Shown: positions 1 to 58,129 of the stretch, one piece after another
Position numbering within the stretch: the first letter of the stretch is position 1
Layout of the letters: each line of letters starts with the position of its first letter
NCBI GenBank assembly: GCA_013003535.1
Contig: JABDIY010000162.1
Span: 1 to 58,129, forward strand
Direction: 5' to 3'
From: Acidimicrobiales bacterium
GTDB taxonomy: Bacteria > Actinomycetota > Acidimicrobiia > Acidimicrobiales > SZUA-35
DNA length: 58,129 nucleotides
The notes under the pieces: model-generated
The model's database searches: none
What the model was told of the DNA's origin: nothing
What the model saw: only the letters and a program-made list of their open reading frames with translations
Program-made: the position numbers and the translations under genes

Positions 1-765
1 GTGGGCGTGAAAACTTCGATGAGCCTGATCGAAGACGTGCAAGCCACCGCCAAAACAACTGGGGCCGAAGACGGGGCTGCCATCCTGGGCCTGCTCAAAG
101 AGCGCATGCGGGCCGAAATCTCTACCAGCGATCGCTCGCTGACCATCGCTCCGGACACCACCAACGTTTGGCTGTTCGTTGGCGTCAACGGCGTTGGCAA
201 GACCACAACGATCGGAAAGATGGGCAACCGCCTCAGAGCTGAAGGGCACCGGCCACTCATGGCCGCTGGCGACACCTTCCGAGCCGCCGCGGCCGAACAA
301 CTTACCATGTGGGCAGAACGCTCCGGCACCGAGATCGTGCGGGGCAACGAGGGAGGCGATCCGTCGTCGGTCATCTTCGACGGCGTGGAGGCCGCCGCCG
401 CCCGTAACTGCAACATCGTGCTGGCTGACACCGCCGGCCGACTCCAGAATAAGACCAACCTGATGGAAGAACTGTCGAAAGTCCGACGGGTGGCCGAGAA
501 GGGGGTGGGCGTCGTCACCGAGACATTGCTGGTGTTGGATGCCACCACCGGGCAGAACGGGATGAGCCAGGCGAAGGTCTTCGCCGAAGCGGTTGATGTC
601 ACCGGAGTCGTGCTCACCAAACTCGACGGCAGCGCCAAGGGGGGCATCGTGTTCGCCATCGAGTCCGAGTTGGGCATTCCTGTCAAACTCGTCGGCCTTG
701 GTGAACAGGTGGACGATTTGGTCGACTTCGACCCCGACGCCTTCATCGACGCCTTGTTCGAATAA
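1..765 (+). CDS. ftsY: Signal recognition particle receptor FtsY, 3' part
   Basis: FtsY is the membrane-associated GTPase that receives SRP-ribosome complexes for co-translational insertion of membrane proteins. The frame is already open at base 1 and begins inside the N-domain helices, so the GTG at base 1 is not the start and the true 5' end lies outside the window. Numbered from the first codon seen, all G-domain motifs are present: P-loop GVNGVGKTTT (61-70), DTFRAAAAEQL (91-101), DTAGR (143-147), TKLDG (206-210) and the closing GLGEQVDDL (232-240). The FtsY-type DTFRAAAAEQL separates it from Ffh. In many actinomycetes ftsY directly follows smc; here smc is about 8 kb away on the other strand. 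Confidence 0.95.
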   Translation: MGVKTSMSLIEDVQATAKTTGAEDGAAILGLLKERMRAEISTSDRSLTIAPDTTNVWLFVGVNGVGKTTTIGKMGNRLRAEGHRPLMAAGDTFRAAAAEQLTMWAERSGTEIVRGNEGGDPSSVIFDGVEAAAARNCNIVLADTAGRLQNKTNLMEELSKVRRVAEKGVGVVTETLLVLDATTGQNGMSQAKVFAEAVDVTGVVLTKLDGSAKGGIVFAIESELGIPVKLVGLGEQVDDLVDFDPDAFIDALFE

Positions 766-796
766 TCCAGGTCTTGCCGTCGGTTTGGTGATGGGT

Positions 797-823
797 TAGC
801 CGAGTGCGGCCGTCTTACGGCTA
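797..823. terminator. Weak hairpin between convergent ftsY and htrA
   Basis: A perfect 6-bp inverted repeat, TAGCCG at 797-802 and CGGCTA at 818-823, with a 15-nt loop sits between the two convergent stop codons and overlaps the htrA stop. There is no T tract, so a role as a bidirectional terminator is only a possibility. Confidence 0.25.
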
Positions 824-2317
824 GCGCTCACCGAGGGTGGCGGTGACGGTCATCGGTTCCTCGCCCCGCACGATCTCGAGCGTTATCTCGTCTCCAGGGA
901 AGTTGTTGGTGATCAACCCGGCGAGCTCGGCGAAGTCCGTCACCGGCGCGTCGTTGACGGTGAGGACACGATCGCCGTCTTGGAGACCTGCCCGCTCAGC
1001 GGCGGAGTTTTCGCTGATCTGGGCGATCACCACCCCGATCTCGCCGATCGCCGCTTGACCTTGTCCGACTCCGAGGAAACCAGGGTCCAGGCTTTTGCCG
1101 CTGGTGATGCGTTCGGCCACGCGATTGGCGATGTCGATCGGGACCGCGAAGCCCACACCCACGTTGGAGTTGCTGAGCCCATCGGTTCGGATGGCGGTGT
1201 TGATCCCGATGACTTCACCCAGGCGGTTGGCGAGAGGACCACCCGAATTTCCCGGGTTGATAGGAGCGTCGGTCTGAATCATCGCCGTGTACGTGCCATT
1301 TTGATTCGGGAGGGGCCGATTGAGAGCGGAGATGATCCCCGAGGTGACAGATCGGGACAGATCGAAGGGACTGCCGATGGCAATGGCGGTTTGACCGACC
1401 GTCAATTCGGATTGGACGGCCAGACTGGCGACCGGGAGATTCAACCCATCCACCTGCACCACGGCAATGTCGGCGCGGGGGTCTGAGCCAACAACCGTTC
1501 CGTTGAGCGTACGTCCTTGACTGTCGATCACCAGTACTTCGGTGTAGCCGTCAATCACATGATTGTTCGTCATGATGAAGCCACCGTCTTTGTAGACGAC
1601 GCCGGAACCGGCTCCGATATCGGTTCGGATCTGAACGACCGAGGGGCCAAGCGTGGCCGCTACGAAAGCTGCCGGATTCTCGCCCTCGGTGGGCACCAGC
1701 GACGGACCCGAAGTATTTGCGGGAACGGTGACGGGAGTGGTGACAGGTGCCGCCACCGGGGCGTTATCTTCGGTCACGAGCGTCCCAGCGGTGAAAGCCG
1801 CTCCGCTGATCAACGCGCCGGCGAGAAATGCCACGAGGGCCGGCAAGCCCCAGCGGCGACGTTTCTTGTCTCTTGCGGCGGTCGCCTCGGCTTGGCGAAG
1901 GGCGGAGGACTGCGCCATCGTGGGCGGCATTTGCGGAGGCGAAGTGGCGGGCGGCGTGAATGTGGGGGCGCTCTGATTTCCCATCACTCGGCGAGGCGAG
2001 AGGGGCGGGGTGGGAAGAGCCGCGGGATACACCCCGGTTGGCTCAGTTTCAGCCGCGGTGGCCTGCGGCACAGATGCAGTTGGTGGGAAGACCGTTCGGC
2101 CCGAAGGAGCGGTAGGGGCAGTGGGCCGCCGCAGGAGCGAGGGAGCGCCGGCTACGGGATTCGTGCCCCGAGGGCGATGAACTGGAACCTGCTGCGATGA
2201 CGAAAACTCCTGGCCAGCGGATCCGCCGGGCGCCGCGAACGTCGGCTGCTCCGGCGAGGTAGCCGGAACCTTGCCCGAATCCCGGTCGGTTTCAAAGTCC
2301 CAATTCGAATCGGTCAC
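821..2317 (-). CDS. HtrA/DegP-type membrane-anchored serine protease with PDZ domain
   Basis: Extracytoplasmic quality-control protease of the trypsin-like HtrA family (498 aa). A Pro/Ala/Thr-rich cytoplasmic tail (1-150) is followed by a basic stop KKRRR and one membrane helix (about 156-182). The protease domain (about 215-400) carries the triad His253 (NNHVID), Asp283 (DPRADIAVV) and Ser358 (GNSGGP); a single PDZ domain covers about 410-495. The start is GTG, chosen because AAGGAG lies 9 nt upstream. The long disordered N-tail and single PDZ resemble mycobacterial PepD/HtrA proteins. It lies downstream, on the same strand, of a response regulator, a sensor kinase and an HTH protein, suggesting an MprAB-PepD-like envelope stress circuit (inference). 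Confidence 0.93.
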   Translation of the reverse strand: MTDSNWDFETDRDSGKVPATSPEQPTFAAPGGSAGQEFSSSQQVPVHRPRGTNPVAGAPSLLRRPTAPTAPSGRTVFPPTASVPQATAAETEPTGVYPAALPTPPLSPRRVMGNQSAPTFTPPATSPPQMPPTMAQSSALRQAEATAARDKKRRRWGLPALVAFLAGALISGAAFTAGTLVTEDNAPVAAPVTTPVTVPANTSGPSLVPTEGENPAAFVAATLGPSVVQIRTDIGAGSGVVYKDGGFIMTNNHVIDGYTEVLVIDSQGRTLNGTVVGSDPRADIAVVQVDGLNLPVASLAVQSELTVGQTAIAIGSPFDLSRSVTSGIISALNRPLPNQNGTYTAMIQTDAPINPGNSGGPLANRLGEVIGINTAIRTDGLSNSNVGVGFAVPIDIANRVAERITSGKSLDPGFLGVGQGQAAIGEIGVVIAQISENSAAERAGLQDGDRVLTVNDAPVTDFAELAGLITNNFPGDEITLEIVRGEEPMTVTATLGER

Positions 2318-2334
2318 TCTTCATCACTCCTTCA

Positions 2335-2348
2335 CGAGGAACTCCTCG
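2335..2348. promoter_or_regulatory. Short palindrome in the htrA leader
   Basis: CGAGGA-AC-TCCTCG is a perfect 6-bp palindrome with a 2-nt centre, 18 nt upstream of the htrA GTG. It could be an operator or an mRNA stem next to the ribosome binding site; nothing else supports a function. Confidence 0.3.
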
Positions 2349-2584
2349 CGCCACTTGGTTACTCGGCACTAAAGCACAGCAACCTGAAAGCCCGGTTAAA
2401 GGCTCCTCCCTACGGTAGAGGCAAATAGCGTCGGAGACCTTGTCGGCCAGCGGAGCCCGTTGGATGCTGAAACTCCGAAAACTCGGCAGAACTGGTTGTC
2501 ACGCCGGTCACGGCAGCAAACTCGAACGGCAACCACCCGCCCAGCGGATGAGCCAACACCGAGAGAGTAGCTCCCGCAGGCGAC

Positions 2585-3511
2585 CTACTCCTGAGGCGAA
2601 CGGCGGGCGAGGCGGCGGCGGGCGCGTCGGCTCATCACCGACTCTGCTTCGGCCGCTCTCAAAGCAGCAAGAGCTTCCCGAGCTACTGCCTGACGGCGCT
2701 CGTAACGCTCCGCTTCGGCATAGGTGATTTCTCGCTGCAGCTGATCACGGAGCTCGGTGACGCGGGCATCGGCGATGGACCTGGCCAGGGTTTCGTTGTG
2801 AAGGCGCTCGGCCAAAACCCGGCGCTCATCATCGATGGAGCTGAGGCGGAGCTCAAGCTCCATTTGGCGGGCAGCCAGGGAGTCGTACTCCACGCGATGG
2901 CGCTCGGCAATCACCAACGCTTCAGACTCCGACGCCTTAGCCCCGAGCAGCGTCTCCAAGAACGCCGCATCCACAACTTCGGCAAGAGTTGGCGCTACCG
3001 GCGACTCGCGACTCGATTCGATCTCGATACTGGCCTTGTGCCCGATCGGCTCGACGTCCGTAGCAGCGGTTACCGCTGCGCCGGCATCTGTCCGCGCCAA
3101 CTCCTCTTGCCGCCGCAGGTCAGCGGGCTCGTCGAGGGGAGCGTCACCCTCCTCGGCCAGGCTGGTGAGATCCACCACCGATTCGACGGGTTCGGATTCT
3201 GCGGAACTCGAGGCCGCAGCGTCCACAGGTTCGGCGGTGAGGTTGATCTCGAAACCTTCGCGTTCAGCGATACTCGCGATGCTTGCCTCCGGGATCGCCC
3301 ACACTCGGCCCTCGGCGGTCTTGACCTTTTCGGCTTCCAACAGACGGCCCTGTCTGATGAGTTTCCTGAGCGTGGTTGTGGAGGAACCCAACAGGTCCGC
3401 CGCCTGGCGAAGCGTGAGGGTGCCCGGTTCAAGCCCGGTAGTGGTGGAGGCGCTGTCTTGAATCACTTGTCGCTCCTGATGTGAGACGGCATGGACCGAC
3501 TCGCTCGACAT
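2585..3511 (-). CDS. HTH (MerR/excisionase-like) protein with coiled-coil tail
   Basis: A 308-aa protein with a winged-helix-like DNA-binding segment at residues 32-88 (LTLRQAADLLGSS, TTTLRKLIRQGRLLEAEKV), of the kind found in MerR and excisionase proteins. It then has an acidic low-complexity linker (about 95-190) and a long Arg/Glu/Ala-rich coiled coil (about 195-295). No catalytic domain is visible. The ATG at 3511 lacks a Shine-Dalgarno but is preceded by TAGTCT 8 nt upstream, compatible with a leaderless message. An in-frame GTG at 3466 with GGAG 5 nt upstream is an alternative that keeps the HTH intact. It lies between htrA and the two-component system on the same strand. The function is unknown; a transcription or nucleoid-associated factor is a reasonable guess. 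Confidence 0.75.
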   Translation of the reverse strand: MSSESVHAVSHQERQVIQDSASTTTGLEPGTLTLRQAADLLGSSTTTLRKLIRQGRLLEAEKVKTAEGRVWAIPEASIASIAEREGFEINLTAEPVDAAASSSAESEPVESVVDLTSLAEEGDAPLDEPADLRRQEELARTDAGAAVTAATDVEPIGHKASIEIESSRESPVAPTLAEVVDAAFLETLLGAKASESEALVIAERHRVEYDSLAARQMELELRLSSIDDERRVLAERLHNETLARSIADARVTELRDQLQREITYAEAERYERRQAVAREALAALRAAEAESVMSRRARRRLARRSPQE

Positions 3512-3589
3512 CGCGACAAAGACTAGGTGCTACCACAAGCAAACTCGGGGATACTGCCTCCTACCTGCGGAGGAACCGATACTGCTACC

Positions 3590-4759
3590 TCACTGCGAAG
3601 GCAAGGAGATGGTAAAGCGGGAACCAGTGTCAACGGCTTCTACCGACGCACCGCCGCCATGGCGTTCGGCTATTCGCCTGACGATGGCCAGGCCCAGACC
3701 TACGCCGTGATGTTCCTGACCAGATCCCTGCCAGAATTGATCGAAGACATGGGATCGGTCTTCGGCGGAAAGACCCGGACCCTCATCGGTAACCGACAGC
3801 GTCGCTTTACCGCCTTGCCGATTGACGGCCAACGTAATCTGCGACCCTTCGGGGGCGAGACGAACGGCATTGGACAAGAGGTTGTTGGCGGCGCGACGCA
3901 GTGCCAATCGATCACCGATCACGGGGGTTGGCTCAGTCTCGACCGCTATGGCGACGTTCCGTTTACGCGCCGCAGCGCGATGATCGGCTGCCACGATTTC
4001 GGCTAGGTCGGAGAGATCCAGGTGTTCGGTGGCATTCACCGGAAGCGCAGCACGGGCCTCATCCAGCATCTGGTCCACGAGTTCACTCATCCGCTGAGTG
4101 GCATCGTGCGCAATTCTCGCGGCGTCCCGGACCTCTTGTTCGCTCCCACCGTTCAGAGCCAGTTCGAGATTCGTTCGGGCCACCGCCAGCGGATTACGGA
4201 GTTCGTGCGATGCCTCGGCGACGAATCGTCTCTGATCATCGAACGCCATCTCCAACCGGTCCAACATCGAATCAAAGGTGTCACCCATGTCGCGCAACTC
4301 GTCACGCGGACCGGTGAGACCGATTCGCCGGCCAAGATCGGATGCGGTGATCCCATTGGCCACGCCGGTTATCCGGCGCACCGGAGCAAGAGCCCACCCC
4401 GACAAGAACCACCCTGCGCCGAACGATCCTACGAATAAGACGCTCAGGGCGATCGAAGATGAGGTTCGGAGAGAACGCAGCGCTCGTCTGTAGGCCTCCA
4501 ATTCGAGTTTTTCCATCTCAACCCGCTGGCTCTCTTCAGGAAAAATGAGTTCGAACTCCGTCTCGATCAAATCGCCCGTGGTGAGGTCACGAATAACAAC
4601 CGTGCGCGCCATGAGAACGGGTTCCACCAGGGTGCTCTGTTCCCAGAAGTACAATCCGCCGATCACCAGCGAACCCAGGGTGAAGACGACGACGGCGATG
4701 GCAAGAGAGAGGCGAAAACGGATGGTTTCGGAAAATGCCGGAAGTGAGATTTGGCGCAT
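3590..4759 (-). CDS. Sensor histidine kinase (HAMP-HisKA-HATPase)
   Basis: Membrane sensor kinase of 389 aa, orthodox in layout. TM1 at about 16-38, a short extracytoplasmic loop of about 60 residues (39-98), TM2 at about 101-123, HAMP to about 175, then the HisKA box with phospho-acceptor His185 (EASHELRNPL). The ATPase follows: N box NNLLSNA (292-298), G1 DEGPG (325-329) and G2 GVGLGL (352-357). It is encoded 3 nt after the response-regulator stop, so the two form one transcription unit and a cognate pair. With the downstream HtrA protease, the layout recalls MprB-type envelope sensors; the signal cannot be read from the short loop. Confidence 0.95.
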   Translation of the reverse strand: MRQISLPAFSETIRFRLSLAIAVVVFTLGSLVIGGLYFWEQSTLVEPVLMARTVVIRDLTTGDLIETEFELIFPEESQRVEMEKLELEAYRRALRSLRTSSSIALSVLFVGSFGAGWFLSGWALAPVRRITGVANGITASDLGRRIGLTGPRDELRDMGDTFDSMLDRLEMAFDDQRRFVAEASHELRNPLAVARTNLELALNGGSEQEVRDAARIAHDATQRMSELVDQMLDEARAALPVNATEHLDLSDLAEIVAADHRAAARKRNVAIAVETEPTPVIGDRLALRRAANNLLSNAVRLAPEGSQITLAVNRQGGKATLSVTDEGPGLSAEDRSHVFDQFWQGSGQEHHGVGLGLAIVRRIAERHGGGASVEAVDTGSRFTISLPSQ

Positions 4760-4762
4760 TGC

Positions 4763-5452
4763 TCAGTTCGGTGTTTTCGGGGGAGCGAATCGGTAGCCGG
4801 CCCCGATGACGGTGTCGATCCACTGGACGCCGGTGGCGGCGGTGAGCTTGCGGCGCAGGGTTCCAACCGTCACCCGCACCGTGTTGGTGAACGGGTCGGC
4901 AGCGGCGTCCCACACGTGTTCGAGCAGATGCTCCTGGCTGAGGACATCGTTGCTGTGGGTCATGAAGTACCGGAGGAGGGCGAACTCTTTCGCAGTCATT
5001 TCGATTTCGACGTCCTTCCAAAGCACTCTATGGGCAGCGGTGTCCACCGTGAGACCGTTGCTCGTGAGGAGGGCACCGGCACTGGCGTCGGTGTCTCGTC
5101 TCAAGAGTGTGCGGACTCGGGCGAAAAGCTCGGGTAAAGCGAACGGCTTGACCAGGTAGTCATCGGCGCCGTCATCCAAACCGGCTACTCGCTCTCCGAT
5201 GTCGTCTCGAGCGGTCAGCATGAGGATGCGGGGCTGATGGTCATGGCCGGACCGAATGGAGCGGCAGATGTCACGGCCGTCGCCGTCGGGCAGCGTGAGG
5301 TCCAGCGTGATCAGGTCATAGGGCGTATAGCTGGTGACGTCGATCGCCGCGGCCGCGGTATGCACTACGTCGGCTGCGTAACCCTCTCGGCGAAGCGCTT
5401 TACCTATCGCTTCCGCCAGCTCAATCTCGTCGTCCACCACAAGAATGCGCAC
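4763..5452 (-). CDS. OmpR/PhoB-family response regulator
   Basis: Two-domain response regulator, partner of the kinase 3 nt downstream. The receiver begins RILVVDDE with the acidic pair, the phospho-Asp sits in LITLDLTLPDGDG, and the conserved Lys in VKPFALPEL. The C-terminal winged helix carries the usual VRVTVGTLRRKL recognition region and ends near GAGYRF. I place the start at GTG 5452 (229 aa, beginning MRILVVDDE) because a TAGTGT -10 hexamer lies 7 nt upstream, the leaderless spacing seen at many genes here, and because family members start at this point. A longer form from GTG 5479 adds nine residues. It is divergent from the moxR operon. Confidence 0.93.
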   Translation of the reverse strand: MRILVVDDEIELAEAIGKALRREGYAADVVHTAAAAIDVTSYTPYDLITLDLTLPDGDGRDICRSIRSGHDHQPRILMLTARDDIGERVAGLDDGADDYLVKPFALPELFARVRTLLRRDTDASAGALLTSNGLTVDTAAHRVLWKDVEIEMTAKEFALLRYFMTHSNDVLSQEHLLEHVWDAAADPFTNTVRVTVGTLRRKLTAATGVQWIDTVIGAGYRFAPPKTPN

Positions 5453-5465
5453 AATGGTGACACTA
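5453..5465 (-). promoter_or_regulatory. -10 box of a leaderless promoter for the response-regulator operon
   Basis: TAGTGT (minus strand, 5460-5465) is followed by 7 nt and then the GTG at 5452. This matches the TANNNT-(6-7)-start arrangement repeated at ten other genes in the window. Confidence 0.5.
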
Positions 5466-5546
5466 CCGCTTGAATTCACTCAGGATCAGCAGGCAATATT
5501 GCGCCGCTTTCAGCCAACTTTCGGTTTCAGTCGCCACACTGGTGGA

Positions 5547-6800
5547 GTGACTACCGAGCACCAAACCGCAGCGGCCGAACTAGAACGAGTCGCATTTGAA
5601 GTGAAGAAGGTCATCGTTGGCCAGGACCACATGGTCGAACGCCTCATCGTCGCCATGCTCTCACAGGGCCATATTCTGCTCGAAGGCTTGCCCGGCGTGG
5701 CCAAGACACTGGCCGTCTCCACATTGTCCCAGGTGGTGGGCGGGACGTTCGCCCGTCTCCAGTTCACTCCCGATCTCCTTCCTTCGGATCTCACCGGAAC
5801 TCGGATCTGGCGGGGCAGCGATGAGACCTTCGACATCGAGTGGGGTCCCGTCTTTGTCAACTTCCTCCTCATTGACGAGATCAATCGGGCTCCGGCCAAA
5901 GTACAAAGCGCGCTCCTGGAAGTAATGGCTGAACGCCAGGTGAGCATCGCCGGCGAAACCCGCGCCCTTCCGAAACCGTTCCTCGTACTGGCAACCCAGA
6001 ATCCCGTCGAATCCGAGGGCGTCTATACGTTGCCCGAAGCCCAGCGTGACCGGTTCCTCATGAAGGTCGTGGTCGGGTACCCCTCGCCAGTCGAGGAACT
6101 CGAGATCGCCCGTCGCTCCGGCGCGGCCGGCGTCCCAACGGGCGTCGCTCGCATCCAGGAGATGATCACCACAGATCGATTGATCGAGCTGCAAGGATTG
6201 GCTCAGCGGGTCTATGTCGACACCTCAGTGGCCCAATATGCGGTAGATCTCGTTATGGCCTCCCGGGAACCCGAGCTGCGGGGGTTGCCGGAACTGGCGA
6301 AATACATCGAGTTCGGGGTGAGCCCACGGGCCACGTTGGGCCTCATCGATTCCGCTCGCAGTTTGGCCCTCATGCGCGGACGGGGCTACGTGGTACCCCA
6401 AGACGTGTTCGACATGGCCCGAGACGTCCTTCGACATCGCCTCATGCTCACTTACGAGGCCCTGGCCGAGGACCGCTCTGCTGACGACATTCTCAACCGA
6501 ATTCTTTCCATCGTGCCAGCGGCCGATGTGACAACAGCACGGCCCGAGCCAACGATGGCGGCGCAGAACGGCAACAGCTACGCCTCGACGCAGGCCTCAC
6601 CATCGCCACCCGCGGGTGCGTCCACGAGCCTTCCCACCGGCCAGCCGGCGCCAAGTCAGCCGGGGCCGCCGTCTGGCCAACCCGATGCTTTCGCAGGTAA
6701 CCGGACATCGCAGGTGTCGCCCAACGTTCCCACCCTGCTCGATGCCGAGATTCCGGCCGATCGAACGAATGATCCCGACCTCCGCCACAGCGACCCGTAG
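5547..6800 (+). CDS. MoxR-family AAA+ ATPase
   Basis: MoxR proteins are AAA+ chaperone-like ATPases that act with a VWA-domain partner in maturation of protein complexes. From GTG 5547 the protein is 417 aa, with Walker A GLPGVAKT (47-54), Walker B LLIDEIN (near 107-113), and the MoxR signatures FTPDLLPSDLTG and ATQNPVESEGVYTLPEAQ(R)DRF. The C-terminal 85 residues form a Pro/Ser-rich tail (about 335-417) that is unusual for MoxR. The frame is open back to ATG 5445, but that extension overlaps the divergent regulator and is not MoxR-like. It is first in an operon with a DUF58 and a BatA-like VWA protein. Confidence 0.9.
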   Translation: MTTEHQTAAAELERVAFEVKKVIVGQDHMVERLIVAMLSQGHILLEGLPGVAKTLAVSTLSQVVGGTFARLQFTPDLLPSDLTGTRIWRGSDETFDIEWGPVFVNFLLIDEINRAPAKVQSALLEVMAERQVSIAGETRALPKPFLVLATQNPVESEGVYTLPEAQRDRFLMKVVVGYPSPVEELEIARRSGAAGVPTGVARIQEMITTDRLIELQGLAQRVYVDTSVAQYAVDLVMASREPELRGLPELAKYIEFGVSPRATLGLIDSARSLALMRGRGYVVPQDVFDMARDVLRHRLMLTYEALAEDRSADDILNRILSIVPAADVTTARPEPTMAAQNGNSYASTQASPSPPAGASTSLPTGQPAPSQPGPPSGQPDAFAGNRTSQVSPNVPTLLDAEIPADRTNDPDLRHSDP

Positions 6801-6803
6801 CCC

Positions 6804-7778
6804 GTGATCCCGTCCTCTCCCCCAACATCAGCAAGTCAGGTAGGCCCATCGGGTGAGTCCGTGGAGCAGATGACCGCCGAGGCCCGATCTGCGCTGCGCC
6901 GATTGGAACTCGACGTCACCCGTCGGCTAGACGGACTCCTTCACGGTGACCACCGCGGCCTGGTCCCGGGCCACGGATCGGAATTGGGTGAGACCCGGCG
7001 GTATCAACCGGGCGATGACATTCGGCGCATCGACTGGAACGTGACGGCTCGACTCAGCGAGGCCTACATCCGTCAAACCATCGCCGAGCGCGAGTTGGAG
7101 ACCTGGCTCGTGGCCGACGTTGGTCCACGCCTCAGCATGGGCACGGCCGCCCGGGAGAAGCGGGAACTGGCACTGGCGGCAGCCGCATCGGTGGGCTTTC
7201 TCACGCAGCGGGATGGGAATCGCATCGGCGCCATCCTTGCCGGTCCCGAGAATCACCAGGTCATCGGCCCGAAGGGATCTCGCCGTCATCTCCTCCATGT
7301 ACTTCACACGCTGTCCAACTCCTCATCTCCCGAGGGGACCGGTGTCACCGACCTCGGCGAGGCGTTCCGACGGCTCGGGGCATTGGCCAAACGCCGTGGG
7401 ATGGTGACCGTGGTCAGCGACTTCCGGGTGGCGCCCGGTTGGGAGGACGCCCTCGCGGTGCTGGCCCGCCGTCACGACGTCGTCGCCTTCGAGGTGGTGG
7501 ACCCGCTGGAACTCGAACTCCCCAACGTCGGGGTTCTACCAGTGATCGACCCCGCTACGGGACAGCTCGTAGAAATCCCAACCCACAAGACGAAGGTCCG
7601 AATGGCCTACCGCGAAGCCGCGCTGGAACGACGAGAAGCGCTCAGCGCAGTTTTCCGCAAACATGGTGTCGACCACATCGAACTTCGAACCGACCATGCC
7701 TGGCTCGACGACATTGTTCGTTTCGTCGCCCGCCGCAAGCAACGAATTCTGGCCACCGACTCGCGGAGACGAAAATGA
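6804..7778 (+). CDS. DUF58 protein
   Basis: DUF58 protein of up to 324 aa, usually found with MoxR ATPases and VWA membrane proteins. The diagnostic motif YQPGDDIRRIDWNVTAR is present at about residues 69-85, followed by a degenerate VWA-like fold (ETWLVADVGPRLSMGT). It starts 3 nt after the moxR stop at GTG 6804; the first 20 or so residues are low complexity, so translation could begin at later in-frame GTG or ATG codons. No membrane segment is visible. The stop overlaps the next start as ATGA, so the two are translationally coupled. Confidence 0.88.
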   Translation: MIPSSPPTSASQVGPSGESVEQMTAEARSALRRLELDVTRRLDGLLHGDHRGLVPGHGSELGETRRYQPGDDIRRIDWNVTARLSEAYIRQTIAERELETWLVADVGPRLSMGTAAREKRELALAAAASVGFLTQRDGNRIGAILAGPENHQVIGPKGSRRHLLHVLHTLSNSSSPEGTGVTDLGEAFRRLGALAKRRGMVTVVSDFRVAPGWEDALAVLARRHDVVAFEVVDPLELELPNVGVLPVIDPATGQLVEIPTHKTKVRMAYREAALERREALSAVFRKHGVDHIELRTDHAWLDDIVRFVARRKQRILATDSRRRK

Positions 7779-8779
7779 ACGATGCGGAGGTCTTCCAAAT
7801 CTGGAATGTTGGGTTCCTCAGCCCGCAGCGCTTGTGGCTTCTCCTCATCATTCCCGTCTTGGTGCTGGTCTACCTATTGATGCAAAGCCGCCGCAAGGTG
7901 TATGCGGCGCGTCTCGCCAGCACCGATTTACTCGCCTCAGTCCTTCCCAAGCGCACCGGCTGGCGGCGCCATATCACTGCCGGAGCGTTGCTGCTCGGCC
8001 TCGGTTCGATGCTGGTAGGCGTTGCCGAACCGGCTCGGGAGATGGAAGTTGAGCGTGACCGCGCAGTGGTGATGCTCGCCATCGATGTCAGCCTCTCGAT
8101 GGAGGCGGACGACATCCAGCCGTCCCGTTTGGCCGCTGCTCAACGAGCTGCCATCGACTTCGTAGACGGACTACCCCCCGGACTGGATGTAGGACTGGTG
8201 GGGTTTGCCGAAACCGCCGAGGTGCGGGTTTCACCAACGCGGGACCGAAATCAGGTAATTCGCTCCATCCAGAATCTCGAACTGCAGCCGGCAACTGCCA
8301 TCGGTGAAGCAATATTCACGGCACTGGAGGCACTGCAGAACACCCCAGTTGATGATTCCGGAACAATTCCTCCAGGGACCATCGTGCTGCTGTCCGATGG
8401 CGAGACCACGGTGGGCCGCGACGACGACCTTGCAATCGCTGCTGCCAACGAGGCCGCGATTTCGGTGTCAACGATCTCGTTCGGCACCAGCGACGGGTTC
8501 ATCCTCTACGACGATCCGGAGACGCCGCAAATTGAAGCATTCCAGATCGAAGTACCGGTTGCGGAGGAAAACTTGGAGAAGATCGCCGACGCCACCGGTG
8601 GGCTCTATTTCCAGGCCTCATCGCTAGAAGAGTTGGAGGCGGTGTATGCCGATATCGGCTCTGCTGTTGGGGTGGACACCGAGTTCACCGAGATCGCCGA
8701 TTGGTTTTCTGGCATCGCCGCGATCCTCACTCTTATCGCTGCCGCTCTGAGCCTGTGGTGGTTCCAGCGACTGATCTAG
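7775..8779 (+). CDS. BatA-like von Willebrand factor A membrane protein
   Basis: A 334-aa membrane-anchored VWA protein, third gene of the moxR-DUF58-VWA set. Two N-terminal hydrophobic helices (about 18-36 and 67-84) are followed by a VWA domain with a full MIDAS motif DVSLS (104-108), the later Thr/Asp positions and VLLSDGETT. A final TM helix (GIAAILTLIAAALSLWW) lies near the C-terminus. The start is the ATG in an ATGA overlap with the DUF58 gene, with GGAG about 7 nt upstream. The layout matches BatA of the aerotolerance operon; the client complex is unknown. Confidence 0.9.
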   Translation: MNDAEVFQIWNVGFLSPQRLWLLLIIPVLVLVYLLMQSRRKVYAARLASTDLLASVLPKRTGWRRHITAGALLLGLGSMLVGVAEPAREMEVERDRAVVMLAIDVSLSMEADDIQPSRLAAAQRAAIDFVDGLPPGLDVGLVGFAETAEVRVSPTRDRNQVIRSIQNLELQPATAIGEAIFTALEALQNTPVDDSGTIPPGTIVLLSDGETTVGRDDDLAIAAANEAAISVSTISFGTSDGFILYDDPETPQIEAFQIEVPVAEENLEKIADATGGLYFQASSLEELEAVYADIGSAVGVDTEFTEIADWFSGIAAILTLIAAALSLWWFQRLI

Positions 8780-8832
8780 CGGGCCGCCGGCGAACTCAGG
8801 CAACTGACGCGAGAACCACCCACCGCCGACGC

Positions 8833-11800
8833 CTAGGAAGACGGCGCCGTGTTCGTGGTGGTCGGCTCGGGCATGGGAGCGGAGCCGCGGTCTGTGGAAG
8901 TGGGAGAATCGCGCAGATCGATGACGCTGCGTCTGACCTTCTCGCTGACCACCTTCGACGATTCGCCCGGTTTCATTGAAACCCCATACAGCACGTCAGC
9001 GGCCTCCATCGTTCTCTTTTGGTGGCTGACGATGATCAGCTGAGCGTCGTCGCGAAATTCCTGCACCAGCGTGAGGAATCGGTTCAGGTTGAAATCATCC
9101 AGGGCCGCCTCTACCTCGTCCATTACATAAAAGGGGGAAGGACGCGACCGGAAAACCGCAAACAAGAATGCCAGGGCGGTGAGAGATCGTTCGCCGCCAG
9201 AGAGGAGCGACAGCTTCTTCACGTTTTTCCCTGACGGCTTGGCCTCGATCTCAACACCGGTGTTCAAGATGTCATGTGGTTCGGTGAGAATCACCGCTCC
9301 CTTCCCACCCGGGAACAGCATCTCGAAGAGTTCGGTGAAGTTCGTTGCCACGTCGGCATAGGCAGCCGCAAAGACGCCCACGATCTGCTCGTCCACCTCT
9401 CGGATCAGGTGCAGTAACTCGCGCCGGGAACTCTTGACGTCGTCCATCTGGCCGGTGACGAACTCGTAGCGCTCTTTGAGCTCCTCGAATTCCTCGAGGG
9501 CCAGTGGATTGATCGGTCCCATCGCTTTGAGTTCACGATCCAAGTTACGGAGGCGGGCTTCGGGGCTCAGCCCTTCTGGGGTCTCGGGTCGCGGGGACTC
9601 CATCGCGGCGTGCGGTTCCATGTCGAGATCCCGCCGCACCGTCTCGGTGAGAGTTTCCAACCGAACGCGGTCTTCGGCCTCGGCCAAGTCCACACGGTTC
9701 TTCCGGTTCCGAACGGCCTCGAGTTCCCGCTCAGCAGCCGCTCGTTCAGTTCGGTGCCCATTGAGTGTGACTCCCACCTGACGAGCTGCTTCGCTCTGAG
9801 CTTGGCTTGCAGAATTCAGGCCTGTGAGCCAGCCATCTACCGTCTCCCGCTTGGAAAACAGTTGCTGTGTGAGATCCTTCACTGCGCCCAATGCCGACTG
9901 GATGACTTCGCGGCGGGCCCGAGCCTGGTCTCGCTCCGAGACGAGCCGTGTTAGTCGATCTTCGATCTCGTTTCGCCGAGTCGTGATCATCTCGCGACGC
10001 TCGGAGATTGCCGCCTCTCTCATTCCGACATCGCTTTTGAGACCAGCAACGAGTCTGGCCCGCTGTTCCAATGCGGTGCGCGCCTCCGCTACGGTTTGCG
10101 CCCGATCCAGCTGGGCTTTCTCATCGGCCTCCAGGCCCGGCAACTTCAGTTGCAGTGACGCCAATTGTTGTCGCTCGGCCGCAGCTCGCTCCGTGATCTC
10201 GTACCGCTGCCGGCTCAGCTGCTTGCGGGTCTCTTCCAGCTCGTCCAACTCTGCGGTGGCGCGCGCCGCAACCTTGGTAGCGGCCTCGACCGCAGCTGTA
10301 TGGTCGCGTTGTTCGTTCTCGGCACTACGTTGCTGCTCCCCGGTGAGGAGAAGTGTGCCTTCTGCGTCGCTCACCGCTTCGGCGACGGCATCCTGCCGCA
10401 CGCGGGCGGCCTTCGCATTGGCCTCGGCCTCGGCCTGGGCCGCACCGGTAGCGCCAGTGCGATCACCGGCGAGCCGCCATCCAGTGGGCCCCAGCCGATC
10501 CCCCATCTTGGTGACCACCGTGACTCCGGGGTGCGTACTGACGATGTCGGCGGCGTCGGACCACGAACCGGGTACAGCGACCACATTGTGCAGAAGCTGA
10601 TCGAGCAGCGCCGACACTTCGTCCCGGTCAGCCCGCACCAATGAGCGAAGGGCAACGGCCTCCTCTCCCAAATCGGAGGGGAGATTGGTTTGTGACTTAT
10701 CCAGTTGGAGTGAGCCCAGCGGCAGAACTGCCCCCGCAATGTGCGCATCTGTGAGATCGGAAAGTGCCCGCCGGGCGTTGGTTTGGGAGTCCACCAGCAC
10801 GGCTTCCAACGCCTCGGATGCGGCTGCCTCAACTGCACCCTCCCAGCCGTCATCTACTGCGATGAGGTCGAGGAGCGTGCCCATGACTCCCGCTGTACCG
10901 GTCAGGGCGTCGACGCCCGCCCGGTTACGAGCCTCGGCCAACGCCTGGGCAAGGGCGTCGGCTCGCGCCTGCCATTTGGCAACGTCGTCGTCCACGGTTC
11001 TTCGCTGGTCGTTGGCTGCCCGTAATGCTGCCTCGGCCTCGACCAGCGATGCGTTGGCGCCGATGAGGAAACCCTCCAGTTCCTCGGCCCTGGCCGGAGC
11101 AGTCCTCAAAACTTCTTCGGCACCGGATCGCTCCGAAACCAGCCGATCGCGCCGCACCGACAGCGCAGAGATCTGGTCGTTGAGTCGGCTGTCCTCAGCC
11201 TGATCCCGCTGGGCGGCCGATTCCAAAGCGCTCAGTTGAGCCCGAACCTCAGCCGCCTCGTTGCCGGGCGGGGACACGCCGTCACCCCACTGCTGCTCGA
11301 AAGCCAGCCGCTCGGCTTCGAGTTCCTTTTCCGCTGCTCTGGCTCGAGCACGGTCGGGTTTCAGGGTTTCGGTGTCGGCCTCTACCGCCGCCATGTCCTG
11401 GGCCAATCGAGCGCTCTCGGCCTCTAGTGATGCCACCAGACCCTCGTCGACGGCGGACTGTAACTCACCTTCGAGGCGTCGGCGCCGCTCCCCCACCACG
11501 TTGGTCTGCCCAATGATACGTTCCCGAATGGAACGGGCTCGCCCCAGCACATCGTCGACATCGGATCCGCCGAGCGCGGCCAGCTCGGCTTCCCCGTCGA
11601 GAATTTTCGCATCGAGGCGGGCAAGGTCGCTCTGGAGTTCCTGCTCTCGGTGAGCGGAGGCGGTGCGGTCGCGTTTATGAGTTTCGAGACGGTCCATCAA
11701 CGACCGAAGTTCTCGACCAACCAGGAAAGCCCGAAGGGCCGAAGCCTCGCCGAGAACCTCGCCGTGCCGACGGGCTGCGTCGGCTTGTTTCTCCAGCGGT

Positions 11801-12408
11801 TTGAGCTGACGTTTGACCTCGCGCACGAGATCGGCCACCCGGTTCAGACTCTCCTCGGTGGATGCTAGGCGACGCTCGGCCCGCTCCTTGCGCTTGCGAA
11901 ACTTCAGTACCCCGGCGGCCTCTTCGATGATGCCCCGGCGATCTTCGGGACGAGCATTGAGGACAGCATCAATCTGGCCCTGAGAGACGATGATGTGCTG
12001 TTGCCGGCCAACGCCGGAATCACTCAAAAGTTCGGTGATATCAAGTAGACGGCAACTGGCACCGTTGATCCGATAGTCCGATTCGCCGGACCGAAACAGC
12101 GTGCGAGTAATTGTGACTTCGGAGAACTCGATGGGCAGGGTCCCGTCGGAATTGTCGATCGTGAGCGAGACCTCGGCCCGACCGAGTGCAGCCTTGCTTT
12201 GCGTTCCCGCAAAGATCACGTCTTCCATTTTCGCCGAGCGCACCGCGCTGGGAGCCTGCGCTCCGAGCACCCATGCAATGGCGTCTACAACATTGCTCTT
12301 CCCGCTTCCGTTAGGGCCGACCACCACCGTGATGCCGTCTTCAAGATCTAGCGTGGCATGGTCCGCGAAGGACTTGAACCCCTTTATCGACAACGTTCGC
12401 AAATGCAT
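8833..12408 (-). CDS. smc: Chromosome segregation ATPase SMC
   Basis: Core ATPase of the SMC-ScpAB condensin complex, which folds and segregates the chromosome (1191 aa, normal length). The N-terminal head has Walker A GPNGSGKS (31-38). Two long coiled coils flank a hinge at roughly 500-650 (GVMGTLLDLIAVDDGWEGA, then ALSDLTDAH and GDRLGPTGWRLAGD). The C-terminal head has the signature LLSGGERS (about 1068-1075) and Walker B FYVMDE (1093-1098), followed by a Pro/Thr-rich tail of about 25 residues. A TACTCT hexamer lies 8 nt before the ATG. It is separated from fpg/rnc by a divergent glycoside hydrolase gene. Confidence 0.97.
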   Translation of the reverse strand: MHLRTLSIKGFKSFADHATLDLEDGITVVVGPNGSGKSNVVDAIAWVLGAQAPSAVRSAKMEDVIFAGTQSKAALGRAEVSLTIDNSDGTLPIEFSEVTITRTLFRSGESDYRINGASCRLLDITELLSDSGVGRQQHIIVSQGQIDAVLNARPEDRRGIIEEAAGVLKFRKRKERAERRLASTEESLNRVADLVREVKRQLKPLEKQADAARRHGEVLGEASALRAFLVGRELRSLMDRLETHKRDRTASAHREQELQSDLARLDAKILDGEAELAALGGSDVDDVLGRARSIRERIIGQTNVVGERRRRLEGELQSAVDEGLVASLEAESARLAQDMAAVEADTETLKPDRARARAAEKELEAERLAFEQQWGDGVSPPGNEAAEVRAQLSALESAAQRDQAEDSRLNDQISALSVRRDRLVSERSGAEEVLRTAPARAEELEGFLIGANASLVEAEAALRAANDQRRTVDDDVAKWQARADALAQALAEARNRAGVDALTGTAGVMGTLLDLIAVDDGWEGAVEAAASEALEAVLVDSQTNARRALSDLTDAHIAGAVLPLGSLQLDKSQTNLPSDLGEEAVALRSLVRADRDEVSALLDQLLHNVVAVPGSWSDAADIVSTHPGVTVVTKMGDRLGPTGWRLAGDRTGATGAAQAEAEANAKAARVRQDAVAEAVSDAEGTLLLTGEQQRSAENEQRDHTAAVEAATKVAARATAELDELEETRKQLSRQRYEITERAAAERQQLASLQLKLPGLEADEKAQLDRAQTVAEARTALEQRARLVAGLKSDVGMREAAISERREMITTRRNEIEDRLTRLVSERDQARARREVIQSALGAVKDLTQQLFSKRETVDGWLTGLNSASQAQSEAARQVGVTLNGHRTERAAAERELEAVRNRKNRVDLAEAEDRVRLETLTETVRRDLDMEPHAAMESPRPETPEGLSPEARLRNLDRELKAMGPINPLALEEFEELKERYEFVTGQMDDVKSSRRELLHLIREVDEQIVGVFAAAYADVATNFTELFEMLFPGGKGAVILTEPHDILNTGVEIEAKPSGKNVKKLSLLSGGERSLTALAFLFAVFRSRPSPFYVMDEVEAALDDFNLNRFLTLVQEFRDDAQLIIVSHQKRTMEAADVLYGVSMKPGESSKVVSEKVRRSVIDLRDSPTSTDRGSAPMPEPTTTNTAPSS

Positions 12409-12608
12409 CGTGACTCAGAGTAGTAGTGGGCCGCCCGGCTCCGTGGCGTTTGCCCCGCCCTATCCCGGCTTTCTGCCTGCAGTCATACAAGCCTAAGTAG
12501 CGATCATGAATGACTGCGGAGTGGGCCGGCGAGAATGTTGCGCGGCCGCTCCAACCAGGACGTATGTGACCCACTCAATATGGCGGGCCAATCTGTCGAT
12601 GGCAGTGG

Positions 12609-14045
12609 GTGCGGTTCCGGGTGTTGACAGTCATGGTTCTGGCCATTCTGCTGCCAGGATGCGTGACCGGCGAGGATCCTGAACTGCTCCCCTTCAACGA
12701 CAGTTCAACCACCTCGTCGGCGAGTTCAGACGATAGTACGACCACCGATATCCCGGCACTACCACCGCAAACTCCGGCCGGAGGCGTCGGCCCGCCAGTG
12801 CCAACCTCACGGGCGCCGAACTCCTCAGCGCCAGATCCGACCAACCAATCCTCGACCACGGTCGACTCGCCGACCCAGAGCTCATCGTCCTCCAGCACCG
12901 CATCCCCTACTACTGCGGCACCAACCACTCCATCGTCAGTCGCAACATCCAGCACCGTGCCCTCCAGCGAGCCAAGCAATACAACAACCTCTTCCCCCGC
13001 CAGTGCCTCCACTACACCGGGGCCTGCCCCGAGCATTCCCGCTGTCTCACGGCTTCGTCTGGGTGTCTCGCCGGGAGGCGGCGTCATCGACCAAGGGACC
13101 GCCGCTCTCAGCCGGGACCTCGATGCCATGGCGGCAATGGGGCTTACCCAATTGCGACTTGATTTCGATTGGAGTCGAATTGAACCAATCGAAGGTGATT
13201 TCAGCTGGACCGCAACCGATCGCATCGTCTCAGCAGCCAGGGCACGAGGAATCAAGGTGCACGGTCTGCTCACTTATACGCCGGCTTGGGCTCGACCACC
13301 GGGCACAAACGAGAAGCATCCCCCAACCAGGGACGCGGATTTCGCCAACTTCAGCAGGGCTGTGGTGGAACGGTATCGTTCACAAGGGATCAGCTCTTGG
13401 GAGGTATGGAACGAACCCAACATCCCCAACTTCTGGTCCGCCGCTGGCGGCCCCGATGCCAACCGTTATGCGACGCTTCTCAACGCTTCGGCCGTTGCAA
13501 TCCACAGCGCCGACCCCGCCGCAACCGTGGTCACCGGAGGACTCGCCCCGGCGGTTGACACCGCCGGTGTATCGATCGCCCCTGGGACATTCCTGACCAG
13601 GCTTTTCGCCACGCTGGACTCGGGCATCGTCCAAGGCGTCGCCATCCATCCTTACAGTTATCCGGCTCTCCCCACCTCAGCTTTGAGTTGGAACACCTTT
13701 GCCCGCCTGCCGGAATTCCAACAGATCGTTGCGGTCGGTGAAGGGCGGGCCCTGCCGATCTGGATCACCGAGTTTGGAGCACCAACGGGGTCGTCGAGTT
13801 CGGCGGTCAGCACTGCCGACCAAGCTGCGATCGTGCAGGATGCGCTCAGCTGCCTTCTTGGTGTGAGCTGGATTGGCCCGGTCTTCCTCTACAACATGCG
13901 CGACCGGACCGGCGGCAATCCCAATGACGTGGAAGACAACTTCGGACTTCTGAGGGCCGACTGGTCTTCCAAGCCCGTGGTGGCAGTGCTACAGACCCAC
14001 ATTACCGACCCCGGCAGTTTCGGCACGGGTTGCGCTGGCTGGTAG
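12609..14045 (+). CDS. Secreted lipoprotein glycoside hydrolase (TIM-barrel, clan GH-A type)
   Basis: Predicted cell-surface glycosidase of 478 aa. A lipoprotein signal with lipobox LLPGC (Cys18) is followed by a very long Ser/Thr/Pro-rich linker (about 30-145), probably extended and possibly glycosylated. A (beta/alpha)8 domain follows (148-478). Its clan GH-A features are visible: LRLDFDWSRIEP, the acid/base Glu269 in WEVWNEPN, the IHPYSYP segment, and the nucleophile Glu388 in WITEFGAP. The pattern resembles GH39/GH5-like beta-glycosidases; the substrate cannot be assigned. GTG 12609 is used; GTG 12621 and ATG 12633 would also leave a signal peptide. It interrupts the usual fpg-smc gene order. 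Confidence 0.85.
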   Translation: MRFRVLTVMVLAILLPGCVTGEDPELLPFNDSSTTSSASSDDSTTTDIPALPPQTPAGGVGPPVPTSRAPNSSAPDPTNQSSTTVDSPTQSSSSSSTASPTTAAPTTPSSVATSSTVPSSEPSNTTTSSPASASTTPGPAPSIPAVSRLRLGVSPGGGVIDQGTAALSRDLDAMAAMGLTQLRLDFDWSRIEPIEGDFSWTATDRIVSAARARGIKVHGLLTYTPAWARPPGTNEKHPPTRDADFANFSRAVVERYRSQGISSWEVWNEPNIPNFWSAAGGPDANRYATLLNASAVAIHSADPAATVVTGGLAPAVDTAGVSIAPGTFLTRLFATLDSGIVQGVAIHPYSYPALPTSALSWNTFARLPEFQQIVAVGEGRALPIWITEFGAPTGSSSSAVSTADQAAIVQDALSCLLGVSWIGPVFLYNMRDRTGGNPNDVEDNFGLLRADWSSKPVVAVLQTHITDPGSFGTGCAGW

Positions 14046-14060
14046 GCCAGTGGGAGAACG

Positions 14061-14894
14061 CTAGACCTGCGTGGAGCAGTAGTAGACGACGTGGCCCTTG
14101 AACTTACCCTTGAGAATTGGCGTTCGCGAACGAGGACTGAGCTGGCCTTCCTTGCCGTACACCGCGATGTGCTCTCCGAATCCGCCCGGGTTGCCTTCGA
14201 TGTCCACAAACGGCCGGCTCTCCAAGGTGGTGCCACGATACTTGATGGCGTCGTGAAGGATCGTAGTGATCGAACGGTTCAACCGACGCAGTTCCTGCGT
14301 TGAGAGGGCCTTGGCCGGGCGGTCATACATGAGGCCGGCGTCGAAGAGAATCTCGTCGCTATAGAGGTCTCCAATGCCCACAAAGTTGTCCGGGTCGGTG
14401 AGGAACAGTTTCAACGGGAGGTCGCTGTTTAGCACGAAACGCCCGAACACGTTCCACGGAACTGGGTCAGCCAGCAAATCAAGGCCCCGTCCCCGGTGGA
14501 TGTATTGATCGGCGTCCTCTGTGGGGACCACGTTGATTTCGCCTGAGCCGTCTTTGTCCACGAAGCGAAGATCTCCGCCCTGAGTAAAGGTGATGATCAC
14601 CTGGGTGTTGGTGACGATTTCAGCACGCGACGGAACCCTCGAAATCACGGTCTCGGGCCCCGGTTTCATGATCAACGTATGATCGTTGTCCAGCCGCGTG
14701 ACCAGCGTCATTCCTACCCGGGTGGTTTCGACGAACTTGGCGCCTTCGAGGACCTGGGTGAAAGTCTTCTTGGTCCTGTGGAGCGGCGACGACTTCAACC
14801 CCTTGACCTCCACCGCCTTGACCTTGCGACCGGCGGTGTCGCGCTCGAGATCGCGTCGAATGATCTCAAGTTCGGGCAGTTCTGGCTCAACCAT
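14061..14894 (-). CDS. Divergent Fpg/MutM-like DNA glycosylase homologue, probably altered activity
   Basis: Homologue of formamidopyrimidine-DNA glycosylase (277 aa), at the conserved fpg position after rnc. The fold markers are clear: PELPELEIIRRDLE at the N-terminus, the H2TH segment FVGIGDLYSDEILFDAGL (171-188), and the ESRPFVDIEGNPGGFGEHI-AVYGKEG region before the finger. Key residues differ, however. The Pro that must be residue 1 after Met removal is Pro4, behind Met-Val-Glu. The H2TH Asn (GxGN) is Asp176. The CxxC of the zinc finger reads S253-P-R-S256, and of the second pair only Cys273 remains. The start overlaps the rnc stop by 8 nt and no in-frame start places Pro first. Bifunctional Fpg chemistry therefore looks unlikely (inference from by-eye alignment). 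Confidence 0.8.
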   Translation of the reverse strand: MVEPELPELEIIRRDLERDTAGRKVKAVEVKGLKSSPLHRTKKTFTQVLEGAKFVETTRVGMTLVTRLDNDHTLIMKPGPETVISRVPSRAEIVTNTQVIITFTQGGDLRFVDKDGSGEINVVPTEDADQYIHRGRGLDLLADPVPWNVFGRFVLNSDLPLKLFLTDPDNFVGIGDLYSDEILFDAGLMYDRPAKALSTQELRRLNRSITTILHDAIKYRGTTLESRPFVDIEGNPGGFGEHIAVYGKEGQLSPRSRTPILKGKFKGHVVYYCSTQV

Positions 14895-15630
14895 TGGAGT
14901 CCTCGGTTACTTCAAAAGCATTAGTTGCTGGCGTTCTTTGAGCGCCGCGGGCACTGAGCACTTGCCAGGCCGCCTCGGCTGCGGCCTGCTCGGCTCGCTT
15001 CTTCGACGTTCCTCTGCCTTCACCGAAGTTCTCGCCCTCGACGAATGCCACCGCGGAGAAGCGACGATCATGATCGGGGCCCGTGGCCGCCAGGCGGTAC
15101 GTGGGAGCAGGCAGGTTCAGTACGGAGGTGAGTTCTTGAAGGCGTGTTTTGAAGTCTTCGCCGCCGGGGCGTCGAGAGCTCTCCAGGATGGTCTCCTCCA
15201 GCAAGAATAGGGCGCTGTCTCGGGCTGGCTCCCATCCGCCATCGACGAAAACGGCACCGATGATCGCTTCGAACACATCGGCAAGAATGGACTCCTTCTC
15301 TCTTCCTCCCGAAGAGTCCTCGCCTTTTCCCAAACGGAGCATCGCCCCGAGGTTCATCGACTCGGCGACCGATGCGAGACTGGAGGTATTCACCACCGAT
15401 GCACGCAACTTGGCCAACTCCCCCTCCGGGAGATCGCCGTAGTTGTCGTAGGAATAGCTCGTCACGGCGAGCCCAACGACGGAGTCGCCCAAGAACTCCA
15501 GACGTTCATTGGAGTCATGGCCGGGGTTCTCGGCGATGAAACTTCGGTGGGTTAGCGCCAATTCCACAAGTGACCAGTTGCTGAACTGGTGATGGAGTTG
15601 TGCCGCGAGTTTTTGGAATTCAGGCGTCAG
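14887..15630 (-). CDS. rnc: Ribonuclease III, probable CTG start
   Basis: Endonuclease cleaving double-stranded RNA in rRNA and mRNA processing. The catalytic domain has ERLEFLGDS (signature) and the second acidic site DVFEAIIGAVFVDGG; a double-stranded-RNA-binding domain fills the C-terminal third (DFKTRLQELTSVL to QAAAEAAWQVL). The first canonical start in frame, GTG 15567, would delete the first helix. Upstream, the same frame encodes LAAQLHHQFSNWSL, a good match to RNase III helix 1, back to a stop 9 nt before CTG 15630. That CTG overlaps the acpP stop as CTGA and is taken here as the start (247 aa). Starting at 15567 would give 226 aa. Confidence 0.88.
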   Translation of the reverse strand: MTPEFQKLAAQLHHQFSNWSLVELALTHRSFIAENPGHDSNERLEFLGDSVVGLAVTSYSYDNYGDLPEGELAKLRASVVNTSSLASVAESMNLGAMLRLGKGEDSSGGREKESILADVFEAIIGAVFVDGGWEPARDSALFLLEETILESSRRPGGEDFKTRLQELTSVLNLPAPTYRLAATGPDHDRRFSAVAFVEGENFGEGRGTSKKRAEQAAAEAAWQVLSARGAQRTPATNAFEVTEDSNG

Positions 15631-15926
15631 GATCCGTCACCAACTCGGCTGTACACGTAGTCGACTGCGTCGCGCACGAGGCGCAGGTCCTGCAAGTCCT
15701 CATCCTCGATCCGGAATGCATCCGCCCGGTCAGCCAGCTCTTCCTCGATTGCTTCCACGAGCTCAATGAGCGCCAAAGAATCAGCTTCGAGATCATCGGC
15801 GAAGGAATCGCCTTCGCTGATCTGGTCTGGTTCGATTTCCAGGATGTCGGCCAGGCGGTCGCGCACAAGGGCAACCACGTCGGGCCGCGCCATGGGCGCG
15901 TTATTCTTCTGTGTATCAGGGGGCAT
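15627..15926 (-). CDS. acpP: Acyl carrier protein
   Basis: Acyl carrier protein of fatty acid synthesis (99 aa, slightly longer than usual). The 4'-phosphopantetheine attachment Ser50 lies in the canonical DDLEADSLALIELV. The four-helix pattern and strongly acidic composition are kept; about 12 extra residues precede the first helix. The start ATG at 15926 is fixed by a perfect GGAGG six nt upstream. It is grouped with plsX upstream and rnc downstream, as in many bacteria, but a sensor-kinase gene has been placed between plsX and acpP. Confidence 0.95.
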   Translation of the reverse strand: MPPDTQKNNAPMARPDVVALVRDRLADILEIEPDQISEGDSFADDLEADSLALIELVEAIEEELADRADAFRIEDEDLQDLRLVRDAVDYVYSRVGDGS

Positions 15927-15973
15927 CGCTCACCTCCGAGCGGCCAGATCCTATCAGTTTCAGGACTTGACGA

Positions 15974-18160
15974 CTACGTATCGGCCGTGGTATGGGTCGG
16001 CGTGTTCCGAATTTCCCGTGGCACAGGTGGTGGTACGGAACCGCCCACAAGTTTCATGAGATCGGGACTCGTCGCTGAGGTCCCACCGATCGGGCTGACC
16101 AACGGTGGTATCGGTGACACATCAGGGCTCGACGCTTCGTTACCGTCGCTCGAACTGGTCGGCAGTGGGTCGGATCGCGACTCCTTTTCACCGAAAAAGA
16201 CTGTGGCGGCACTTTCCTGCTCGGCGGTTTGGACGGGTGTGTCGTTGATCTTTGCCGCTGGAACTCCCACCGTCACGCCACGCCCCGCGTCGATCGGCTT
16301 GCGGTCATGTGGCACCGTGGCCGGATCAACCAGGTCCACCGGTAGAACCACTCGTACCACTGTTCCCCCATTGGGACCTTCAAGGATCCTGACGTCGATT
16401 CCGTAACGTTTGGCCAGCATCGCCACCACGTAGAGACCAACGAATCGAGTCGGCCCCTCGTGCATGGCGTAGGGCGTGTGAAGTCGTTGGTTCATCTCGG
16501 AGCGTTCGGCATCACTCAACCCAACGCCCGTGTCATGGACGGTGAAGGCCAGCCCGGCGCTGACCCAGGTGCACTCAACTCGGACCCGCTGGGTAATGGG
16601 ATCGAGCGAGCGGTCCGCAGCATTCAGACCGTTCTCGATGAGCTCGGCCAGGATATGGGCGACATCGGGGGCTGAGTTACCGTTGAGCCGCACATCGTCC
16701 ATTGCTGCAATGTCCACTCGGTTGAACTCTCCCACCTCGCCCAGGGCCAGCCGAGCGGTTGTGGTTGTGGTCACGGGATGGGTCCACTGTCGTTCCGAGT
16801 GTGCACCGGCGAGGAGCATGCTGGCCTCGACGTTGCGCTGCATTCGCGTCGCGATGTGGTCGATCTGGAAGAGCCTGCTTCGGGTTTCTTGATCAGGATC
16901 GGCCGTACGCCAAGTAGCAACGTGGCGGACGAGGTCATGGAGCAACCGGGCGTTTCTTCTAGAGATGGCGACAGTCCGCTGCGCAACGCGCTTTCGACCC
17001 ATGGCATTCACGTGGGCGATGTCATAGAAAGTGTCTTGAACGGCGTTCACCGCCTCAACCAGTTGGCCCAACTCGTCGGATACCTCAGCGGCGATGTGGC
17101 TGGGTCGAACTTGGGTGGCCTCCGGGTCCTTGAGCGACGTGACGATTGCCGGGAGCCGCTCGCCCAGGGTGGAGCGCGCCGCCGCCGCAGTGGCGGTTAT
17201 CGGCGCCGTGACGGCGTGATAGAGCATGAGTCCGGCCACGCCGAATGCGAGCATTCCGAACAGGCCGAAGAGCCCGAACTGATTCCGCCGGGACTCGGCC
17301 AGGGCCTGGACTGACTGCAACTGCGAAATCCGGTTGGCCTCGGCAATCGCCACAGCCTCATTCCATCGGGTCCGGGACTCTTGGAGCGTCATCAGCGCCG
17401 TGCTTGGACTGACAATGGACTCAGCGGGATTCAGCAGGTCTTCCACCGCGGTCAGCCGGAGATCCTCTAGAACCGCAGTTGCGGAAAGCATCTGATCGAT
17501 CGTTGCGCTGCTGGTCCCCGAAGACTCCTCCAGAACGTCGAGAAGGGCGTCGGCCCGGGCGAATGCGTCAATCACTTCCGCGGTAGGGCGCAAGTCATCG
17601 GAAGCACGTTCAGCAAAGGACACCCATGCGATCTCGGTGGTCTCGATCCACCTGTGCAGATTCTGGAGATCAACCCGATTCTGTTGATCGGCTGCCGTTG
17701 CCTCCCCAACCGGTATGCCACTGGCCTCCCCCAGCAGAGTCTCCACCGCCCGCGAGAAGTTGACCGAGCGGCTAACCGGCGTCGAACGGGCTGCTGTCAG
17801 CGATCCCCGAACACTGTTGATACCACCAGCCGAAACGCCGTTCTGGTGTACCGCTTCGGTTGGAATCAGGCCGAGAGCAGTTTCGGTTCGCTCCGTCGCC
17901 TCGGTGATCCGAACCTCGTCGGCCTCAGGATCAAGTCGTTGCGGCAATGACGCCACGACGTATGCGAGGCGTTCATCGCCGATCGCTCGCGCCGCAGCAT
18001 GAATGGAGTTGAAAGAATCGGCGGCCTCCAGCGCATCTTGTGCTTGGGTCAGTTCCCGTTCCGAGCTGGCATAGCCAATGGCTGCCAAAAGACCGAGCGC
18101 GATGATCGGCAACGCGAGCGTCAGCGCAACCTTCCTGCGAATTGTGAGACGGTGCGACAT
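15974..18160 (-). CDS. CvnA/nitrate-sensor-like membrane ATPase (histidine kinase-like)
   Basis: A 728-aa membrane sensor. TM1 (about 10-31), a large extracytoplasmic all-helical region (about 32-290), TM2 (about 295-318), a HAMP-like linker, then a DHp-like helix containing LFQIDHIATRMQRN with His435. The HATPase domain follows (N-box ELIENGLNAA, G1 DTGVG near 543). The LDHxATRMxRN motif is typical of actinobacterial conservon CvnA and nitrate/nitrite-sensing kinases. No CvnB/roadblock, DUF742 or GTPase partner and no response regulator is adjacent. The C-terminal 110 residues are Pro/Ser-rich and disordered. The start is ATG 18160 with GGAG 7 nt upstream. Its position between plsX and acpP is unusual. 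Confidence 0.85.
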   Translation of the reverse strand: MSHRLTIRRKVALTLALPIIALGLLAAIGYASSERELTQAQDALEAADSFNSIHAAARAIGDERLAYVVASLPQRLDPEADEVRITEATERTETALGLIPTEAVHQNGVSAGGINSVRGSLTAARSTPVSRSVNFSRAVETLLGEASGIPVGEATAADQQNRVDLQNLHRWIETTEIAWVSFAERASDDLRPTAEVIDAFARADALLDVLEESSGTSSATIDQMLSATAVLEDLRLTAVEDLLNPAESIVSPSTALMTLQESRTRWNEAVAIAEANRISQLQSVQALAESRRNQFGLFGLFGMLAFGVAGLMLYHAVTAPITATAAAARSTLGERLPAIVTSLKDPEATQVRPSHIAAEVSDELGQLVEAVNAVQDTFYDIAHVNAMGRKRVAQRTVAISRRNARLLHDLVRHVATWRTADPDQETRSRLFQIDHIATRMQRNVEASMLLAGAHSERQWTHPVTTTTTARLALGEVGEFNRVDIAAMDDVRLNGNSAPDVAHILAELIENGLNAADRSLDPITQRVRVECTWVSAGLAFTVHDTGVGLSDAERSEMNQRLHTPYAMHEGPTRFVGLYVVAMLAKRYGIDVRILEGPNGGTVVRVVLPVDLVDPATVPHDRKPIDAGRGVTVGVPAAKINDTPVQTAEQESAATVFFGEKESRSDPLPTSSSDGNEASSPDVSPIPPLVSPIGGTSATSPDLMKLVGGSVPPPVPREIRNTPTHTTADT

Positions 18161-18218
18161 CCACTCTCCAGTCGGCCGCAAGGGCGCGGCCGTGAGACAT
18201 CGCAATGACCACTAACGC

Positions 18219-19268
18219 CTATTTCGAGAAAACGTCTCGGAAGTCCTGAACCACGGTGGAGTTGGCCAGCTCGGACGTCGTCCGGATGGCGTTGGCGATG
18301 GTGTCTGCGTTGGAGGACCCATGCGAGATGACCGAAACTTCCCTGGTTCCGCACAACATGGCGGCGCCGATGAGCTTTGGATTCAGAATATTGAACAAAG
18401 GCGTCAGAATAGGGTCGAGAACCGGGGCGGTTGCCACTGCGTCCGGGGTGGAGACGAGAGCGGCGCGGATGGCATCGAGGGCTATTTCCATGGCACCTTC
18501 GAGCGACTTGAGGACCACGTTGCCAGTGAACCCATCACAGACCAGCACGTCGGCGGCACCACTCATCAAGTCGTTGCCCTCCATGTTGCCCACGTAGTCA
18601 GCACCGCAGGACAGTGCCCAATCGCCGTCCTCGAAAAGTTTCACTGCTTCCTTGACCAGGGCGTTGCCTTTCCCTGCCTCCTCCCCAATGGTGAGGATGG
18701 CCACACGAGGCCGTGCTACGCCATACCGGGACCGGGTGTAGACGGCGCCGAGTTGAGCAAACTGCACCAGCATTTCGGGCGTGGCATCGGGGTTGGCGCC
18801 GGCGTCGACCAGGGAACATCGCGTGGTTGAGCCCAATATTGGGAACGGGACCGCGATGGTTGGGCGGGTGACCCCTTTGATCCGGCCGATCCGAAGCAAG
18901 CTTGCCGCCATGGCAGCCCCGGTGTTCCCTGCCGACAAGAGGGCGATCGCGTCGCCGTCGCGTACGGCCTCGGCGGCCCGAACGATGCTCGAGTCTTTCA
19001 TGCGTCGGACACTCGAGGCAGGCTCAGCTCCCATGGCCACGACTTCGGATGCGTGGCGAACGCTGATCAGAGGATGATCGACCAAGGAATCATTGGCTGC
19101 GTGAATTGCCTCCTCGTCCCCTACGAGAAGTGTGGGTATACCGTCTCGACTGGCCGCAAGAAGCGCACCCTGAACCACCGCTTCAGGCGCGAAATCACCG
19201 CCCATTGCATCAACTGCGATCCGGTCAGAACCGATCGTTTCGGGGGTGGCCCGCTGATGCTCGCTCAC
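18219..19268 (-). CDS. plsX: Phosphate acyltransferase PlsX
   Basis: PlsX converts acyl-ACP to acyl-phosphate, the donor for PlsY in phospholipid synthesis (349 aa). Family signatures are intact: IAVDAMGGDFAP, LLVGDE, HASEVV, SAGNTGA, LVDAGAN, GEEAGKG and the FTGNVVLKSLEG segment. It starts at GTG 19268 with about 17 residues before the conserved core. It lies 36 nt downstream of rpmF, the common yceD-rpmF-plsX order, and 58 nt upstream of the sensor-kinase gene that separates it from acpP. Confidence 0.96.
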   Translation of the reverse strand: MSEHQRATPETIGSDRIAVDAMGGDFAPEAVVQGALLAASRDGIPTLLVGDEEAIHAANDSLVDHPLISVRHASEVVAMGAEPASSVRRMKDSSIVRAAEAVRDGDAIALLSAGNTGAAMAASLLRIGRIKGVTRPTIAVPFPILGSTTRCSLVDAGANPDATPEMLVQFAQLGAVYTRSRYGVARPRVAILTIGEEAGKGNALVKEAVKLFEDGDWALSCGADYVGNMEGNDLMSGAADVLVCDGFTGNVVLKSLEGAMEIALDAIRAALVSTPDAVATAPVLDPILTPLFNILNPKLIGAAMLCGTREVSVISHGSSNADTIANAIRTTSELANSTVVQDFRDVFSK

Positions 19269-19304
19269 TGGAGAGGATTGCCACCGTGAAGGCGGCTGCG
19301 CGAT

Positions 19305-19481
19305 CTAGACGTCGACGACCTGGCGACCGTTGTAGAACCCGCAGCTCTGACACGCCCGATGCGGCAATTTCATCGCCGAGCATTGGGTGCAGCGGCTCTT
19401 CGGAGCGGCGCTCAATGACCACGAAGACGCACGGCGGCTACGGGTCTTGGACTTCGATGTCTTCTTCTTTGGAACAGCCAT
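19305..19481 (-). CDS. rpmF: 50S ribosomal protein L32
   Basis: Ribosomal protein bL32 (58 aa). It begins [17 protein letters not shown], the hallmark L32 N-terminus, and has the zinc-binding pairs C31xxC34 and C44xxC47, so it is the zinc-dependent (C+) form. The ATG at 19481 is chosen on family grounds; the frame is open for 20 more codons but these are not L32-like. It lies between yceD/DUF177 and plsX. Confidence 0.97.
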
Positions 19482-19635
19482 TTGCCTTCGAATCCTAGGT
19501 AGTTGTAGCTCGTGGATCGACCGGTAGATGATAGCGGGCATCCGTTCGGGTCCAACCGGTCAATGCTGACGCTCGGCCATTGGTATGTAGATCGTTGAGG
19601 AATGGAACGATTGGCAGAGGTGGTTTGCCTGGAAG

Positions 19636-20181
19636 CTAGTTCAAGTCCAGCTGATCCAGTACAGCCCAGCGAGGATCGGCCAGCATGGCACCTTCGGAAT
19701 CCTCGTCCTCATCCGTGTCTTCCGAACCGACCCCGTTGAGACCGGCAGGAAAGCGCTCCGGATCCGGGCCGAGGCAGTTGGCACCGCACAACGGTGAGAG
19801 GGGCAGCGATGCCATAGCCGTCTCTCGCAACACATCGTCCAAATCCACCGTGTCCCCGTCGAACTCAATTATTTCGGAATCTTCGGGTGCGTTGACCTGA
19901 AAAACTTCGTCGACGAACGGCTCCGACTCACCGACCACGGTCTCGAGGCAGCGGCGACAGTCAGCTTCCCACGGCACTTTGAGAGTCCCGGTAACACTGA
20001 CACCCCGCTCTATCGACTCGATCGTGAGCGTTCCGGTGACTGGACTTTCCGTAGTGCGCGAGGCAATGACCTGCAGACCGGGAAATGCCTCCGAAATGTC
20101 GATCTCGAGCCGCTGCCCCAGCCGCTGACGTAACCCACCAACGTGCACGCGATGCTTACGATTTGTCGCCATGAGTGGCAT
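19636..20181 (-). CDS. DUF177 / YceD-like protein
   Basis: Member of the DUF177 (YceD, Duf177) family, normally encoded just upstream of rpmF and linked to 23S rRNA maturation. It has the CRRCLE cysteine pair, a second Cys pair in LCGANCLGPDPE, and the terminal PRWAVLDQL motif. I use ATG 20181 (181 aa, MPLMATNRKH) because a GAGG lies about 9 nt upstream; ATG 20172 is possible. The larger open frame above it is not family-like. The gap of 154 nt to rpmF is longer than usual but shows no other gene. Confidence 0.88.
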   Translation of the reverse strand: MPLMATNRKHRVHVGGLRQRLGQRLEIDISEAFPGLQVIASRTTESPVTGTLTIESIERGVSVTGTLKVPWEADCRRCLETVVGESEPFVDEVFQVNAPEDSEIIEFDGDTVDLDDVLRETAMASLPLSPLCGANCLGPDPERFPAGLNGVGSEDTDEDEDSEGAMLADPRWAVLDQLDLN

Positions 20182-20263
20182 TGTATGAGCCTCGTGAGGC
20201 CGGTGTGGTCTCAGCTCACGGCTGGGTTTCTTTCCGGCCTGGCTGTGACAAAGAGAGGTCTCG

Positions 20264-20935
20264 CTAGTTAACCGGCGGTGGCGGTGGTTGGTTTGAGACC
20301 TGCGGGGACGGCGTACCCACCGGCCCATTACCGATTTCACCCTCGGCCGCCGCTGTTCCGAGCAACTTCTCACGACCCTGCTGAAGCGTTCGCGACGTCC
20401 GCTCGAGAACCGCCTCGAAGCTGGCGAGTTTGTGATCGCAGTAGTCTTCGACACGGCGTTGCAGGGTGCGAGCGTCGGCACGCGCCTCAGCGACGATCTG
20501 ACGAGCCCGGGCTTCAGCCGCTCGAGTGATCTCCTGACGCTCGATCATACGAGCTACCTGCGCCCGGCCCTGATCGATGATCTCTTGGCGTTCTTGGCGA
20601 GCCTGGGCCAAAAACTCCTCTTTCTCCTTCAACAACCACCGGGCGCGACGCAGCTCCTCGGGAAGCGCTTCGCGGATCTCCTCCAGGACCTCCATGAGCT
20701 CGGCCTTGTTGACCTTGACCGTGCTGGACATGGGCAGCGGTCGCCCTTGAGCGACCATCGAGATCGCTTCATCGATCAGTTCTTCAAGCTCAGGTACCGA
20801 ATACTGCTCATTCGTTGGCGTGGTGAGATCTATCTCGGCGGCCCCATCGGTGAGATCGACCACGGCCTCATGGCCCGGAGCATGGGAATCGTTGCTGGCG
20901 TAGTCATACGGCGATGCTGTGCGTTGATCGGTCAT
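20264..20935 (-). CDS. Coiled-coil protein of the coaD-rpmF region
   Basis: Conserved-looking 223-aa protein. Residues about 45-90 contain VPELEELIDEAISMVAQGRPLPMSSTVKVNK, followed by a long Arg/Glu/Ala-rich coiled coil (about 80-195) and a Pro-rich end. Similar proteins sit between coaD and rpmF in actinobacteria (for example the Rv2927c position in Mycobacterium) and resemble DivIVA or ATP-synthase-b-like coiled coils; the role is unknown. The start ATG overlaps the coaD stop (TAATG) with GGAG nearby, so translation is coupled to coaD. Confidence 0.8.
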   Translation of the reverse strand: MTDQRTASPYDYASNDSHAPGHEAVVDLTDGAAEIDLTTPTNEQYSVPELEELIDEAISMVAQGRPLPMSSTVKVNKAELMEVLEEIREALPEELRRARWLLKEKEEFLAQARQERQEIIDQGRAQVARMIERQEITRAAEARARQIVAEARADARTLQRRVEDYCDHKLASFEAVLERTSRTLQQGREKLLGTAAAEGEIGNGPVGTPSPQVSNQPPPPPVN

Positions 20936-21462
20936 TACTCCAGCACTCCTGTTGTTGCGTGAACTGATTTCATTTGCTCTGCCTTTACCTGCATGGCGTT
21001 CCACACCGGTTCCGGTACCAGTGAGGATATATCACCACCATGGGTTCCGATCTCCCGAAGATACCTGCTCGCCACCAGCGCCGCTGGGCCAACCGCAGGT
21101 ATGAAGACGGTTTGCGGTCCACCGGTTCGGGAATTGGTGTTGGCCTGAACCATCTCGGTGTCGAGATCAGAACCGGACCGTATGCCCTTCACGAGGCAAC
21201 TGGCCTCGACCGCGGCCGCCGCTGTCGTCACCAATCCCGTGAAAGTTGACGCCCTCACGGTGGGCAGGTGCCCAACCGACGCGGTGATCATGTCCACGCG
21301 CTCTCCAGGCGTGAACAAGCCGGACGGTTTTTCCGGATTGTGGCCGACCCCAACGATCACTCGGCCGAAAATCGACGCTGCGGCCTCCACGACCGCGAGG
21401 TGTCCATTGTGAAACGGATCAAATGAACCCGGAACGAAGGCTGTAGTTGCTATGGCGTCCAT
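20935..21462 (-). CDS. coaD: Phosphopantetheine adenylyltransferase
   Basis: Penultimate step of coenzyme A synthesis: 4'-phosphopantetheine + ATP to dephospho-CoA (175 aa). The nucleotidyltransferase motif GSFDPFHNGH is at residues 12-21 and VKGIRSGSDLDTE marks the substrate-binding helix. In place of the usual MNRKL the protein has ANTNSRTG, a modest divergence. It starts at ATG 21462, 94 nt after rsmD, and is coupled to the coiled-coil gene downstream by a TAATG overlap. rsmD-coaD adjacency is widespread. Confidence 0.94.
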   Translation of the reverse strand: MDAIATTAFVPGSFDPFHNGHLAVVEAAASIFGRVIVGVGHNPEKPSGLFTPGERVDMITASVGHLPTVRASTFTGLVTTAAAAVEASCLVKGIRSGSDLDTEMVQANTNSRTGGPQTVFIPAVGPAALVASRYLREIGTHGGDISSLVPEPVWNAMQVKAEQMKSVHATTGVLE

Positions 21463-21556
21463 GGCACGGGCCAGCGTAGTGCATACGGCGCCACCCTGAG
21501 GGGGGTATGGCTACCCTCCGCCTCCGCACTGATGTCCGGGAGAAACATAGCCCCGG

Positions 21557-22135
21557 TCAATCCGCGTCTGTTCCCGGCTCGGTGGAGTTGGGCCATAGCC
21601 GCTCTGCAACCACAATCTGGGGCCGACCGTATGATCTCCGTCGCAGCTCATTCCACTCCGGGGTGAGTGCCAACGGGGTTTCGGAGTGCGCCACCAGCAC
21701 ATCAGCGGGAATGAGCGGAAGCAGTTGATCCCAAGGGTCATTGGCATACGGCGGATCACAAAAGGCGAGATCGTAGGGGCGGTCGGCGGGAAGCCCGGCG
21801 AGGACTGCGTGAACGTCACGGGCCTCGATTTTCGCCCGATCGGCGAAACCCAGGGTGTCGAGATTGGTCCGAATGGTGGCGGCGGCAGAGCGGTTTTGCT
21901 CGACGAACAGCACTTCCCCGGCGCCTCTGCTGAGGCATTCAAGGCCGAAGGATCCCGAGCCTGAGTAGAGATCGAGCACTCTGGTCCCATCGAGTCCCGG
22001 CGTGCCATTGGCCATGCGGAGGCTGATGATCATGTTGAAAATCGCCGTCTTGGCACGGTCGGGAATTGGACGGGTGCTGGTTCCTTGGGGCGCCAAGATT
22101 TTTCGTCCTCGAGCAGTTCCAGAGATTATGCGCAT
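21557..22135 (-). CDS. rsmD: 16S rRNA (guanine966-N2)-methyltransferase RsmD
   Basis: SAM-dependent methyltransferase that modifies G966 of 16S rRNA (192 aa). It starts MRIISGTARGRKI, the RsmD N-terminus. The SAM-binding loop DLYSGSGSFG is at 55-64 and the catalytic DPPY at 127-130. The frame stays open upstream into recG, but the family N-terminus and the recG stop fix ATG 22135. It lies 43 nt after recG and 94 nt before coaD, the standard recG-rsmD-coaD order. Confidence 0.95.
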   Translation of the reverse strand: MRIISGTARGRKILAPQGTSTRPIPDRAKTAIFNMIISLRMANGTPGLDGTRVLDLYSGSGSFGLECLSRGAGEVLFVEQNRSAAATIRTNLDTLGFADRAKIEARDVHAVLAGLPADRPYDLAFCDPPYANDPWDQLLPLIPADVLVAHSETPLALTPEWNELRRRSYGRPQIVVAERLWPNSTEPGTDAD

Positions 22136-22178
22136 CGTGGTTCCCGATCGTTGCCAATCGGCTCCGCAAGATGGCTGC

Positions 22179-24353
22179 TCATCCCTTGAGCAGGAATTCT
22201 TCGTCGGTACCCTCGGCAAGAAGGGCCAGCTCATCGAAGAGTAATGGGTGATCGGACAGCGTGGGATCGATGTCGAGGAGGTCCATCGCCGCTTGGCGAG
22301 CATCCACCACCACCTCCCTATTGTGCCGGAGGCTGGCAAGTTTCAGATCGTTGCGCCCCTTCTGACGCTCGCCCAGGATGGTTCCCTCGCCGCGTAGATC
22401 GAGATCGATCTCGGCCAATTCGAAGCCGTCGGTGGACCCAACCAATGCCTGGACTCTGGCTTCCCCGTCAGGTGTGGTGGGACTGGCCACCAGCCAACAG
22501 ACCGAGGAGTGTGAACCCCGACCGACGCGACCCCGCAATTGGTGCAGTTGGGCGATGCCGAAGCGGTCTGCGTCGAGGATCACCATCGTTGTGGCGTTAG
22601 GGACGTCGACTCCCACTTCGATCACCGTGGTGGCCACGAGCACATCGAGTTCGCCCATTCGGAACGACTCCATGACCGAGTCTCTGTCATCGGGACTCAC
22701 CCGGCCGTGAAGCAGCCCAACCCGGAGCCCTTGAAGCTCCCGAAGACTCAAGCGTTCGAAGGTCTCCTCGGCCGATGCCGCCTCGATGTTTTCGGACTCA
22801 TCGATCAGTGGGCAAACCACATAGGCCTGCCGGCCCTGCCGGACCGAAGTTCGGAGTTCACTCCACATCTGCTCCAGAGACAGGGGAGGTTCACCATCGA
22901 GGGTCCCTGGAGCGTCCACATGATGGGTGATGATTGGTGTTCTGCCCGGCGGGAGTTCGTCGAGAACGGATACATCGAGGTCCCCGTACACGGTCATTGC
23001 TGCGGTGCGAGGAATGGGGGTGGCAGTCATGACGAGGACATCAGGGACTGTGCCGTCGCCATTCTTGTTTCGCAGAGCAGCTCGTTGTTCGACGCCGAAA
23101 CGATGTTGTTCATCGATTACGACAACCCCGAGTGAATTGAATTGCACCTTCTCCTGAAGCAGTGCATGGGTGCCTATGACGATGTCGGTGAGGCCCGATG
23201 TCAGCCCGCCGAGGATTCGTTTCCTGTCCGCAGTTGCCGTGCGCCCCGTCAGCAGTTCGACGCTGAGGGGCCGGCTGCCGAGTAGGCTGGACGGTTCGGG
23301 CACGTCGAGATCGCTGAGCAGGTGTTTTATCCCGATCGCATGCTGCTCGGCCAAGACTTCTGTGGGCGCCATGAGAGCCGCCTGATGACCCCCGTCGACA
23401 GCGGTCAGCATCGATGAGACTGCGACCAGAGTCTTCCCTGCGCCAACGTCTCCCTGGAGGAGCCGATGCATGGGCATAGGTCTTCTGAGATCTGCCTCGA
23501 TCTCGGCGATCGTCCGCTTCTGGGCGGCTGTGAGCGGAAACGGCAACGCATCTGTGAACGATGCCAGGAGTTGCCCTCCACTGCGGTGGGCAACCCCCTG
23601 AGAAGTTTCTTCGATGAGGCGTTTGCGACGCACCAGCGAGACCTGCATCCGGAACAATTCGTCGAAGATGAGCCGTCGTCTGGCATCGCTTACCTCCTGA
23701 TGTGACTCCGGAATGTGAATACCCGCCACGGCAACAGAACGGCCCACCAGCCCCCGGCCTGTGATGATCCAGTCGGGGATCGGATCGGCCAACTGCCTGG
23801 CCCCGGGAACAGTGATGGTACGCCGGAGCGCCTCTCCTATAAACCGGGCGAGGTCACTGCTGGTCACGCCGGCTTTTTCTGACTGGGGGTAGACCGGGAT
23901 GATCTTGCCAGTCTGATCACCAACGAGGTCCACCACTGGACTGGTCATCTGTGCTCGCCCTCGGTAGCTTTCCATCTTGCCGAAGACAATCGCCTCCAGA
24001 CCCGCCCGCAACTGCCGTTCCCGCCAGCGTTGATTGAAGAAGGTGAGCGTCATGGTGCTCTCACCGTCGGTAACCGTACTGGTCACCATCGCCCGGTTGC
24101 CCTTCAAACGCCGGCTCTCGGTAGTGAGCACCGTCACGACGATGGTGGCTTCCTCCCCCTCCATGAGATCGGCGATTGCCGATTGCCGAGTGCGGTCGAG
24201 GTACCGGCGCGGGTAGTGGGTGAGCAGGTCACCAACCGTAGGCAGTTCCATAGCCACGAGTGAGTCTCGACGCTTGGGACCGACACCCGCCAGCTTTTCC
24301 ACGTCGATGGCGTACAGGTCTCGCAAGCTCATCGGGTCGGAAGGGTTCCCCAC
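22179..24353 (-). CDS. recG: ATP-dependent DNA helicase RecG
   Basis: RecG remodels stalled replication forks and branch-migrates Holliday junctions (724 aa). An N-terminal wedge/OB domain (YPRRYLDR at 47-54) precedes two RecA-like lobes: Walker A GDVGAGKT (301-308), motif II DEQH (414-417), motif III TATPIPRT, and motif VI QLRGRVGRG. The GTG start at 24353 is supported by a TAGGTT hexamer exactly 6 nt upstream, implying a leaderless message; ATG at codon 8 is the alternative. It is divergent from the small cold-shock-like gene. Confidence 0.97.
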   Translation of the reverse strand: MGNPSDPMSLRDLYAIDVEKLAGVGPKRRDSLVAMELPTVGDLLTHYPRRYLDRTRQSAIADLMEGEEATIVVTVLTTESRRLKGNRAMVTSTVTDGESTMTLTFFNQRWRERQLRAGLEAIVFGKMESYRGRAQMTSPVVDLVGDQTGKIIPVYPQSEKAGVTSSDLARFIGEALRRTITVPGARQLADPIPDWIITGRGLVGRSVAVAGIHIPESHQEVSDARRRLIFDELFRMQVSLVRRKRLIEETSQGVAHRSGGQLLASFTDALPFPLTAAQKRTIAEIEADLRRPMPMHRLLQGDVGAGKTLVAVSSMLTAVDGGHQAALMAPTEVLAEQHAIGIKHLLSDLDVPEPSSLLGSRPLSVELLTGRTATADRKRILGGLTSGLTDIVIGTHALLQEKVQFNSLGVVVIDEQHRFGVEQRAALRNKNGDGTVPDVLVMTATPIPRTAAMTVYGDLDVSVLDELPPGRTPIITHHVDAPGTLDGEPPLSLEQMWSELRTSVRQGRQAYVVCPLIDESENIEAASAEETFERLSLRELQGLRVGLLHGRVSPDDRDSVMESFRMGELDVLVATTVIEVGVDVPNATTMVILDADRFGIAQLHQLRGRVGRGSHSSVCWLVASPTTPDGEARVQALVGSTDGFELAEIDLDLRGEGTILGERQKGRNDLKLASLRHNREVVVDARQAAMDLLDIDPTLSDHPLLFDELALLAEGTDEEFLLKG

Positions 24354-24365
24354 AGTTTCAACCTA
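24354..24365 (-). promoter_or_regulatory. Leaderless -10 box for recG
   Basis: On the minus strand TAGGTT (24360-24365), then GAAACT (6 nt), then the GTG start at 24353. Confidence 0.55.
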
Positions 24366-24414
24366 CCGGAGGGGTCCGACACTGCAGTCCCGGAGGAGCG
24401 CCGTGGGAACGAGG

Positions 24415-24426
24415 TAGTCTGAGCGT
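24415..24426 (+). promoter_or_regulatory. Leaderless -10 box for the cold-shock-like gene
   Basis: TAGTCT (24415-24420), then GAGCGT (6 nt), then the ATG at 24427. It is divergent from the recG promoter 50 nt away. Confidence 0.55.
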
Positions 24427-24666
24427 ATGCAAGGAGTGGTGAAGTCTTACGATCCAATCACCAGAGACGGTGTGATCATGCGCGACACCGATCTGGGTGA
24501 ATTCGACCTGGCGCCGGGCGCGCTCGAGGGCTCCGTTTTCAGGATGTTACGACCTGGTCAGCGGGTTATCTTCAGACTTACCGACGCCAACCTGGCTACC
24601 GCCATCAGCCTCGGCTCCGAGGTGGACATGGGAACGCCGGCATGGCTAGGCCAGGAAGACCAGTAA
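24427..24666 (+). CDS. Small cold-shock-like (OB-fold) protein
   Basis: A 79-aa protein whose first 55 residues read like a cold-shock domain: QGVVKSYDPITRDGVIM takes the place of the GTVKWFNxxKGFGFI strand pair, and LRPGQRVIFRL that of the GQxVxF strand. The aromatic RNP residues of CspA (Phe/Trp in KGFGFI) are largely missing, so nucleic-acid binding may be weak or different. It has a leaderless promoter and no operon partners. The assignment rests on by-eye strand pattern only. Confidence 0.65.
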   Translation: MQGVVKSYDPITRDGVIMRDTDLGEFDLAPGALEGSVFRMLRPGQRVIFRLTDANLATAISLGSEVDMGTPAWLGQEDQ

Positions 24667-24679
24667 ACCTCACCGCTCA

Positions 24680-25507
24680 TCAAGCACAGCTGTGCACGTA
24701 GCGACGGGTATCGGCTAGTCCGGCGGCCGCAATTCGATTTCGCATTTGCACCAATTCGGGGAATGTCGATAGGAATTGCAGACGCGGTCGTACCGCCGGT
24801 GCCACCTCGTTGGAGAACATGAAGAAGACCAACGAGTCCGCAAAGTCTTCAGAAGGATTGGTCGCTCCATAGGTACTGGGGAAGCCGGGATCCTGCGAAC
24901 AACGCCGGTTCGCTTCAGAAGCACTTCGATAGCCGTTGGTGTCCAGGGCTGCCAGCTCATCCTGATCCCAGAACTGGTCGACCCAGAGCCCGAGATAGTT
25001 GCTGGTGGTCACACAGCCATACCGGTTCTCTCGGCTGGCGCACTGCGGTTCGGCGCGATCAGCCCCTTGGGCGGTGCCGGTGAGCACATGCGCGTACTCG
25101 TGTACCATCACGCGGCGAACGATGGGCAGGTCCAGTTGCACCATTTCGAGGTCCACCCCAACGAGGAACTCCGTCTGGGCGAGGTCAAGGGTTGCGGCGT
25201 AGGCGATGACATCCTTGCCACTGGTGTTGGTGAATCCGGCAAAGGCCGCAATGGTGCTTCGCTCGGAAGCGGTGGTGAACGCCGTGAGCGCCGACCACGC
25301 TCGATAGACAGCCGGGTCATCTACGCCGTGACAGATACCTGCCAGTTCTCCATCTTCGACCTCGTAGATCGTGGTCAACGGCCCGTACGCCCGACCGAGG
25401 GTGTCCGCATCACACCGACCGATGGACAAGAATCCGTCACTCGTCACGCGAGCTGTCAGAGCCACGGCCATCGCTACCACAACGACCACCGGTAACCACA
25501 GACGCAT
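24680..25507 (-). CDS. Secreted HExxH zinc metallopeptidase-like protein
   Basis: A 275-aa exported protein: a hydrophobic N-terminus (residues 3-19) serves as signal peptide or anchor, followed by a domain with the zincin motif HEYAH (136-140) in MVHEYAHVLTG. A candidate third ligand is Glu220 in NPSEDFADSLVFFM, the spacing and SEDFAD pattern seen in gluzincin-like peptidases. Five or so cysteines after the motif (CASRENRYGC and others) suggest disulfides outside the cell. No named family is recognised. AAGGA directly precedes the ATG. Confidence 0.7.
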   Translation of the reverse strand: MRLWLPVVVVVAMAVALTARVTSDGFLSIGRCDADTLGRAYGPLTTIYEVEDGELAGICHGVDDPAVYRAWSALTAFTTASERSTIAAFAGFTNTSGKDVIAYAATLDLAQTEFLVGVDLEMVQLDLPIVRRVMVHEYAHVLTGTAQGADRAEPQCASRENRYGCVTTSNYLGLWVDQFWDQDELAALDTNGYRSASEANRRCSQDPGFPSTYGATNPSEDFADSLVFFMFSNEVAPAVRPRLQFLSTFPELVQMRNRIAAAGLADTRRYVHSCA

Positions 25508-25609
25508 TCCTTGGTATCGACGGAATCTCGTCCGGACTCAACCGGATTTTCAGCGCGATTCTTCGGCCCTTGAACTGCGCGCCAACCGCAGCCTGCGAGA
25601 GATAGCCCG

Positions 25610-25621
25610 TATCGTCGCAAG
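25610..25621 (+). promoter_or_regulatory. Leaderless -10 box for the 95-aa gene
   Basis: TATCGT (25610-25615), then CGCAAG (6 nt), then the ATG at 25622. Confidence 0.45.
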
Positions 25622-25909
25622 ATGCGCCACTATCGCTACTACATCGAAGACCTAACACTGTCCGGACGAACCCTCGATGGTGTGGGCGGCGACCTCATCG
25701 TGGCCGAATTCGAAGGTCGTCCCGAACTCGACTGGGAACTCGTGTTTCGAAGTCAAAGCAGCGAAAAGGTGGAACCAGCCCCGTTTGACCTTGTCATGAA
25801 CGGGCCGGAGGGGGAGCTGAGTGGGCCGGCGATTCTGGTTCGCTCCGACGGAATCTCCCATGTCTTCCGGGGTGCGGGAGAATTGAAGGGCTTCGCGGGC
25901 TTCATCTGA
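25622..25909 (+). CDS. Hypothetical 95-aa protein
   Basis: Unrecognised soluble protein of 95 aa, acidic and beta-rich in appearance (LDWELVFRS, DLVMNGPEGELSGPAILVRS, ISHVFRGAGELKGF). It has no signal peptide or membrane segment. Support for a real gene comes from codon-like composition, a stop just before the next gene, and a TATCGT -10 box exactly 6 nt before the ATG. The next gene on this strand begins 78 nt downstream. Confidence 0.6.
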   Translation: MRHYRYYIEDLTLSGRTLDGVGGDLIVAEFEGRPELDWELVFRSQSSEKVEPAPFDLVMNGPEGELSGPAILVRSDGISHVFRGAGELKGFAGFI

Positions 25910-25987
25910 GCGGTAGCTGATCCACAAAGTTTCGACTCGGCAGACTTCGCCAACCCCGGGGAACTGCGCCGGTTACCCTGACCGGCG

Positions 25988-26353
25988 ATGCGATCGTTGC
26001 ACATCTGGTTGGGGTGGGCAGTGGTTCTTGCCAACCTCATCACCGGCCTCTGGTCCTTCCTCGCCCACTGGCGACAGGAGCTACGCCTTGCAACGCTCGT
26101 ACCAACCATCTACGCCGGCTGGGGGCTCACATCCCTGCAAGTGACCGTTGGTGTGCTCGCTCTCCAGAGCGGGGAGAACGACGCCGGGGGCCTTCACTAT
26201 TTCTATGGCTTCTTGTGCCTCGCCGCGATCGCCGTCATCTACAGCTACCGACCTCAGATGGAGGAATGGCAATACTTGTTGTTCGGTCTGGGCAATCTCT
26301 TCATCATGGGCTTGGCCCTTCGGGCAGTTTTTCTCGACCCGATACCGGTATAG
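25988..26353 (+). CDS. Small integral membrane protein, four TM segments
   Basis: A 121-aa hydrophobic protein with about four membrane helices: residues 6-26 (IWLGWAVVLANLITGLWSFL), 38-60 (VPTIYAGWGLTSLQVTVGVLAL), 68-86 (YFYGFLCLAAIAVIYSY) and 94-114. A conserved-looking HYFYGF sits at the start of TM3. No family is recognised; the size and pattern resemble small heme-copper-oxidase accessory or DUF-type membrane proteins, but this is not established. TACCCT lies 8 nt before the ATG, a looser version of the local leaderless spacing. Confidence 0.65.
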   Translation: MRSLHIWLGWAVVLANLITGLWSFLAHWRQELRLATLVPTIYAGWGLTSLQVTVGVLALQSGENDAGGLHYFYGFLCLAAIAVIYSYRPQMEEWQYLLFGLGNLFIMGLALRAVFLDPIPV

Positions 26354-26427
26354 CGCTCTGCGATCGCGACCGCGGCTGAATGCTCCTGAGCTGCTCACTT
26401 ACGTCATGACCGACATCCGGTGTTCCG

Positions 26428-26880
26428 TTACGTAGGAGATGGAAACGGAGTACGAAAGGAAAAAGCTTTGTCGGTTGGTCCGTTGGCCTGAAAATGCTCC
26501 TGCCGTTCGCGCGCTTGCTCCAACGTTGGAATGATGCCGGCTGGAATCCACCACATCACGATGAGCGGCAACGATGCCACGGGATCGAACCAGTCTCGGC
26601 GCTGCCGCAGGAGCTCTTTGTGCTCAGGAAGCTGGTAGGTGAACGCCTTCAATGCTTCGAGCGATTCCCAGACGCTGTAGTTGATGATCACTCCCGGATC
26701 GTCATACAGACGGATTGCGGTACTGTCCCCCGCATCAGTCTGGTGGCGCCATACGAAACCAGGGCTGAGATCGGCCAGCCGGTTCACGGGTTCCAGTCGA
26801 TCCACGAACCCCGCCATCCGGGCGTCGTCGAGCGGGTATTTCATTTTGGCAACGTTGAACTGGGCGAGATGCCACTCCAT
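26428..26880 (-). CDS. DUF3291 domain protein
   Basis: A 150-aa protein matching the DUF3291 pattern: N-terminal HLAQFNVAKMKYPLDDARMAGFVDRLEPVNRLAD, the middle NYSVWESLEALKAFTY, and MWWIPAGIIPTLEQARERQEHFQANGPT at the end. The family is a ferredoxin-like dimeric alpha/beta fold related to antibiotic-biosynthesis monooxygenases; its biochemical role is unknown. A TAGCGT -10 box stands exactly 6 nt before the ATG. Confidence 0.88.
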   Translation of the reverse strand: MEWHLAQFNVAKMKYPLDDARMAGFVDRLEPVNRLADLSPGFVWRHQTDAGDSTAIRLYDDPGVIINYSVWESLEALKAFTYQLPEHKELLRQRRDWFDPVASLPLIVMWWIPAGIIPTLEQARERQEHFQANGPTDKAFSFRTPFPSPT

Positions 26881-26892
26881 CTGGCCACGCTA
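26881..26892 (-). promoter_or_regulatory. Leaderless -10 box for the DUF3291 gene
   Basis: On the minus strand TAGCGT (26887-26892), GGCCAG (6 nt), then the ATG at 26880. Confidence 0.5.
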
Positions 26893-26932
26893 GCCGTGGA
26901 GTGTCAGTTCAGAAAGAGGCCACATCCCTGTG

Positions 26933-26965
26933 CGGGGTCGGCACGTCCTTGACGCACCGACCCCG
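26933..26965. repeat. Strong 9-bp hairpin between the DUF3291 gene and the 59-aa ORF
   Basis: CGGGGTCGG (26933-26941) and CCGACCCCG (26957-26965) form a perfect 9-bp GC-rich stem with a 15-nt loop. It lies just after the stop of the minus-strand 59-aa ORF and could end or attenuate that transcript, though no T tract follows. Confidence 0.4.
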
Positions 26966-27021
26966 TCACTACGACCATCGCCGTGCTGTCACCCGCCGCC
27001 CTGGGGAAATGGCCGGCGGGC

Positions 27022-27201
27022 TCAGACGGCGGCGATGGTTCGAATATCCCCGCGATCGATCGCTACCTGGACACCGTCCACCAGCAACCAGATCTGCTCG
27101 TCGGTCTCATCCAATATCAGACCTCGCAGCATGCCGTAGGTCGTGAGTACCGCAGCGTTGCGCTGTGTCATCGACGGTCCGTCGAGGGGAATTGTGAGCA
27201 T
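27022..27201 (-). CDS. Small 59-aa protein, function unknown
   Basis: A short minus-strand frame of 59 codons beginning [17 protein letters not shown] and ending GDIRTIAAV. Its composition is that of a soluble protein ([19 protein letters not shown]), far better than the low-quality frames on the other strand. A purine-poor AGGC lies upstream; no convincing -10 was found. It fills an otherwise empty 520-base stretch between the DUF3291 gene and the malyl-CoA lyase gene. No family is recognised. Confidence 0.55.
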
Positions 27202-27401
27202 CGGCCGCCTGCCTTTTCCGTTGTTTCCGCTTCACGAAAAGTAACACTCGTCACACCGGGATGTCGGTAGGCAATTTCCACCAATCGTGTGGAGATCTTC
27301 GTCCCCCCGGTTCCCCTGCGATGACGAACTCTCGCGGTGCACTCGTCTTACTTCCAGGTCGTGTTCTTCGGTTCCGGGACACTGGTTCTATTCTCTTGGC
27401 C
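27202..27401. other. Intergenic region upstream of malyl-CoA lyase
   Basis: About 200 bases without a convincing gene, between a minus-strand small ORF and the plus-strand lyase. The only structure seen is the lyase -10 box at its right end. Confidence 0.4.
27389..27401 (+). promoter_or_regulatory. Leaderless -10 box for malyl-CoA lyase
   Basis: TATTCT (27389-27394), CTTGGCC (7 nt), then GTG at 27402. Confidence 0.5.
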
Positions 27402-28466
27402 GTGAGACCTCCGAAAGACTTTTTCCAGCCCCTTGCGGCCGGCGCACCCCAGCCGCTCCGAGAAATCCCAGTGCGGCCGAGCCGGATGATTCATTTCTTC
27501 CCGCCCTCGAACGCCAAGATGGTGGCCAAGGTGCCGGCCATCGTTCCGACCGTCGACATCCTTCTGGGCAATCTCGAGGATGGCGTTCCTTCCAACGAGA
27601 AAGAAGCCGCTCGAAACGGACTCGTGGAGGTAGGCCGCAACGTCGATATGGGGGACACGCAACTCTGGACGCGTGTCAACAGTCTGGAGTCGCCCTGGTG
27701 TCTGGATGACATCACTACTCTGGTCACCCAGATCGGATCCAAACTCGATGTGATCATGCTGCCGAAGGTGGAAGGCCCCGAGGACATCCATTATGCGGAT
27801 CGGCTCATCGCCCAGCTCGAGGCGAAGGCCGGTCTACACAAACCGATCATGGTGCATGCGATACTCGAAACGGCCAGAGGGGTGGCGAACGTTGAATCCA
27901 TCTGTGGGGCCTCGCCCAGAATGCAAGGCGTGTCTCTCGGACCCGCCGACCTCGCTGCGAACAGGCGCATGAAAACCACTCGGGTGGGCGGTGGGCACCC
28001 TGATTACGTAGTCCAGGGCGACGCCCCTCTGGACCCAGACGGCGCACCAGACATCCACGCAGATCGAGCTCGGTCTCAGCAAGACCTCTGGCACTACACA
28101 ATCGCCCGAATGGTCGATGCCTGCGTGATGCACGGCATCCTGCCGTTCTACGGCCCCTTCGGTGACATCGCCGACACCGTCGCCTGCGAGGCGCAGTTCC
28201 GCAATGCCTATCTACTCGGCTGCGTGGGAGCATGGACCCTTCACCCCAAACAAATCGTTGTCGCCAAGCACGTCTTCAGCCCAAGACCTGAGGACGTTGC
28301 TCACGCCCAACGGGTCATCGATGCGATGGGCGATGGAACGGGAGCGATCATGCTGGACGGAAAGATGGAGGATGACGCCAGCGTCAAGCAGTGTCACGTA
28401 GTGGTCGAGCTCGCAAAGAGTCTTGCGGCCCGAGATTCCGAGCTGGCAGCCCGCTATGGCTTCTGA
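27402..28466 (+). CDS. L-malyl-CoA/beta-methylmalyl-CoA lyase, Chloroflexus MCL type
   Basis: Lyase of the CitE/HpcH superfamily (354 aa) that cleaves or forms L-malyl-CoA (glyoxylate + acetyl-CoA) and related acyl-CoAs. Stretches match the Chloroflexus 3-hydroxypropionate-bicycle enzyme as I recall it: [33 protein letters not shown] (metal-binding Glu-Asp), [55 protein letters not shown] and the terminal LAARYGF. The start GTG 27402 agrees with that family's N-terminus and with a TATTCT box 7 nt upstream; a longer frame back to 27261 is unlike it. It overlaps the next CitE-like gene by 11 nt, so the two act together. Confidence 0.88.
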
Positions 28467-29319
28467 CATCCCGGTGCTACGAAGTGTCCTCTACATGCCC
28501 TCAGCCAACGAGCGCGCGCTGGAGAAGGCCAAATCGCTCCCAGCCGATGCCATCATTTTCGACCTCGAGGATGCTGTAGCACCCGACGCCAAGGAGGCCG
28601 CCAGGGCATCCGCCTCTTCTGCAGTCAAGAGTGGTGCGTACGGCCATCGAGTGCTGACAATCCGTTGCAATGGGCTTCATACACCTTGGGGCGAGGCCGA
28701 CGTCGTGGCGGCAGCAGCTGCGGCCCCCGCAGCAGTTGTCATACCAAAGGTCAGCACCGTCGAAGAGATTTCCGCTGTCGCGAGCATCCTGGACGCGAAC
28801 AACGCACCGGCAACAACCGGCATTTGGGCGATGGTGGAAACTCCCCTCGGCGTTCTGAATGCCCACTCACTAGCCCAACATCCGCGTTGCACTGGATTCG
28901 TGATCGGGACCAACGACTTGGCCAAGGAATTGCACGCGCCGTTGGTAGCCGGTCGAGCCAATCTTGTACCGCACCTGGCTCACGCTCTTCTTGCGGGGCG
29001 GGCTGCTGGGATTGTGGTTCTCGATGGGGTTTTCAACAACATCAAGGACACCGAAGGTTTCGAATCGGAGTGCCGACAGGGCTTCGAAATGGGGTTCGAC
29101 GGCAAGACGCTCATTCATCCGTCTCAGATCGAATTCTGCAATTTGACGTGGTCTCCGAGCGAAATCGAGGTGAATTTCGCAAAAAAAGTGATTTTTGCAT
29201 TTTCTCAGGCGTCGACGCATGGACAAGGAGTTTTGACGGTCGATGGCCGGATGATCGAGAACCTACATGTGGAGAATGCAAAACGCACGCTGGCACTCCA
29301 TGACGCCATTCGCCAGTAA
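28456..29319 (+). CDS. CitE/HpcH-family acyl-CoA lyase or thioesterase
   Basis: Second CitE-superfamily member (287 aa), with a canonical start: [37 protein letters not shown], the RCNGL strand, PKVSTVEE, the metal-binding Glu in [21 protein letters not shown], and [17 protein letters not shown]. Family members act on citramalyl-CoA, malyl-CoA (as lyase or (3S)-malyl-CoA thioesterase) or citryl-CoA. Next to an MCL-type lyase, a paired role in glyoxylate/malyl-CoA or citramalyl-CoA metabolism is likely, as with Mcl1/Mcl2. The ATG at 28456 lies inside the end of the previous gene, so translation is coupled. Confidence 0.88.
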
Positions 29320-29380
29320 ATATGCGGGTTTCAGCATAGTCGCAGGTGCAATCTTAGCGAAAAAGAGCCGAATTCGTGAA

Positions 29381-29394
29381 CTCCGCCCGCGGAG
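29381..29394. promoter_or_regulatory. Palindrome upstream of the DUF389 gene
   Basis: CTCCGC-CC-GCGGAG, a perfect 6-bp inverted repeat with a 2-nt centre, lies in the 252-base region between the CitE-like gene and the DUF389 gene. It is a candidate operator. Confidence 0.3.
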
Positions 29395-29425
29395 AGTAGT
29401 GAATTCGCTGAGCGAAGGCGCGGAT

Positions 29426-29442
29426 ACTCACCGCGCGTGAGT
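29426..29442. promoter_or_regulatory. Second palindrome upstream of the DUF389 gene
   Basis: ACTCAC-CGCGC-GTGAGT, perfect 6-bp arms and a 5-nt centre, lies 32 nt after the first palindrome in the same intergenic region. It may be an operator or transcript hairpin; there is no T tract. Confidence 0.35.
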
Positions 29443-29571
29443 GGAACCGCGCTTTCCGCCTCCTAAGGGTCCGCGCGCGCCCTGCACTGTTGCAATTACG
29501 TTACGGGCCGACATGCTGTCGTCAGAAACATGGCGGGGCAGAAGTGCCCCAAGCGTGCATTTGGAGAAGAC

Positions 29572-30948
29572 ATGAACTCACGAACCAACGAGCGGCCCGG
29601 CGGGGCTGCCGCTCCTGGTGGTAGTACACCGCCTCCAGCAAACCCAACTCGACGACGCGCGCCATCGCTGATCGAACTAGGGATCGGTCGCATGGCGCGG
29701 GGCTATTTGAAACGTGACCGCATGGGTCGCGACGAACGAGCACGGGTGATCGCCAATCTGTTTCATGAAGGCAAACGCCGAACCCCTTTCATGCACCGAT
29801 TTGCCGCGCTCATGGTCCTATCGTCTCTCATCGCCGTCCTCGGGCTGCTTGCAGACTCCACCGCGGTGGTCATCGGCGCCATGATCGTGGCGCCACTGAT
29901 GGCACCGGTGCTGGGTCTCGCCGCTGCCTTGGTCATGGACTGGCCCCGTCGAGCGGCGCGATCGGCAGGGACGGCGGCGCTGGGAAGCGTTCTGTGCGTG
30001 ATCCTGGCGGTCATCACCGGCTTCATTCTTCCCACCCCCCACGAAATCCCCTCCGAAGTGCTTGCTCGGACCGCCCCAAACCTTCTCGACTTAGGTGTGG
30101 CGGTTATCGCCGGCGCGGCTGGAGCCTACGCCCAGGTTCGCAGAGCCGCCGGTGAAGCTCTCACGGGCGTGGCCGTGGCGGTGGCACTTGTACCGCCGCT
30201 TTCGGTCGTTGGACTGACGCTTCAGATGGGTGAGTGGACACTGGCGGCAGGGGCAACACTGCTGTTCTTCGCCAACGTTGCCGGAATTGTTCTCGCGGCG
30301 GCGGCAACCTTCGTGGTGTGCGGCTTCGTTCCCCAGCGGCGTCTCTTCAGCGGCCGGATTCACGTGGCGCGCAGTATCCGGCTCGCCTTGGCGGCTGTGT
30401 TGCTGATCTTGGCGCCCCTCGAGATGACTGATCAGTGGCGCGACCGTCGCCCGATCAATGAAGAGGAGACTCGCTTGGCCGTGAAGGATGTACTTGCCGA
30501 AACAAATCCCCACGCGGCAGTGATTTCTATCGAGGTTGGGACTGAGGCCGGCGAGCGCACGATCGACATCACCGCCTCTACCACTGAAGACCCGATCAAC
30601 GTTGAGCATCTCGCCGCCAACCTGGGCGAGGAGTTGGATGTCAGTTTTGAGCTTGAGGTGACGACCCTGGAAGCTCAGTCGCAAAAGGCATCGGTTGATG
30701 AGCCGGAGCCAGACGGAGCGGTAACCGTGGCGGTTGAACCAGAAACCGAATCGCTCGACGACGTCGTCGCTGAGGTCACCGCCGAACCGGATCCCGTTCT
30801 GGAATCTGACTCCGCAGATACCGAAGCCGAGACCAACCTCGGAGAGCAGGAACGGCGGGCCGCCACTCTTGCAGAGGACGGAGCTGATACGGGAATGGAT
30901 TTGGACCAGACAGATCCCAACCTGCCGCCCCCGCCGGTGGGCGGTTGA
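29572..30948 (+). CDS. DUF389 integral membrane protein
   Basis: A 458-aa membrane protein of the DUF389 family (function not established). The family core is clear: FAALMVLSSLIAVLGLLADSTAVVIGAMIVAPLMAPVLG, the GAAGAYAQVRRAAGEALTGVAVAVALVPPLSVVG segment and ATLLFFANVAGIVLAA, giving about six TM helices between residues 70 and 300. The C-terminal third is a soluble domain ending in a highly acidic tail (about 385-455). The start ATG 29572 has GGAGAA 6 nt upstream; the frame is open earlier but not family-like. Confidence 0.9.
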   Translation: MNSRTNERPGGAAAPGGSTPPPANPTRRRAPSLIELGIGRMARGYLKRDRMGRDERARVIANLFHEGKRRTPFMHRFAALMVLSSLIAVLGLLADSTAVVIGAMIVAPLMAPVLGLAAALVMDWPRRAARSAGTAALGSVLCVILAVITGFILPTPHEIPSEVLARTAPNLLDLGVAVIAGAAGAYAQVRRAAGEALTGVAVAVALVPPLSVVGLTLQMGEWTLAAGATLLFFANVAGIVLAAAATFVVCGFVPQRRLFSGRIHVARSIRLALAAVLLILAPLEMTDQWRDRRPINEEETRLAVKDVLAETNPHAAVISIEVGTEAGERTIDITASTTEDPINVEHLAANLGEELDVSFELEVTTLEAQSQKASVDEPEPDGAVTVAVEPETESLDDVVAEVTAEPDPVLESDSADTEAETNLGEQERRAATLAEDGADTGMDLDQTDPNLPPPPVGG

Positions 30949-30957
30949 AACCTCTCC

Positions 30958-31689
30958 CTAGCTGCGTGGGAAAGCAGCTGCTGCGGTGATCGGACCGGGG
31001 TTCACGAAACCATGATGGCCATCGGCTCCAGGCTCGTCTGACCACACCGCTCCCACCCCGAGGCCCGCATTGCCGGCGACCGGCATCGGCGCCGGGCCGT
31101 CTGCCAGAAGCGTCAGCGCGGTCCCGCCACTGGTGGTGCCGAGGAGAGCGATAGACCCGGGGAACCAAGGGGCGACGATTGATCCCATAGTCTCGGTCCC
31201 CCGAGCGACGCCGGTATGTTCCCTCCCTGCAAGAATGATGCCGGCGGCGCCTGGATGTTGATCCATGGCGGCCAAGAAGTGGCCTGCCATAGCAGTGTCT
31301 CTGGGAACTTCAAGGTCATCGAGGCTTCGCAAGTCAAGCGACGATCCTGGTGCCACCCAGGGCCCATCCAGGCCCACGGTGACGAGGGGGAAGCCCGCAG
31401 CTCGTAGATCGGCGAGCGTCGTCACCAGTTCAGCCATGGCCAGGCTGCTTCGACCGTCGGAATAGAGAGGATCTCGCAACCAAAACGGCCCCCACTCCTC
31501 GCCGTCGAGCGGCTCGGTAAATGGGACTTCCAAACCCACGACAACCGGCTGCGAGTCCGCGAGCACATTGACCACCAGATCGGTGATCAACCGCGGGAAC
31601 TCGTTGGTACCGGGAACCTCACCGATGAGCAACACCCGACCCGCTTGGACCGCCGGTATCAAATCCTCAATCACTTCGGGTGACGACAT
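30958..31689 (-). CDS. ChaN/erythromycin-esterase-like protein with altered motif
   Basis: A 243-aa soluble protein. Its N-terminus VLLIGEVPGTNEFPRL (residues 19-34) and VVVGLEVPFTEP look like the GExHGTxE and GLEvP motifs of the ChaN/erythromycin-esterase/TIKI-like superfamily, except that the motif His is Pro26. Later AGREHTGVARGTETMG may correspond to the second conserved His region, and the end (GHHGFVNPGPITAAAAF) is typical of the same group. No signal peptide is evident. It is encoded 9 nt after the malic enzyme stop and so is probably cotranscribed. The family call is tentative. Confidence 0.5.
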   Translation of the reverse strand: MSSPEVIEDLIPAVQAGRVLLIGEVPGTNEFPRLITDLVVNVLADSQPVVVGLEVPFTEPLDGEEWGPFWLRDPLYSDGRSSLAMAELVTTLADLRAAGFPLVTVGLDGPWVAPGSSLDLRSLDDLEVPRDTAMAGHFLAAMDQHPGAAGIILAGREHTGVARGTETMGSIVAPWFPGSIALLGTTSGGTALTLLADGPAPMPVAGNAGLGVGAVWSDEPGADGHHGFVNPGPITAAAAFPRS

Positions 31690-31698
31690 CTTGGTGCG

Positions 31699-33120
31699 CT
31701 ACCCGCGGGCTACGCCGTCCAAACGAGCTGCAGCCGCCACCGCTTCGGCAACCCGGAGAGGAACAGACTTGTCGAAAACAGAAGGGACAACGAACTCGGC
31801 TCTGCGATCATCAGGAGACACCGAGGCTGCAATCGCCTTGGCGGCCGCCAACTTCATGCCCTCGGTGATGTCTGTGGCACGAGCATCGAACGCCCCTCGG
31901 AAGATGCCAGGAAAGGCGAGGACATTGTTTATCTGATTTGGGTAGTCGCTGCGCCCGGTTGCCATCACGGCTACGACGCCTGCGACCTCCTCTGGCGAAA
32001 TCTCTGGATCGGGGTTCGCCATTGCGAAAACGATCGGGGCGGTCGCCATTCGTCTTATGTCGTCGACGTCAAGGATCCCTGGGCCGCTTACACCGATGAA
32101 TACGTCGGCGCCTGCCAATACCTCGCCCACCGATCCTTGCACCTTGTTCGGGTTGGTATTCTCAGCGAACCATTGCTTCTCCGAGTTGAGATCACCGCGA
32201 CCGTCATAAATGGCTCCCTGCCGATCCGTGCCGATGATTGTTGGAACCCCGGCGTTGCGCAGGATCTTGCCTATCGCGCTGCCGGCCGCGCCGATCCCGC
32301 TGATGACCACCGTTAGCTCGTTGAGATTTTTCCCAACGACCTGCACGGCGTTTTCCAGAGCCGCCAGCGCTACTACGGCCGTTCCGTGCTGATCGTCGTG
32401 AAAGACCGGGATGTCGAGGCGACGCTTCAGTTCGGTCTCCACATAGAACGCCGCAGGTGCTGCAATATCCTCCAAGTTGATCCCGCCAAAGGTGGGGGCG
32501 ATTCGAACCACCGTTTCTATGAGGTCATCGGCATTGTCGACGTCCAGAACGATGGGAAATCCGTCGACCCCCGCGAACTCCTTGAACAAAAGGGCTTTAC
32601 CCTCCATCACCGGCAGGGCAGCCTTCGGCCCAATGTTGCCCAGACCCAACACCGCAGTTCCATCGCTCACAATGGCGACGGTGTTGCGACGGATCGTGTG
32701 GGTGTCAGCCATCGACTCGTCCTCGGCGATCGCCCTACATACCCGGGCAACCCCGGGGGTGTAGGCCATCGAAAGGTCATCTCGGTCTCCCACCGGGCAC
32801 AGTGGCAACACCTCGATCTTGCCGCCCTCGTGCATGCGAAAAGTCCGGTCGTGCCATTCGTGCAGCTGGACCGTTGTCACAGCTTCGATCGCGTCGATGA
32901 CCTCTGACTGATGATCGACACTCCGGCAGTTGATCACGATCTCTCGCTGAAGCATGGGGCCCTTTGCCACAAAACCATCGATTGCGAAAATGCTCCCGCC
33001 GGCGGACCCGATCGCCGTGGCCAGCTCTCCCAGGACGCCCGGACGATTCTCGAGCGTGACGGAAACCGAAATCGAGTACTGCGTGCTCGTAGGGGCTTCT
33101 GATGGGAGAGGAGATGCCAT
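31699..33120 (-). CDS. NAD-dependent malic enzyme with N-terminal ACT domain
   Basis: Malic enzyme (malate to pyruvate + CO2) of 473 aa. Residues 15-90 form an ACT regulatory domain (VTLENRPGVLGELATAIGSAGGSI), which usually senses a small metabolite. The malic core follows: AYTPGVARVC, the catalytic Lys in LLFKEFAGVDGFP, metal ligands in GINLEDIAAPAAF, FHDDQHGTA and the nucleotide loop GIGAAGSAIG. The start is ATG 33120, with GGAG 7 nt upstream; an in-frame TTG lies 12 nt earlier. It is probably cotranscribed with the PH/SHOCT gene (13 nt) and the ChaN-like gene (9 nt). Confidence 0.94.
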   Translation of the reverse strand: MASPLPSEAPTSTQYSISVSVTLENRPGVLGELATAIGSAGGSIFAIDGFVAKGPMLQREIVINCRSVDHQSEVIDAIEAVTTVQLHEWHDRTFRMHEGGKIEVLPLCPVGDRDDLSMAYTPGVARVCRAIAEDESMADTHTIRRNTVAIVSDGTAVLGLGNIGPKAALPVMEGKALLFKEFAGVDGFPIVLDVDNADDLIETVVRIAPTFGGINLEDIAAPAAFYVETELKRRLDIPVFHDDQHGTAVVALAALENAVQVVGKNLNELTVVISGIGAAGSAIGKILRNAGVPTIIGTDRQGAIYDGRGDLNSEKQWFAENTNPNKVQGSVGEVLAGADVFIGVSGPGILDVDDIRRMATAPIVFAMANPDPEISPEEVAGVVAVMATGRSDYPNQINNVLAFPGIFRGAFDARATDITEGMKLAAAKAIAASVSPDDRRAEFVVPSVFDKSVPLRVAEAVAAAARLDGVARG

Positions 33121-33133
33121 AAGGATCTCCAAA

Positions 33134-33787
33134 CTACAGCCGCTTCAGTAGCTCAGCCTTCTTCGCTTGAAACTCAGCCTTGGTGATGATTCCTCGTTGG
33201 CGCAAATCATCGAGCTGCGCAATCTGATCAGGAATGGACGCCGCTGCCGATTTAGCCGTTGCGGCACTGATCTGAGCATCGAGGTTCCGACCGACCCGAT
33301 CGAACTTTCGATTCTCGTTGAGCTCCATCTGTCGGTAGATCTCGTTCTGTACGTTGAGGGGGCGGCGGATGTTGGAAAAATCTTGCGTGCCTTCTTCCGA
33401 GGCTGACTCGATCTCGAGGTCGCCGGACCGGATGAGACGCTCGAACAAGTTCTGACGGAAAAAAACCGTGTTGATTTTCTCCAACGGGATCTCAATTCCC
33501 GAGCGGTTGAAGACCCCCGAGCGGGCGATCAGCCGATCTGACGTGACGATGAAGTTGGTTGTGACCCAGCGCAGGTAGTTGAGTCCGAACCAACCCAGCG
33601 CGGCAAGTAACGCCACCGCCACCACGAGGTTCAAGAAAAGGGGTGATCCGTCCCATGCGAGTACGGCGACACCGAGCGCAATCCCCGCGAAGAGAAAAGC
33701 GATCGGTTTGAAGAAAAACCACCAATGGGGCCGCAGATCCAAGACCACCTGCTCTTGGTCATTTAGGAGGTCGTTCGAAAAGGCCAC
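33134..33787 (-). CDS. bPH2 (YdbS-like) membrane protein with C-terminal SHOCT domain
   Basis: A 217-aa protein with two adjacent TM helices (about 24-42 and 50-70), then a bacterial PH-like domain (TTNFIVTSDRLIARSGVFNRSGIEIPLEKINTVFF) and a C-terminal SHOCT motif (LDDLRQRGIITKAEFQAKKAELL). The function is unknown; SHOCT tails are often oligomerisation segments. The GTG start has TAAGAT exactly 6 nt upstream. It heads the minus-strand operon with malic enzyme and the ChaN-like gene. Confidence 0.9.
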   Translation of the reverse strand: MAFSNDLLNDQEQVVLDLRPHWWFFFKPIAFLFAGIALGVAVLAWDGSPLFLNLVVAVALLAALGWFGLNYLRWVTTNFIVTSDRLIARSGVFNRSGIEIPLEKINTVFFRQNLFERLIRSGDLEIESASEEGTQDFSNIRRPLNVQNEIYRQMELNENRKFDRVGRNLDAQISAATAKSAAASIPDQIAQLDDLRQRGIITKAEFQAKKAELLKRL

Positions 33788-33799
33788 ACCCTGATCTTA
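33788..33799 (-). promoter_or_regulatory. Leaderless -10 box for the PH/SHOCT-malic enzyme operon
   Basis: On the minus strand TAAGAT (33794-33799), CAGGGT (6 nt), then the GTG at 33787. Confidence 0.55.
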
Positions 33800-33835
33800 C
33801 CCTCCACCGCCGAGAGGATCCGAAGTGTTGCGGAC

Positions 33836-34276
33836 CTACGCCCCGGTGAGTTCGTCGATCTTGCCAGAAGCTTCGATCGCAGCCTTGCGAGCCTTGCGGT
33901 CCACTTTTCGAGCGCCAAAACGAGCGTGCCGTTGGGCAATCTTGGCTTGTTTCCGAGCCTTTCGTCGAGCTCTTCGACCCATCCGGACGGCGGCATCACC
34001 GGCAGCTTCGGACTTCTTCTCGGCTCGGCGGTTGGCCCGGCGTTTCTCTCGCTTCAGTTTTTTCGATGCTGAAAGGGCTTCGAGTTCGGCCTTTTCGGCT
34101 TTCTTCTCGGCCTTCTCAGCTCGCCTCAACGATCGGGCTTGCCGTCGGCTAAGTTTGTCAACACGGTCGAGCGCTTCGTCACGCTCGTGACTGGCGGCTT
34201 CGAGGCGTTCAGACTTCGAGCGCCATTTCACCAGACCGAGAGTTGAAACGGAAAGTGTCTTTCGAATGATTCCCAT
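33836..34276 (-). CDS. Small highly basic coiled-coil protein
   Basis: A 146-aa protein beginning MGIIRKTLSVSTLGLVKWRSKSERLEAA and then almost wholly Lys/Arg/Ala/Glu (about 35-130), predicted as a long basic helix or coiled coil. It has no enzyme motif. It could bind nucleic acid or the membrane surface. The frame is open 26 codons further, but ATG 34276 is chosen because a sigma-B/F-like promoter (-10 GGGCAT) ends exactly 9 nt before it, as for other members of the proposed regulon. Confidence 0.65.
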   Translation of the reverse strand: MGIIRKTLSVSTLGLVKWRSKSERLEAASHERDEALDRVDKLSRRQARSLRRAEKAEKKAEKAELEALSASKKLKREKRRANRRAEKKSEAAGDAAVRMGRRARRKARKQAKIAQRHARFGARKVDRKARKAAIEASGKIDELTGA

Positions 34277-34285
34277 GACGTAATC

Positions 34286-34310
34286 ATGCCCGATCCGGAG
34301 ATGCTCAAAC
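34286..34310 (-). promoter_or_regulatory. Sigma-B/F-like promoter for the basic protein gene
   Basis: On the minus strand GTTTGA (34305-34310), 13-nt spacer, GGGCAT (34286-34291), 9 nt, ATG 34276. It matches the GTTTAA-N(12-14)-GGGTAT sigma-B consensus at most positions. Confidence 0.5.
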
Positions 34311-34434
34311 GTTCGGCTCCCCAGGAACAATGGCGACAACATCTCGGTACCCACCGAACCACCCTCAGGCTTCCTTCAGCATCCTGCGGAATGTGCCTGA
34401 GCGAATGAACGTTCGTATCGAGCGTTGTGGCAAT

Positions 34435-34446
34435 TAGGCTCGGTCG
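34435..34446 (+). promoter_or_regulatory. Leaderless -10 box for the UvrD2-like helicase
   Basis: TAGGCT (34435-34440), CGGTCG (6 nt), ATG at 34447. Confidence 0.55.
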
Positions 34447-36420
34447 ATGGATGCGCAGCGGTTGCTCGACGGTCTGAACGAGTCGCAGATTGCGGCCGTG
34501 GTGACGCCGGGCGGTCCGATTGTTGTCCACGCTGGGGCGGGATCGGGCAAGACACGAGTTCTCACGAGAAGGATCGCGTATCGAATCCTCAAAGGTGAGA
34601 ATGATCCTCGTTATGTGTTGTCGCTCACCTTCACACGCAAGGCGGCCAACGAACTCCAGTCCCGACTCCAGAAGCTTGGCATGCGAGACCACGTAGTGGC
34701 AGGGACTTTTCACAGTGTTGCCCTAACCCAGCTCCGCCGCCGCTGGGAGGAGCGGGGCATCACACCGCCGAATGTCCTCGATCGCAAGTACGCCATGGTC
34801 TCCCAACTCGTCGGTCGTCGCAAGAACGTTGAGGTAATGGATGTGATCGGTGAGATCGAATGGGCTCGGGCCCGGATGATCGAACCGGCGTTCTACCATT
34901 CCGAAGCCGAAAAGGCGGGTCGAACCCCACCCGTCGACGCCGATGACTTCGTTGAGATCATGGAAGGGTTCGCCCAACAGAAGCGGCGACGCCGGGTAGT
35001 CGACTTCGATGACATCCTCGGGCTCGCCCTTCGAGACCTCCGAGCTGATCCGGGGTACGCCGACGCCGTACGGTGGCGGCACCGTCATCTCTACGTAGAC
35101 GAGTTTCAGGACGTTAACCCGCTCCAGAATGCTCTACTCAACGAATGGCGGGGCGACAGCGATGACATCTTCGTTGTCGGCGATCCTCATCAGGCCATCT
35201 ACGGCTGGAATGGGGCCAATCCGTTCCTCATCACCGACTTCCCGCAGCGAGAGCCCAGAACCACGGTGATCAATCTGAACCACAACTATCGATCCAGTGC
35301 TCAGATACTCACGTTGGCAAAAGCCGCTCTCGCTGGCAAAGGGAACGATCTCATCGCCAACCAAGGTGACGGTCCGGTGCCAACCGTCGAGTCCTACGAA
35401 GACGAGACCGCCGAAGCGATCGGTATCGCCGACGCGGTCCGCCAGAGCCGAGCACCGTCGGAAGGATGGAACGGCCAGGCGGTGTTGGTGCGCACCAATG
35501 CCCAACTCGTCCCGATCGAACAGGCTCTCGCCGGGGCGGGGATTCCTGTGCGAATTCGAGGCGGGAAGGGGCCATTGGCAACACCGGAGGTTCGCGAAGT
35601 CATCAAACGGATCGGTCGGCCCGGTATCGACTTCAGCCAAGCGGTCGAAACCTTCGCAGCTGAGCTGGAAGAGCCGTTGGAGGACCCGTCTCCCAACGAA
35701 GCCGAGCGGTATGCCAACAAGCAGGCGCTTCTGCAGGTGATTCGGAACTACACCGTTGTCGATCCGCGTCCAAGCGGCCCGGACTTCCTGGCCTGGTTGG
35801 CAACGATTCAGGCCAACGAGGTGCACCGGGACTCCGATGCGGTGGATCTCTCTACATTCCATGGCTCCAAGGGTTTGGAGTGGCCCGTGGTTCACCTCGC
35901 CGGGCTCGAACAGGGATTCGTACCGATCAGTTATGCCGAGACCGGTGCGCAGTTGGCCGAGGAACGGCGCCTTCTCTACGTGGCGATAACCCGGGCGGAG
36001 CGCGAGCTTCACCTCAGCTACGCCGAAGAGCGAACGTTCCGTACCAAACCAACATCACGGCGCCCGTCCCCGTATCTGGGCGAGATCGAGCGAGCTATCG
36101 AACATCTCAACCGCGGCCTGGACCCCAACCAATACAAGGTTCTGGTGAGCGACGCCCGAAAGCAGTTGGGAAAGGTGAAGAAAAAGAAGACCGATGACGG
36201 CAATGACGACCCCGTCTTCAAGGAGCTTCGGACATGGCGGTATGGGCAAAGCAAGGCACATGATGTCCCGGCCTATGTCGTGTTGAACGACGCCACCCTC
36301 AAAGCGATCGCAAAAAAGCGACCTACAACGAAAGGCCAATTGGCCAACATTCAGGGCATTGGCCCGACCAAGCTGGACCGGTATGGGGATGCGATCCTCA
36401 AGATCGTGAAGGCCGGCTGA
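34447..36420 (+). CDS. UvrD/Rep-type superfamily 1 helicase, UvrD2-like
   Basis: A 3'-5' DNA helicase of the UvrD/Rep family (657 aa). Motif I is HAGAGSGKTR, Ia FTRKAANEL, II YVDEFQDVN, III GDPHQAIYGWNGA, IV NYRSSAQI, V STFHGSKGLEW and VI YVAITRAE. After the helicase core a Lys-rich linker leads to a C-terminal HRDC-like domain (KELRTWRYGQSKAHDVPAYVV, ATLKAIAKKRPTTKGQLANIQGIG), the layout of mycobacterial UvrD2. It is expected to act in DNA repair or replication-fork processing. The ATG is supported by a TAGGCT box 6 nt upstream. Confidence 0.92.
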   Translation: MDAQRLLDGLNESQIAAVVTPGGPIVVHAGAGSGKTRVLTRRIAYRILKGENDPRYVLSLTFTRKAANELQSRLQKLGMRDHVVAGTFHSVALTQLRRRWEERGITPPNVLDRKYAMVSQLVGRRKNVEVMDVIGEIEWARARMIEPAFYHSEAEKAGRTPPVDADDFVEIMEGFAQQKRRRRVVDFDDILGLALRDLRADPGYADAVRWRHRHLYVDEFQDVNPLQNALLNEWRGDSDDIFVVGDPHQAIYGWNGANPFLITDFPQREPRTTVINLNHNYRSSAQILTLAKAALAGKGNDLIANQGDGPVPTVESYEDETAEAIGIADAVRQSRAPSEGWNGQAVLVRTNAQLVPIEQALAGAGIPVRIRGGKGPLATPEVREVIKRIGRPGIDFSQAVETFAAELEEPLEDPSPNEAERYANKQALLQVIRNYTVVDPRPSGPDFLAWLATIQANEVHRDSDAVDLSTFHGSKGLEWPVVHLAGLEQGFVPISYAETGAQLAEERRLLYVAITRAERELHLSYAEERTFRTKPTSRRPSPYLGEIERAIEHLNRGLDPNQYKVLVSDARKQLGKVKKKKTDDGNDDPVFKELRTWRYGQSKAHDVPAYVVLNDATLKAIAKKRPTTKGQLANIQGIGPTKLDRYGDAILKIVKAG

Positions 36421-36459
36421 GATCGCTGGAACGGTCTCGTGATCGGATGGCAGGACCTC

Positions 36460-36472
36460 TACGCTTCTACCG
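36460..36472 (+). promoter_or_regulatory. Leaderless -10 box for the LmbE-type deacetylase
   Basis: TACGCT (36460-36465), TCTACCG (7 nt), ATG at 36473. Confidence 0.45.
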
Positions 36473-37258
36473 ATGTCTACCCTCGTGTGCTTCCACGCCC
36501 ATCCTGATGACGAAGCAATCACCACCGGTGGTCTCATGGCCAAAGCTGCCGCAGCCGGCCATCGTGTTGTTCTGGTCTGTGCCACACGGGGCGAACAGGG
36601 TGAACCACAAGCGGGGGTGTTGCTCGAGGGTGAGCAGCTATCGGAACGTCGAATCCAGGAACTCGCCAATGCCTGCGAAGCCCTAGGAGCAGAACCGCCG
36701 CTGCTCTTGGGTTACGAGGACTCCGGCATGATGGACGAGCCAACCAATCAGAACCCAAATTGCTTCTGGCAGGCCGATATCGATGAGGCGTCCGAGCGAT
36801 TGGCGGCGATCCTGGACCAGTACAACGCCGACGTTCTCACCATCTATGACGATCATGGCGGCTACGGGCACCCTGACCATATTCAGGTTCACCGGGTTGG
36901 CAAGAAAGCGGCAGCGCTGGCTGGCGTGGCACATGTGTTTGAGGCAACGATCAACCGCGATGCGATGCGAACCATGATGGAGAACATGCCGATCGACGAC
37001 GATGCCCCCCGCCCTGACGATGTCGATTCCTTCGGCACGCCAGCTGACGACCTCAGCTATGAAGTCAACGTCAGCGGATACCTCGAAGCCAAGCGGGCGG
37101 CGCTTATCGCGCACCGAAGTCAGATCGGCCCGGACAGTTTCTTTCTCAAGATGCCTGACGATCTGTTCGCCTTGGCGTTCGGAACCGAATCGTTCGCGGT
37201 CCCGGGGGTCACTGGAACTGGCGGTCCCCGGGAAGTCCATCTCCTCCCGGGGCTTTAG
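36473..37258 (+). CDS. PIG-L/LmbE-family deacetylase (MshB/Mca-like)
   Basis: Zinc-dependent N-acetylglucosaminyl deacetylase family (261 aa). The zinc motif AHPDDE is at residues 9-14, and the third ligand His lies in GGYGHPDHIQVHR. MshB and Mca of mycothiol metabolism belong here, acting on GlcNAc-Ins or mycothiol S-conjugates; which applies cannot be told from sequence alone. CATRGEQG and GYEDSGMM are typical of actinobacterial members. It is a single gene following the helicase by 52 nt, with its own probable leaderless promoter. Confidence 0.88.
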   Translation: MSTLVCFHAHPDDEAITTGGLMAKAAAAGHRVVLVCATRGEQGEPQAGVLLEGEQLSERRIQELANACEALGAEPPLLLGYEDSGMMDEPTNQNPNCFWQADIDEASERLAAILDQYNADVLTIYDDHGGYGHPDHIQVHRVGKKAAALAGVAHVFEATINRDAMRTMMENMPIDDDAPRPDDVDSFGTPADDLSYEVNVSGYLEAKRAALIAHRSQIGPDSFFLKMPDDLFALAFGTESFAVPGVTGTGGPREVHLLPGL

Positions 37259-37285
37259 GAGCGCAATCCTGCCCGATGGCAGATG

Positions 37286-39508
37286 CTAGGCTTTCTCCCC
37301 GCTGGGAAGCACCACAACCACGACGGTTTGCGGAGCATTGTCCAAAACGGTCTGCACGTTCTGACCCAGAAACGCTTTGCCCTCAAGCCTGCGCAGTTCG
37401 GCGCCGACGATGATCAGATCGGCGTCGATCTGATTGGCGTGACGCATGATCTCGCTGCTCACGCTGGAGGCGAACCTGGTCTCGGTCTCAAAGGACGCCC
37501 GTAGTTCTTGCGCCTGCGATGCGGCGTTGGCCAGAACGCTGGCTGCGGTATCCCGAGAGTTGGCGAGAGCGGCGTCGCGCAGCCGCGACCCCAGCCCAAC
37601 ACCAACCTTCACATCATCGTCCTGATACATGACATGGCTGATCATCAGCTGAGTACCAAGGTTGGCCGAGAGATTGCCCGCTAATTCCAGCGCCGCTCTA
37701 CTGGACTGTGACCCCGCCACCGGTACGAGGGCTCGGGCAAAGATTCCAGGCAGCCGGGTGCCGGTGTTGCGAGCACGACGGACAAGAACCATGGGAATGT
37801 GGAGCTCATTGAGGAGGTCATCGGCTAGCTGTGAGAGCACCGCTCCACCTTTTTCGGCAACTCCCACCGCCGCGACCGAGTAACCAAGCCGAGATTGAGC
37901 GACCAAGGCCTCCGCCGCTTCGTAGTCCGAGGCCGACACGATCTCGAGATCACGGCCGAACATCGTGTTCTTGATCGGTTCGAGGTCCGGAGCGTTTCCG
38001 TCGGCATCGTTGATTGCGAGGACGGTTGCGCCTTGATCCGCCGGCCATGCGAAATGCACTACTTGAGATGCGACGATCGAACTCTTGGACCCTTCAGAGG
38101 GGATCAGCACACGCCCGCCTCGAACTACGAGATTCTTCGCAAGTGTTGCCTCTTGGAGGAGACGCTCGCGCTCGGCTACCGAGCCTTCGAGATTCTTGGC
38201 CAGCATCCGGACCCCGACCGACGCGATCAGCGACGTTATGAGCGGAATGATGACAATCATGGTGAAGGCTGTTTCGTTGAAGACACCGAGACTCAACGCC
38301 ACGGTTGCGATGATGATCTCCAGCGCCCCCCGGGCATTGAGTCCGGCGCCCAAGATCATTCCTTCTCGGCTGGACAAACCGCCCAATTTGGCTCCGGCGA
38401 ACGTGCCTACGAATTTGAGCCCAAGCGCTACGGCAAGCAGAATGCCGGTCCAGACCAATGCCTCTCCCCGAAGAAGCCCTAAGTCAACCCGGAGACCGGC
38501 AGTGGCGAAGAACAGCGGCGCAAAGACCACGCTGGTGAGATCTTCGACAACGTGGGCGGCCTCGGCCTGCTGATATCGGCTGCGGGCCAACACCACACCG
38601 GCCACGAAAGCGCCAAGTACGGCTTCAACGCCGAGCCACTGCGTGATAACCCCGAAAACGAACATCGCCGCGAGGGCTACTGTGAGAGCGCCTTGGAGAT
38701 TGGCACCTTCTCGCCGAACCGCTCGCAGCGAAACATCCACCACACGCTGGCCGACCGTGAGCGACCCCACCAGGAAGAGCGCCAGGCCGAGAACGGTGAC
38801 GGCGCTGTCGATTACCGAAAGATCGCCCGATACAGCCAGACCTGAGATGATGCCAAGGATGATCCAGCCAACGAGATCATTGGCCATCCCGGCCGCAACA
38901 GTGATTTGACCAACGTCTCGTCGCATCAATCCAAGGTCACCGAGGACCTTGGCCACAACCGCAAGAGCTGACACCGAGACCGAAACGGCAATGAACAGTG
39001 TCACGGTAAGGCTGGTGGCCGAGTCCCCCCAGAATTGCTCAGGAACCTGCGTCCCAACCACTAAGCCGCCGACGAACGGAACAACGATCGACCCAACGGT
39101 GACGAGCACTGCCGGCCGTCCCAGGCGGGTAATGAGATTGAGGTCGGTTTCGAAACCGGCAACGACGAGAAGGAAGGCCGCACTGAACCACCCGACGCCC
39201 AAAAGTAGACCGCTCTGAACCGGAGCCGACTCGCCCGCCGGTAAGAACCAGTCGAAACCGGAGCCCCACACAACACCGAAGATCGACGGGCCCAGAACGA
39301 GCCCGGCGGTGAGGTTGCCAACCACCGAGGGAAGTCCTACCTTGCGGGCGAGGGCACCAAGGATCCGAGCTCCGGCCCAGAGCACCAAGATCTGAACCCA
39401 GAACACCAGGAGTTCGTGGTGCGGGATACTGATCAGCCGCTGCCCCTCGGTAACAACTCCGCCCCCCTCTGCCGCGAAAACGAACGGAAACAAGGATGTG
39501 GAACTCAC
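37286..39508 (-). CDS. Cation:proton antiporter (CPA2) with universal-stress-like C-terminal domains
   Basis: A 740-aa protein. Residues about 30-440 form a Na+/H+ exchanger domain with some 12-13 TM helices (VGLPSVVGNLTAGLVLGPS, FLLVVAGFETDLNLI, ANDLVGWIILG, FFATAGLRVDLG, GLNARGALEIIIA). The C-terminal 290 residues hold two universal-stress-protein-like alpha/beta domains (GGRVLIPSEGSKSSIVASQVV, and FARALVPVAGSQSSRAALELAG through DADLIIVGAE). The likely role is K+/Na+ efflux under ionic or pH stress, gated by a nucleotide or small ligand. The GTG start overlaps the xth stop (GTGA), so it is cotranslated with exonuclease III. Confidence 0.92.
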   Translation of the reverse strand: MSSTSLFPFVFAAEGGGVVTEGQRLISIPHHELLVFWVQILVLWAGARILGALARKVGLPSVVGNLTAGLVLGPSIFGVVWGSGFDWFLPAGESAPVQSGLLLGVGWFSAAFLLVVAGFETDLNLITRLGRPAVLVTVGSIVVPFVGGLVVGTQVPEQFWGDSATSLTVTLFIAVSVSVSALAVVAKVLGDLGLMRRDVGQITVAAGMANDLVGWIILGIISGLAVSGDLSVIDSAVTVLGLALFLVGSLTVGQRVVDVSLRAVRREGANLQGALTVALAAMFVFGVITQWLGVEAVLGAFVAGVVLARSRYQQAEAAHVVEDLTSVVFAPLFFATAGLRVDLGLLRGEALVWTGILLAVALGLKFVGTFAGAKLGGLSSREGMILGAGLNARGALEIIIATVALSLGVFNETAFTMIVIIPLITSLIASVGVRMLAKNLEGSVAERERLLQEATLAKNLVVRGGRVLIPSEGSKSSIVASQVVHFAWPADQGATVLAINDADGNAPDLEPIKNTMFGRDLEIVSASDYEAAEALVAQSRLGYSVAAVGVAEKGGAVLSQLADDLLNELHIPMVLVRRARNTGTRLPGIFARALVPVAGSQSSRAALELAGNLSANLGTQLMISHVMYQDDDVKVGVGLGSRLRDAALANSRDTAASVLANAASQAQELRASFETETRFASSVSSEIMRHANQIDADLIIVGAELRRLEGKAFLGQNVQTVLDNAPQTVVVVVLPSGEKA

Positions 39509-40293
39509 GTGGTCACCGCCGGAATGCGATAACCAGCGATCACCGGGGCGTGGTCGCTGGGCTTGGTGCCCTTCCGGGCGTTCCGATCAACCAGGTCAAG
39601 GAAATTCACCGATGCCAACGACTCCGAGGCCAGGAGGTAATCGATCCGCATTCCCTCTCGCTTGTGGAAACGACCAGCTTGGTAGTCGTAGTAGGTGAAG
39701 AGCTCCTCCTCTGGGTGCCGACGTCGAAACGTGTCGACCAAACCCCACGCCTTGACTCGATCGAGCGCTTGTCGCTCCTCTGGCGTCACATGCGTTGAAT
39801 TCACAAATACCCGGGGTTCCCACACATCGGCGTCAGCCGGAGCGATATTCCAGTCACCGGCGACGACCACCGCATCGCCCGGGCTGGTGGTCTGGTGGAG
39901 ATGCTCAACGAGACGATCCAACCACGAGAGCTTGTAGTAAAAGTGTTCGTGACCGACCTCTCGTCCGTTGGGAACATAGACGCTGTGGACCCTGACGCCG
40001 CCACACGTTGCCGAGATGAGCCGAGCGTCCGGATCGGCTTCGATCCCAGCTGCGAAGCCGTCGATCGGATCGTGAATGCCCAGTTTAGAGAGGATTGCGA
40101 CCCCATTCCATTGGTTGAACCCATAGTGGACAGATTCATACCCGAGACCCGCAAACGTGAGCCCCGGAAAGGCCTTGTTTGCCATTTTGGTTTCCTGGAT
40201 GCACAACACGTCAGGTTGAACGTCGGCCAGCCACGCCTCCACTCTCGGTAACCGCGCCTTCAACGAGTTGACATTCCATGTCGCAATGATCAC
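39505..40293 (-). CDS. xth: Exodeoxyribonuclease III (AP endonuclease)
   Basis: Exonuclease III-type AP endonuclease of base-excision repair (262 aa). It has the family start IIATWNVNSLKARLPRVEAWL, the metal-binding Glu in CIQETKM, the AGDWNIAP region, the MRIDYLLAS segment and the catalytic SDHAPVIA at the end. It starts at GTG 40293 with TAGATT 9 nt upstream. Its stop overlaps the antiporter start by 4 nt. Confidence 0.95.
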   Translation of the reverse strand: MIIATWNVNSLKARLPRVEAWLADVQPDVLCIQETKMANKAFPGLTFAGLGYESVHYGFNQWNGVAILSKLGIHDPIDGFAAGIEADPDARLISATCGGVRVHSVYVPNGREVGHEHFYYKLSWLDRLVEHLHQTTSPGDAVVVAGDWNIAPADADVWEPRVFVNSTHVTPEERQALDRVKAWGLVDTFRRRHPEEELFTYYDYQAGRFHKREGMRIDYLLASESLASVNFLDLVDRNARKGTKPSDHAPVIAGYRIPAVTT

Positions 40294-40398
40294 AGGGACT
40301 CAAATCTACCTCGTTGGCCAGAAGCCATCCGCCATAGTCCACAGCTACCATCTGGTGGAGATGGGGCAGGTAGCTCGCCGCTGATCCTTCGCCCGCAC

Positions 40399-40410
40399 TA
40401 ACCTCATCAT
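40399..40410 (+). promoter_or_regulatory. Leaderless -10 box for kgd
   Basis: TAACCT (40399-40404), CATCAT (6 nt), GTG at 40411. Confidence 0.55.
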
Positions 40411-43400
40411 GTGGCTTCAAACCAAGAACCAACGTCGGTAGGGGCCAACGCATGGCTCGTAGAAGAGCTTGCGCGGAACTACCGGGATAATCCAAAGTCG
40501 GTACCCGAGGAGTGGCGCGACCTTTTCGACGGCGCCCAACCAGTCCCGAACGGCAACGGAGGCACCGGGTCGAGCGGAGTGGCAACGGCCGCACCAGCTG
40601 TCGTCACCGCACCGGAGACCGACAATGGGGGGCCTTCGTCACTTCAGAAATCCACGCCGCCAGAAACCGCTCCAGCCCCCGCGGACCCACCAAAAACAAC
40701 TCCCAAGGCCCTTGCATCGGCACCAGCGCAAGAGGAATCCGGCGAACCTTTGCGCGGCGCTTCGGCGCGGATCGTCGCCAACATGGAGTCGAGCCTCAGT
40801 GTCCCCACCGCTACCAGTTTTCGCCAGGTACCCGCCAAGCTTCTCGAGATCAACCGCAAGGTCCTCAACAACCATCTCTCGCGGGTTCGAGGTGGCAAGG
40901 TTTCTTTCACGCACATCATCGGCTTCGCGGTCGTTCGGGCTATCCGAGACGACGTTCCAGCGATGGCCAACAGCTTCGTAGAGGGCGCCGACGGGAAGCC
41001 CCGCGTGCTGAAGACTCGGCAAATCAATGTGGGTATCGCAGTAGACCAGGCCAAGAGCGACGGCAGCAGATCACTCGTTGTCCCGGTGCTCAAGAACGTT
41101 CAAGACATGGACTTCCGGGAATTCCTCGCCACCTATGAGACTGCGATCGGCAAGGTTAGAAACAACAAGCTGACTGTCGATGATCTCACGGGTGCCAACG
41201 TGTCGATCACCAACCCCGGGACAATCGGGACGGTGCAAAGTGTGCCTCGACTCATGCCCGGTCAGGGGACCATCATCGGATTGGGCGGCATCAGCTATCC
41301 CGCTGAATACCAGGCGGCTGACCCCAAGACGCTGGCTGATCTCGGAATCTCAAAGATCATGACGGTCTCCAGCACCTATGACCATCGGATCATCCAAGGA
41401 GCCGAGTCCGGGCTCTTCCTGAAACGGGTGCACGAGCTGCTCTTGGGCGAGGGCGAGTTCTATAGCGAGATCTTCTCGAGCATGGATGTGCCCTACGAGG
41501 CCGTCCGCTGGCGCAAGGACGCCATGACGGACTCCAAGAACGTAGATCTGGCCCACGCAAAACAGCACGGTGTCAACACGCTCATCAACCAGTACCGGGT
41601 TCGTGGCCACCTGATCGCCAACACCAACCCGCTTTCGGACGGCCCCAAAGAAACCCATCCCGAACTAGACCCCGCCACCTATGGACTGACCATCTGGGAT
41701 CTCGATCGAACCTTCTTGACGGGGACTACCGAGGGCATCTACGCCGCCATCGACGGGGAAGCCAAGCAGATGAAGCTCGGTGAAATCCTCGGTGTGCTGC
41801 GCGACGCTTACTGCCGCACCATTGGTGTGGAGTACATGCACATCGCCGACCCCGCAGAGAAACGATGGATCCAGGAACAGGTGGAGATACCAGCGCTGCC
41901 CAGCAGTCGTGACGACCTCCACCATGTTCTGGAACGACTCAGCACCGCCGAAGCTTTCGAGAAATTCCTCGCAGCCCGCTACGTTGGCCAGAAAAGGTTC
42001 GGACTCGAAGGTGCCGAGAGCGCAGTACCGATCATCGATGCGATCCTGAACGACGCCGCAGACGCCGGCCTGGAGCGTTCGGTAATCGGCATGGCGCACC
42101 GTGGGAGGCTGAACGTTCTCACCAACATCATGAAGAAGGGGCACCGCGAACTTTTCAAGGAGTTCGAAGGCGCAGTTGACGAGAGCGCCATCCAAGGCTC
42201 TGGCGACGTGAAGTACCACCTCGGCTACACCAGCGTCCACAACAGCCGGAACGGTAATCCAATCGAGATCGAGCTGGCCGCTAACCCATCGCACCTCGAA
42301 GCCGTCGGCCCCGTGGTTGTTGGCATGGCCCGGGCGTACATGGATATGACCGACATCGGGAACTACCCGATTCTGCCGCTACTTCTCCACGGTGATGCGG
42401 CGTTTGCCGGGCAGGGTGTGGTGGCGGAGACATTGAACCTGAGCCAAATCAAGGGCTTCAAGGTGGGTGGCACAGTGCACCTGATCATCAACAACCAGCT
42501 TGGCTATACCACCGCCCCGCACCACAGCCGATCATCGGAGTATTCCACCGACGTAGCAAAGATGGTGCAAGCTCCCATTTTCCATGTGAATGCCGATGAT
42601 CCAGAGGCATGCGTGCGCGTAGCTCAGCTTGCCTTCGCCTATCGGCAGCGGTTCAACAAAGACGTCGTGATCGACATGGTGGGCTATCGACGGCACGGCC
42701 ACAACGAGGGCGATGATCCTAGCTACACCCAGCCGGTCATGTATCGCAAGATCGCCAACCGGCCAAGCGCCCGCACTATCTTTACGCAGGCCTTGATCGA
42801 TCGTGGCGAACTGAGCATCGAGGAGGCCGAGAAGGCGATCGAGTTCTTCCAGCAACTGCTGCAGCAAGCGCTCGAGGACACGCGGGAGTCCGCGCCGCCG
42901 GAGGGCATCAAAGCCAAGCCAGCGCCGCCCGCTCTCGGCGTACTCCCCCACGTCGACACCTCGGTAGACCGGGCCGCCCTCGACCGCGTGTACGCCGCCC
43001 TCTCCACCGTTCCGGACGATTTCGAGGTTCACCCGAAGCTTGCTCGGCAGTTCGAGGCCAGGAACAAGATGTGGGCCGAAGGCGACGTCGATTGGGCCCT
43101 CGGCGAGGCATTCGCCATGGGTACCCTGCTCGATGAAGGCACCTCGGTGCGATTGGCTGGACAGGACAGCAGGCGAGGCACTTTCGCCCACCGCCACGCC
43201 ACCCTGAGCCATTACCAAAGTGGCGCCGAATACACCCCGCTGGGGGCTGCCGGGCGAGATGGCGCCGAGTTCTGGGTTTACGACTCCACCCTGTCCGAAT
43301 ATGCCGGACTGGGATTCGAATATGGCTATTCGCTCGCCAATCCCTCGGTCCTCACCCTGTGGGAGGCGCAGTTTGGCGACTTCGTCAACGGTGCCCAGAT

Positions 43401-44115
43401 CATCATCGATCAATTCATCGTTGCGGCCGAGGACAAGTGGAACGAACGCTCACCTCTCGTCATGCTCCTCCCCCACGGCTATGAAGGGCAGGGTCCCGAG
43501 CATTCATCAGCCCGGCTCGAGCGATTCCTGTTGCTGTGCGCAGAAGACAACATCCAAGTAGCCAATTGCACTACAGCGGCGCAGTTCTTCCATCTTCTCA
43601 GGCGACAAATCGTCCGAGAAGTCAACAAGCCGCTCATCGTCTTCACTCCAAAATCCGGCCTCCGAGCCAAATGGACTCGCAGCCCGGTCGAGGCGTTTCT
43701 CTCCGGCTCGTTCGAAGAGGTTCTCGAACCTGGTCCTCTAGCCGATCCCGCCTCGGTTCGACGCGTGGTATTCGCCTCCGGCAAGGTTGCTGCCGAGGCC
43801 GAGCAGCACCGCGACGAGCACGGCCACGCTGCCGCAGTCATTCGTGTCGAGCAGCTCTATCCGTGGCCGTTCAAGGACGTGGCCGCTGCTCTTCAGCGCT
43901 ACGGCAACGCCAACGAAATCGTCTGGCTCCAGGAGGAACCTGAAAACATGGGGGCCTGGAATTCGATCAAGGGCCGCCTCTACGAAGCCCATGGCGAGAC
44001 CCATGACATCCGGCGCGTCAGCCGCACAGAGTCCGGTAGCCCTGCCACCGGATCTCGCGCCATTCATTTGCAGGAGCAAGAGCAACTCATGCAGCGAGCT
44101 TTCGGAGCGTTGTAG
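40411..44115 (+). CDS. kgd: Multifunctional 2-oxoglutarate metabolism enzyme (Kgd, fused E2-E1)
   Basis: 1234-aa actinobacterial fusion carrying out 2-oxoglutarate decarboxylase/dehydrogenase chemistry in the TCA cycle. A short E1o-like N-terminal helix (NAWLVEELARNYRDNPKSVPEEWRDLFDG) and a Pro/Ala linker precede an E2 acyltransferase core (about 120-360) with SSTYDHRIIQGAESG carrying the catalytic His. The thiamine-diphosphate E1 domain follows: VIGMAHRGRLNVL, GDAAFAGQGVVAETLNLSQ, INNQLGYTT, YRRHGHNEGDDPSYTQP, and the C-terminal EYAGLGFEYGYS, LPHGYEGQGPEHSSAR. No lipoyl domain is present, as expected for this family. The GTG start is supported by TAACCT 6 nt upstream. Confidence 0.97.
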   Translation: MASNQEPTSVGANAWLVEELARNYRDNPKSVPEEWRDLFDGAQPVPNGNGGTGSSGVATAAPAVVTAPETDNGGPSSLQKSTPPETAPAPADPPKTTPKALASAPAQEESGEPLRGASARIVANMESSLSVPTATSFRQVPAKLLEINRKVLNNHLSRVRGGKVSFTHIIGFAVVRAIRDDVPAMANSFVEGADGKPRVLKTRQINVGIAVDQAKSDGSRSLVVPVLKNVQDMDFREFLATYETAIGKVRNNKLTVDDLTGANVSITNPGTIGTVQSVPRLMPGQGTIIGLGGISYPAEYQAADPKTLADLGISKIMTVSSTYDHRIIQGAESGLFLKRVHELLLGEGEFYSEIFSSMDVPYEAVRWRKDAMTDSKNVDLAHAKQHGVNTLINQYRVRGHLIANTNPLSDGPKETHPELDPATYGLTIWDLDRTFLTGTTEGIYAAIDGEAKQMKLGEILGVLRDAYCRTIGVEYMHIADPAEKRWIQEQVEIPALPSSRDDLHHVLERLSTAEAFEKFLAARYVGQKRFGLEGAESAVPIIDAILNDAADAGLERSVIGMAHRGRLNVLTNIMKKGHRELFKEFEGAVDESAIQGSGDVKYHLGYTSVHNSRNGNPIEIELAANPSHLEAVGPVVVGMARAYMDMTDIGNYPILPLLLHGDAAFAGQGVVAETLNLSQIKGFKVGGTVHLIINNQLGYTTAPHHSRSSEYSTDVAKMVQAPIFHVNADDPEACVRVAQLAFAYRQRFNKDVVIDMVGYRRHGHNEGDDPSYTQPVMYRKIANRPSARTIFTQALIDRGELSIEEAEKAIEFFQQLLQQALEDTRESAPPEGIKAKPAPPALGVLPHVDTSVDRAALDRVYAALSTVPDDFEVHPKLARQFEARNKMWAEGDVDWALGEAFAMGTLLDEGTSVRLAGQDSRRGTFAHRHATLSHYQSGAEYTPLGAAGRDGAEFWVYDSTLSEYAGLGFEYGYSLANPSVLTLWEAQFGDFVNGAQIIIDQFIVAAEDKWNERSPLVMLLPHGYEGQGPEHSSARLERFLLLCAEDNIQVANCTTAAQFFHLLRRQIVREVNKPLIVFTPKSGLRAKWTRSPVEAFLSGSFEEVLEPGPLADPASVRRVVFASGKVAAEAEQHRDEHGHAAAVIRVEQLYPWPFKDVAAALQRYGNANEIVWLQEEPENMGAWNSIKGRLYEAHGETHDIRRVSRTESGSPATGSRAIHLQEQEQLMQRAFGAL

Positions 44116-44151
44116 GAGCCGGTCCTCGCGACGCTCCGACCCGCCCAGTTG

Positions 44152-44892
44152 TCAGCGCATCCGCTCCCGGAGATCTTCGAGCGTTTTTCGGAGCAGGCGA
44201 CTTACGTGCATCTGACTGACACCGATTTCGTCGGCAATTTCCTGTTGGGACTTTTCCTCAAAGAAGCGCATAACGAGGATCTTGCGCTCCCGGGCCGGGA
44301 GTGCCTCCAGCAACGTTCGTACCGCCATCTGGATCTCGGAGTGTTCAATACCCTTGGCATCGCCCGGAAGTAGATCTCCCAGGCTCAGGCCGTCGCTGTC
44401 CCCCACCGGACGCTCGAGGCTGTCGGCCCGAAACCCCGTGGTTTGAACTTCGAGCGCCTCGATCACTTCGTCTGCTTCCAGGTCCAGGTCGGCACCCAAC
44501 TCTGCGATCGTTGGAGGTCGACCGAGGTCGATGGCTAGCCGGTCGTTGGCCTTTCGGACTGCGATCGATCGTTCCTTGAGACTGCGCGGAACCCTAACCG
44601 CCCACATCTTGTCCCGGAAATACCTCTTCAACTCGCCATCGATCGTCCGACCGGCAAAGGTAGAGAATTTCACGCCGATCGTTGGATCGAATCGCTCCAC
44701 CGACCCTACCAGTGCGAGCTTGGCTACTTGACGAAGGTCCTCTTGCTCAGCGCCACGGTTCTTGTACCGCTTGGCGAAAAACTCCGCAAGCGGAATATAG
44801 GACTCCACGAGCTCGTTTCTGACTGCCTCGGTGGGATCCGAGGCATATCTCTGGAAGAGGTCTTCCCTCCCCTCCTCAAGCTCCGGTGTCAC
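44152..44892 (-). CDS. Sigma-B/F/G-family RNA polymerase sigma factor
   Basis: Alternative sigma factor of 246 aa, group 3 (SigB/SigF). Region 2: YIPLAEFFAKRYKNRG, DLRQVAKLALVGSVERFDP, FSTFAGRTIDGELKRYFRDKMWAVRVPRSLKER. Region 3: RPPTIAELGADLDLEADEV. Region 4: LPARERKILVMRFFEEKSQQEIADEIGVSQMHVSRLLRKTLEDLRER. It starts at GTG 44892, overlapping the RsbW-like stop by 4 nt (GTGA), so it is translated together with its presumed anti-sigma factor. Promoters matching the consensus of this sigma family occur nearby in front of membrane-stress genes. Confidence 0.94.
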   Translation of the reverse strand: MTPELEEGREDLFQRYASDPTEAVRNELVESYIPLAEFFAKRYKNRGAEQEDLRQVAKLALVGSVERFDPTIGVKFSTFAGRTIDGELKRYFRDKMWAVRVPRSLKERSIAVRKANDRLAIDLGRPPTIAELGADLDLEADEVIEALEVQTTGFRADSLERPVGDSDGLSLGDLLPGDAKGIEHSEIQMAVRTLLEALPARERKILVMRFFEEKSQQEIADEIGVSQMHVSRLLRKTLEDLRERMR

Positions 44893-45281
44893 TCTGAAGA
44901 ACTCGACTTGGTGAAGGCCAGCCGGCTTCGGCCGCCCTCTAACTCGGTGGAGAACTCGTCGACCATGGCGCCGAGGATGGCTGATGCCAGATCATCGATA
45001 TCAGCCGACGCAGCTTCGGATGCTTGGGCGACAACGGCAAAGTGGAGTGTTCCATCAACGCCCGACACTGTCAGTTCCATACGGGTGCCCGGCTCCGCAC
45101 TCTCAAGACTCCACGTGACGGCTTCAGTAACGGCAAGGCGCAGGTCGTCGAGCGCATCAACTCCAAACCCCAGCATTGCGCCTATAGCGCTGGCGTTGAC
45201 ACGACACAGGGACAGATATCCCGACTGTGCCGGAATGCTAACAACAACTCCATCGGCGCCTACGCCGGTCGCACTCATCAC
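44889..45281 (-). CDS. RsbW-like anti-sigma factor, degenerate ATP site
   Basis: Small GHKL/HATPase protein (130 aa) directly coupled to the sigma-factor gene, so presumed to be its anti-sigma factor. The N-box helix is recognisable as LDDLRLAVTEAVTWSL, but the Asn expected in EAxxN is replaced by Trp. The G1 DxGxG motif and the ATP lid are not evident in the stretch AVVAQASEAASADIDDLA. ATP binding and kinase activity are therefore doubtful. The start is GTG 45281 or the adjacent ATG 45278, with AAAGG about 8 nt upstream of the GTG. Confidence 0.82.
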   Translation of the reverse strand: MMSATGVGADGVVVSIPAQSGYLSLCRVNASAIGAMLGFGVDALDDLRLAVTEAVTWSLESAEPGTRMELTVSGVDGTLHFAVVAQASEAASADIDDLASAILGAMVDEFSTELEGGRSRLAFTKSSSSE

Positions 45282-45407
45282 AACTCAAGCCTTTCGTTCG
45301 GTAACGGCACGCTACCCCCGCAGTGTGGGTAATGGCATCTCGGGCCACAGTCCCATTCCGGGGAGTCACGCTGCTCAATGGCTCATCAACAGTGTGGCCC
45401 AATGCGC

Positions 45408-45429
45408 CTTCCTCTATCCTTCCTCTATC
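45408..45429 (+). repeat. Tandem 11-bp repeat upstream of the STAS gene
   Basis: CTTCCTCTATC occurs twice head to tail (45408-45418 and 45419-45429) in the 197-base region between the divergent RsbW-like and STAS genes. It could be a repeated regulator site or slippage; no other structure was seen there. Confidence 0.45.
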
Positions 45430-45478
45430 CTTTCGGTGACACGGCATACGCCACAGCGCCGGGAAAGAAAGCATTCAC

Positions 45479-45784
45479 ATGGAGCTCAAGAACGTTGCAG
45501 GCGAGAAATGGGTGGTCGCCCTTTCGGGCGAGGTGGACGCTGATAACTGCGGTGCGGTGAGCGAAGGGTTGCTGGCAGAGAAACGGATCGCGCCAACTCT
45601 CGAGCTAGACGTCTCGGGTTTGACATTTCTCGATTCCTCGGGCATCAGTGCACTACTCCAGGTCAAGTCCGACCTACAGGCCGACGGCCATGACCTGAAA
45701 CTCGTATCGCCAACGGCTTCGGTCCGCCGAGTTCTCGAAATCACCGGGCTCCTCGGGGTGTTCGGTCTCGAAGAATCCGCGTAG
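45479..45784 (+). CDS. STAS-domain anti-anti-sigma factor
   Basis: SpoIIAA/RsbV-like protein (101 aa), the expected antagonist of an RsbW-type anti-sigma factor. The STAS fold is clear: VVALSGEVDADNCGAVSEGL, LELDVSGLTFLDSSGISALLQVKSDLQ, LVSPTASVRRVLEITGL. The phosphorylatable Ser is in DSSGISAL. It is divergent from the rsbW-sigma pair, 197 nt away. If its local RsbW lacks kinase activity, switching may instead use the second HATPase protein at 47863-48354. Confidence 0.93.
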   Translation: MELKNVAGEKWVVALSGEVDADNCGAVSEGLLAEKRIAPTLELDVSGLTFLDSSGISALLQVKSDLQADGHDLKLVSPTASVRRVLEITGLLGVFGLEESA

Positions 45785-45795
45785 GCGATTCGCCG

Positions 45796-46455
45796 CTATT
45801 CGAACCGAACCAATCCGTGATGGGCTGCCCACGCCGCTAACGCTGCTCTATTTCTACTGCCGGTCTTCTGCATGGCTCGAGTGAGATAGGTCTTAATTGT
45901 GTTCTCCGACAGGCCGGATCGTGCCGCAAGTGCCCGGTTGGTGAGCCCGGATGCGGCACCGATGACTACATCTCGTTCTCGCTTCGAAAGATCCAGCGGC
46001 AGTTGAGGTGGTTCGGCGGCGCCTAATGGAAGCTCGAGGGCAGTGCGTTTCGGTGGTTCTCTCCGGGGGCGCTTCGATGCGATCCGAGTGAGCTCATCCA
46101 CTAGATCAGCCCCGGACAGGGACTTCGGAATCACCGAAATGCACGGGTCCGCTGCGACAACCCGGAGAACGTCGTCATCGGCGTGCCACGTGTAGATGGC
46201 GACGTGAGTGACATCTCGGTCCACACGAAGGTCTTCGATCCGTTGCTCGATGCATTCACCGTCCGCCAGATCGAACAAAGCGATGTCCACCGGATCCAAA
46301 TCTGACCCGCCCAGCTCCACATCGGTGATGCGAAGATGGCTGGCGTGGTCCCTGATCATTCTGGCCAGCCCAGCGACCACCAACGGTTTATCGTTTACCA
46401 ACGCCACCGAGACGACCTCACGGTCAGCGTCGGTTTCACCGGCGAGATCGCTCAT
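45796..46455 (-). CDS. LuxR/NarL-family regulator with atypical receiver domain
   Basis: A 219-aa orphan regulator. The receiver-like domain keeps the phospho-Asp position (DIALFDLADGE), the Thr (IYTWHADDD) and Lys (VIPKSL), but the acidic pair reads N-D (ALVNDKPLV). The C-terminal LuxR helix-turn-helix is intact (LSKRERDVVIGAASGLTNRALAARSGLSENTIKTYLTRAMQKTG). The ATG overlaps the upstream regulator's stop as ATGA, so the two are coupled. No histidine kinase lies beside it. It shares a YTW(D/H) signature with its neighbour. Confidence 0.85.
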   Translation of the reverse strand: MSDLAGETDADREVVSVALVNDKPLVVAGLARMIRDHASHLRITDVELGGSDLDPVDIALFDLADGECIEQRIEDLRVDRDVTHVAIYTWHADDDVLRVVAADPCISVIPKSLSGADLVDELTRIASKRPRREPPKRTALELPLGAAEPPQLPLDLSKRERDVVIGAASGLTNRALAARSGLSENTIKTYLTRAMQKTGSRNRAALAAWAAHHGLVRFE

Positions 46456-47030
46456 GCGTGGACCAAACCTGTCGCCGTAACCCAACTGGAGAGATGGGCT
46501 CGATTTCTCAGGCCTTTACTCACCGTTATGGACTGAAGTTCCGATTTGACCGTTTCGACAGAACAGAGAACGGCCTCAGCTATCTCTGCATTCGACCGGC
46601 CTGCCGCCACGGCTTGAGCGATCTCGATCTGCCGGGCCGTCAAATCGATGAGCGAGCCAAAATCTTCGGGGTGAGCGACGACTCCCACGAGATAGTTGAA
46701 CAGCCGTGCTCCGGCCCAGTCCTTACTGGCGAAACCAGAGCACCCAGAGCGAAGCGCCAAAATTCGATTGGTCAAGGATTCGTCCCAGGTGTAGGCGACC
46801 ACCACCGCACCAGACCGCCTCGCTACGTGCACTTTTTGAAGTGCAACAGCCGGCGAACGCAGCGTTGGTGGAAATGGGTCAACCAAGACGATGTCGGCAC
46901 GTCTTCCCGACACGACCTCCACAGGTGAACAGGACGCATGGAACAGTTCGATCAACCCGGCTCGAACAAGCTCCGGTTCGTCGCTGAGGGCGACGGTGAA
47001 ATGCGCGACCATGGATGTGGTCTTGACCAT
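46452..47030 (-). CDS. LuxR/NarL-family regulator, second of tandem pair
   Basis: A 192-aa paralogue of the downstream regulator. Its receiver is shortened (ALSDEPELVRAGL, ADIVLVDPFPPT, AYTWDESL, GFASKDW). The HTH is LTARQIEIAQAVAAGRSNAEIAEAVLCSVETVKSELQ. The Asp-Thr-Lys set is in place, so phosphorylation is possible, though the loop after the Asp is unusual (PFPPTLRSPA). The start is ATG 47030 with AAGGGGAA 4-10 nt upstream. It is divergent from the third regulator at 47172. Confidence 0.85.
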   Translation of the reverse strand: MVKTTSMVAHFTVALSDEPELVRAGLIELFHASCSPVEVVSGRRADIVLVDPFPPTLRSPAVALQKVHVARRSGAVVVAYTWDESLTNRILALRSGCSGFASKDWAGARLFNYLVGVVAHPEDFGSLIDLTARQIEIAQAVAAGRSNAEIAEAVLCSVETVKSELQSITVSKGLRNRAHLSSWVTATGLVHA

Positions 47031-47171
47031 CGAGTTCCCCTTCTAAACCCATCAACCCGAGCGCTCGCTGCTCTTCAGGCAGAATCTTCTCAGGCTTGAG
47101 TCCTCCGACCGCCCGGAAGGTTTACCCGATCGGGGGACATACAGATCCTCGGAGTGGGATCTACTGAACCT

Positions 47172-47813
47172 ATGTCTGTAACAGACCCCATCAAAACCGT
47201 CATCGTGAGCGACAGCACACTCGTATTAGAAGGGCTCCGGGCGATGCTCGATCCCTACCCCAAGCAAGTGGAGGTTCTCGCGGCCGTCCTCGGCGAGGTT
47301 CCACGGATCCATGCAGACATCATCCTTCTCGATGCCTTCGGGCATCCCGACGCAGGAATTCGTCGGATCCAGCAAGTCAAGAAGACTGGGGCATTTGCAA
47401 AGGTTGCCCTTCTCGTTTGGCGGATCACAGATGACCGCTGTCAAACGGCAATCGATGCGGGCGCCGACGCCATTCTCAGCAAGTCCTCCGATGCTGCCAA
47501 CATCGTGGCATCTATCGAGAAAACCCTCGCCGGCGACACAGTAGTTCACGATTTTCCTGACCAGCTGTGGACCGATCGATGGACCAACGACGGGACGGTC
47601 CACCTCACGCCACGGGAGGTTCAATTGCTGGCTCTGTTGGCGAGTGGGCTCAGCAATCGCGAAATTGCGTCAGTCATGTTCATCGCCGAAAGTAGCGCCA
47701 AGACCTACCTCAAACGTATCTACAATAAGATTGATGTCTCGAACAGGGCCCAAGCCACGCTGCGAGCGGTTGAAATGGGACTCGTGGGGCCTGGAGTCGA
47801 CCATCTCGGTTGA
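47172..47813 (+). CDS. LuxR/NarL-family regulator, third paralogue
   Basis: A 213-aa regulator (219 aa if GTG 47154 is used). In the receiver, the acidic pair is S-D (VIVSDSTLVLEGL), the phospho-Asp is kept (ADIILLDAFGHPD), the Thr is replaced in ALLVWRITDD, and the Lys is kept (ILSKSS). The HTH is LTPREVQLLALLASGLSNREIASVMFIAESSAKTYLKRIYNKI. It is convergent with the HATPase gene and divergent from the tandem pair. Like its paralogues it has no neighbouring kinase gene. Confidence 0.85.
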   Translation: MSVTDPIKTVIVSDSTLVLEGLRAMLDPYPKQVEVLAAVLGEVPRIHADIILLDAFGHPDAGIRRIQQVKKTGAFAKVALLVWRITDDRCQTAIDAGADAILSKSSDAANIVASIEKTLAGDTVVHDFPDQLWTDRWTNDGTVHLTPREVQLLALLASGLSNREIASVMFIAESSAKTYLKRIYNKIDVSNRAQATLRAVEMGLVGPGVDHLG

Positions 47814-47862
47814 ACAGCCGGCGTCCGTAATCGGCCAGACAATCGATGTCCGAGCGAGACCC

Positions 47863-48354
47863 TTAACCGCAAGCTCCTGCAGAGGAGTTGCAGGCGGTCG
47901 CAGGAGAACGGTCACAGTCGGTCAGATCCAGCCAGACCGCAACGGTCGTCCGGCCGTCTCGGACGAAGACCTCACCACCACTCGTCAGCGCCCGGATCAT
48001 CCGCAAGCCCCTTCCACTGGGCAGGATGTCGGCTGAACGACCGGAGCGATCGACCAACGATTCGATCGCCGCTGCCTGCTCGGTGGTTTGCAGATCCCAC
48101 GTACCTTGATTTGTAACCGAACAATCGATTCGTCGGTTGTCTGGGCTCACCCTCATCTCGATCTCTATTTGTCCCCCGGTGGTGGCGGCGATCGCGTTAC
48201 ACATCAGTTCAGTCGCAACCAGGGCCCACTCCCCTACCGGGAGGCCTTGAGATTTGAGCCAGCTCCGGATTGCCGACCGAACGTGTCTCAACTCGGCTGT
48301 GTCAGCTGCACACCGGATGTGCAGCGTCCCCTGCCCCGGTGTGGTTACCAACAT
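47863..48354 (-). CDS. RsbW-like ATP-binding protein (HATPase_c)
   Basis: A 163-aa GHKL ATPase-domain protein. The N box is intact (ALVATELMCNAIAAT), G1 is altered (VTNQGTWD for DxGxG), and G2 is GRGLRMIRAL. It resembles actinobacterial RsbW/SpoIIAB-type serine kinases. The C-terminus is Cys-rich (CDRSPATACNSSAGACG), with three Cys in the last 17 residues. A near-perfect sigma-B/F promoter ends 9 nt before the ATG, so this gene is probably part of the stress regulon and may feed back on the sigma factor. Confidence 0.88.
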   Translation of the reverse strand: MLVTTPGQGTLHIRCAADTAELRHVRSAIRSWLKSQGLPVGEWALVATELMCNAIAATTGGQIEIEMRVSPDNRRIDCSVTNQGTWDLQTTEQAAAIESLVDRSGRSADILPSGRGLRMIRALTSGGEVFVRDGRTTVAVWLDLTDCDRSPATACNSSAGACG

Positions 48355-48363
48355 GGAGAGTGC

Positions 48364-48389
48364 TTACCCATCACCAGAGGGACCCAAAC
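48364..48389 (-). promoter_or_regulatory. Sigma-B/F-like promoter for the HATPase gene
   Basis: On the minus strand GTTTGG (48384-48389), 14-nt spacer, GGGTAA (48364-48369), 9 nt, ATG 48354. Confidence 0.65.
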
Positions 48390-48453
48390 CTTTCGGAAGA
48401 ACCTACCCAGTCTGGTGACATGACTCTCGACCGGCTCGTGTCACCAAAAGGAG

Positions 48454-48479
48454 GTTTGACGGGCATTCGGTTCGGGAAC
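48454..48479 (+). promoter_or_regulatory. Possible sigma-B/F-like promoter for the exporter operon
   Basis: GTTTGA (48454-48459), 14-nt spacer, GGGAAC (48474-48479), 11 nt, ATG 48491. The -35 fits; the -10 departs from GGGTAT at the important TA and the spacing differs from the other sites, so this is weak. Confidence 0.25.
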
Positions 48480-48490
48480 GAACGCCAGCC

Positions 48491-48955
48491 ATGCACGTAC
48501 CAAGGACTCCCGCCCAACTCCTCGTTGTCGGTCTCATTCTGAGCGGCTGCGGGGGCTCGGCGGCAGAAGCTCCGCTCGACGTGACTGCACCGACAGAACA
48601 AATCGATCCGGTTCTCTCGTCCGTCGAAATGAGTGTTCCGTGGCTCTCTGCCCTCGATCTAGATCCCGGTCAAATTGTTCTGGTTCCCTCCGACCACGCA
48701 GTTCTCTCACTCGATGCCGATGCTTTGGCCTCACTGGCCGAAGAAGATCTCCACGGCGAAATTCTGGAAATCGGTACGAATTGGGATCCAAAAGATCAGG
48801 CGAACGCGTCGGACAACGTTCTCATCACCGTAGACGGCCGCCAACTCCCGCTTCGGGTAACTGAATCAGAGACGTTCATCGACGACATCGTGGTTCAAGA
48901 GTTCTTCGAATGGGACGGGATCACGGTTGTGGTCATGGACGGGGTCTTCCAATGA
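48491..48955 (+). CDS. Small lipoprotein, first gene of the exporter operon
   Basis: A 154-aa predicted lipoprotein: signal peptide residues 1-18 with lipobox LILSGC. The mature part is acidic and beta-rich (QIVLVPSDHAVLSLDADALASL, NVLITVDGRQLPLRV, VQEFFEWDGITVVVMDGVF). No family is recognised. Its stop overlaps the next start (ATGA), so it is made together with the ABC exporter; it may be an extracytoplasmic component of that system (inference). Confidence 0.78.
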   Translation: MHVPRTPAQLLVVGLILSGCGGSAAEAPLDVTAPTEQIDPVLSSVEMSVPWLSALDLDPGQIVLVPSDHAVLSLDADALASLAEEDLHGEILEIGTNWDPKDQANASDNVLITVDGRQLPLRVTESETFIDDIVVQEFFEWDGITVVVMDGVFQ

Positions 48956-49875
48956 ACGCCCTGGCTCAGGCCGACGGGGCACATCGGTTATTCGGTGAAG
49001 TTACCGCGCTGGAATCATTCAGCGTTTCGGTGGCTGAGGGACAGATCGTCGGGCTCATCGGACCCAGCGGAAGCGGGAAGACAACGGCGGTGCGTCTGAT
49101 GATCGGCGTAGATCGCCCCACCGCCGGCACGGTCAAGCTTTTTGGACGCGAAGCTATGGCGATCGGGCGGCCGCAGCGAGCGCGCATAGCTTTTCTGGCT
49201 CAGGAACCGGCACTGATCGAGGAGATGACCATCGCCGAGCAAGTGAAGTTCGCCGGTCGATTGCGGGCAACCCCAACGTCGGCAATGAAAGAAATTCTCC
49301 ACGTGGTAGGTCTCACGGACGCGGCCAAAACCCGCATTTCCAACGCCAGCGGTGGTATGCGAAGGCGAACTGGACTGGCGGCCGTTCTGATGAACCGACC
49401 CGAGCTCATGTTCCTCGACGAGCCGACCGCCGGCTTGGATCCCATCATCCGTGAACAACTGTGGACCCACTTTCGCGAGCTCACCGATCGAGGCAGCGCG
49501 ATGCTTGTCACCACTCAACACATCGACGAGGCTTCACGCTGCGACAGGGTCGTTGTCCTCCGCAACGGCCGAGTGGTAGCGGATGAAGCTCCGCAGCGCT
49601 TGGCTGATTCGGCGGGGCTCGGAGAGACGGTGAACCTTGATCTCCCTCCCGAACAACGAGACCGCGGCCTCCGAATCCTCATAGAGCACCTTCCGAAAAC
49701 GACGACCATCCAACGCTCAGGTGAGACGACCATTCAGATGGGATCGGCCGATGCGGCAGCTACGGCGGCCCATGCGGCGGATCTGATGTCGGAGGCGAGT
49801 TTGACCATCCTCGCGCTTGATACCGAGGTTCCCAGCCTCGACGAGGTCTTTCGCGCCATCGTGGAGAATGCGTGA
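48952..49875 (+). CDS. ABC transporter ATP-binding protein
   Basis: ABC-2-type exporter ATPase (307 aa). Walker A is GPSGSGKTT, the Q loop LAQEPALIEEMT, the signature SGGMRRR (a common exporter variant), Walker B MFLDEPTAGLDP and the H loop TTQHIDEA. About 80 residues after the ATPase form a DrrA-like C-terminal domain ending PSLDEVFRAIV. The start ATG is in an ATGA overlap with the lipoprotein stop, and the gene's own stop overlaps the permease start (GTGA). The substrate is unknown. Confidence 0.94.
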   Translation: MNALAQADGAHRLFGEVTALESFSVSVAEGQIVGLIGPSGSGKTTAVRLMIGVDRPTAGTVKLFGREAMAIGRPQRARIAFLAQEPALIEEMTIAEQVKFAGRLRATPTSAMKEILHVVGLTDAAKTRISNASGGMRRRTGLAAVLMNRPELMFLDEPTAGLDPIIREQLWTHFRELTDRGSAMLVTTQHIDEASRCDRVVVLRNGRVVADEAPQRLADSAGLGETVNLDLPPEQRDRGLRILIEHLPKTTTIQRSGETTIQMGSADAAATAAHAADLMSEASLTILALDTEVPSLDEVFRAIVENA

Positions 49876-51392
49876 TGCGGTCGGCCTTGGTCGGTTTCTA
49901 TCGCACGATCATCGAAACATTGGTAATCGCGCAGAAGGAGATCACCGAGCTCCGGCGCCAGCCGGCAGTGCTGTTATTGGTTGTTCTTGGTCCGTTCGTC
50001 GTGCTTGCGGCCTTCGGCCTGGGATACCGGAACGAAGAGTTGGCGTTGCGAACTGTCTTCGTAGGTACCGCCGACGGCCCCTATGAGGAGGCCATCAGCC
50101 GTTATACCGAGAGCATCGAGGACTATCTCGTGCCGGTTGCCTTCACCGCCGACTTCCCGGCGGCAATTCGCGATCTCGAGAGTGAACGCGTCGAGCTCGT
50201 GATCGTCCTTCCGCCAGACCCTGGTCAGGCCATCGGTGAAGGTCAAAGGTCCGAAATCGCCGTGATACACAACTCGATCGATCCAATCGAACGAGTCGGA
50301 ATCGAATTTGCAACCGAGGTCGCCGTTCGTGAATTGAACGCCACGGTGGTGACGGCCGCACTCGACTCCCTGTTGAACTCAGCGAGGGAAGTGGATCGAG
50401 ATGCCGGGCTTCTCTCGGACGATTTGAGCGAAGTGGAGACAGCCCTTCTCCTGGGCAATGACGAAGAAGCCCAACGCCTCTCCGCCAACCTTTCCCGTCA
50501 GGTCCGCGAGATCACACCGTCGTTGGGACTCTTCGGTGAAAGATCCGAGGCGCCGGACCAGGACCAGGACCAGGACCAGGAACCGTCGGAGAACACCGAA
50601 GTTGGTCGGTCCCTAGCCGTTCGAATTGACCGTTACGGACGAGGCCGGGCGAGCGCAGAGCAGCTGCTCTCGATTCAGCAGGAACTCCGACAGATTGATT
50701 CTCAGCTTGCGGCTCTGATCTCCCTCGACGCACAAACGTTGGCTCGGCCCTTCACGGGCGACGCAGAAGGACTGACCCGAGAACCGGTTTCGGCCGAGGA
50801 CCACGTTGCCCCAGGTGCAACAGCTCTGCTGATCCAACATCTCGCAATCTCGCTTGCGGCGCTTTCATTGGTTCGGGACCGGAGGCGCGGCGTGCTGACC
50901 GACTACAGAGTTGGTCCGGTCAGTGTTGTGTCCGTCATGGCCGGAAAACTCATAGCGCTCAGTGCAGTTGCTTCCGCGGCAGCGGCAGCTCTCATGGCTT
51001 CTCAGTATTGGCTCCTGGGAGTTCCCTTCCGTGGGTCGGTCGCAGACGCTGCTCTGCTCGTCCTGGGCTTAGTGTTCGCATCCGTCGCCGCCGGTTTGGT
51101 CGTGGCGTCGCTCGGACAGACAGAGCTCCACGCTTCGCAAGCGGCCATGATCCTCTTGCTGATCGCTTTGTTCTTCTCCGGGTTCTTCCTGGATCTCGAT
51201 CGACTCAAGACGCCGTTCCGCTCCATTGGTTTCGTCGTCCCGGCAACTCCGGTGGTGGAGGGTCTTCGGGATATCCAGTTGCGCGGGTCACGCGCACGCC
51301 CGCTTACCTACATCGTTTTGTTCGCCCAAGTACTTATCGGCATGAGCGTCTCAACGTTTCTGCTTCGCCGTCAGTGGAGAACCGCTCAATGA
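49872..51392 (+). CDS. ABC-2-type permease with large extracytoplasmic domain
   Basis: A 506-aa permease. TM1 (about 35-54) is followed by a large soluble domain of about 270 residues (DUF-type ABC-2 extracellular region), then five or so TM helices (about 318-500; IALSAVASAAAAALMASQYWLLG, AALLVLGLVFASVAAGLVVASLG, AAMILLLIALFFSGFFLDL) with the ABC-2 VVPATPVVEGLRDI motif. The soluble domain contains a (Asp-Gln)4 stretch encoded by four GACCAG repeats at 50556-50579. The start is GTG 49872 or ATG 49875, overlapping the ATPase stop; the stop overlaps the next gene. Confidence 0.9.
   Translation: MMRSALVGFYRTIIETLVIAQKEITELRRQPAVLLLVVLGPFVVLAAFGLGYRNEELALRTVFVGTADGPYEEAISRYTESIEDYLVPVAFTADFPAAIRDLESERVELVIVLPPDPGQAIGEGQRSEIAVIHNSIDPIERVGIEFATEVAVRELNATVVTAALDSLLNSAREVDRDAGLLSDDLSEVETALLLGNDEEAQRLSANLSRQVREITPSLGLFGERSEAPDQDQDQDQEPSENTEVGRSLAVRIDRYGRGRASAEQLLSIQQELRQIDSQLAALISLDAQTLARPFTGDAEGLTREPVSAEDHVAPGATALLIQHLAISLAALSLVRDRRRGVLTDYRVGPVSVVSVMAGKLIALSAVASAAAAALMASQYWLLGVPFRGSVADAALLVLGLVFASVAAGLVVASLGQTELHASQAAMILLLIALFFSGFFLDLDRLKTPFRSIGFVVPATPVVEGLRDIQLRGSRARPLTYIVLFAQVLIGMSVSTFLLRRQWRTAQ
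50556..50579 (+). repeat. Four tandem GACCAG hexamers inside the permease gene
   Basis: Four exact GACCAG units in frame encode alternating Asp-Gln in the extracytoplasmic domain. The copy number could vary between strains without a frameshift. Confidence 0.85.
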
Positions 51393-52210
51393 GTCTGGAA
51401 ACACCGGAAACAAGCTCTTCAACGACCTTGGAGTATGTGGAAGATGTGCGCCTCACCCGTCGCCAAAAACTGGCTGCAGTCGCAATAACGCTGGCACTGT
51501 TGAGTGGGGTGACGGGATGGTTTGCGCTCGCCAACCTCGAAACCGACGCATCTGCGTCATTCTCAGAAGCCGCCACCGCGCTGCGCTCGGTCGAAGACTC
51601 CTTGCGTAATTCCACCTCGATCGCAGCGTCAACGGCAACGGCTCTGGATGCGGGAGCGGAGTCTCTGGAGAGCGCAGCAGCAACGTCAGAATCGTCGTCG
51701 GTGGTCGCCTTGGAAGTTGCCGAGGTGACCGCCACCCTGCCTCCCTACCTGACCGCAGTTTCGGACGGTCTTGGTCAGGTGGACCAGACCATCAACGAGA
51801 TTGACCGACTGATCGGAACGCTGCCGTTCGGTGTCGGCGAAGGAGCGAACATAACCGGCCTGGATCCCCGGCTCGAAGACCTCGATCCGCTCCTGTCCGA
51901 GTTGGAAGATGCCGAAGCCTCACTCCGGGATCTCTCTGCAGAATCAGCTCTGTTGGGTTCCGATTCCCTTGCGCTGGCCAAGGAGCTTCGAGCCGTCGCA
52001 GATGAGCTCCGCGCTTCTGTTGCTGATATTGAGAACTTGGCCGATGATGTTGGAGCCGCGCAGGAAACGATAGATCCCGACGAAGGCGGGACCGGCTCAA
52101 ATCTCCTTTTGGCCCGCTTAGCGGTCGTGCTCCTATCGCTGGCCGTGGCTGTTGGGAAAGTTCCGGATCTACTCGGTCGGACGGTCATGCGAGACAGCTC
52201 CGATGCGTGA
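51389..52210 (+). CDS. Membrane-anchored coiled-coil protein of the exporter operon
   Basis: A 273-aa protein with TM1 (about 29-50), an acidic Ala/Ser/Leu-rich helical extracytoplasmic region (about 52-235, coiled-coil character, many small residues and repeated Ser/Thr), and TM2 (about 240-260), leaving both ends in the cytoplasm. No family is recognised; the shape recalls methyl-accepting or membrane-tether ectodomains. It starts in an ATGA overlap with the permease gene and ends overlapping the AI-2E-family gene by 8 nt, so it belongs to this unit. Confidence 0.75.
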   Translation: MSLETPETSSSTTLEYVEDVRLTRRQKLAAVAITLALLSGVTGWFALANLETDASASFSEAATALRSVEDSLRNSTSIAASTATALDAGAESLESAAATSESSSVVALEVAEVTATLPPYLTAVSDGLGQVDQTINEIDRLIGTLPFGVGEGANITGLDPRLEDLDPLLSELEDAEASLRDLSAESALLGSDSLALAKELRAVADELRASVADIENLADDVGAAQETIDPDEGGTGSNLLLARLAVVLLSLAVAVGKVPDLLGRTVMRDSSDA

Positions 52211-53345
52211 GTACGAGGCCGCCGATCGGAGTGCTGACGCCACCGTGGCCCCAGTCGACAAACAGACGGCGCCGACGGCGGCGAAACTTTCTGTTCCGAT
52301 CTGGTTGGACCGGAGCGCCGGTTGGGCGTGGCGTTTGCTTCTCATCGGCGCAGTGGGGGTAGCTGTCCTGTGGATCTTTTCGCTGATTCGTCTCGCCGTC
52401 GTGCCGTTTCTCATCGCCACGATGTTCGCAGCCGCACTTCAGCCACCAATCGAATGGCTCTGCAAACATCGGATTCCGAGAAACCTGGCGGTAGTGCTCG
52501 TCTTCGTTCTCTCGCTCGTACTCCTCGTCGGTCCAGCGGCGTTTGCTGTGCAGAGTGCCGCAGTTGAGCTAAGCCACGTTGATGACGACTATGCGCGGGT
52601 TCGGGCCGAAATAGATCGGTGGCTGATCGAAGGGCCCATCGGCTTGTCCCGAGAAGAGATCATCAAGGCAGAAGAAACCATTCGTGATAGCGCAATCGGC
52701 GGGATTCGTCGTTTCGGCAGCTCCCGCGGCTCAGCAATTCTCAGCCTGGCCAGCGGTGCGCTGCTTCTGTTGGTGCTTACGTTCCTCTTTGCGAAAGACG
52801 GGAGCGCAATGTGGAACACCGCCACTCGAGGAGTGAACTCGTCTCGTAGAAAGGCGATCAACGAAGCGGGGAGCGCCGCCATCCAGGTGATGGCCAGTTA
52901 TGCCCGGGCCATCTTCACGACTGGTTTCATAGACGCCGTATTGATCGGCCTCGGGTTGTGGGTCTTGGGAGTTCCGCTGGTTGTGCCGTTGATGATTCTG
53001 ACGTTCATAGCTGCCCTCTTTCCCGTGGTTGGTGCAGTAACTGCTGGATTGGCAGCGACCGCCGTTGCCCTCATTCTCGTAGGTCCGAGCACTGCGATCT
53101 GGGTTGCAGGCTGGTCATTGGTTGTGCAACAGCTCGAGGGAAACGTCGTCATGCCGCTCGTGATGGGTCGGACCGTAAACATCCACCCGGCGATCGTGCT
53201 TCTCTCGCTGACCGCCGGTGCAACCTTGGCCGGCCTTGCTGGAGCCTTCCTCGGCGTGCCCGTTGTAGCAGCCGGCATGGCTGCCATCGCCGCCTTCTCT
53301 CAGGCTCGAGTGAAGGCTTCTGACCTCCCGCCAGTTTCGCCTTGA
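52203..53345 (+). CDS. AI-2E family permease (TqsA/PerM-like)
   Basis: A 380-aa polytopic membrane protein of the AI-2E transporter family, about eight TM helices. Markers include VPFLIATMFAAALQPPIEWLCKHRIPRNLAVVLVF near the N-terminus and the C-terminal FIAALFPVVGAVTAGLAA, LEGNVVMPLVMGRTVNIHPAIVLLSLTAGATLAGLAGAFLGVPVVA. Members export diverse small molecules or ions, including Na+/H+ antiport in some. ATG 52203 sits within the last codons of the preceding gene. It is the last gene of the operon. Confidence 0.9.
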   Translation: MREYEAADRSADATVAPVDKQTAPTAAKLSVPIWLDRSAGWAWRLLLIGAVGVAVLWIFSLIRLAVVPFLIATMFAAALQPPIEWLCKHRIPRNLAVVLVFVLSLVLLVGPAAFAVQSAAVELSHVDDDYARVRAEIDRWLIEGPIGLSREEIIKAEETIRDSAIGGIRRFGSSRGSAILSLASGALLLLVLTFLFAKDGSAMWNTATRGVNSSRRKAINEAGSAAIQVMASYARAIFTTGFIDAVLIGLGLWVLGVPLVVPLMILTFIAALFPVVGAVTAGLAATAVALILVGPSTAIWVAGWSLVVQQLEGNVVMPLVMGRTVNIHPAIVLLSLTAGATLAGLAGAFLGVPVVAAGMAAIAAFSQARVKASDLPPVSP

Positions 53346-53357
53346 CGGCGTCTGGCG

Positions 53358-53648
53358 TTAGGCCGGACGACGATCGCTGATGTTTGGAATAGTGGCAGTA
53401 ACCGCTTCCTCTGAGGGTCCGTTTCGGCGTCGCCACGCAAAGATTCCGGCAAGAGCGGCGGCCGCGATGGCGACGACGAGGACGTAGCGCGACGAGACGA
53501 ACCGTTTCGTTCCGTATGTGATTGCCGGCGCGGCTAGGTCTGCTGCGAGGTCGACAACATCACCGGCGACATCAGAAGCGACGTCTATGGCTGCCTCGGC
53601 GGCCTCCTCAGCAAGCGATCGTGCCGTGTCTGTCATGAGGATTTTCAT
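53358..53648 (-). CDS. Small one-TM protein with amphipathic N-terminal helix
   Basis: A 96-aa protein. Residues 8-45 form an Ala/Asp/Val-rich amphipathic helix (AEEAAEAAIDVASDVAGDVVDLAADLAAP), followed by one TM helix (about 54-71, YVLVVAIAAAALAGIFAWRRR) and a short tail. The 11-residue periodicity of the helix resembles YtxH/apolipoprotein-like stress proteins. ATG 53648 is chosen because a sigma-B/F-type -10 box lies exactly 9 nt upstream; a second ATG lies 12 nt later. It is convergent with the AI-2E-family gene. Confidence 0.7.
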   Translation of the reverse strand: MKILMTDTARSLAEEAAEAAIDVASDVAGDVVDLAADLAAPAITYGTKRFVSSRYVLVVAIAAAALAGIFAWRRRNGPSEEAVTATIPNISDRRPA

Positions 53649-53657
53649 GACTCCGTG

Positions 53658-53684
53658 TTACCCGGATGGTCACGCGGTTCAAAC
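53658..53684 (-). promoter_or_regulatory. Sigma-B/F-like promoter for the one-TM protein gene
   Basis: On the minus strand GTTTGA (53679-53684), 15-nt spacer, GGGTAA (53658-53663), 9 nt, ATG 53648. Confidence 0.6.
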
Positions 53685-53759
53685 GTCGCAGTGGCAACCG
53701 CCGGGAACCGTTCCCCATGGCCAACTCGGAGGAGATCATTCGGGAAATTCCACCAAGTT

Positions 53760-53784
53760 GTTTAACAGTTCCAGAGCGGGGTAT
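53760..53784 (+). promoter_or_regulatory. Perfect sigma-B consensus promoter for the 23-aa peptide gene
   Basis: GTTTAA (53760-53765), 13-nt spacer, GGGTAT (53779-53784): an exact match to the Bacillus sigma-B consensus GTTTAA-N(12-14)-GGGTAT. The leader to the ATG at 53842 is about 50 nt. Confidence 0.7.
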
Positions 53785-53841
53785 GTCAATCACATCGAAC
53801 TGAGCAGTGTGCTCAGGCGTTGACACAAAGGAGGAGAGCAC

Positions 53842-53913
53842 ATGCTTTACGGAGGAATTCTCGGAACGATTCTGGTCATTCTGCTGATCATCTTTCTCGC
53901 CAAGCGAGTCTGA
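53842..53913 (+). CDS. 23-residue single-TM membrane peptide
   Basis: A tiny gene encoding MLYGGILGTILVILLIIFLA plus KRV: one hydrophobic helix with a basic end. Three signals support it: a perfect sigma-B-type promoter upstream, a strong AAAGGAGGAGA Shine-Dalgarno 4 nt before the ATG, and a 15-bp intrinsic-terminator stem 10 nt after the stop. Such peptides resemble the very short Lmo0937/DUF3309-like stress membrane proteins. Its promoter type and neighbourhood suggest induction with csbD. Confidence 0.75.
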   Translation: MLYGGILGTILVILLIIFLAKRV

Positions 53914-53923
53914 CGCAGCAACC

Positions 53924-53960
53924 GAGCCGGGATGAGCCATCGGGCTCATCCCGGCTCTTT
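53924..53960 (+). terminator. Intrinsic terminator after the 23-aa peptide gene
   Basis: A perfect 15-bp stem: GAGCCGGGATGAGCC (53924-53938) and its complement (53943-53957), with an ATCG tetraloop, then TTT. It is the strongest terminator seen in the window. Confidence 0.85.
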
Positions 53961-54035
53961 CGCGCACGGGCAGAACCATGGAATAGATGGAATAACAAGT
54001 CTGGAAAAAGTCCCGGATGAGCGATACCGAGGGGC

Positions 54036-54061
54036 GTTTCAGTTGCAGCATCACGGGGTAT
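54036..54061 (+). promoter_or_regulatory. Sigma-B/F-like promoter for csbD
   Basis: GTTTCA (54036-54041), 14-nt spacer, GGGTAT (54056-54061), 35 nt before the csbD ATG. In Bacillus csbD is itself a sigma-B-controlled gene. Confidence 0.68.
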
Positions 54062-54096
54062 GCCAAGGAGGTACCCCAAACCGAAAGGAAGCATTT

Positions 54097-54282
54097 ATGA
54101 GTGGTGAAATGGACAAGCTGAAGGGCCGGGCAAAGCAAGCAGCCGGCGACCTTACCGACAATGATGAACTGGAGCGGGAAGGCCAGCGGGACGAGTCGGC
54201 CGGTAAGTTGAAGGACACGGTGGACGACGTCGAAGACGGCGTCGATGATGCCATCGATTCGGTGAAGCGCAAGGTCAACTAG
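54097..54282 (+). CDS. CsbD family general stress protein
   Basis: A 61-aa protein of the CsbD family: MSGEMDKLKGRAKQAAGDLTDNDEL-type start, then GQRDESAGKLKDTVDDVEDGVDDAID. It is hydrophilic, likely disordered or helical, and among the commonest general-stress proteins; its biochemical role is unknown. ATG 54097 has AAGGAA 7 nt upstream. The open frame above it is non-coding leader containing the promoter. A terminator follows 12 nt after the stop. Confidence 0.93.
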   Translation: MSGEMDKLKGRAKQAAGDLTDNDELEREGQRDESAGKLKDTVDDVEDGVDDAIDSVKRKVN

Positions 54283-54294
54283 TTCTACGAGGTT

Positions 54295-54326
54295 GGGGCT
54301 CCGGCTGACTTGCCGGGGCCCTTCTC
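54295..54326 (+). terminator. Intrinsic terminator after csbD
   Basis: GGGCTCCGGC (54296-54305) pairs with GCCGGGGCCC (54312-54321) through one G-T wobble, with a 6-nt loop, followed by TTCTC. Confidence 0.65.
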
Positions 54327-54381
54327 GCGTCCGGATGCTCCTTGTCTCTCCGACCACCTCTAATGCCGGACGTCCCACCGT

Positions 54382-55329
54382 CTAGGTCAGCCGGACTCCC
54401 CCACCCGGAGTGACCTCTGCCGATCCTTCCATCGCCGCCTTGAAACTGGGAGTGGCCTGGAGTGCGACGATGTCTGCTGGCATCTCGATACCGGCTGAAT
54501 CCAAGGCTTCCTTGACAGTCTTGATTGCCTCATCGAGCATGACTCGAACCTCGTGTTGTCCCGGACTGCACCAGAATCGTGCCTGGATATTCACAGTTGA
54601 AACGCCAAGGTCGGTGACGAGCGCTTCAGGGGCCGGCTCTGAGGCGACTCCATCCAGACTCGCCAACGCATCGACGATCACCTGGGTCGCGTGTCGAGCG
54701 TCGTTCTCGTAGGCAACTCCGGCAACAAAGTCAACGCGTCGATCATCGAAGTGCGTGTTGACCTTGATGACGTTCTTGTACACGTCCCGGTTGGGAATCA
54801 CCACGAGGCGACCGTCGTAGGTCTTGATTCGCGTTTCCCTGATGGTGATCGCTTCAACGGTACCAGCCTGATCCGACACCTCTATCTGATCACCGGACTC
54901 GAAAGGTTGGCGTATCAGAAGTAGCACACCTGAGAGCGTGTTCTCCAAAATGTCTTGGAAGGCGAATCCGATGGCCACCGAGAAGAACCCGAGACCGGCG
55001 AGCAGATCCACTGGTTTGACCGAGGGAAAGGCTGCAGCGGTTGCTGCCAGCGCAAAGACTCCAAAGACAATCCAGCCCGCGAGCTTGCTCATTACACGAG
55101 CGAACGACTCCGTCTGACTGCGCTGGAAAACCTTCATCAAGACCGTCCGAATCAGGCGAGAAAGCACATACCCAATCAGAGTGATGACGATTGCCACACC
55201 GACTCGAGGTATTGCCTCCAGGAAGCCTTCGATCATGTTCCGAGCCGAGTCGGAGATTTCCTGGGAGGGAGAATCGAGTGAATCTTCGGCGGTCTGCAAC
55301 AGCGCGGACGGGAGCTTTCTCATATGCAT
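54382..55329 (-). CDS. MscS-family small-conductance mechanosensitive channel
   Basis: A 315-aa mechanosensitive channel that releases solutes on hypo-osmotic shock. It has three TM helices (about 43-65, 83-103, 107-132), the pore-lining TM3 LLAGLGFFSVAIGFAFQDILENTLSGVLLLI, the beta domain QPFESGDQIEVSDQAGTVEAITIRETRIKTYDGRLVVIPN, and the C-terminal alpha/beta cage. ATG 55329 has a GGGTAT box 9 nt upstream; ATG 55323 is two codons later. It sits among other predicted sigma-B-type stress genes. Confidence 0.93.
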   Translation of the reverse strand: MHMRKLPSALLQTAEDSLDSPSQEISDSARNMIEGFLEAIPRVGVAIVITLIGYVLSRLIRTVLMKVFQRSQTESFARVMSKLAGWIVFGVFALAATAAAFPSVKPVDLLAGLGFFSVAIGFAFQDILENTLSGVLLLIRQPFESGDQIEVSDQAGTVEAITIRETRIKTYDGRLVVIPNRDVYKNVIKVNTHFDDRRVDFVAGVAYENDARHATQVIVDALASLDGVASEPAPEALVTDLGVSTVNIQARFWCSPGQHEVRVMLDEAIKTVKEALDSAGIEMPADIVALQATPSFKAAMEGSAEVTPGGGVRLT

Positions 55330-55338
55330 CGGAGGTTA

Positions 55339-55363
55339 ATACCCGGCAAGCTTCCTTTTACTC
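55339..55363 (-). promoter_or_regulatory. Probable sigma-B/F-like promoter for mscS
   Basis: On the minus strand GAGTAA (55358-55363), 13-nt spacer, GGGTAT (55339-55344), 9 nt, ATG 55329. The -10 is perfect but the -35 matches only 4 of 6. Confidence 0.42.
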
Positions 55364-55388
55364 TTCTTCAACCGCCGGCCAGTAGCTG

Positions 55389-56228
55389 TTACTCACGGGC
55401 GGAATCTACGGGCATCTCGCGATGACGGGCAGATGCGACGCAAAATAACCCGTAGGCGACGAGTCCAAGTCCCGTAATGGCAACGAGGACACTCCCCCCA
55501 GTCGTCTGGGTTGTCTGGCGTAGCGTGCTATCGAGACCCCCGGCTTCGGTTGCCTGTCCTTGCCAACCTGCGACCATCAGAAAGACCGCGATGAGAACGA
55601 ACGAAAGAGACCGCCCGAGTTCACCGGCGCGACCCAAGCCGTCGATAAGTTGCCGCTCGGCATCGCCGGCCGATTGGAGTTTCAAGTCATCGGAATAGTC
55701 GCCGGTCAATGTCCGTCGGCCCCGCCGAATCGCGATCGCAGCGACAACGCCGCCTGCGAATGCCAGCGCCACTCTGCCCAACGGATACTGGAGAGCCGTC
55801 GCTGATAATCTCTCAACTGTCCATTTGGCATCAGAGGACGAACTGAGCAGGGCCAAACGAATGGCCGTGAGCGCGAGCGAACCGTAGAAAAGGATCCCGA
55901 TGAGTTTGCCTATGCGATCCAACCATGTGAGCACGTCCAAGCCCCGCATGACTAGAAGATGGGTTGCCTCCCAGATCGCGAACAGCGCGAGACCTGCCCC
56001 CAGAAGAAGGAGCAGAGCCGATCCCCCAGTGGCGTCCGCAACCAGTCGCAACGCCCCCTTCTGGTCTGCGTCCTCGGTGAAGAGTCCAGCGGCCAACGCC
56101 ACGGCTATTCCGCCGGAGATCACATAACTGATTCCCCGGGCCGCCCAACCGGTCCTCGCCAGTGGCGCAACACTGGTAGCCCACCCTTCGTCAACGGGAA
56201 GAACTTCAGCTGCGGACTCTGCGGTCAT
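55389..56228 (-). CDS. DUF1206 integral membrane protein
   Basis: A 279-aa protein built from three repeats of a two-helix unit, six TM helices in total, as in DUF1206. The repeated starts are LARTGWAARGISYVISG, LDRIGKLIGILFYGSLALTAIRL and LGRAGELGRSLSFVLIAVFLMVAG. The function is unknown; the family is frequent in actinobacteria and cyanobacteria. ATG 56228 overlaps the stop of the upstream acidic-protein gene (TGATG), so the two are coupled and presumably share its sigma-B/F-like promoter. Confidence 0.9.
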   Translation of the reverse strand: MTAESAAEVLPVDEGWATSVAPLARTGWAARGISYVISGGIAVALAAGLFTEDADQKGALRLVADATGGSALLLLLGAGLALFAIWEATHLLVMRGLDVLTWLDRIGKLIGILFYGSLALTAIRLALLSSSSDAKWTVERLSATALQYPLGRVALAFAGGVVAAIAIRRGRRTLTGDYSDDLKLQSAGDAERQLIDGLGRAGELGRSLSFVLIAVFLMVAGWQGQATEAGGLDSTLRQTTQTTGGSVLVAITGLGLVAYGLFCVASARHREMPVDSARE

Positions 56229-56509
56229 CAACCTTCTGCTTCCGCTTCATCCCTATCGCTGTTGTCTGCAGCAGGGTTGTCATCAGTAGCAGAGTAATCA
56301 TCGATAGCAGAGTCGTCAGGAAAGGGATTTCGGCCGGCCGATGAGTCCAGGGCACCCAAGTGCTCCGACGCGTCCTGAGCGGGAGAGTCTGCATCAGGGT
56401 CCATCGTGATCTCACCGTTCGGGGATTCTGTCGTTGGGACGGGATCCTCCTGCTCCTCCATGAATTGATGGACAGTAGACCGTGTTGCTGCCTTCTTTTT
56501 AAGTGCCAT
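56228..56509 (-). CDS. Small acidic protein cotranscribed with the DUF1206 gene
   Basis: A 93-aa protein starting MALKKKAATRSTVHQFMEEQED and then almost wholly Asp/Glu/Ser/Ala (DPDADSPAQDASEHLGALDSS, DDSAIDDYSATDDNPAADN); likely disordered. No family is recognised. The frame runs upstream to 56674, but that part is Arg/Ser-rich and not protein-like. ATG 56509 is preferred because a GTTTGA-N13-GGGCAG promoter ends exactly 9 nt before it. It is coupled by TGATG to the DUF1206 gene. Confidence 0.62.
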   Translation of the reverse strand: MALKKKAATRSTVHQFMEEQEDPVPTTESPNGEITMDPDADSPAQDASEHLGALDSSAGRNPFPDDSAIDDYSATDDNPAADNSDRDEAEAEG

Positions 56510-56518
56510 TCCAACGGT

Positions 56519-56543
56519 CTGCCCCGAGATCACCCGATCAAAC
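56519..56543 (-). promoter_or_regulatory. Sigma-B/F-like promoter for the acidic-protein/DUF1206 operon
   Basis: On the minus strand GTTTGA (56538-56543), 13-nt spacer, GGGCAG (56519-56524), 9 nt, ATG 56509. Confidence 0.48.
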
Positions 56544-56699
56544 CGTTTGTGAAAGAATGCAACGGATGATTCACCCTGTAATCGCCCTGTAGCCAGGTGG
56601 ATCCGAGCATGCCTGCTTCGAGAGTAGATCCGGACGCCCCCATCAACAGCGCGAAACGAACCGCATCGCATCATCGGAAAGTGCGTAACTCCAAACGAC

Positions 56700-56711
56700 T
56701 AGCATCGCCTG
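56700..56711 (+). promoter_or_regulatory. Leaderless -10 box for the DUF2254 gene
   Basis: TAGCAT (56700-56705), CGCCTG (6 nt), ATG at 56712. This is the vegetative-type box, not GGGTA. Confidence 0.52.
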
Positions 56712-58106
56712 ATGGGTGAACTGTTTGAAGACCGGGGTCCACTCCGCTTACAGGCGCTCCGACTTCGATTCACCGAGTCGCTCTTTTTCATTCCAGCGCT
56801 CATGGTCTTGGCGAGTCTCCTGCTGTCCCAGATCACAGTTGCGATAGACAAATCGATTGCCGATGAAGTGCTCCCAAGCTATTTCCAGACCACCGTCGAG
56901 AGTTCTCGCGCAATTCTCGCAGCGATCGCCGGAGGCACCATAACGGCGGCATCCGTCGTGTTCTCACTGACACTCATAGCGGTTCAACTTGCTGCGAGTC
57001 AGTTTTCCCCTCGCGTACTGCAAGGGTTTCTCGGTGACCGCTTCCAACAGATCGTGATGGGGACGGTCGTGGGGACGTTTTCCTTCTCGCTCTTCGTCCT
57101 TCGCGAAGTGAGTAGTGCGCCCGGGGACGAAAGCGCATTTATCCCTCAGCTTTCAATTGCCGTAGCACTGCTGTTGGCAATTACCGCTCTGATGTCGGTA
57201 CTTGCCTCGATCGACCACACCGCCAAAGGGCTCCGCGTCGGAACGGTAGCCGACGGCATAATGGAGCGAACAATCGCAGTCATCAAGGACCAACTCGTGC
57301 CTCGTCAATCCGAGGAGGACGCTCCGGTCCTCGTCGATGCTCCTGGCCGCATCCCTGCACCGCAATTGGGAGATGATGACATAACCATCCAGCCGCCACA
57401 AAGTGCGCGAACGCTCTTCGCCCCACGGACGGGGTGGGTTACCGGGCTCCAGGCCACTCGTGTCGTCGAGGTCATCCCAGCTGGATCTACAGCTCTCATC
57501 AGTGCGGCAATCGGCACCTATGTCGTCGAAGGTACGCCGCTGGCACACGTTTGGCCGTGCGAAGAGAATGAGTTCAACGAAATCGTCGACAGCTTGCACG
57601 AGATCATTCGAATCGAGAACGAGCGATCCACCCAACAAGACATCGGTTTCGGGTTCGTCCAGTTCAACGACATGGCGCTGAAAGCGTTGTCACCCGGCGT
57701 GAACGACCCCAACACTGCTGTGGAGATCATCGTGCGCATTGGTGCCGTTGTCACCGAGCTCTTCAGGCACAGGCTCGGCCCGCAGCGGTATGAAGCAGAT
57801 AGCCGAACGGTCTTGCGTCCCGGTGAGGCGCATCTCGAGGAGTATGTCGATCTCGCTTTCGAATCGATTCGCCGCTATGCCCGGTCCGATCATCGGGTTC
57901 TCGGCGCACTGGTCCAAACCGTTCACTCCATTATTCAGGAGCTTGAGCGGGTTGGTCTCGATCACGAGCAAAACTCGGCCCGGGAAACGCTGTGGAAACA
58001 GATCGCACTGGCCGGCTCGGAGTCCGAGCAGCTCGCAACCGTCGAAGATCGCCGAAGACTGCGGGCGATCGTTGAGCCGATCCTTGCGAAGAGGCCGGAC
58101 GCCTGA
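56712..58106 (+). CDS. DUF2254 integral membrane protein
   Basis: A 464-aa membrane protein of the DUF2254 family, function unknown. Four TM helices lie in the first 175 residues (FFIPALMVLASLLLS; ILAAIAGGTITAASVVFSLTLIAVQLAASQFSPR; IVMGTVVGTFSFSLFVL; SIAVALLLAITALMSVLASIDHTA), with the family SxxFSPR and IDHxAKGLR motifs. The C-terminal cytoplasmic region contains GWVTGLQATRVV, DIGFGFVQFNDMALKALSPGVNDPNTA and SIRRYARSDHRVLGALV. It has its own probable leaderless promoter and ends in a hairpin. Confidence 0.92.
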   Translation: MGELFEDRGPLRLQALRLRFTESLFFIPALMVLASLLLSQITVAIDKSIADEVLPSYFQTTVESSRAILAAIAGGTITAASVVFSLTLIAVQLAASQFSPRVLQGFLGDRFQQIVMGTVVGTFSFSLFVLREVSSAPGDESAFIPQLSIAVALLLAITALMSVLASIDHTAKGLRVGTVADGIMERTIAVIKDQLVPRQSEEDAPVLVDAPGRIPAPQLGDDDITIQPPQSARTLFAPRTGWVTGLQATRVVEVIPAGSTALISAAIGTYVVEGTPLAHVWPCEENEFNEIVDSLHEIIRIENERSTQQDIGFGFVQFNDMALKALSPGVNDPNTAVEIIVRIGAVVTELFRHRLGPQRYEADSRTVLRPGEAHLEEYVDLAFESIRRYARSDHRVLGALVQTVHSIIQELERVGLDHEQNSARETLWKQIALAGSESEQLATVEDRRRLRAIVEPILAKRPDA

Positions 58107-58117
58107 GACGTCCGGCC
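58093..58117 (+). terminator. Hairpin spanning the DUF2254 stop codon
   Basis: GGCCGGACG (58093-58101) and CGTCCGGCC (58109-58117) form a perfect 9-bp stem around a 7-nt loop that contains the stop codon. The window ends 12 nt later without a T tract. Confidence 0.45.
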
Positions 58118-58129
58118 GATAACCCACCT

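Follow-up and report, generated by a model that had tools for sequence, protein, structure and literature searches.

A full-length rnc-linked Fpg homologue in Acidimicrobiales, predicted to be non-catalytic and accompanied by an unlinked canonical Fpg

The rnc-linked Fpg homologue of the window

The window, by which we mean the whole analysed stretch of 58,129 nucleotides, encodes a 277-residue Fpg homologue (MVEPELPELEIIRRDLE...LSPRSRTPILKGKFKGHVVYYCSTQV; Table 1). The 5' end of its ORF reads ATG GTT GAG CCA GAA CTG CCC GAA, corresponding to MVE-PELPE, and, as the preliminary description had stated, PELPE stands behind Met-Val-Glu with no alternative start to restore it. Since no start codon adjoins the Pro codon in the window ORF, this Pro is residue 4, and the candidate of a hidden Pro exposed by another start was rejected on the same ground; the free N-terminal Pro left after Met removal, by which an Fpg is recognised, is missing. 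In Pfam the protein matched Fapy_DNA_glyco (55.6 bits, cut-off 25.5) and H2TH (49.2 bits, cut-off 34.7), both of which are present in 20/20 aligned family members, while zf-FPG_IleRS matched neither the window protein nor any of 20 non-catalytic family members. The TIGR00577 fpg score of 149.4 bits lies below the cut-off of 203.3 and therefore short of the equivalog level, and NFACT_N, the domain by which NFACT/RqcH membership was assessed, reached only 15.5 bits of the 31 required, over the H2TH part alone. The nearest solved structure is MutM, along the whole length, a profile of 20 relatives matching MutM 1l1t with an E value of 3e-50 over positions 2-272; an AlphaFold2 model of the window protein built from 3 sequences had a pLDDT of 31 and was set aside.

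Table 1. Features of the rnc-linked fpg locus, in window coordinates
Feature	Position	Strand	Evidence
Rnc-linked Fpg homologue, predicted non-catalytic, 277 aa	14061..14894	-	ORF, Pfam, TIGR00577, MutM alignment
Codon of Pro4, aligned with the catalytic N-terminal Pro and following Met-Val-Glu	14883..14885	-	ORF reading
Codon of Met62, aligned with catalytic Lys60	14709..14711	-	alignment to Bst MutM
Asp115-Gly116-Ser117 replacing the R112-x-F114 intercalation loop	14544..14552	-	alignment
GIGD replacing the H2TH GxGN	14367..14378	-	ORF and alignment
SPRS replacing the first zinc-finger CxxC	14127..14138	-	ORF and alignment
Cys273, sole finger Cys left; kept in 98/98 non-catalytic copies	14076..14078	-	residue table
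rnc (RNase III), upstream; ORF overlaps fpg ORF by 8 bases	14887..15567	-	ORF, Pfam
Glycoside-hydrolase-like gene between fpg and smc	12609..14045	+	weak GH42/GH10/GH5 matches
smc, conserved downstream neighbour; inserted gene between here	8833..12408	-	ORF, Pfam

Aligned to B. stearothermophilus (Bst) MutM, whose residue numbering is used here, the window protein carries the GIGD, the SPRS and the single finger Cys that the preliminary description had pointed out and, in addition, the changes K60 to M, H74 to K, M77 to P, R112 to D, F114 to S and R264 to H. Three zinc ligands are gone, and with them the C4 zinc finger. None of the seven core residues K60, H74, M77, R112, F114, N174 and R264 is present, and all seven are found in L001, another Fpg of the same genome. 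The protein keeps Glu3, Glu6, Tyr242, K258 and one Cys. The roles assigned to these residues are those in MutM structures, where K60, H74, M77, R112, F114 and N174 serve lesion sensing and phosphate pinching.

The gene had been placed at the canonical rnc-fpg-smc site, which holds in that rnc adjoins and smc lies downstream, but not in the immediate junction with smc, as a glycoside-hydrolase-like gene on the opposite strand intervenes here. The product of this gene is Ser/Thr-rich and secreted-looking, and the gene is missing in two sister genomes, where smc lies within 133 bases of fpg. More widely, rnc upstream and/or smc downstream was found on the same strand in 152/152 loci (both in 135), and the end of rnc runs into the fpg ORF at 74/93 non-catalytic and 49/54 intact loci. 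At two loci of family f104 (L278, L279) a divergent second Fpg/Nei-like gene (PELPELD...) lies between rnc and the non-catalytic copy.

Residue loss and conservation among relatives

An orthologue is present in 34 of the 39 genomes of the window's family and in all 20 with completeness of 90% or more and contamination of 5% or less. The loci of 32 of the 34 were fetched, and the check on orthologues that the preliminary description had proposed gave a uniform answer, the catalytic-residue losses being common to 32/32; among the carriers of the same non-catalytic gene are two sister uncultured Acidimicrobiales MAGs (L037, L038). At the place of Pro4 these orthologues have Leu (27/32), Phe (2/32) or Pro (3/32, in the window's genus only), and the number of residues ahead of this place varies. 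Given Leu or Phe in 29/32 together with the variable N-terminal length, Pro4 of the window's genus looks like a chance reversion, and not simply an ancestral Pro masked by extension. A NEIL3-like Val2 nucleophile (MVE...) was considered separately and ruled out, relatives beginning with MAQ, MVK, MIA, MAD, MN or MK.

Selection on the non-catalytic copies is purifying. Nei-Gojobori dN/dS is 0.07-0.08 within the window's genus, which upholds the earlier view of a gene that is not decaying into a pseudogene, and among the non-catalytic pairs listed with finite values it spans 0.04-0.47, about equal to the 0.08-0.56 of intact pairs. No internal stops occur within the listed matches, and invariant residues remain across 20 diverse family members. 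The non-catalytic copies retain the core of the fold, the H2TH helices including the R203-R204-x-x-R207 stretch and, from the former finger, its R-x-R. The 32 same-family loci with the same losses, the dN/dS values and the absent stops together exclude sequencing error or decay.

To classify rnc-linked Fpg across the order and class we used the seven core residues. The 152 classified loci fall into 54 that keep 7/7 and 98 that keep 0-3, with none at 4-6, and as the 80 loci of the order were the top of the query similarity list, the non-catalytic share is not a measure of prevalence. With two intact references the table has 154 rows, 56 at 7/7 and 98 at 0-3, and such bimodality places the coincident losses far beyond chance. 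The 98 copies, termed non-catalytic here by prediction from their residues, span 22 of the 51 family codes of the set. Among them K60 is kept in 4, M77 in none, R112 in 3, F114 in none and N174 in 4. Erosion elsewhere is graded, the aligned Pro (27/98), the first CxxC (28/98) and R264 (27/98) still being there in some; Glu3 is kept in 85/98, and Glu6 and one Cys in 98/98. Replacement of N174 by Pro or Asp recurs, the change to Pro being found in 27 copies of the main set, 4/4 of f71, 2/3 of f64, 2/9 of f92 and 1/2 of f104. Gained conservation in the non-catalytic copies is limited to a few unremarkable columns, with no new conserved catalytic constellation. L119, its N-terminus cut, was omitted from the residue table, L273 is truncated, L290 is misread in its long frame, and some same-order families with weak matches lie outside the classified set. 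A scan of viral contigs for relatives found none, and plasmid records showed nothing beyond distant ordinary mutM. At one locus (L182; G420, f85) the rnc-linked Fpg has 7/7 core residues but two zinc Cys gone (CPRT ... YS), and its finger may be without zinc.

In other classes of the phylum, where 26 loci were examined, the non-catalytic copies are nine of f92 and two of f104. Nine further rnc-linked Fpg of another class (f98: L254-L257, L260, L262, L263, L266, L268) all keep the core at 7/7 and the zinc ligands, and in each a GTG or ATG start sits at the place of the Pro codon (MELPEVEV...), immediately preceded by a stop codon in L255, L256 and L266. With Met1 for Pro and no Fpg-B (see below) found in their genomes, these may possibly use a primary-amine nucleophile.

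An unlinked canonical Fpg and the history of loss

The second, canonical fpg whose search had been proposed in the preliminary description does exist in the window's genome, unlinked to rnc (L001 at G000:C90), and we refer to its type as Fpg-B. L001 and the Fpg-B copies read elsewhere are canonical at 13/13 positions checked, one misread copy excepted. The same genome holds four more Fpg/Nei genes (L002, L003, L004 and L006, of PEGVE, PEGHT, PELPEVQ and PEGDS types). In a search with L001, Fpg-B was found in 87/98 non-catalytic genomes vs 0/54 intact ones, mostly at 47-70% identity, the call being hand-read from search tables at a threshold of about 47% identity and one genome (G043) being counted on a 91-residue hit. 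The association has a Fisher p of 1.5e-30, a value that ignores relatedness. Within families the same contrast appears, f71 having four non-catalytic genomes with Fpg-B and four intact genomes without, and f14 one with and three without. In other classes, Fpg-B was found in 11/11 non-catalytic genomes (f92, f104; two by partial hits), in 0/5 genomes whose intact locus is complete and in 0/9 f98 genomes. Further, an N-terminal M-PELPEVET coding pattern searched in 50 genomes gave exactly one match in 46; the match was the rnc-linked gene in all 10 genomes where the rnc-linked Fpg is intact and an unlinked gene in the remaining ones, except in G029, where it was a partly eroded rnc-linked gene.

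Fpg-B was undetected in 11 of the 98 non-catalytic genomes (G007, G024, G091, G208, G304, G095, G135, G029, G327, G332 and G337), some of which are incomplete. In f64 a different unlinked Fpg (L228, L231, L232, L233) stands alongside the non-catalytic rnc-linked copy; it has 12/13 key residues in three of four genomes read, R264 is replaced by Thr, Ser or Val, and L233 in addition begins TERPEVET; in f58 another Fpg-like gene is present (L173, L178). G029 has neither Fpg-B nor such an alternative, and its rnc-linked copy is only partly eroded: L077 (G029:C17, f6) keeps the Pro, Glu3, K60, H74, R112 and the zinc ligands and has lost M77, F114, N174 and R264; it would appear to be a transitional or specificity-altered enzyme.

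For the history of the locus, a tree of rnc-linked Fpg was built without the diagnostic columns, after near-identical rows had been thinned. The best tree has four changes between intact and non-catalytic states, and at least three are forced by starred branches, so that by this phylogeny catalysis is predicted to have been lost at the rnc locus at least three separate times; L090 and f64 change position from tree to tree, possibly by long-branch attraction, and starred counts alone are claimed. The non-catalytic rows comprise the main clade of the order, f71, f92, f104 and the partly eroded L077, with the joining of f104 to f92 left open by the tree. Family f71 holds both states, which track the presence of Fpg-B. 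In a tree of rnc, in which support is mostly weak, the rnc genes next to L090 and to the f71 copies lie near those of intact relatives. Fpg-B forms one clade (99*) in which the f71, f92 and f104 copies are nested within those of the order, a nesting that suggests that Fpg-B reached these three families by transfer. An independent-pairs sign test had 2-3 informative pairs; each points the way predicted, and their number is too small for significance.

Proposed role and comparison with known systems

Loss of catalytic residues is accompanied by loss of charge. Median pI and net charge are 6.6 and -1 in non-catalytic copies, 9.2 and +6.5 in intact ones and 9.4 and +7 in Fpg-B; most of the loss falls in the N-terminal domain, the window protein is near neutral (pI 7.5, net 0), and single copies vary widely (pI 5.1-9.8). 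This bears on the earlier proposal that the protein may bind DNA or recognise lesions and have new chemistry. A protein that binds damaged DNA uncut and recruits other repair would follow a logic similar to that of alkyltransferase-like proteins, and the Fpg fold, the H2TH and the finger-side R251, R253 and K/R258 are indeed retained, the finger region having a median net charge of +4. However, K60, H74, M77, R112, F114 and N174, with the intercalation and phosphate contacts they include, are gone in nearly all copies, and the vanished positive charge is hard to reconcile with general DNA scanning and makes lesion recognition less convincing, a reading that we regard as unlikely. The new chemistry fares no better, as both the contacts to DNA and the overall positive charge have disappeared and the conserved columns offer no catalytic constellation to replace the old one.

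Retention of the rnc-linked protein as an accessory or regulatory subunit of Fpg-B would account for the co-occurrence of the two, but displacement predicts the identical pattern, known Fpg is monomeric, and f58, f64 and f6 hold a non-catalytic copy without Fpg-B; this reading seems to us improbable. Lower still we place a glycosylase of altered chemistry acting through another N-terminal amine or through Glu3 alone. The retention of Glu3 and Glu6 keeps residual chemistry conceivable, and mycobacterial Nei2 without Pro2 is, according to PMC11323726, still a 5-hydroxyuracil glycosylase; yet the same source has the activity require Glu3 and Lys51, and Lys51, taken as the K60 equivalent, is lost here, while the varying N-terminal length of orthologues argues against a fixed N-terminal nucleophile, so that such an enzyme is very doubtful. 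That the gene is a decaying pseudogene, a sequencing error or a frame kept solely for rnc/smc expression coupling is scarcely credible, for although the rnc overlap is conserved, the listed matches have no stop, dN/dS is well below 1, invariant residues persist over 20 diverse members and the same losses recur in independent genomes.

Cumulatively, we consider it probable that the rnc-linked Fpg was displaced by Fpg-B, lost catalysis and was kept as a non-catalytic, protein-binding protein co-translated with RNase III. We infer both the lack of glycosylase/lyase activity and the binding role from the losses, conservation, purifying selection, synteny and ORF overlap with rnc, Fpg-B co-occurrence and repeated loss observed above. 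In the proposed sequence of events, the gene would be the vertically inherited rnc-linked Fpg of these Actinomycetota, and the unlinked canonical Fpg-B would have taken over its glycosylase/AP-lyase work; the rnc-linked copy would then have lost its nucleophile, its lesion-recognition and DNA-phosphate contacts, its zinc finger and its basic surface, and would have been retained as a folded non-catalytic protein whose job is to bind some other macromolecule, most probably a protein connected with the co-translated RNase III/SMC cluster. The ancestral enzyme probably had this non-glycosylase job as a sideline, and that would account for the retention of one and the same locus each time catalysis disappeared. 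Only tentatively, and with somewhat more doubt than confidence, we extend this to the rnc-linked Fpg of Actinomycetota at large, which may have a non-glycosylase task connected with RNase III and/or SMC, also in those genomes in which its catalysis persists; if so, the second job would show whenever an incoming Fpg-B frees the locus, the catalytic residues going and the protein remaining.

Fpg is a textbook repair enzyme. By its sequence the family of the window protein belongs to Fpg in descent and fold and is predicted to fail the defining catalytic tests, for which reason an annotation as DNA glycosylase is unsuitable, and a large, conserved non-catalytic group that arose repeatedly would mislead any inventory of repair genes in which fpg is identified by homology. 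The findings further suggest an unrecognised non-enzymatic role of the Fpg fold, and the pattern of one active copy per genome would offer a naturally repeated case in which one gene displaces another and the non-catalytic paralogue is kept. We found no paper on this group in the open-licence PMC literature searched.

Compared with bacterial Fpg/MutM (TIGR00577; 1l1t), the window protein is alike in full-length homology and in both Pfam domains, and it shares the rnc-smc gene order with its intact relatives, but lacks the free N-terminal Pro, K60, H74, M77, R112, F114, N174, R264 and the full set of zinc ligands. Mycobacterium tuberculosis Fpg2 (Rv0944) is described in PMC2734929 as an Fpg homologue without the N-terminal part that stands beside another Fpg, a truncation whose ortholog is complete in M. 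smegmatis; unlike Rv0944 as presented there, the window type is full-length with point losses and is conserved over many families. According to PMC11323726, NEIL3, in which the N-terminal Pro is replaced by Val, and mycobacterial Nei2, in which it is dispensable for base removal, resemble the window type in this one feature, whereas Nei2 needs its catalytic Lys51, and the corresponding Lys is lost in the window type.

Follow-up and report, generated by a model that had tools for sequence, protein, structure and literature searches.

Known SigB/SigF systems

In Bacillus subtilis, SigB recognizes promoters of the form GTTTAA-N12-14-GGGTAT, works with RsbW and STAS partners, and has csbD as a target. 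RsbW of B. subtilis is anti-sigma factor and kinase in one protein and is produced from the autoregulated operon of the sigma factor. In the SigF system of mycobacteria (SigF, RsbW1/UsfX, RsbW2 and RsfB), as described for Mycobacterium smegmatis, RsbW1 is an anti-sigma factor without kinase activity, RsbW2 is the kinase, and RsfB is the STAS antagonist, with Ser-63 as its phosphorylatable residue (PMC7693655). Streptomyces coelicolor has nine SigB homologues with overlapping promoter recognition (PMC8346170).

The locus described here lies in a stretch of 58,129 nucleotides from an Acidimicrobiales bacterium (the window). With the mycobacterial system it shares a SigF-family sigma factor, GGGTA-type promoters, a sigma-adjacent anti-sigma factor devoid of kinase features and a STAS antagonist carrying a phosphorylatable serine, the kinase-type HATPase again being a protein of its own; in addition, a HATPase gene is under SigF control there and is predicted to be so here (PMC7693655). 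However, the kinase-type HATPase gene is found here behind a SigF-type site, 3 kb from the sigma gene, whereas the SigF-controlled HATPase demonstrated in M. smegmatis is the antagonist RsbW3 (PMC7693655). Furthermore, many target promoters are packed around the sigma gene here, unlike in M. smegmatis. The B. subtilis SigB system (RsbV-RsbW-SigB) has the promoter class, the RsbW and STAS partners and csbD in common with the locus, but anti-sigma factor and kinase appear to be separate proteins here, and the sigma operon of the present genome lacks a strict site. The promoter class is also shared with S. coelicolor, although one SigB/F-family sigma factor stands here against nine, and target clustering around the sigma gene is not described in the part of that account available (PMC8346170). 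Overall, the locus most probably represents a SigB/SigF-type stress regulon with many promoters concentrated around its own sigma gene (probability about 0.85).

The sigma factor and its switch proteins

The 246-aa sigma factor (44152-44892, (-)) reaches 249.1 bits against the curated profile TIGR02980 (SigB/SigF/SigG), the cut-off being 234.35, which bears out the preliminary description of a sigma-B/F-type protein. Sigma70_r2, r3 and r4 are each matched above cut-off, and the PDB matches include 8x6g_H (5e-40) and 1l0o_C (3e-34). It is the single SigB/F-family sigma factor of the genome, where the next-best match is 33% identical.

The open reading frame of an RsbW/UsfX-like anti-sigma factor (44889-45281, (-)) overlaps the start of the sigma gene by 4 nt. 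Its N-box reads EAVTW instead of E-x-x-x-N, so that the ATP-site Asn is missing; this residue is present in none of 20 sigma-adjacent anti-sigma homologues. HATPase_c_2 is matched with 21.1 bits, under the cut-off of 27.4, and the protein does not show the combination of N-box Asn and ATP-binding boxes typical of RsbW/SpoIIAB-type kinases. At profile level (A1), it matches RsbW of B. subtilis (2e-19) and the M. tuberculosis anti-sigma-F RsbW (8ih8_C and 8jzt_B, 1e-13). This relation and the gene position directly before the sigma gene are those of the UsfX/RsbW1-type anti-SigF factors. The STAS anti-sigma-factor antagonist (45479-45784, (+)) matches TIGR00377 above cut-off (58.5 bits) as well as Pfam STAS and carries a DSSG phospho-serine motif, at which its homologues have DSSG or DSAG/DSAA. 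Three LuxR-type genes follow: regulator 1 (45796-46485, (-)) and regulator 2 (46452-47030, (-)), both with a GerE domain, and response regulator 3 (47154-47813, (+)), with GerE and a weak receiver domain. A homologue of regulator 1 lies within a luxR2-luxR1-rsbW-sigma run of the congener, before which there is one site. Autoregulation of the rsbW-sigma or STAS genes was considered for the present genome and abandoned, because no strict site was found upstream of either.

A second, separate HATPase (47863-48354, (-)) is the predicted switch kinase. Its N-box (ELMCN) and GRGL motif are intact, and HATPase_c_2 is matched above cut-off with 49.4 bits. E49, N53, G114, G116 and L117, which cover the N-box Asn and GxGL, are invariant in all eight aligned family members, though these were gathered largely for lying behind sites, and hence their link to the promoter motif is not an independent count. 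No clear D-x-G-x-G box is seen; most members have V-x-N-x-x at that place and one has SDGGPG. A search of solved structures with the protein alone gave nothing useful, and the family profile (A2) returned the kinase region of Rv1364c (3ke6_A, 2.6e-14) as its best PDB match. Intact N-box, GxGL and Rv1364c relation together are the features of the RsbW2/Rv1364c type, and the protein probably belongs to the control circuit of the neighbouring sigma factor. Since the anti-sigma factor has lost the ATP-site Asn and a separate HATPase behind a promoter-like site keeps it, we predict that the partner switch is split and includes feedback by the kinase.

It is also conceivable, if rather unlikely, that the sites are true SigB/F promoters while the second HATPase has no kinase role and, like RsbW3, pairs with the anti-sigma factor and enhances the response, giving positive feedback. 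A precedent exists in M. smegmatis, where rsbW3, with its GTTT-N17-GGGTAA promoter, depends on SigF and encodes an anti-SigF antagonist acting via RsbW1 binding (PMC7693655). However, RsbW3 resembles the non-kinase RsbW1, whereas the second HATPase retains both N-box and GxGL, and the kinase region of Rv1364c is the best match of its profile.

Promoter-like sites and the genes behind them

All seven sites listed in the preliminary description were recovered, with coordinates within one base. The site before the second HATPase gene (GTTT-N16-GGGTA, 48365-48389, (-)) has the ATG exactly 10 nt past the box, and the orthologue in the congener has a site of the same geometry. The same offset is found for a 96-aa one-TM protein (53358-53648, (-); start at 53648) behind GTTT-N17-GGGTA (53659-53684, (-)). 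A hydrophobic 23-aa peptide (53842-53913, (+)) follows GTTTAA-N13-GGGTAT (53760-53783, (+)), indeed a perfect match as claimed; its homologue in the congener is 91% identical and also has a site just upstream. Next comes csbD, encoding a CsbD-family general-stress protein (54097-54282, (+); PF05532, 55.5 bits), preceded by GTTT-N16-GGGTA (54036-54060, (+)). For a second copy of csbD in the genome, one-mismatch boxes were found and no strict site; the csbD of the congener likewise has one-mismatch boxes only.

The gene of an MscS-type mechanosensitive channel (54382-55329, (-); PF00924, 67.7 bits) lies behind GAGT-N15-GGGTA (55340-55363, (-)), with the ATG at offset 10. The -10 box, GGGTAT, is perfect, and the -35 element, only GAGT, is as weak as had been noted. 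Discarding this site for its -35 was considered and reversed in view of the offset-10 ATG and of the site before mscS in the congener (GTTT-N16-GGGCA, ATG at the same offset of 10). A 93-aa acidic protein (56228-56509, (-)), whose start at 56509 again gives the 10-nt offset, follows GTTT-N15-GGGCA (56520-56543, (-)); the gene of a DUF1206 membrane protein (55389-56231, (-); PF06724, 102.3 bits) is probably co-transcribed with it. The seventh site (GTTT-N15-GGGCA, 34287-34310, (-)) was at first discounted, since gene prediction gave nothing there, and then reinstated because it has an ATG at offset 10 and because the open reading frame, encoding a basic 146-aa protein (33836-34276, (-)), has an orthologue in the congener (65% identical over 88 aligned residues) that is also directly behind a site.

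Three sites are additional to the preliminary description. One (GTTT-N16-GGGTA, 31700-31724, (-)) is a candidate with the ATG of a 243-aa protein (30958-31689, (-); sub-threshold ChaN/Tiki match only) at offset 10. This candidate lies at the 3' terminus of the gene before it. The other two lie beyond the window end, at contig positions 58524-58548 and 58885-58908. Orthologous targets with sites in the congener are the HATPase, MscS, a 72-aa protein and the 146-aa protein, and the spacers of these sites are unrelated.

Clustering, spacing and the fixed start codon

The pattern GTTT-N15-17-GGG[TC]A occurs nine times in 31.0-59.5 kb (28.5 kb), compared with 13 occurrences in the remaining sampled sequence of the same genome, 465 kb in total (p = 1.8e-6, the region bounds having been set after the sites were seen). 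The background consists of sampled stretches, and since many of these were picked for a strict hit, the comparison errs on the conservative side. Markov-1 simulations of the region (n = 100) gave a mean of 0.7 sites and a maximum of 3. Local counts for spacers of 15, 16 and 17 are 4, 4 and 1, and those for other spacers are near zero. A genome-wide scan, proposed in the preliminary description, revealed no clear enrichment (40 strict matches vs. 31 with wrong spacing and 68 of the reversed pattern), and we do not claim any: the excess is local, around the sigma gene.

The same holds in relatives. In 26 sigma-carrying ones, 49 sites were found near the sigma gene where the rates of the individual genomes predict 3.7, the reversed-pattern control giving 5 vs. 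3.8; eight of the 26 have zero strict sites there. The spacers peak sharply across the 607 kb concerned (N15, 19; N16, 26; N17, 4; at most 2 at any other length), and the N15-16 peak of relatives and window agrees with the GTTT-N(14-16)-GGGTA class of SigB/F promoters before likely targets. Across genomes, sigma-positive ones exceed the reversed control only modestly (p = 0.003). Clustering is weaker and uneven in 20 other genomes, 19 of them outside the order (20 sites vs. 4.0 expected), and 20.7 kb around sigF of Rhodococcus hoagii contain zero strict sites. Around a dozen genomes in the order have sites upstream of csbD. Among 61 genomes, 19 have both csbD and the sigma gene, 10 the sigma gene only, 2 csbD only and 30 neither (p = 8e-7).

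At 21 of 89 sites, an ATG follows the -10 box at a distance of precisely 10 nt, vs. 1.04 expected (Poisson p about 2e-20). This applies to six of the eight promoters in the window and to roughly one in four of those near the sigma genes of relatives. Conversely, half of all GGG[TC]A-N10-ATG boxes have GTTT at the right spacing, compared with at most 17% at other offsets. This fixed offset speaks for the weak mscS site as well as for the seventh site, and it suggests that the mRNAs concerned are leaderless or near-leaderless.

The claim that a SigB/F regulon is clustered next to the gene of its sigma factor therefore remains the best reading and gains support, independent of the window, from the clustering in relatives, the N15-16 peak, the offset-10 ATG and the sites of the congener. 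It is quite improbable that the promoters are served mainly by another sigma factor of overlapping specificity, the neighbouring one being incidental: overlapping recognition is documented for the S. coelicolor SigB homologues (PMC8346170), but the present genome has a single SigB/F-family sigma factor, sites cluster around its counterparts in relatives, and csbD co-occurs with it. That a stress island is clustered for other reasons and most GTTT...GGGTA matches are due to chance would fit the missing genome-wide enrichment, but is hardly credible given the sharp spacing peak, the fixed ATG offset, the local enrichment in many independent genomes and the flat controls.

Proposed mechanism and implications

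We infer that the sites of this clustered regulon are transcribed by the neighbouring sigma factor. In the unstressed cell, the sigma factor would be bound by the adjacent anti-sigma factor, which has the HATPase fold and has lost the ATP-site Asn. Under stress, the unphosphorylated STAS antagonist would bind the anti-sigma factor and release the sigma factor, which could then direct RNA polymerase to GTTT-N15-17-GGG(T/C)A promoters of mscS, csbD, the small membrane proteins, the acidic-protein/DUF1206 operon and others. One of these promoters would drive the second HATPase with its intact N-box, and this putative kinase would re-phosphorylate the STAS protein and close the response. The system is a clustered, apparently partly leaderless variant of the known SigF/SigB system. 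Tentatively, and with somewhat more doubt than confidence, we propose a compact SigB/F module throughout the order, in which, at a large share of the promoters, GGG(T/C)A-N10-ATG is coupled to leaderless translation and a split, sigma-controlled kinase produces a self-limiting stress pulse.

The preliminary description regarded the genes as an envelope/osmotic stress module. The stress regulon stands, but the envelope/osmotic part turned out to be too narrow. 'General stress' seems to fit better, because the targets in relatives are broader and include a Dps-like ferritin, CsbD, topoisomerase IB, glutamate dehydrogenase and a heliorhodopsin.

Prediction of alternative-sigma regulons in uncultured lineages is usually weak, since a short motif has to be sought at dispersed targets. 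In the present case, promoters can be read from the sequence throughout the order owing to their clustering, the peak in spacing and the fixed ATG offset, and transcription start sites become predictable to within a few bases. DUF1206, DUF6458-like and DUF6131-like proteins, the 23-aa peptide and the 146-aa protein, all of unassigned function, are thereby tied to general stress. That a degenerate anti-sigma factor and a candidate sigma-controlled kinase are separate proteins yields a concrete, testable prediction of how the response may be switched off. In general, this is a familiar type of stress circuit that is here unusually easy to read and test.

Sites and Sigma Factor Gene

The gene at 44152-44892 (reverse strand) encodes a sigma factor of the SigB/F type, as the preliminary description held: it scores 249.1 bits against a cut-off of 234.35 in a curated SigB/F/G subfamily model. 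No other gene of the genome comes close to it, the next-best match showing 33% identity (E 5e-24). The six promoter-like sites (GTTT-like box, 13-15 nt spacer, GGG(T/C)A) described around this gene and the seventh farther off were all recovered, with coordinates right within one base; the mscS site combines a perfect GGGTAT with a -35 box reduced to GAGT. An additional site at 31700-31724, overlooked earlier, is part of the local set. Two others lie past the window, which is the first 58 kb of a 193.6 kb contig (C46): one at 58524-58548 before a 72-aa DUF6458-like membrane protein and one at 58885-58908 before a 50-aa DUF6131-like membrane protein, both Pfam matches being below the cut-off.

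The genome-wide enrichment proposed as a check did not appear. The 4.0 Mb of sequence contain 40 copies of GTTT-N14-17-GGGTA, compared with 31 matches when the spacer is wrong (N5-8) and 68 when the motif is reversed; there is no useful enrichment across the genome, and the excess is local. The region 31.0-59.5 kb of the contig contains nine GTTT-N15-17-GGG[TC]A sites, whereas 465 kb sampled from the rest of the genome contain 13 (p = 1.8e-6, the region bounds having been picked after the sites were known). Markov-1 simulations of this region give a mean of 0.7 sites and a maximum of 3. Spacers of 15, 16 and 17 nt account for 4, 4 and 1 sites, respectively, and nearly all other spacers for none.

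The regulon may also have distal members: upstream of an OsmC-family gene, the genes for an aldo/keto reductase and a PhoD-like phosphatase, and two MBL-fold genes, all located elsewhere in the genome, strict sites occupy promoter position (stretches L030, L138, L024, L156, L011). Contigs C139 and C186 each carry, near an end, an almost identical copy (L023, L157) of a 55-aa two-TM-like protein that has a GTTTAGGG...GGGTA site 39 nt before it.

Start-Codon Offset

Start codons were counted after GTTT-N15/16-GGG[TC]A boxes independently of gene calls. An ATG exactly 10 nt after the -10 box was found at 21 of 89 sites vs. 1.04 expected from boxes lacking GTTT (p ~2e-20). Near the sigma genes, half of the GGG[TC]A-N10-ATG boxes have GTTT at the right spacing, vs. 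at most 17% at other offsets. Six of the eight window sites show this offset, namely those at 31700, 34287, 48365, 56520 and 53659 (the last with spacer 17) and the mscS site with its weak -35 box; counted from the -10 box, the leaders are 36 nt at the csbD site and 58 nt at the 23-aa peptide site. For the offset-10 sites, this geometry suggests that transcription would start at the start codon or a few bases from it; leaderless transcripts make up 24% in M. smegmatis (PMC6448022). On the same grounds, two gene starts were corrected to 53648 and 56509, and support was gained for two doubtful-looking sites, that of mscS and the seventh, which precedes a 146-aa ORF (33836-34276) absent from the initial gene calls.

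Clustering in Relatives

Around the orthologous sigma gene of 26 genomes belonging to the same order there are 49 sites, whereas the genomes' individual site rates predict 3.74; the reversed-motif control gives 5 vs. 3.80, and 8 of the 26 have no site near sigma. In 607 kb near the relatives' sigma genes, spacers peak at N15 (19 sites) and N16 (26 sites), N17 having 4 and every other length no more than 2. The strongest case, genome G009, has 12 strict sites within 36 kb, among genes for MscS, HATPase, DUF2254, CsbD, DUF1206, an ABC/ABC2/AI-2E run, STAS and LuxR, a set much as in the window. In a further 20 genomes, 19 of them outside the order, clustering is weaker and uneven (20 sites vs. 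4.0 expected). Sigma-positive genomes have a higher ratio of motif hits to reversed hits (p = 0.003). These sequence comparisons support a SigB/F regulon clustered around its own sigma gene, as first described. A search among open-licence papers turned up no work on a SigF/SigB regulon in Acidimicrobiales.

The sigma orthologue of a congener (G004, C370:562-1275, L043) carries an in-frame TAG. In G095, from elsewhere in the phylum, two relatives of the 72-aa protein and four sites lie near sigma (L220).

Predicted Control Circuit

The anti-sigma gene (44889-45281, reverse) shares 4 nt with the sigma gene, and in profile searches its product matches B. subtilis RsbW and M. tuberculosis anti-sigma-F RsbW. 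Kinase activity of this protein seems unlikely, because none of the 20 sigma-adjacent homologues has the ATP-binding N-box Asn. The STAS antagonist (45479-45784, forward) retains the DSSG motif. In a second HATPase (47863-48354, reverse), both the N-box Asn and GxGL are intact, and the same holds for all eight members of the alignment, which were gathered largely because of their position behind sites; the best solved match of its profile is the kinase region of Rv1364c. Its gene follows a site (48365-48389, reverse) at the 10-nt offset, likewise in the congener G001, and in six other relatives genes of this type start 31 to 214 nt after a site by gene calls. SpoIIE-type phosphatases are absent from this region and present elsewhere in the genome.

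The proposed model casts the second HATPase as a sigma-controlled kinase that would shut the stress response down. Such an arrangement would be a variation on the split known in M. smegmatis, where RsbW1 is an anti-sigma factor without kinase activity and RsbW2 is the RsfB kinase (PMC7693655). Alternatively, the second HATPase may resemble RsbW3, a third, SigF-controlled homologue that is an antagonist of RsbW1 (PMC7693655), instead of a shut-off kinase.

Predicted Targets and Probable Role of the Regulon

In G001, the HATPase, MscS, 72-aa and 146-aa genes have sites with spacer sequences unrelated to those of the window, a site lies just 5' of the 23-aa peptide homologue, and the csbD site is a one-mismatch version. 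Among 61 genomes, csbD and sigma occur together in 19, sigma alone in 10, csbD alone in 2 and neither in 30 (p = 8e-7); in about a dozen genomes a site precedes csbD by 43 to 98 nt. A second csbD copy of the own genome (C158, L138:8427-8939) adjoins a relative of the 50-aa membrane protein and is preceded by GTTT-N16-GGTTA (one mismatch).

A heliorhodopsin gene of G032 (L105:1775-2619) begins 10 nt downstream of a SigB/F-type site, ~2 kb from sigma. Among 29 heliorhodopsin genes checked, upstream sites were found only in G001 (L250), G032 and G042 (L253), all sigma-positive; the own copy (L241) has a one-mismatch version. In six genomes, heliorhodopsin genes lie 2-25 kb from sigma or csbD.

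Predicted targets in relatives include a Dps-like ferritin, CsbD, a transglycosylase-associated protein, topoisomerase IB, glutamate dehydrogenase, a DUF2383 protein, LuxR regulators, an ABC transporter and heliorhodopsin. As a description of the regulon, general stress is preferred to the envelope/osmotic label originally proposed.
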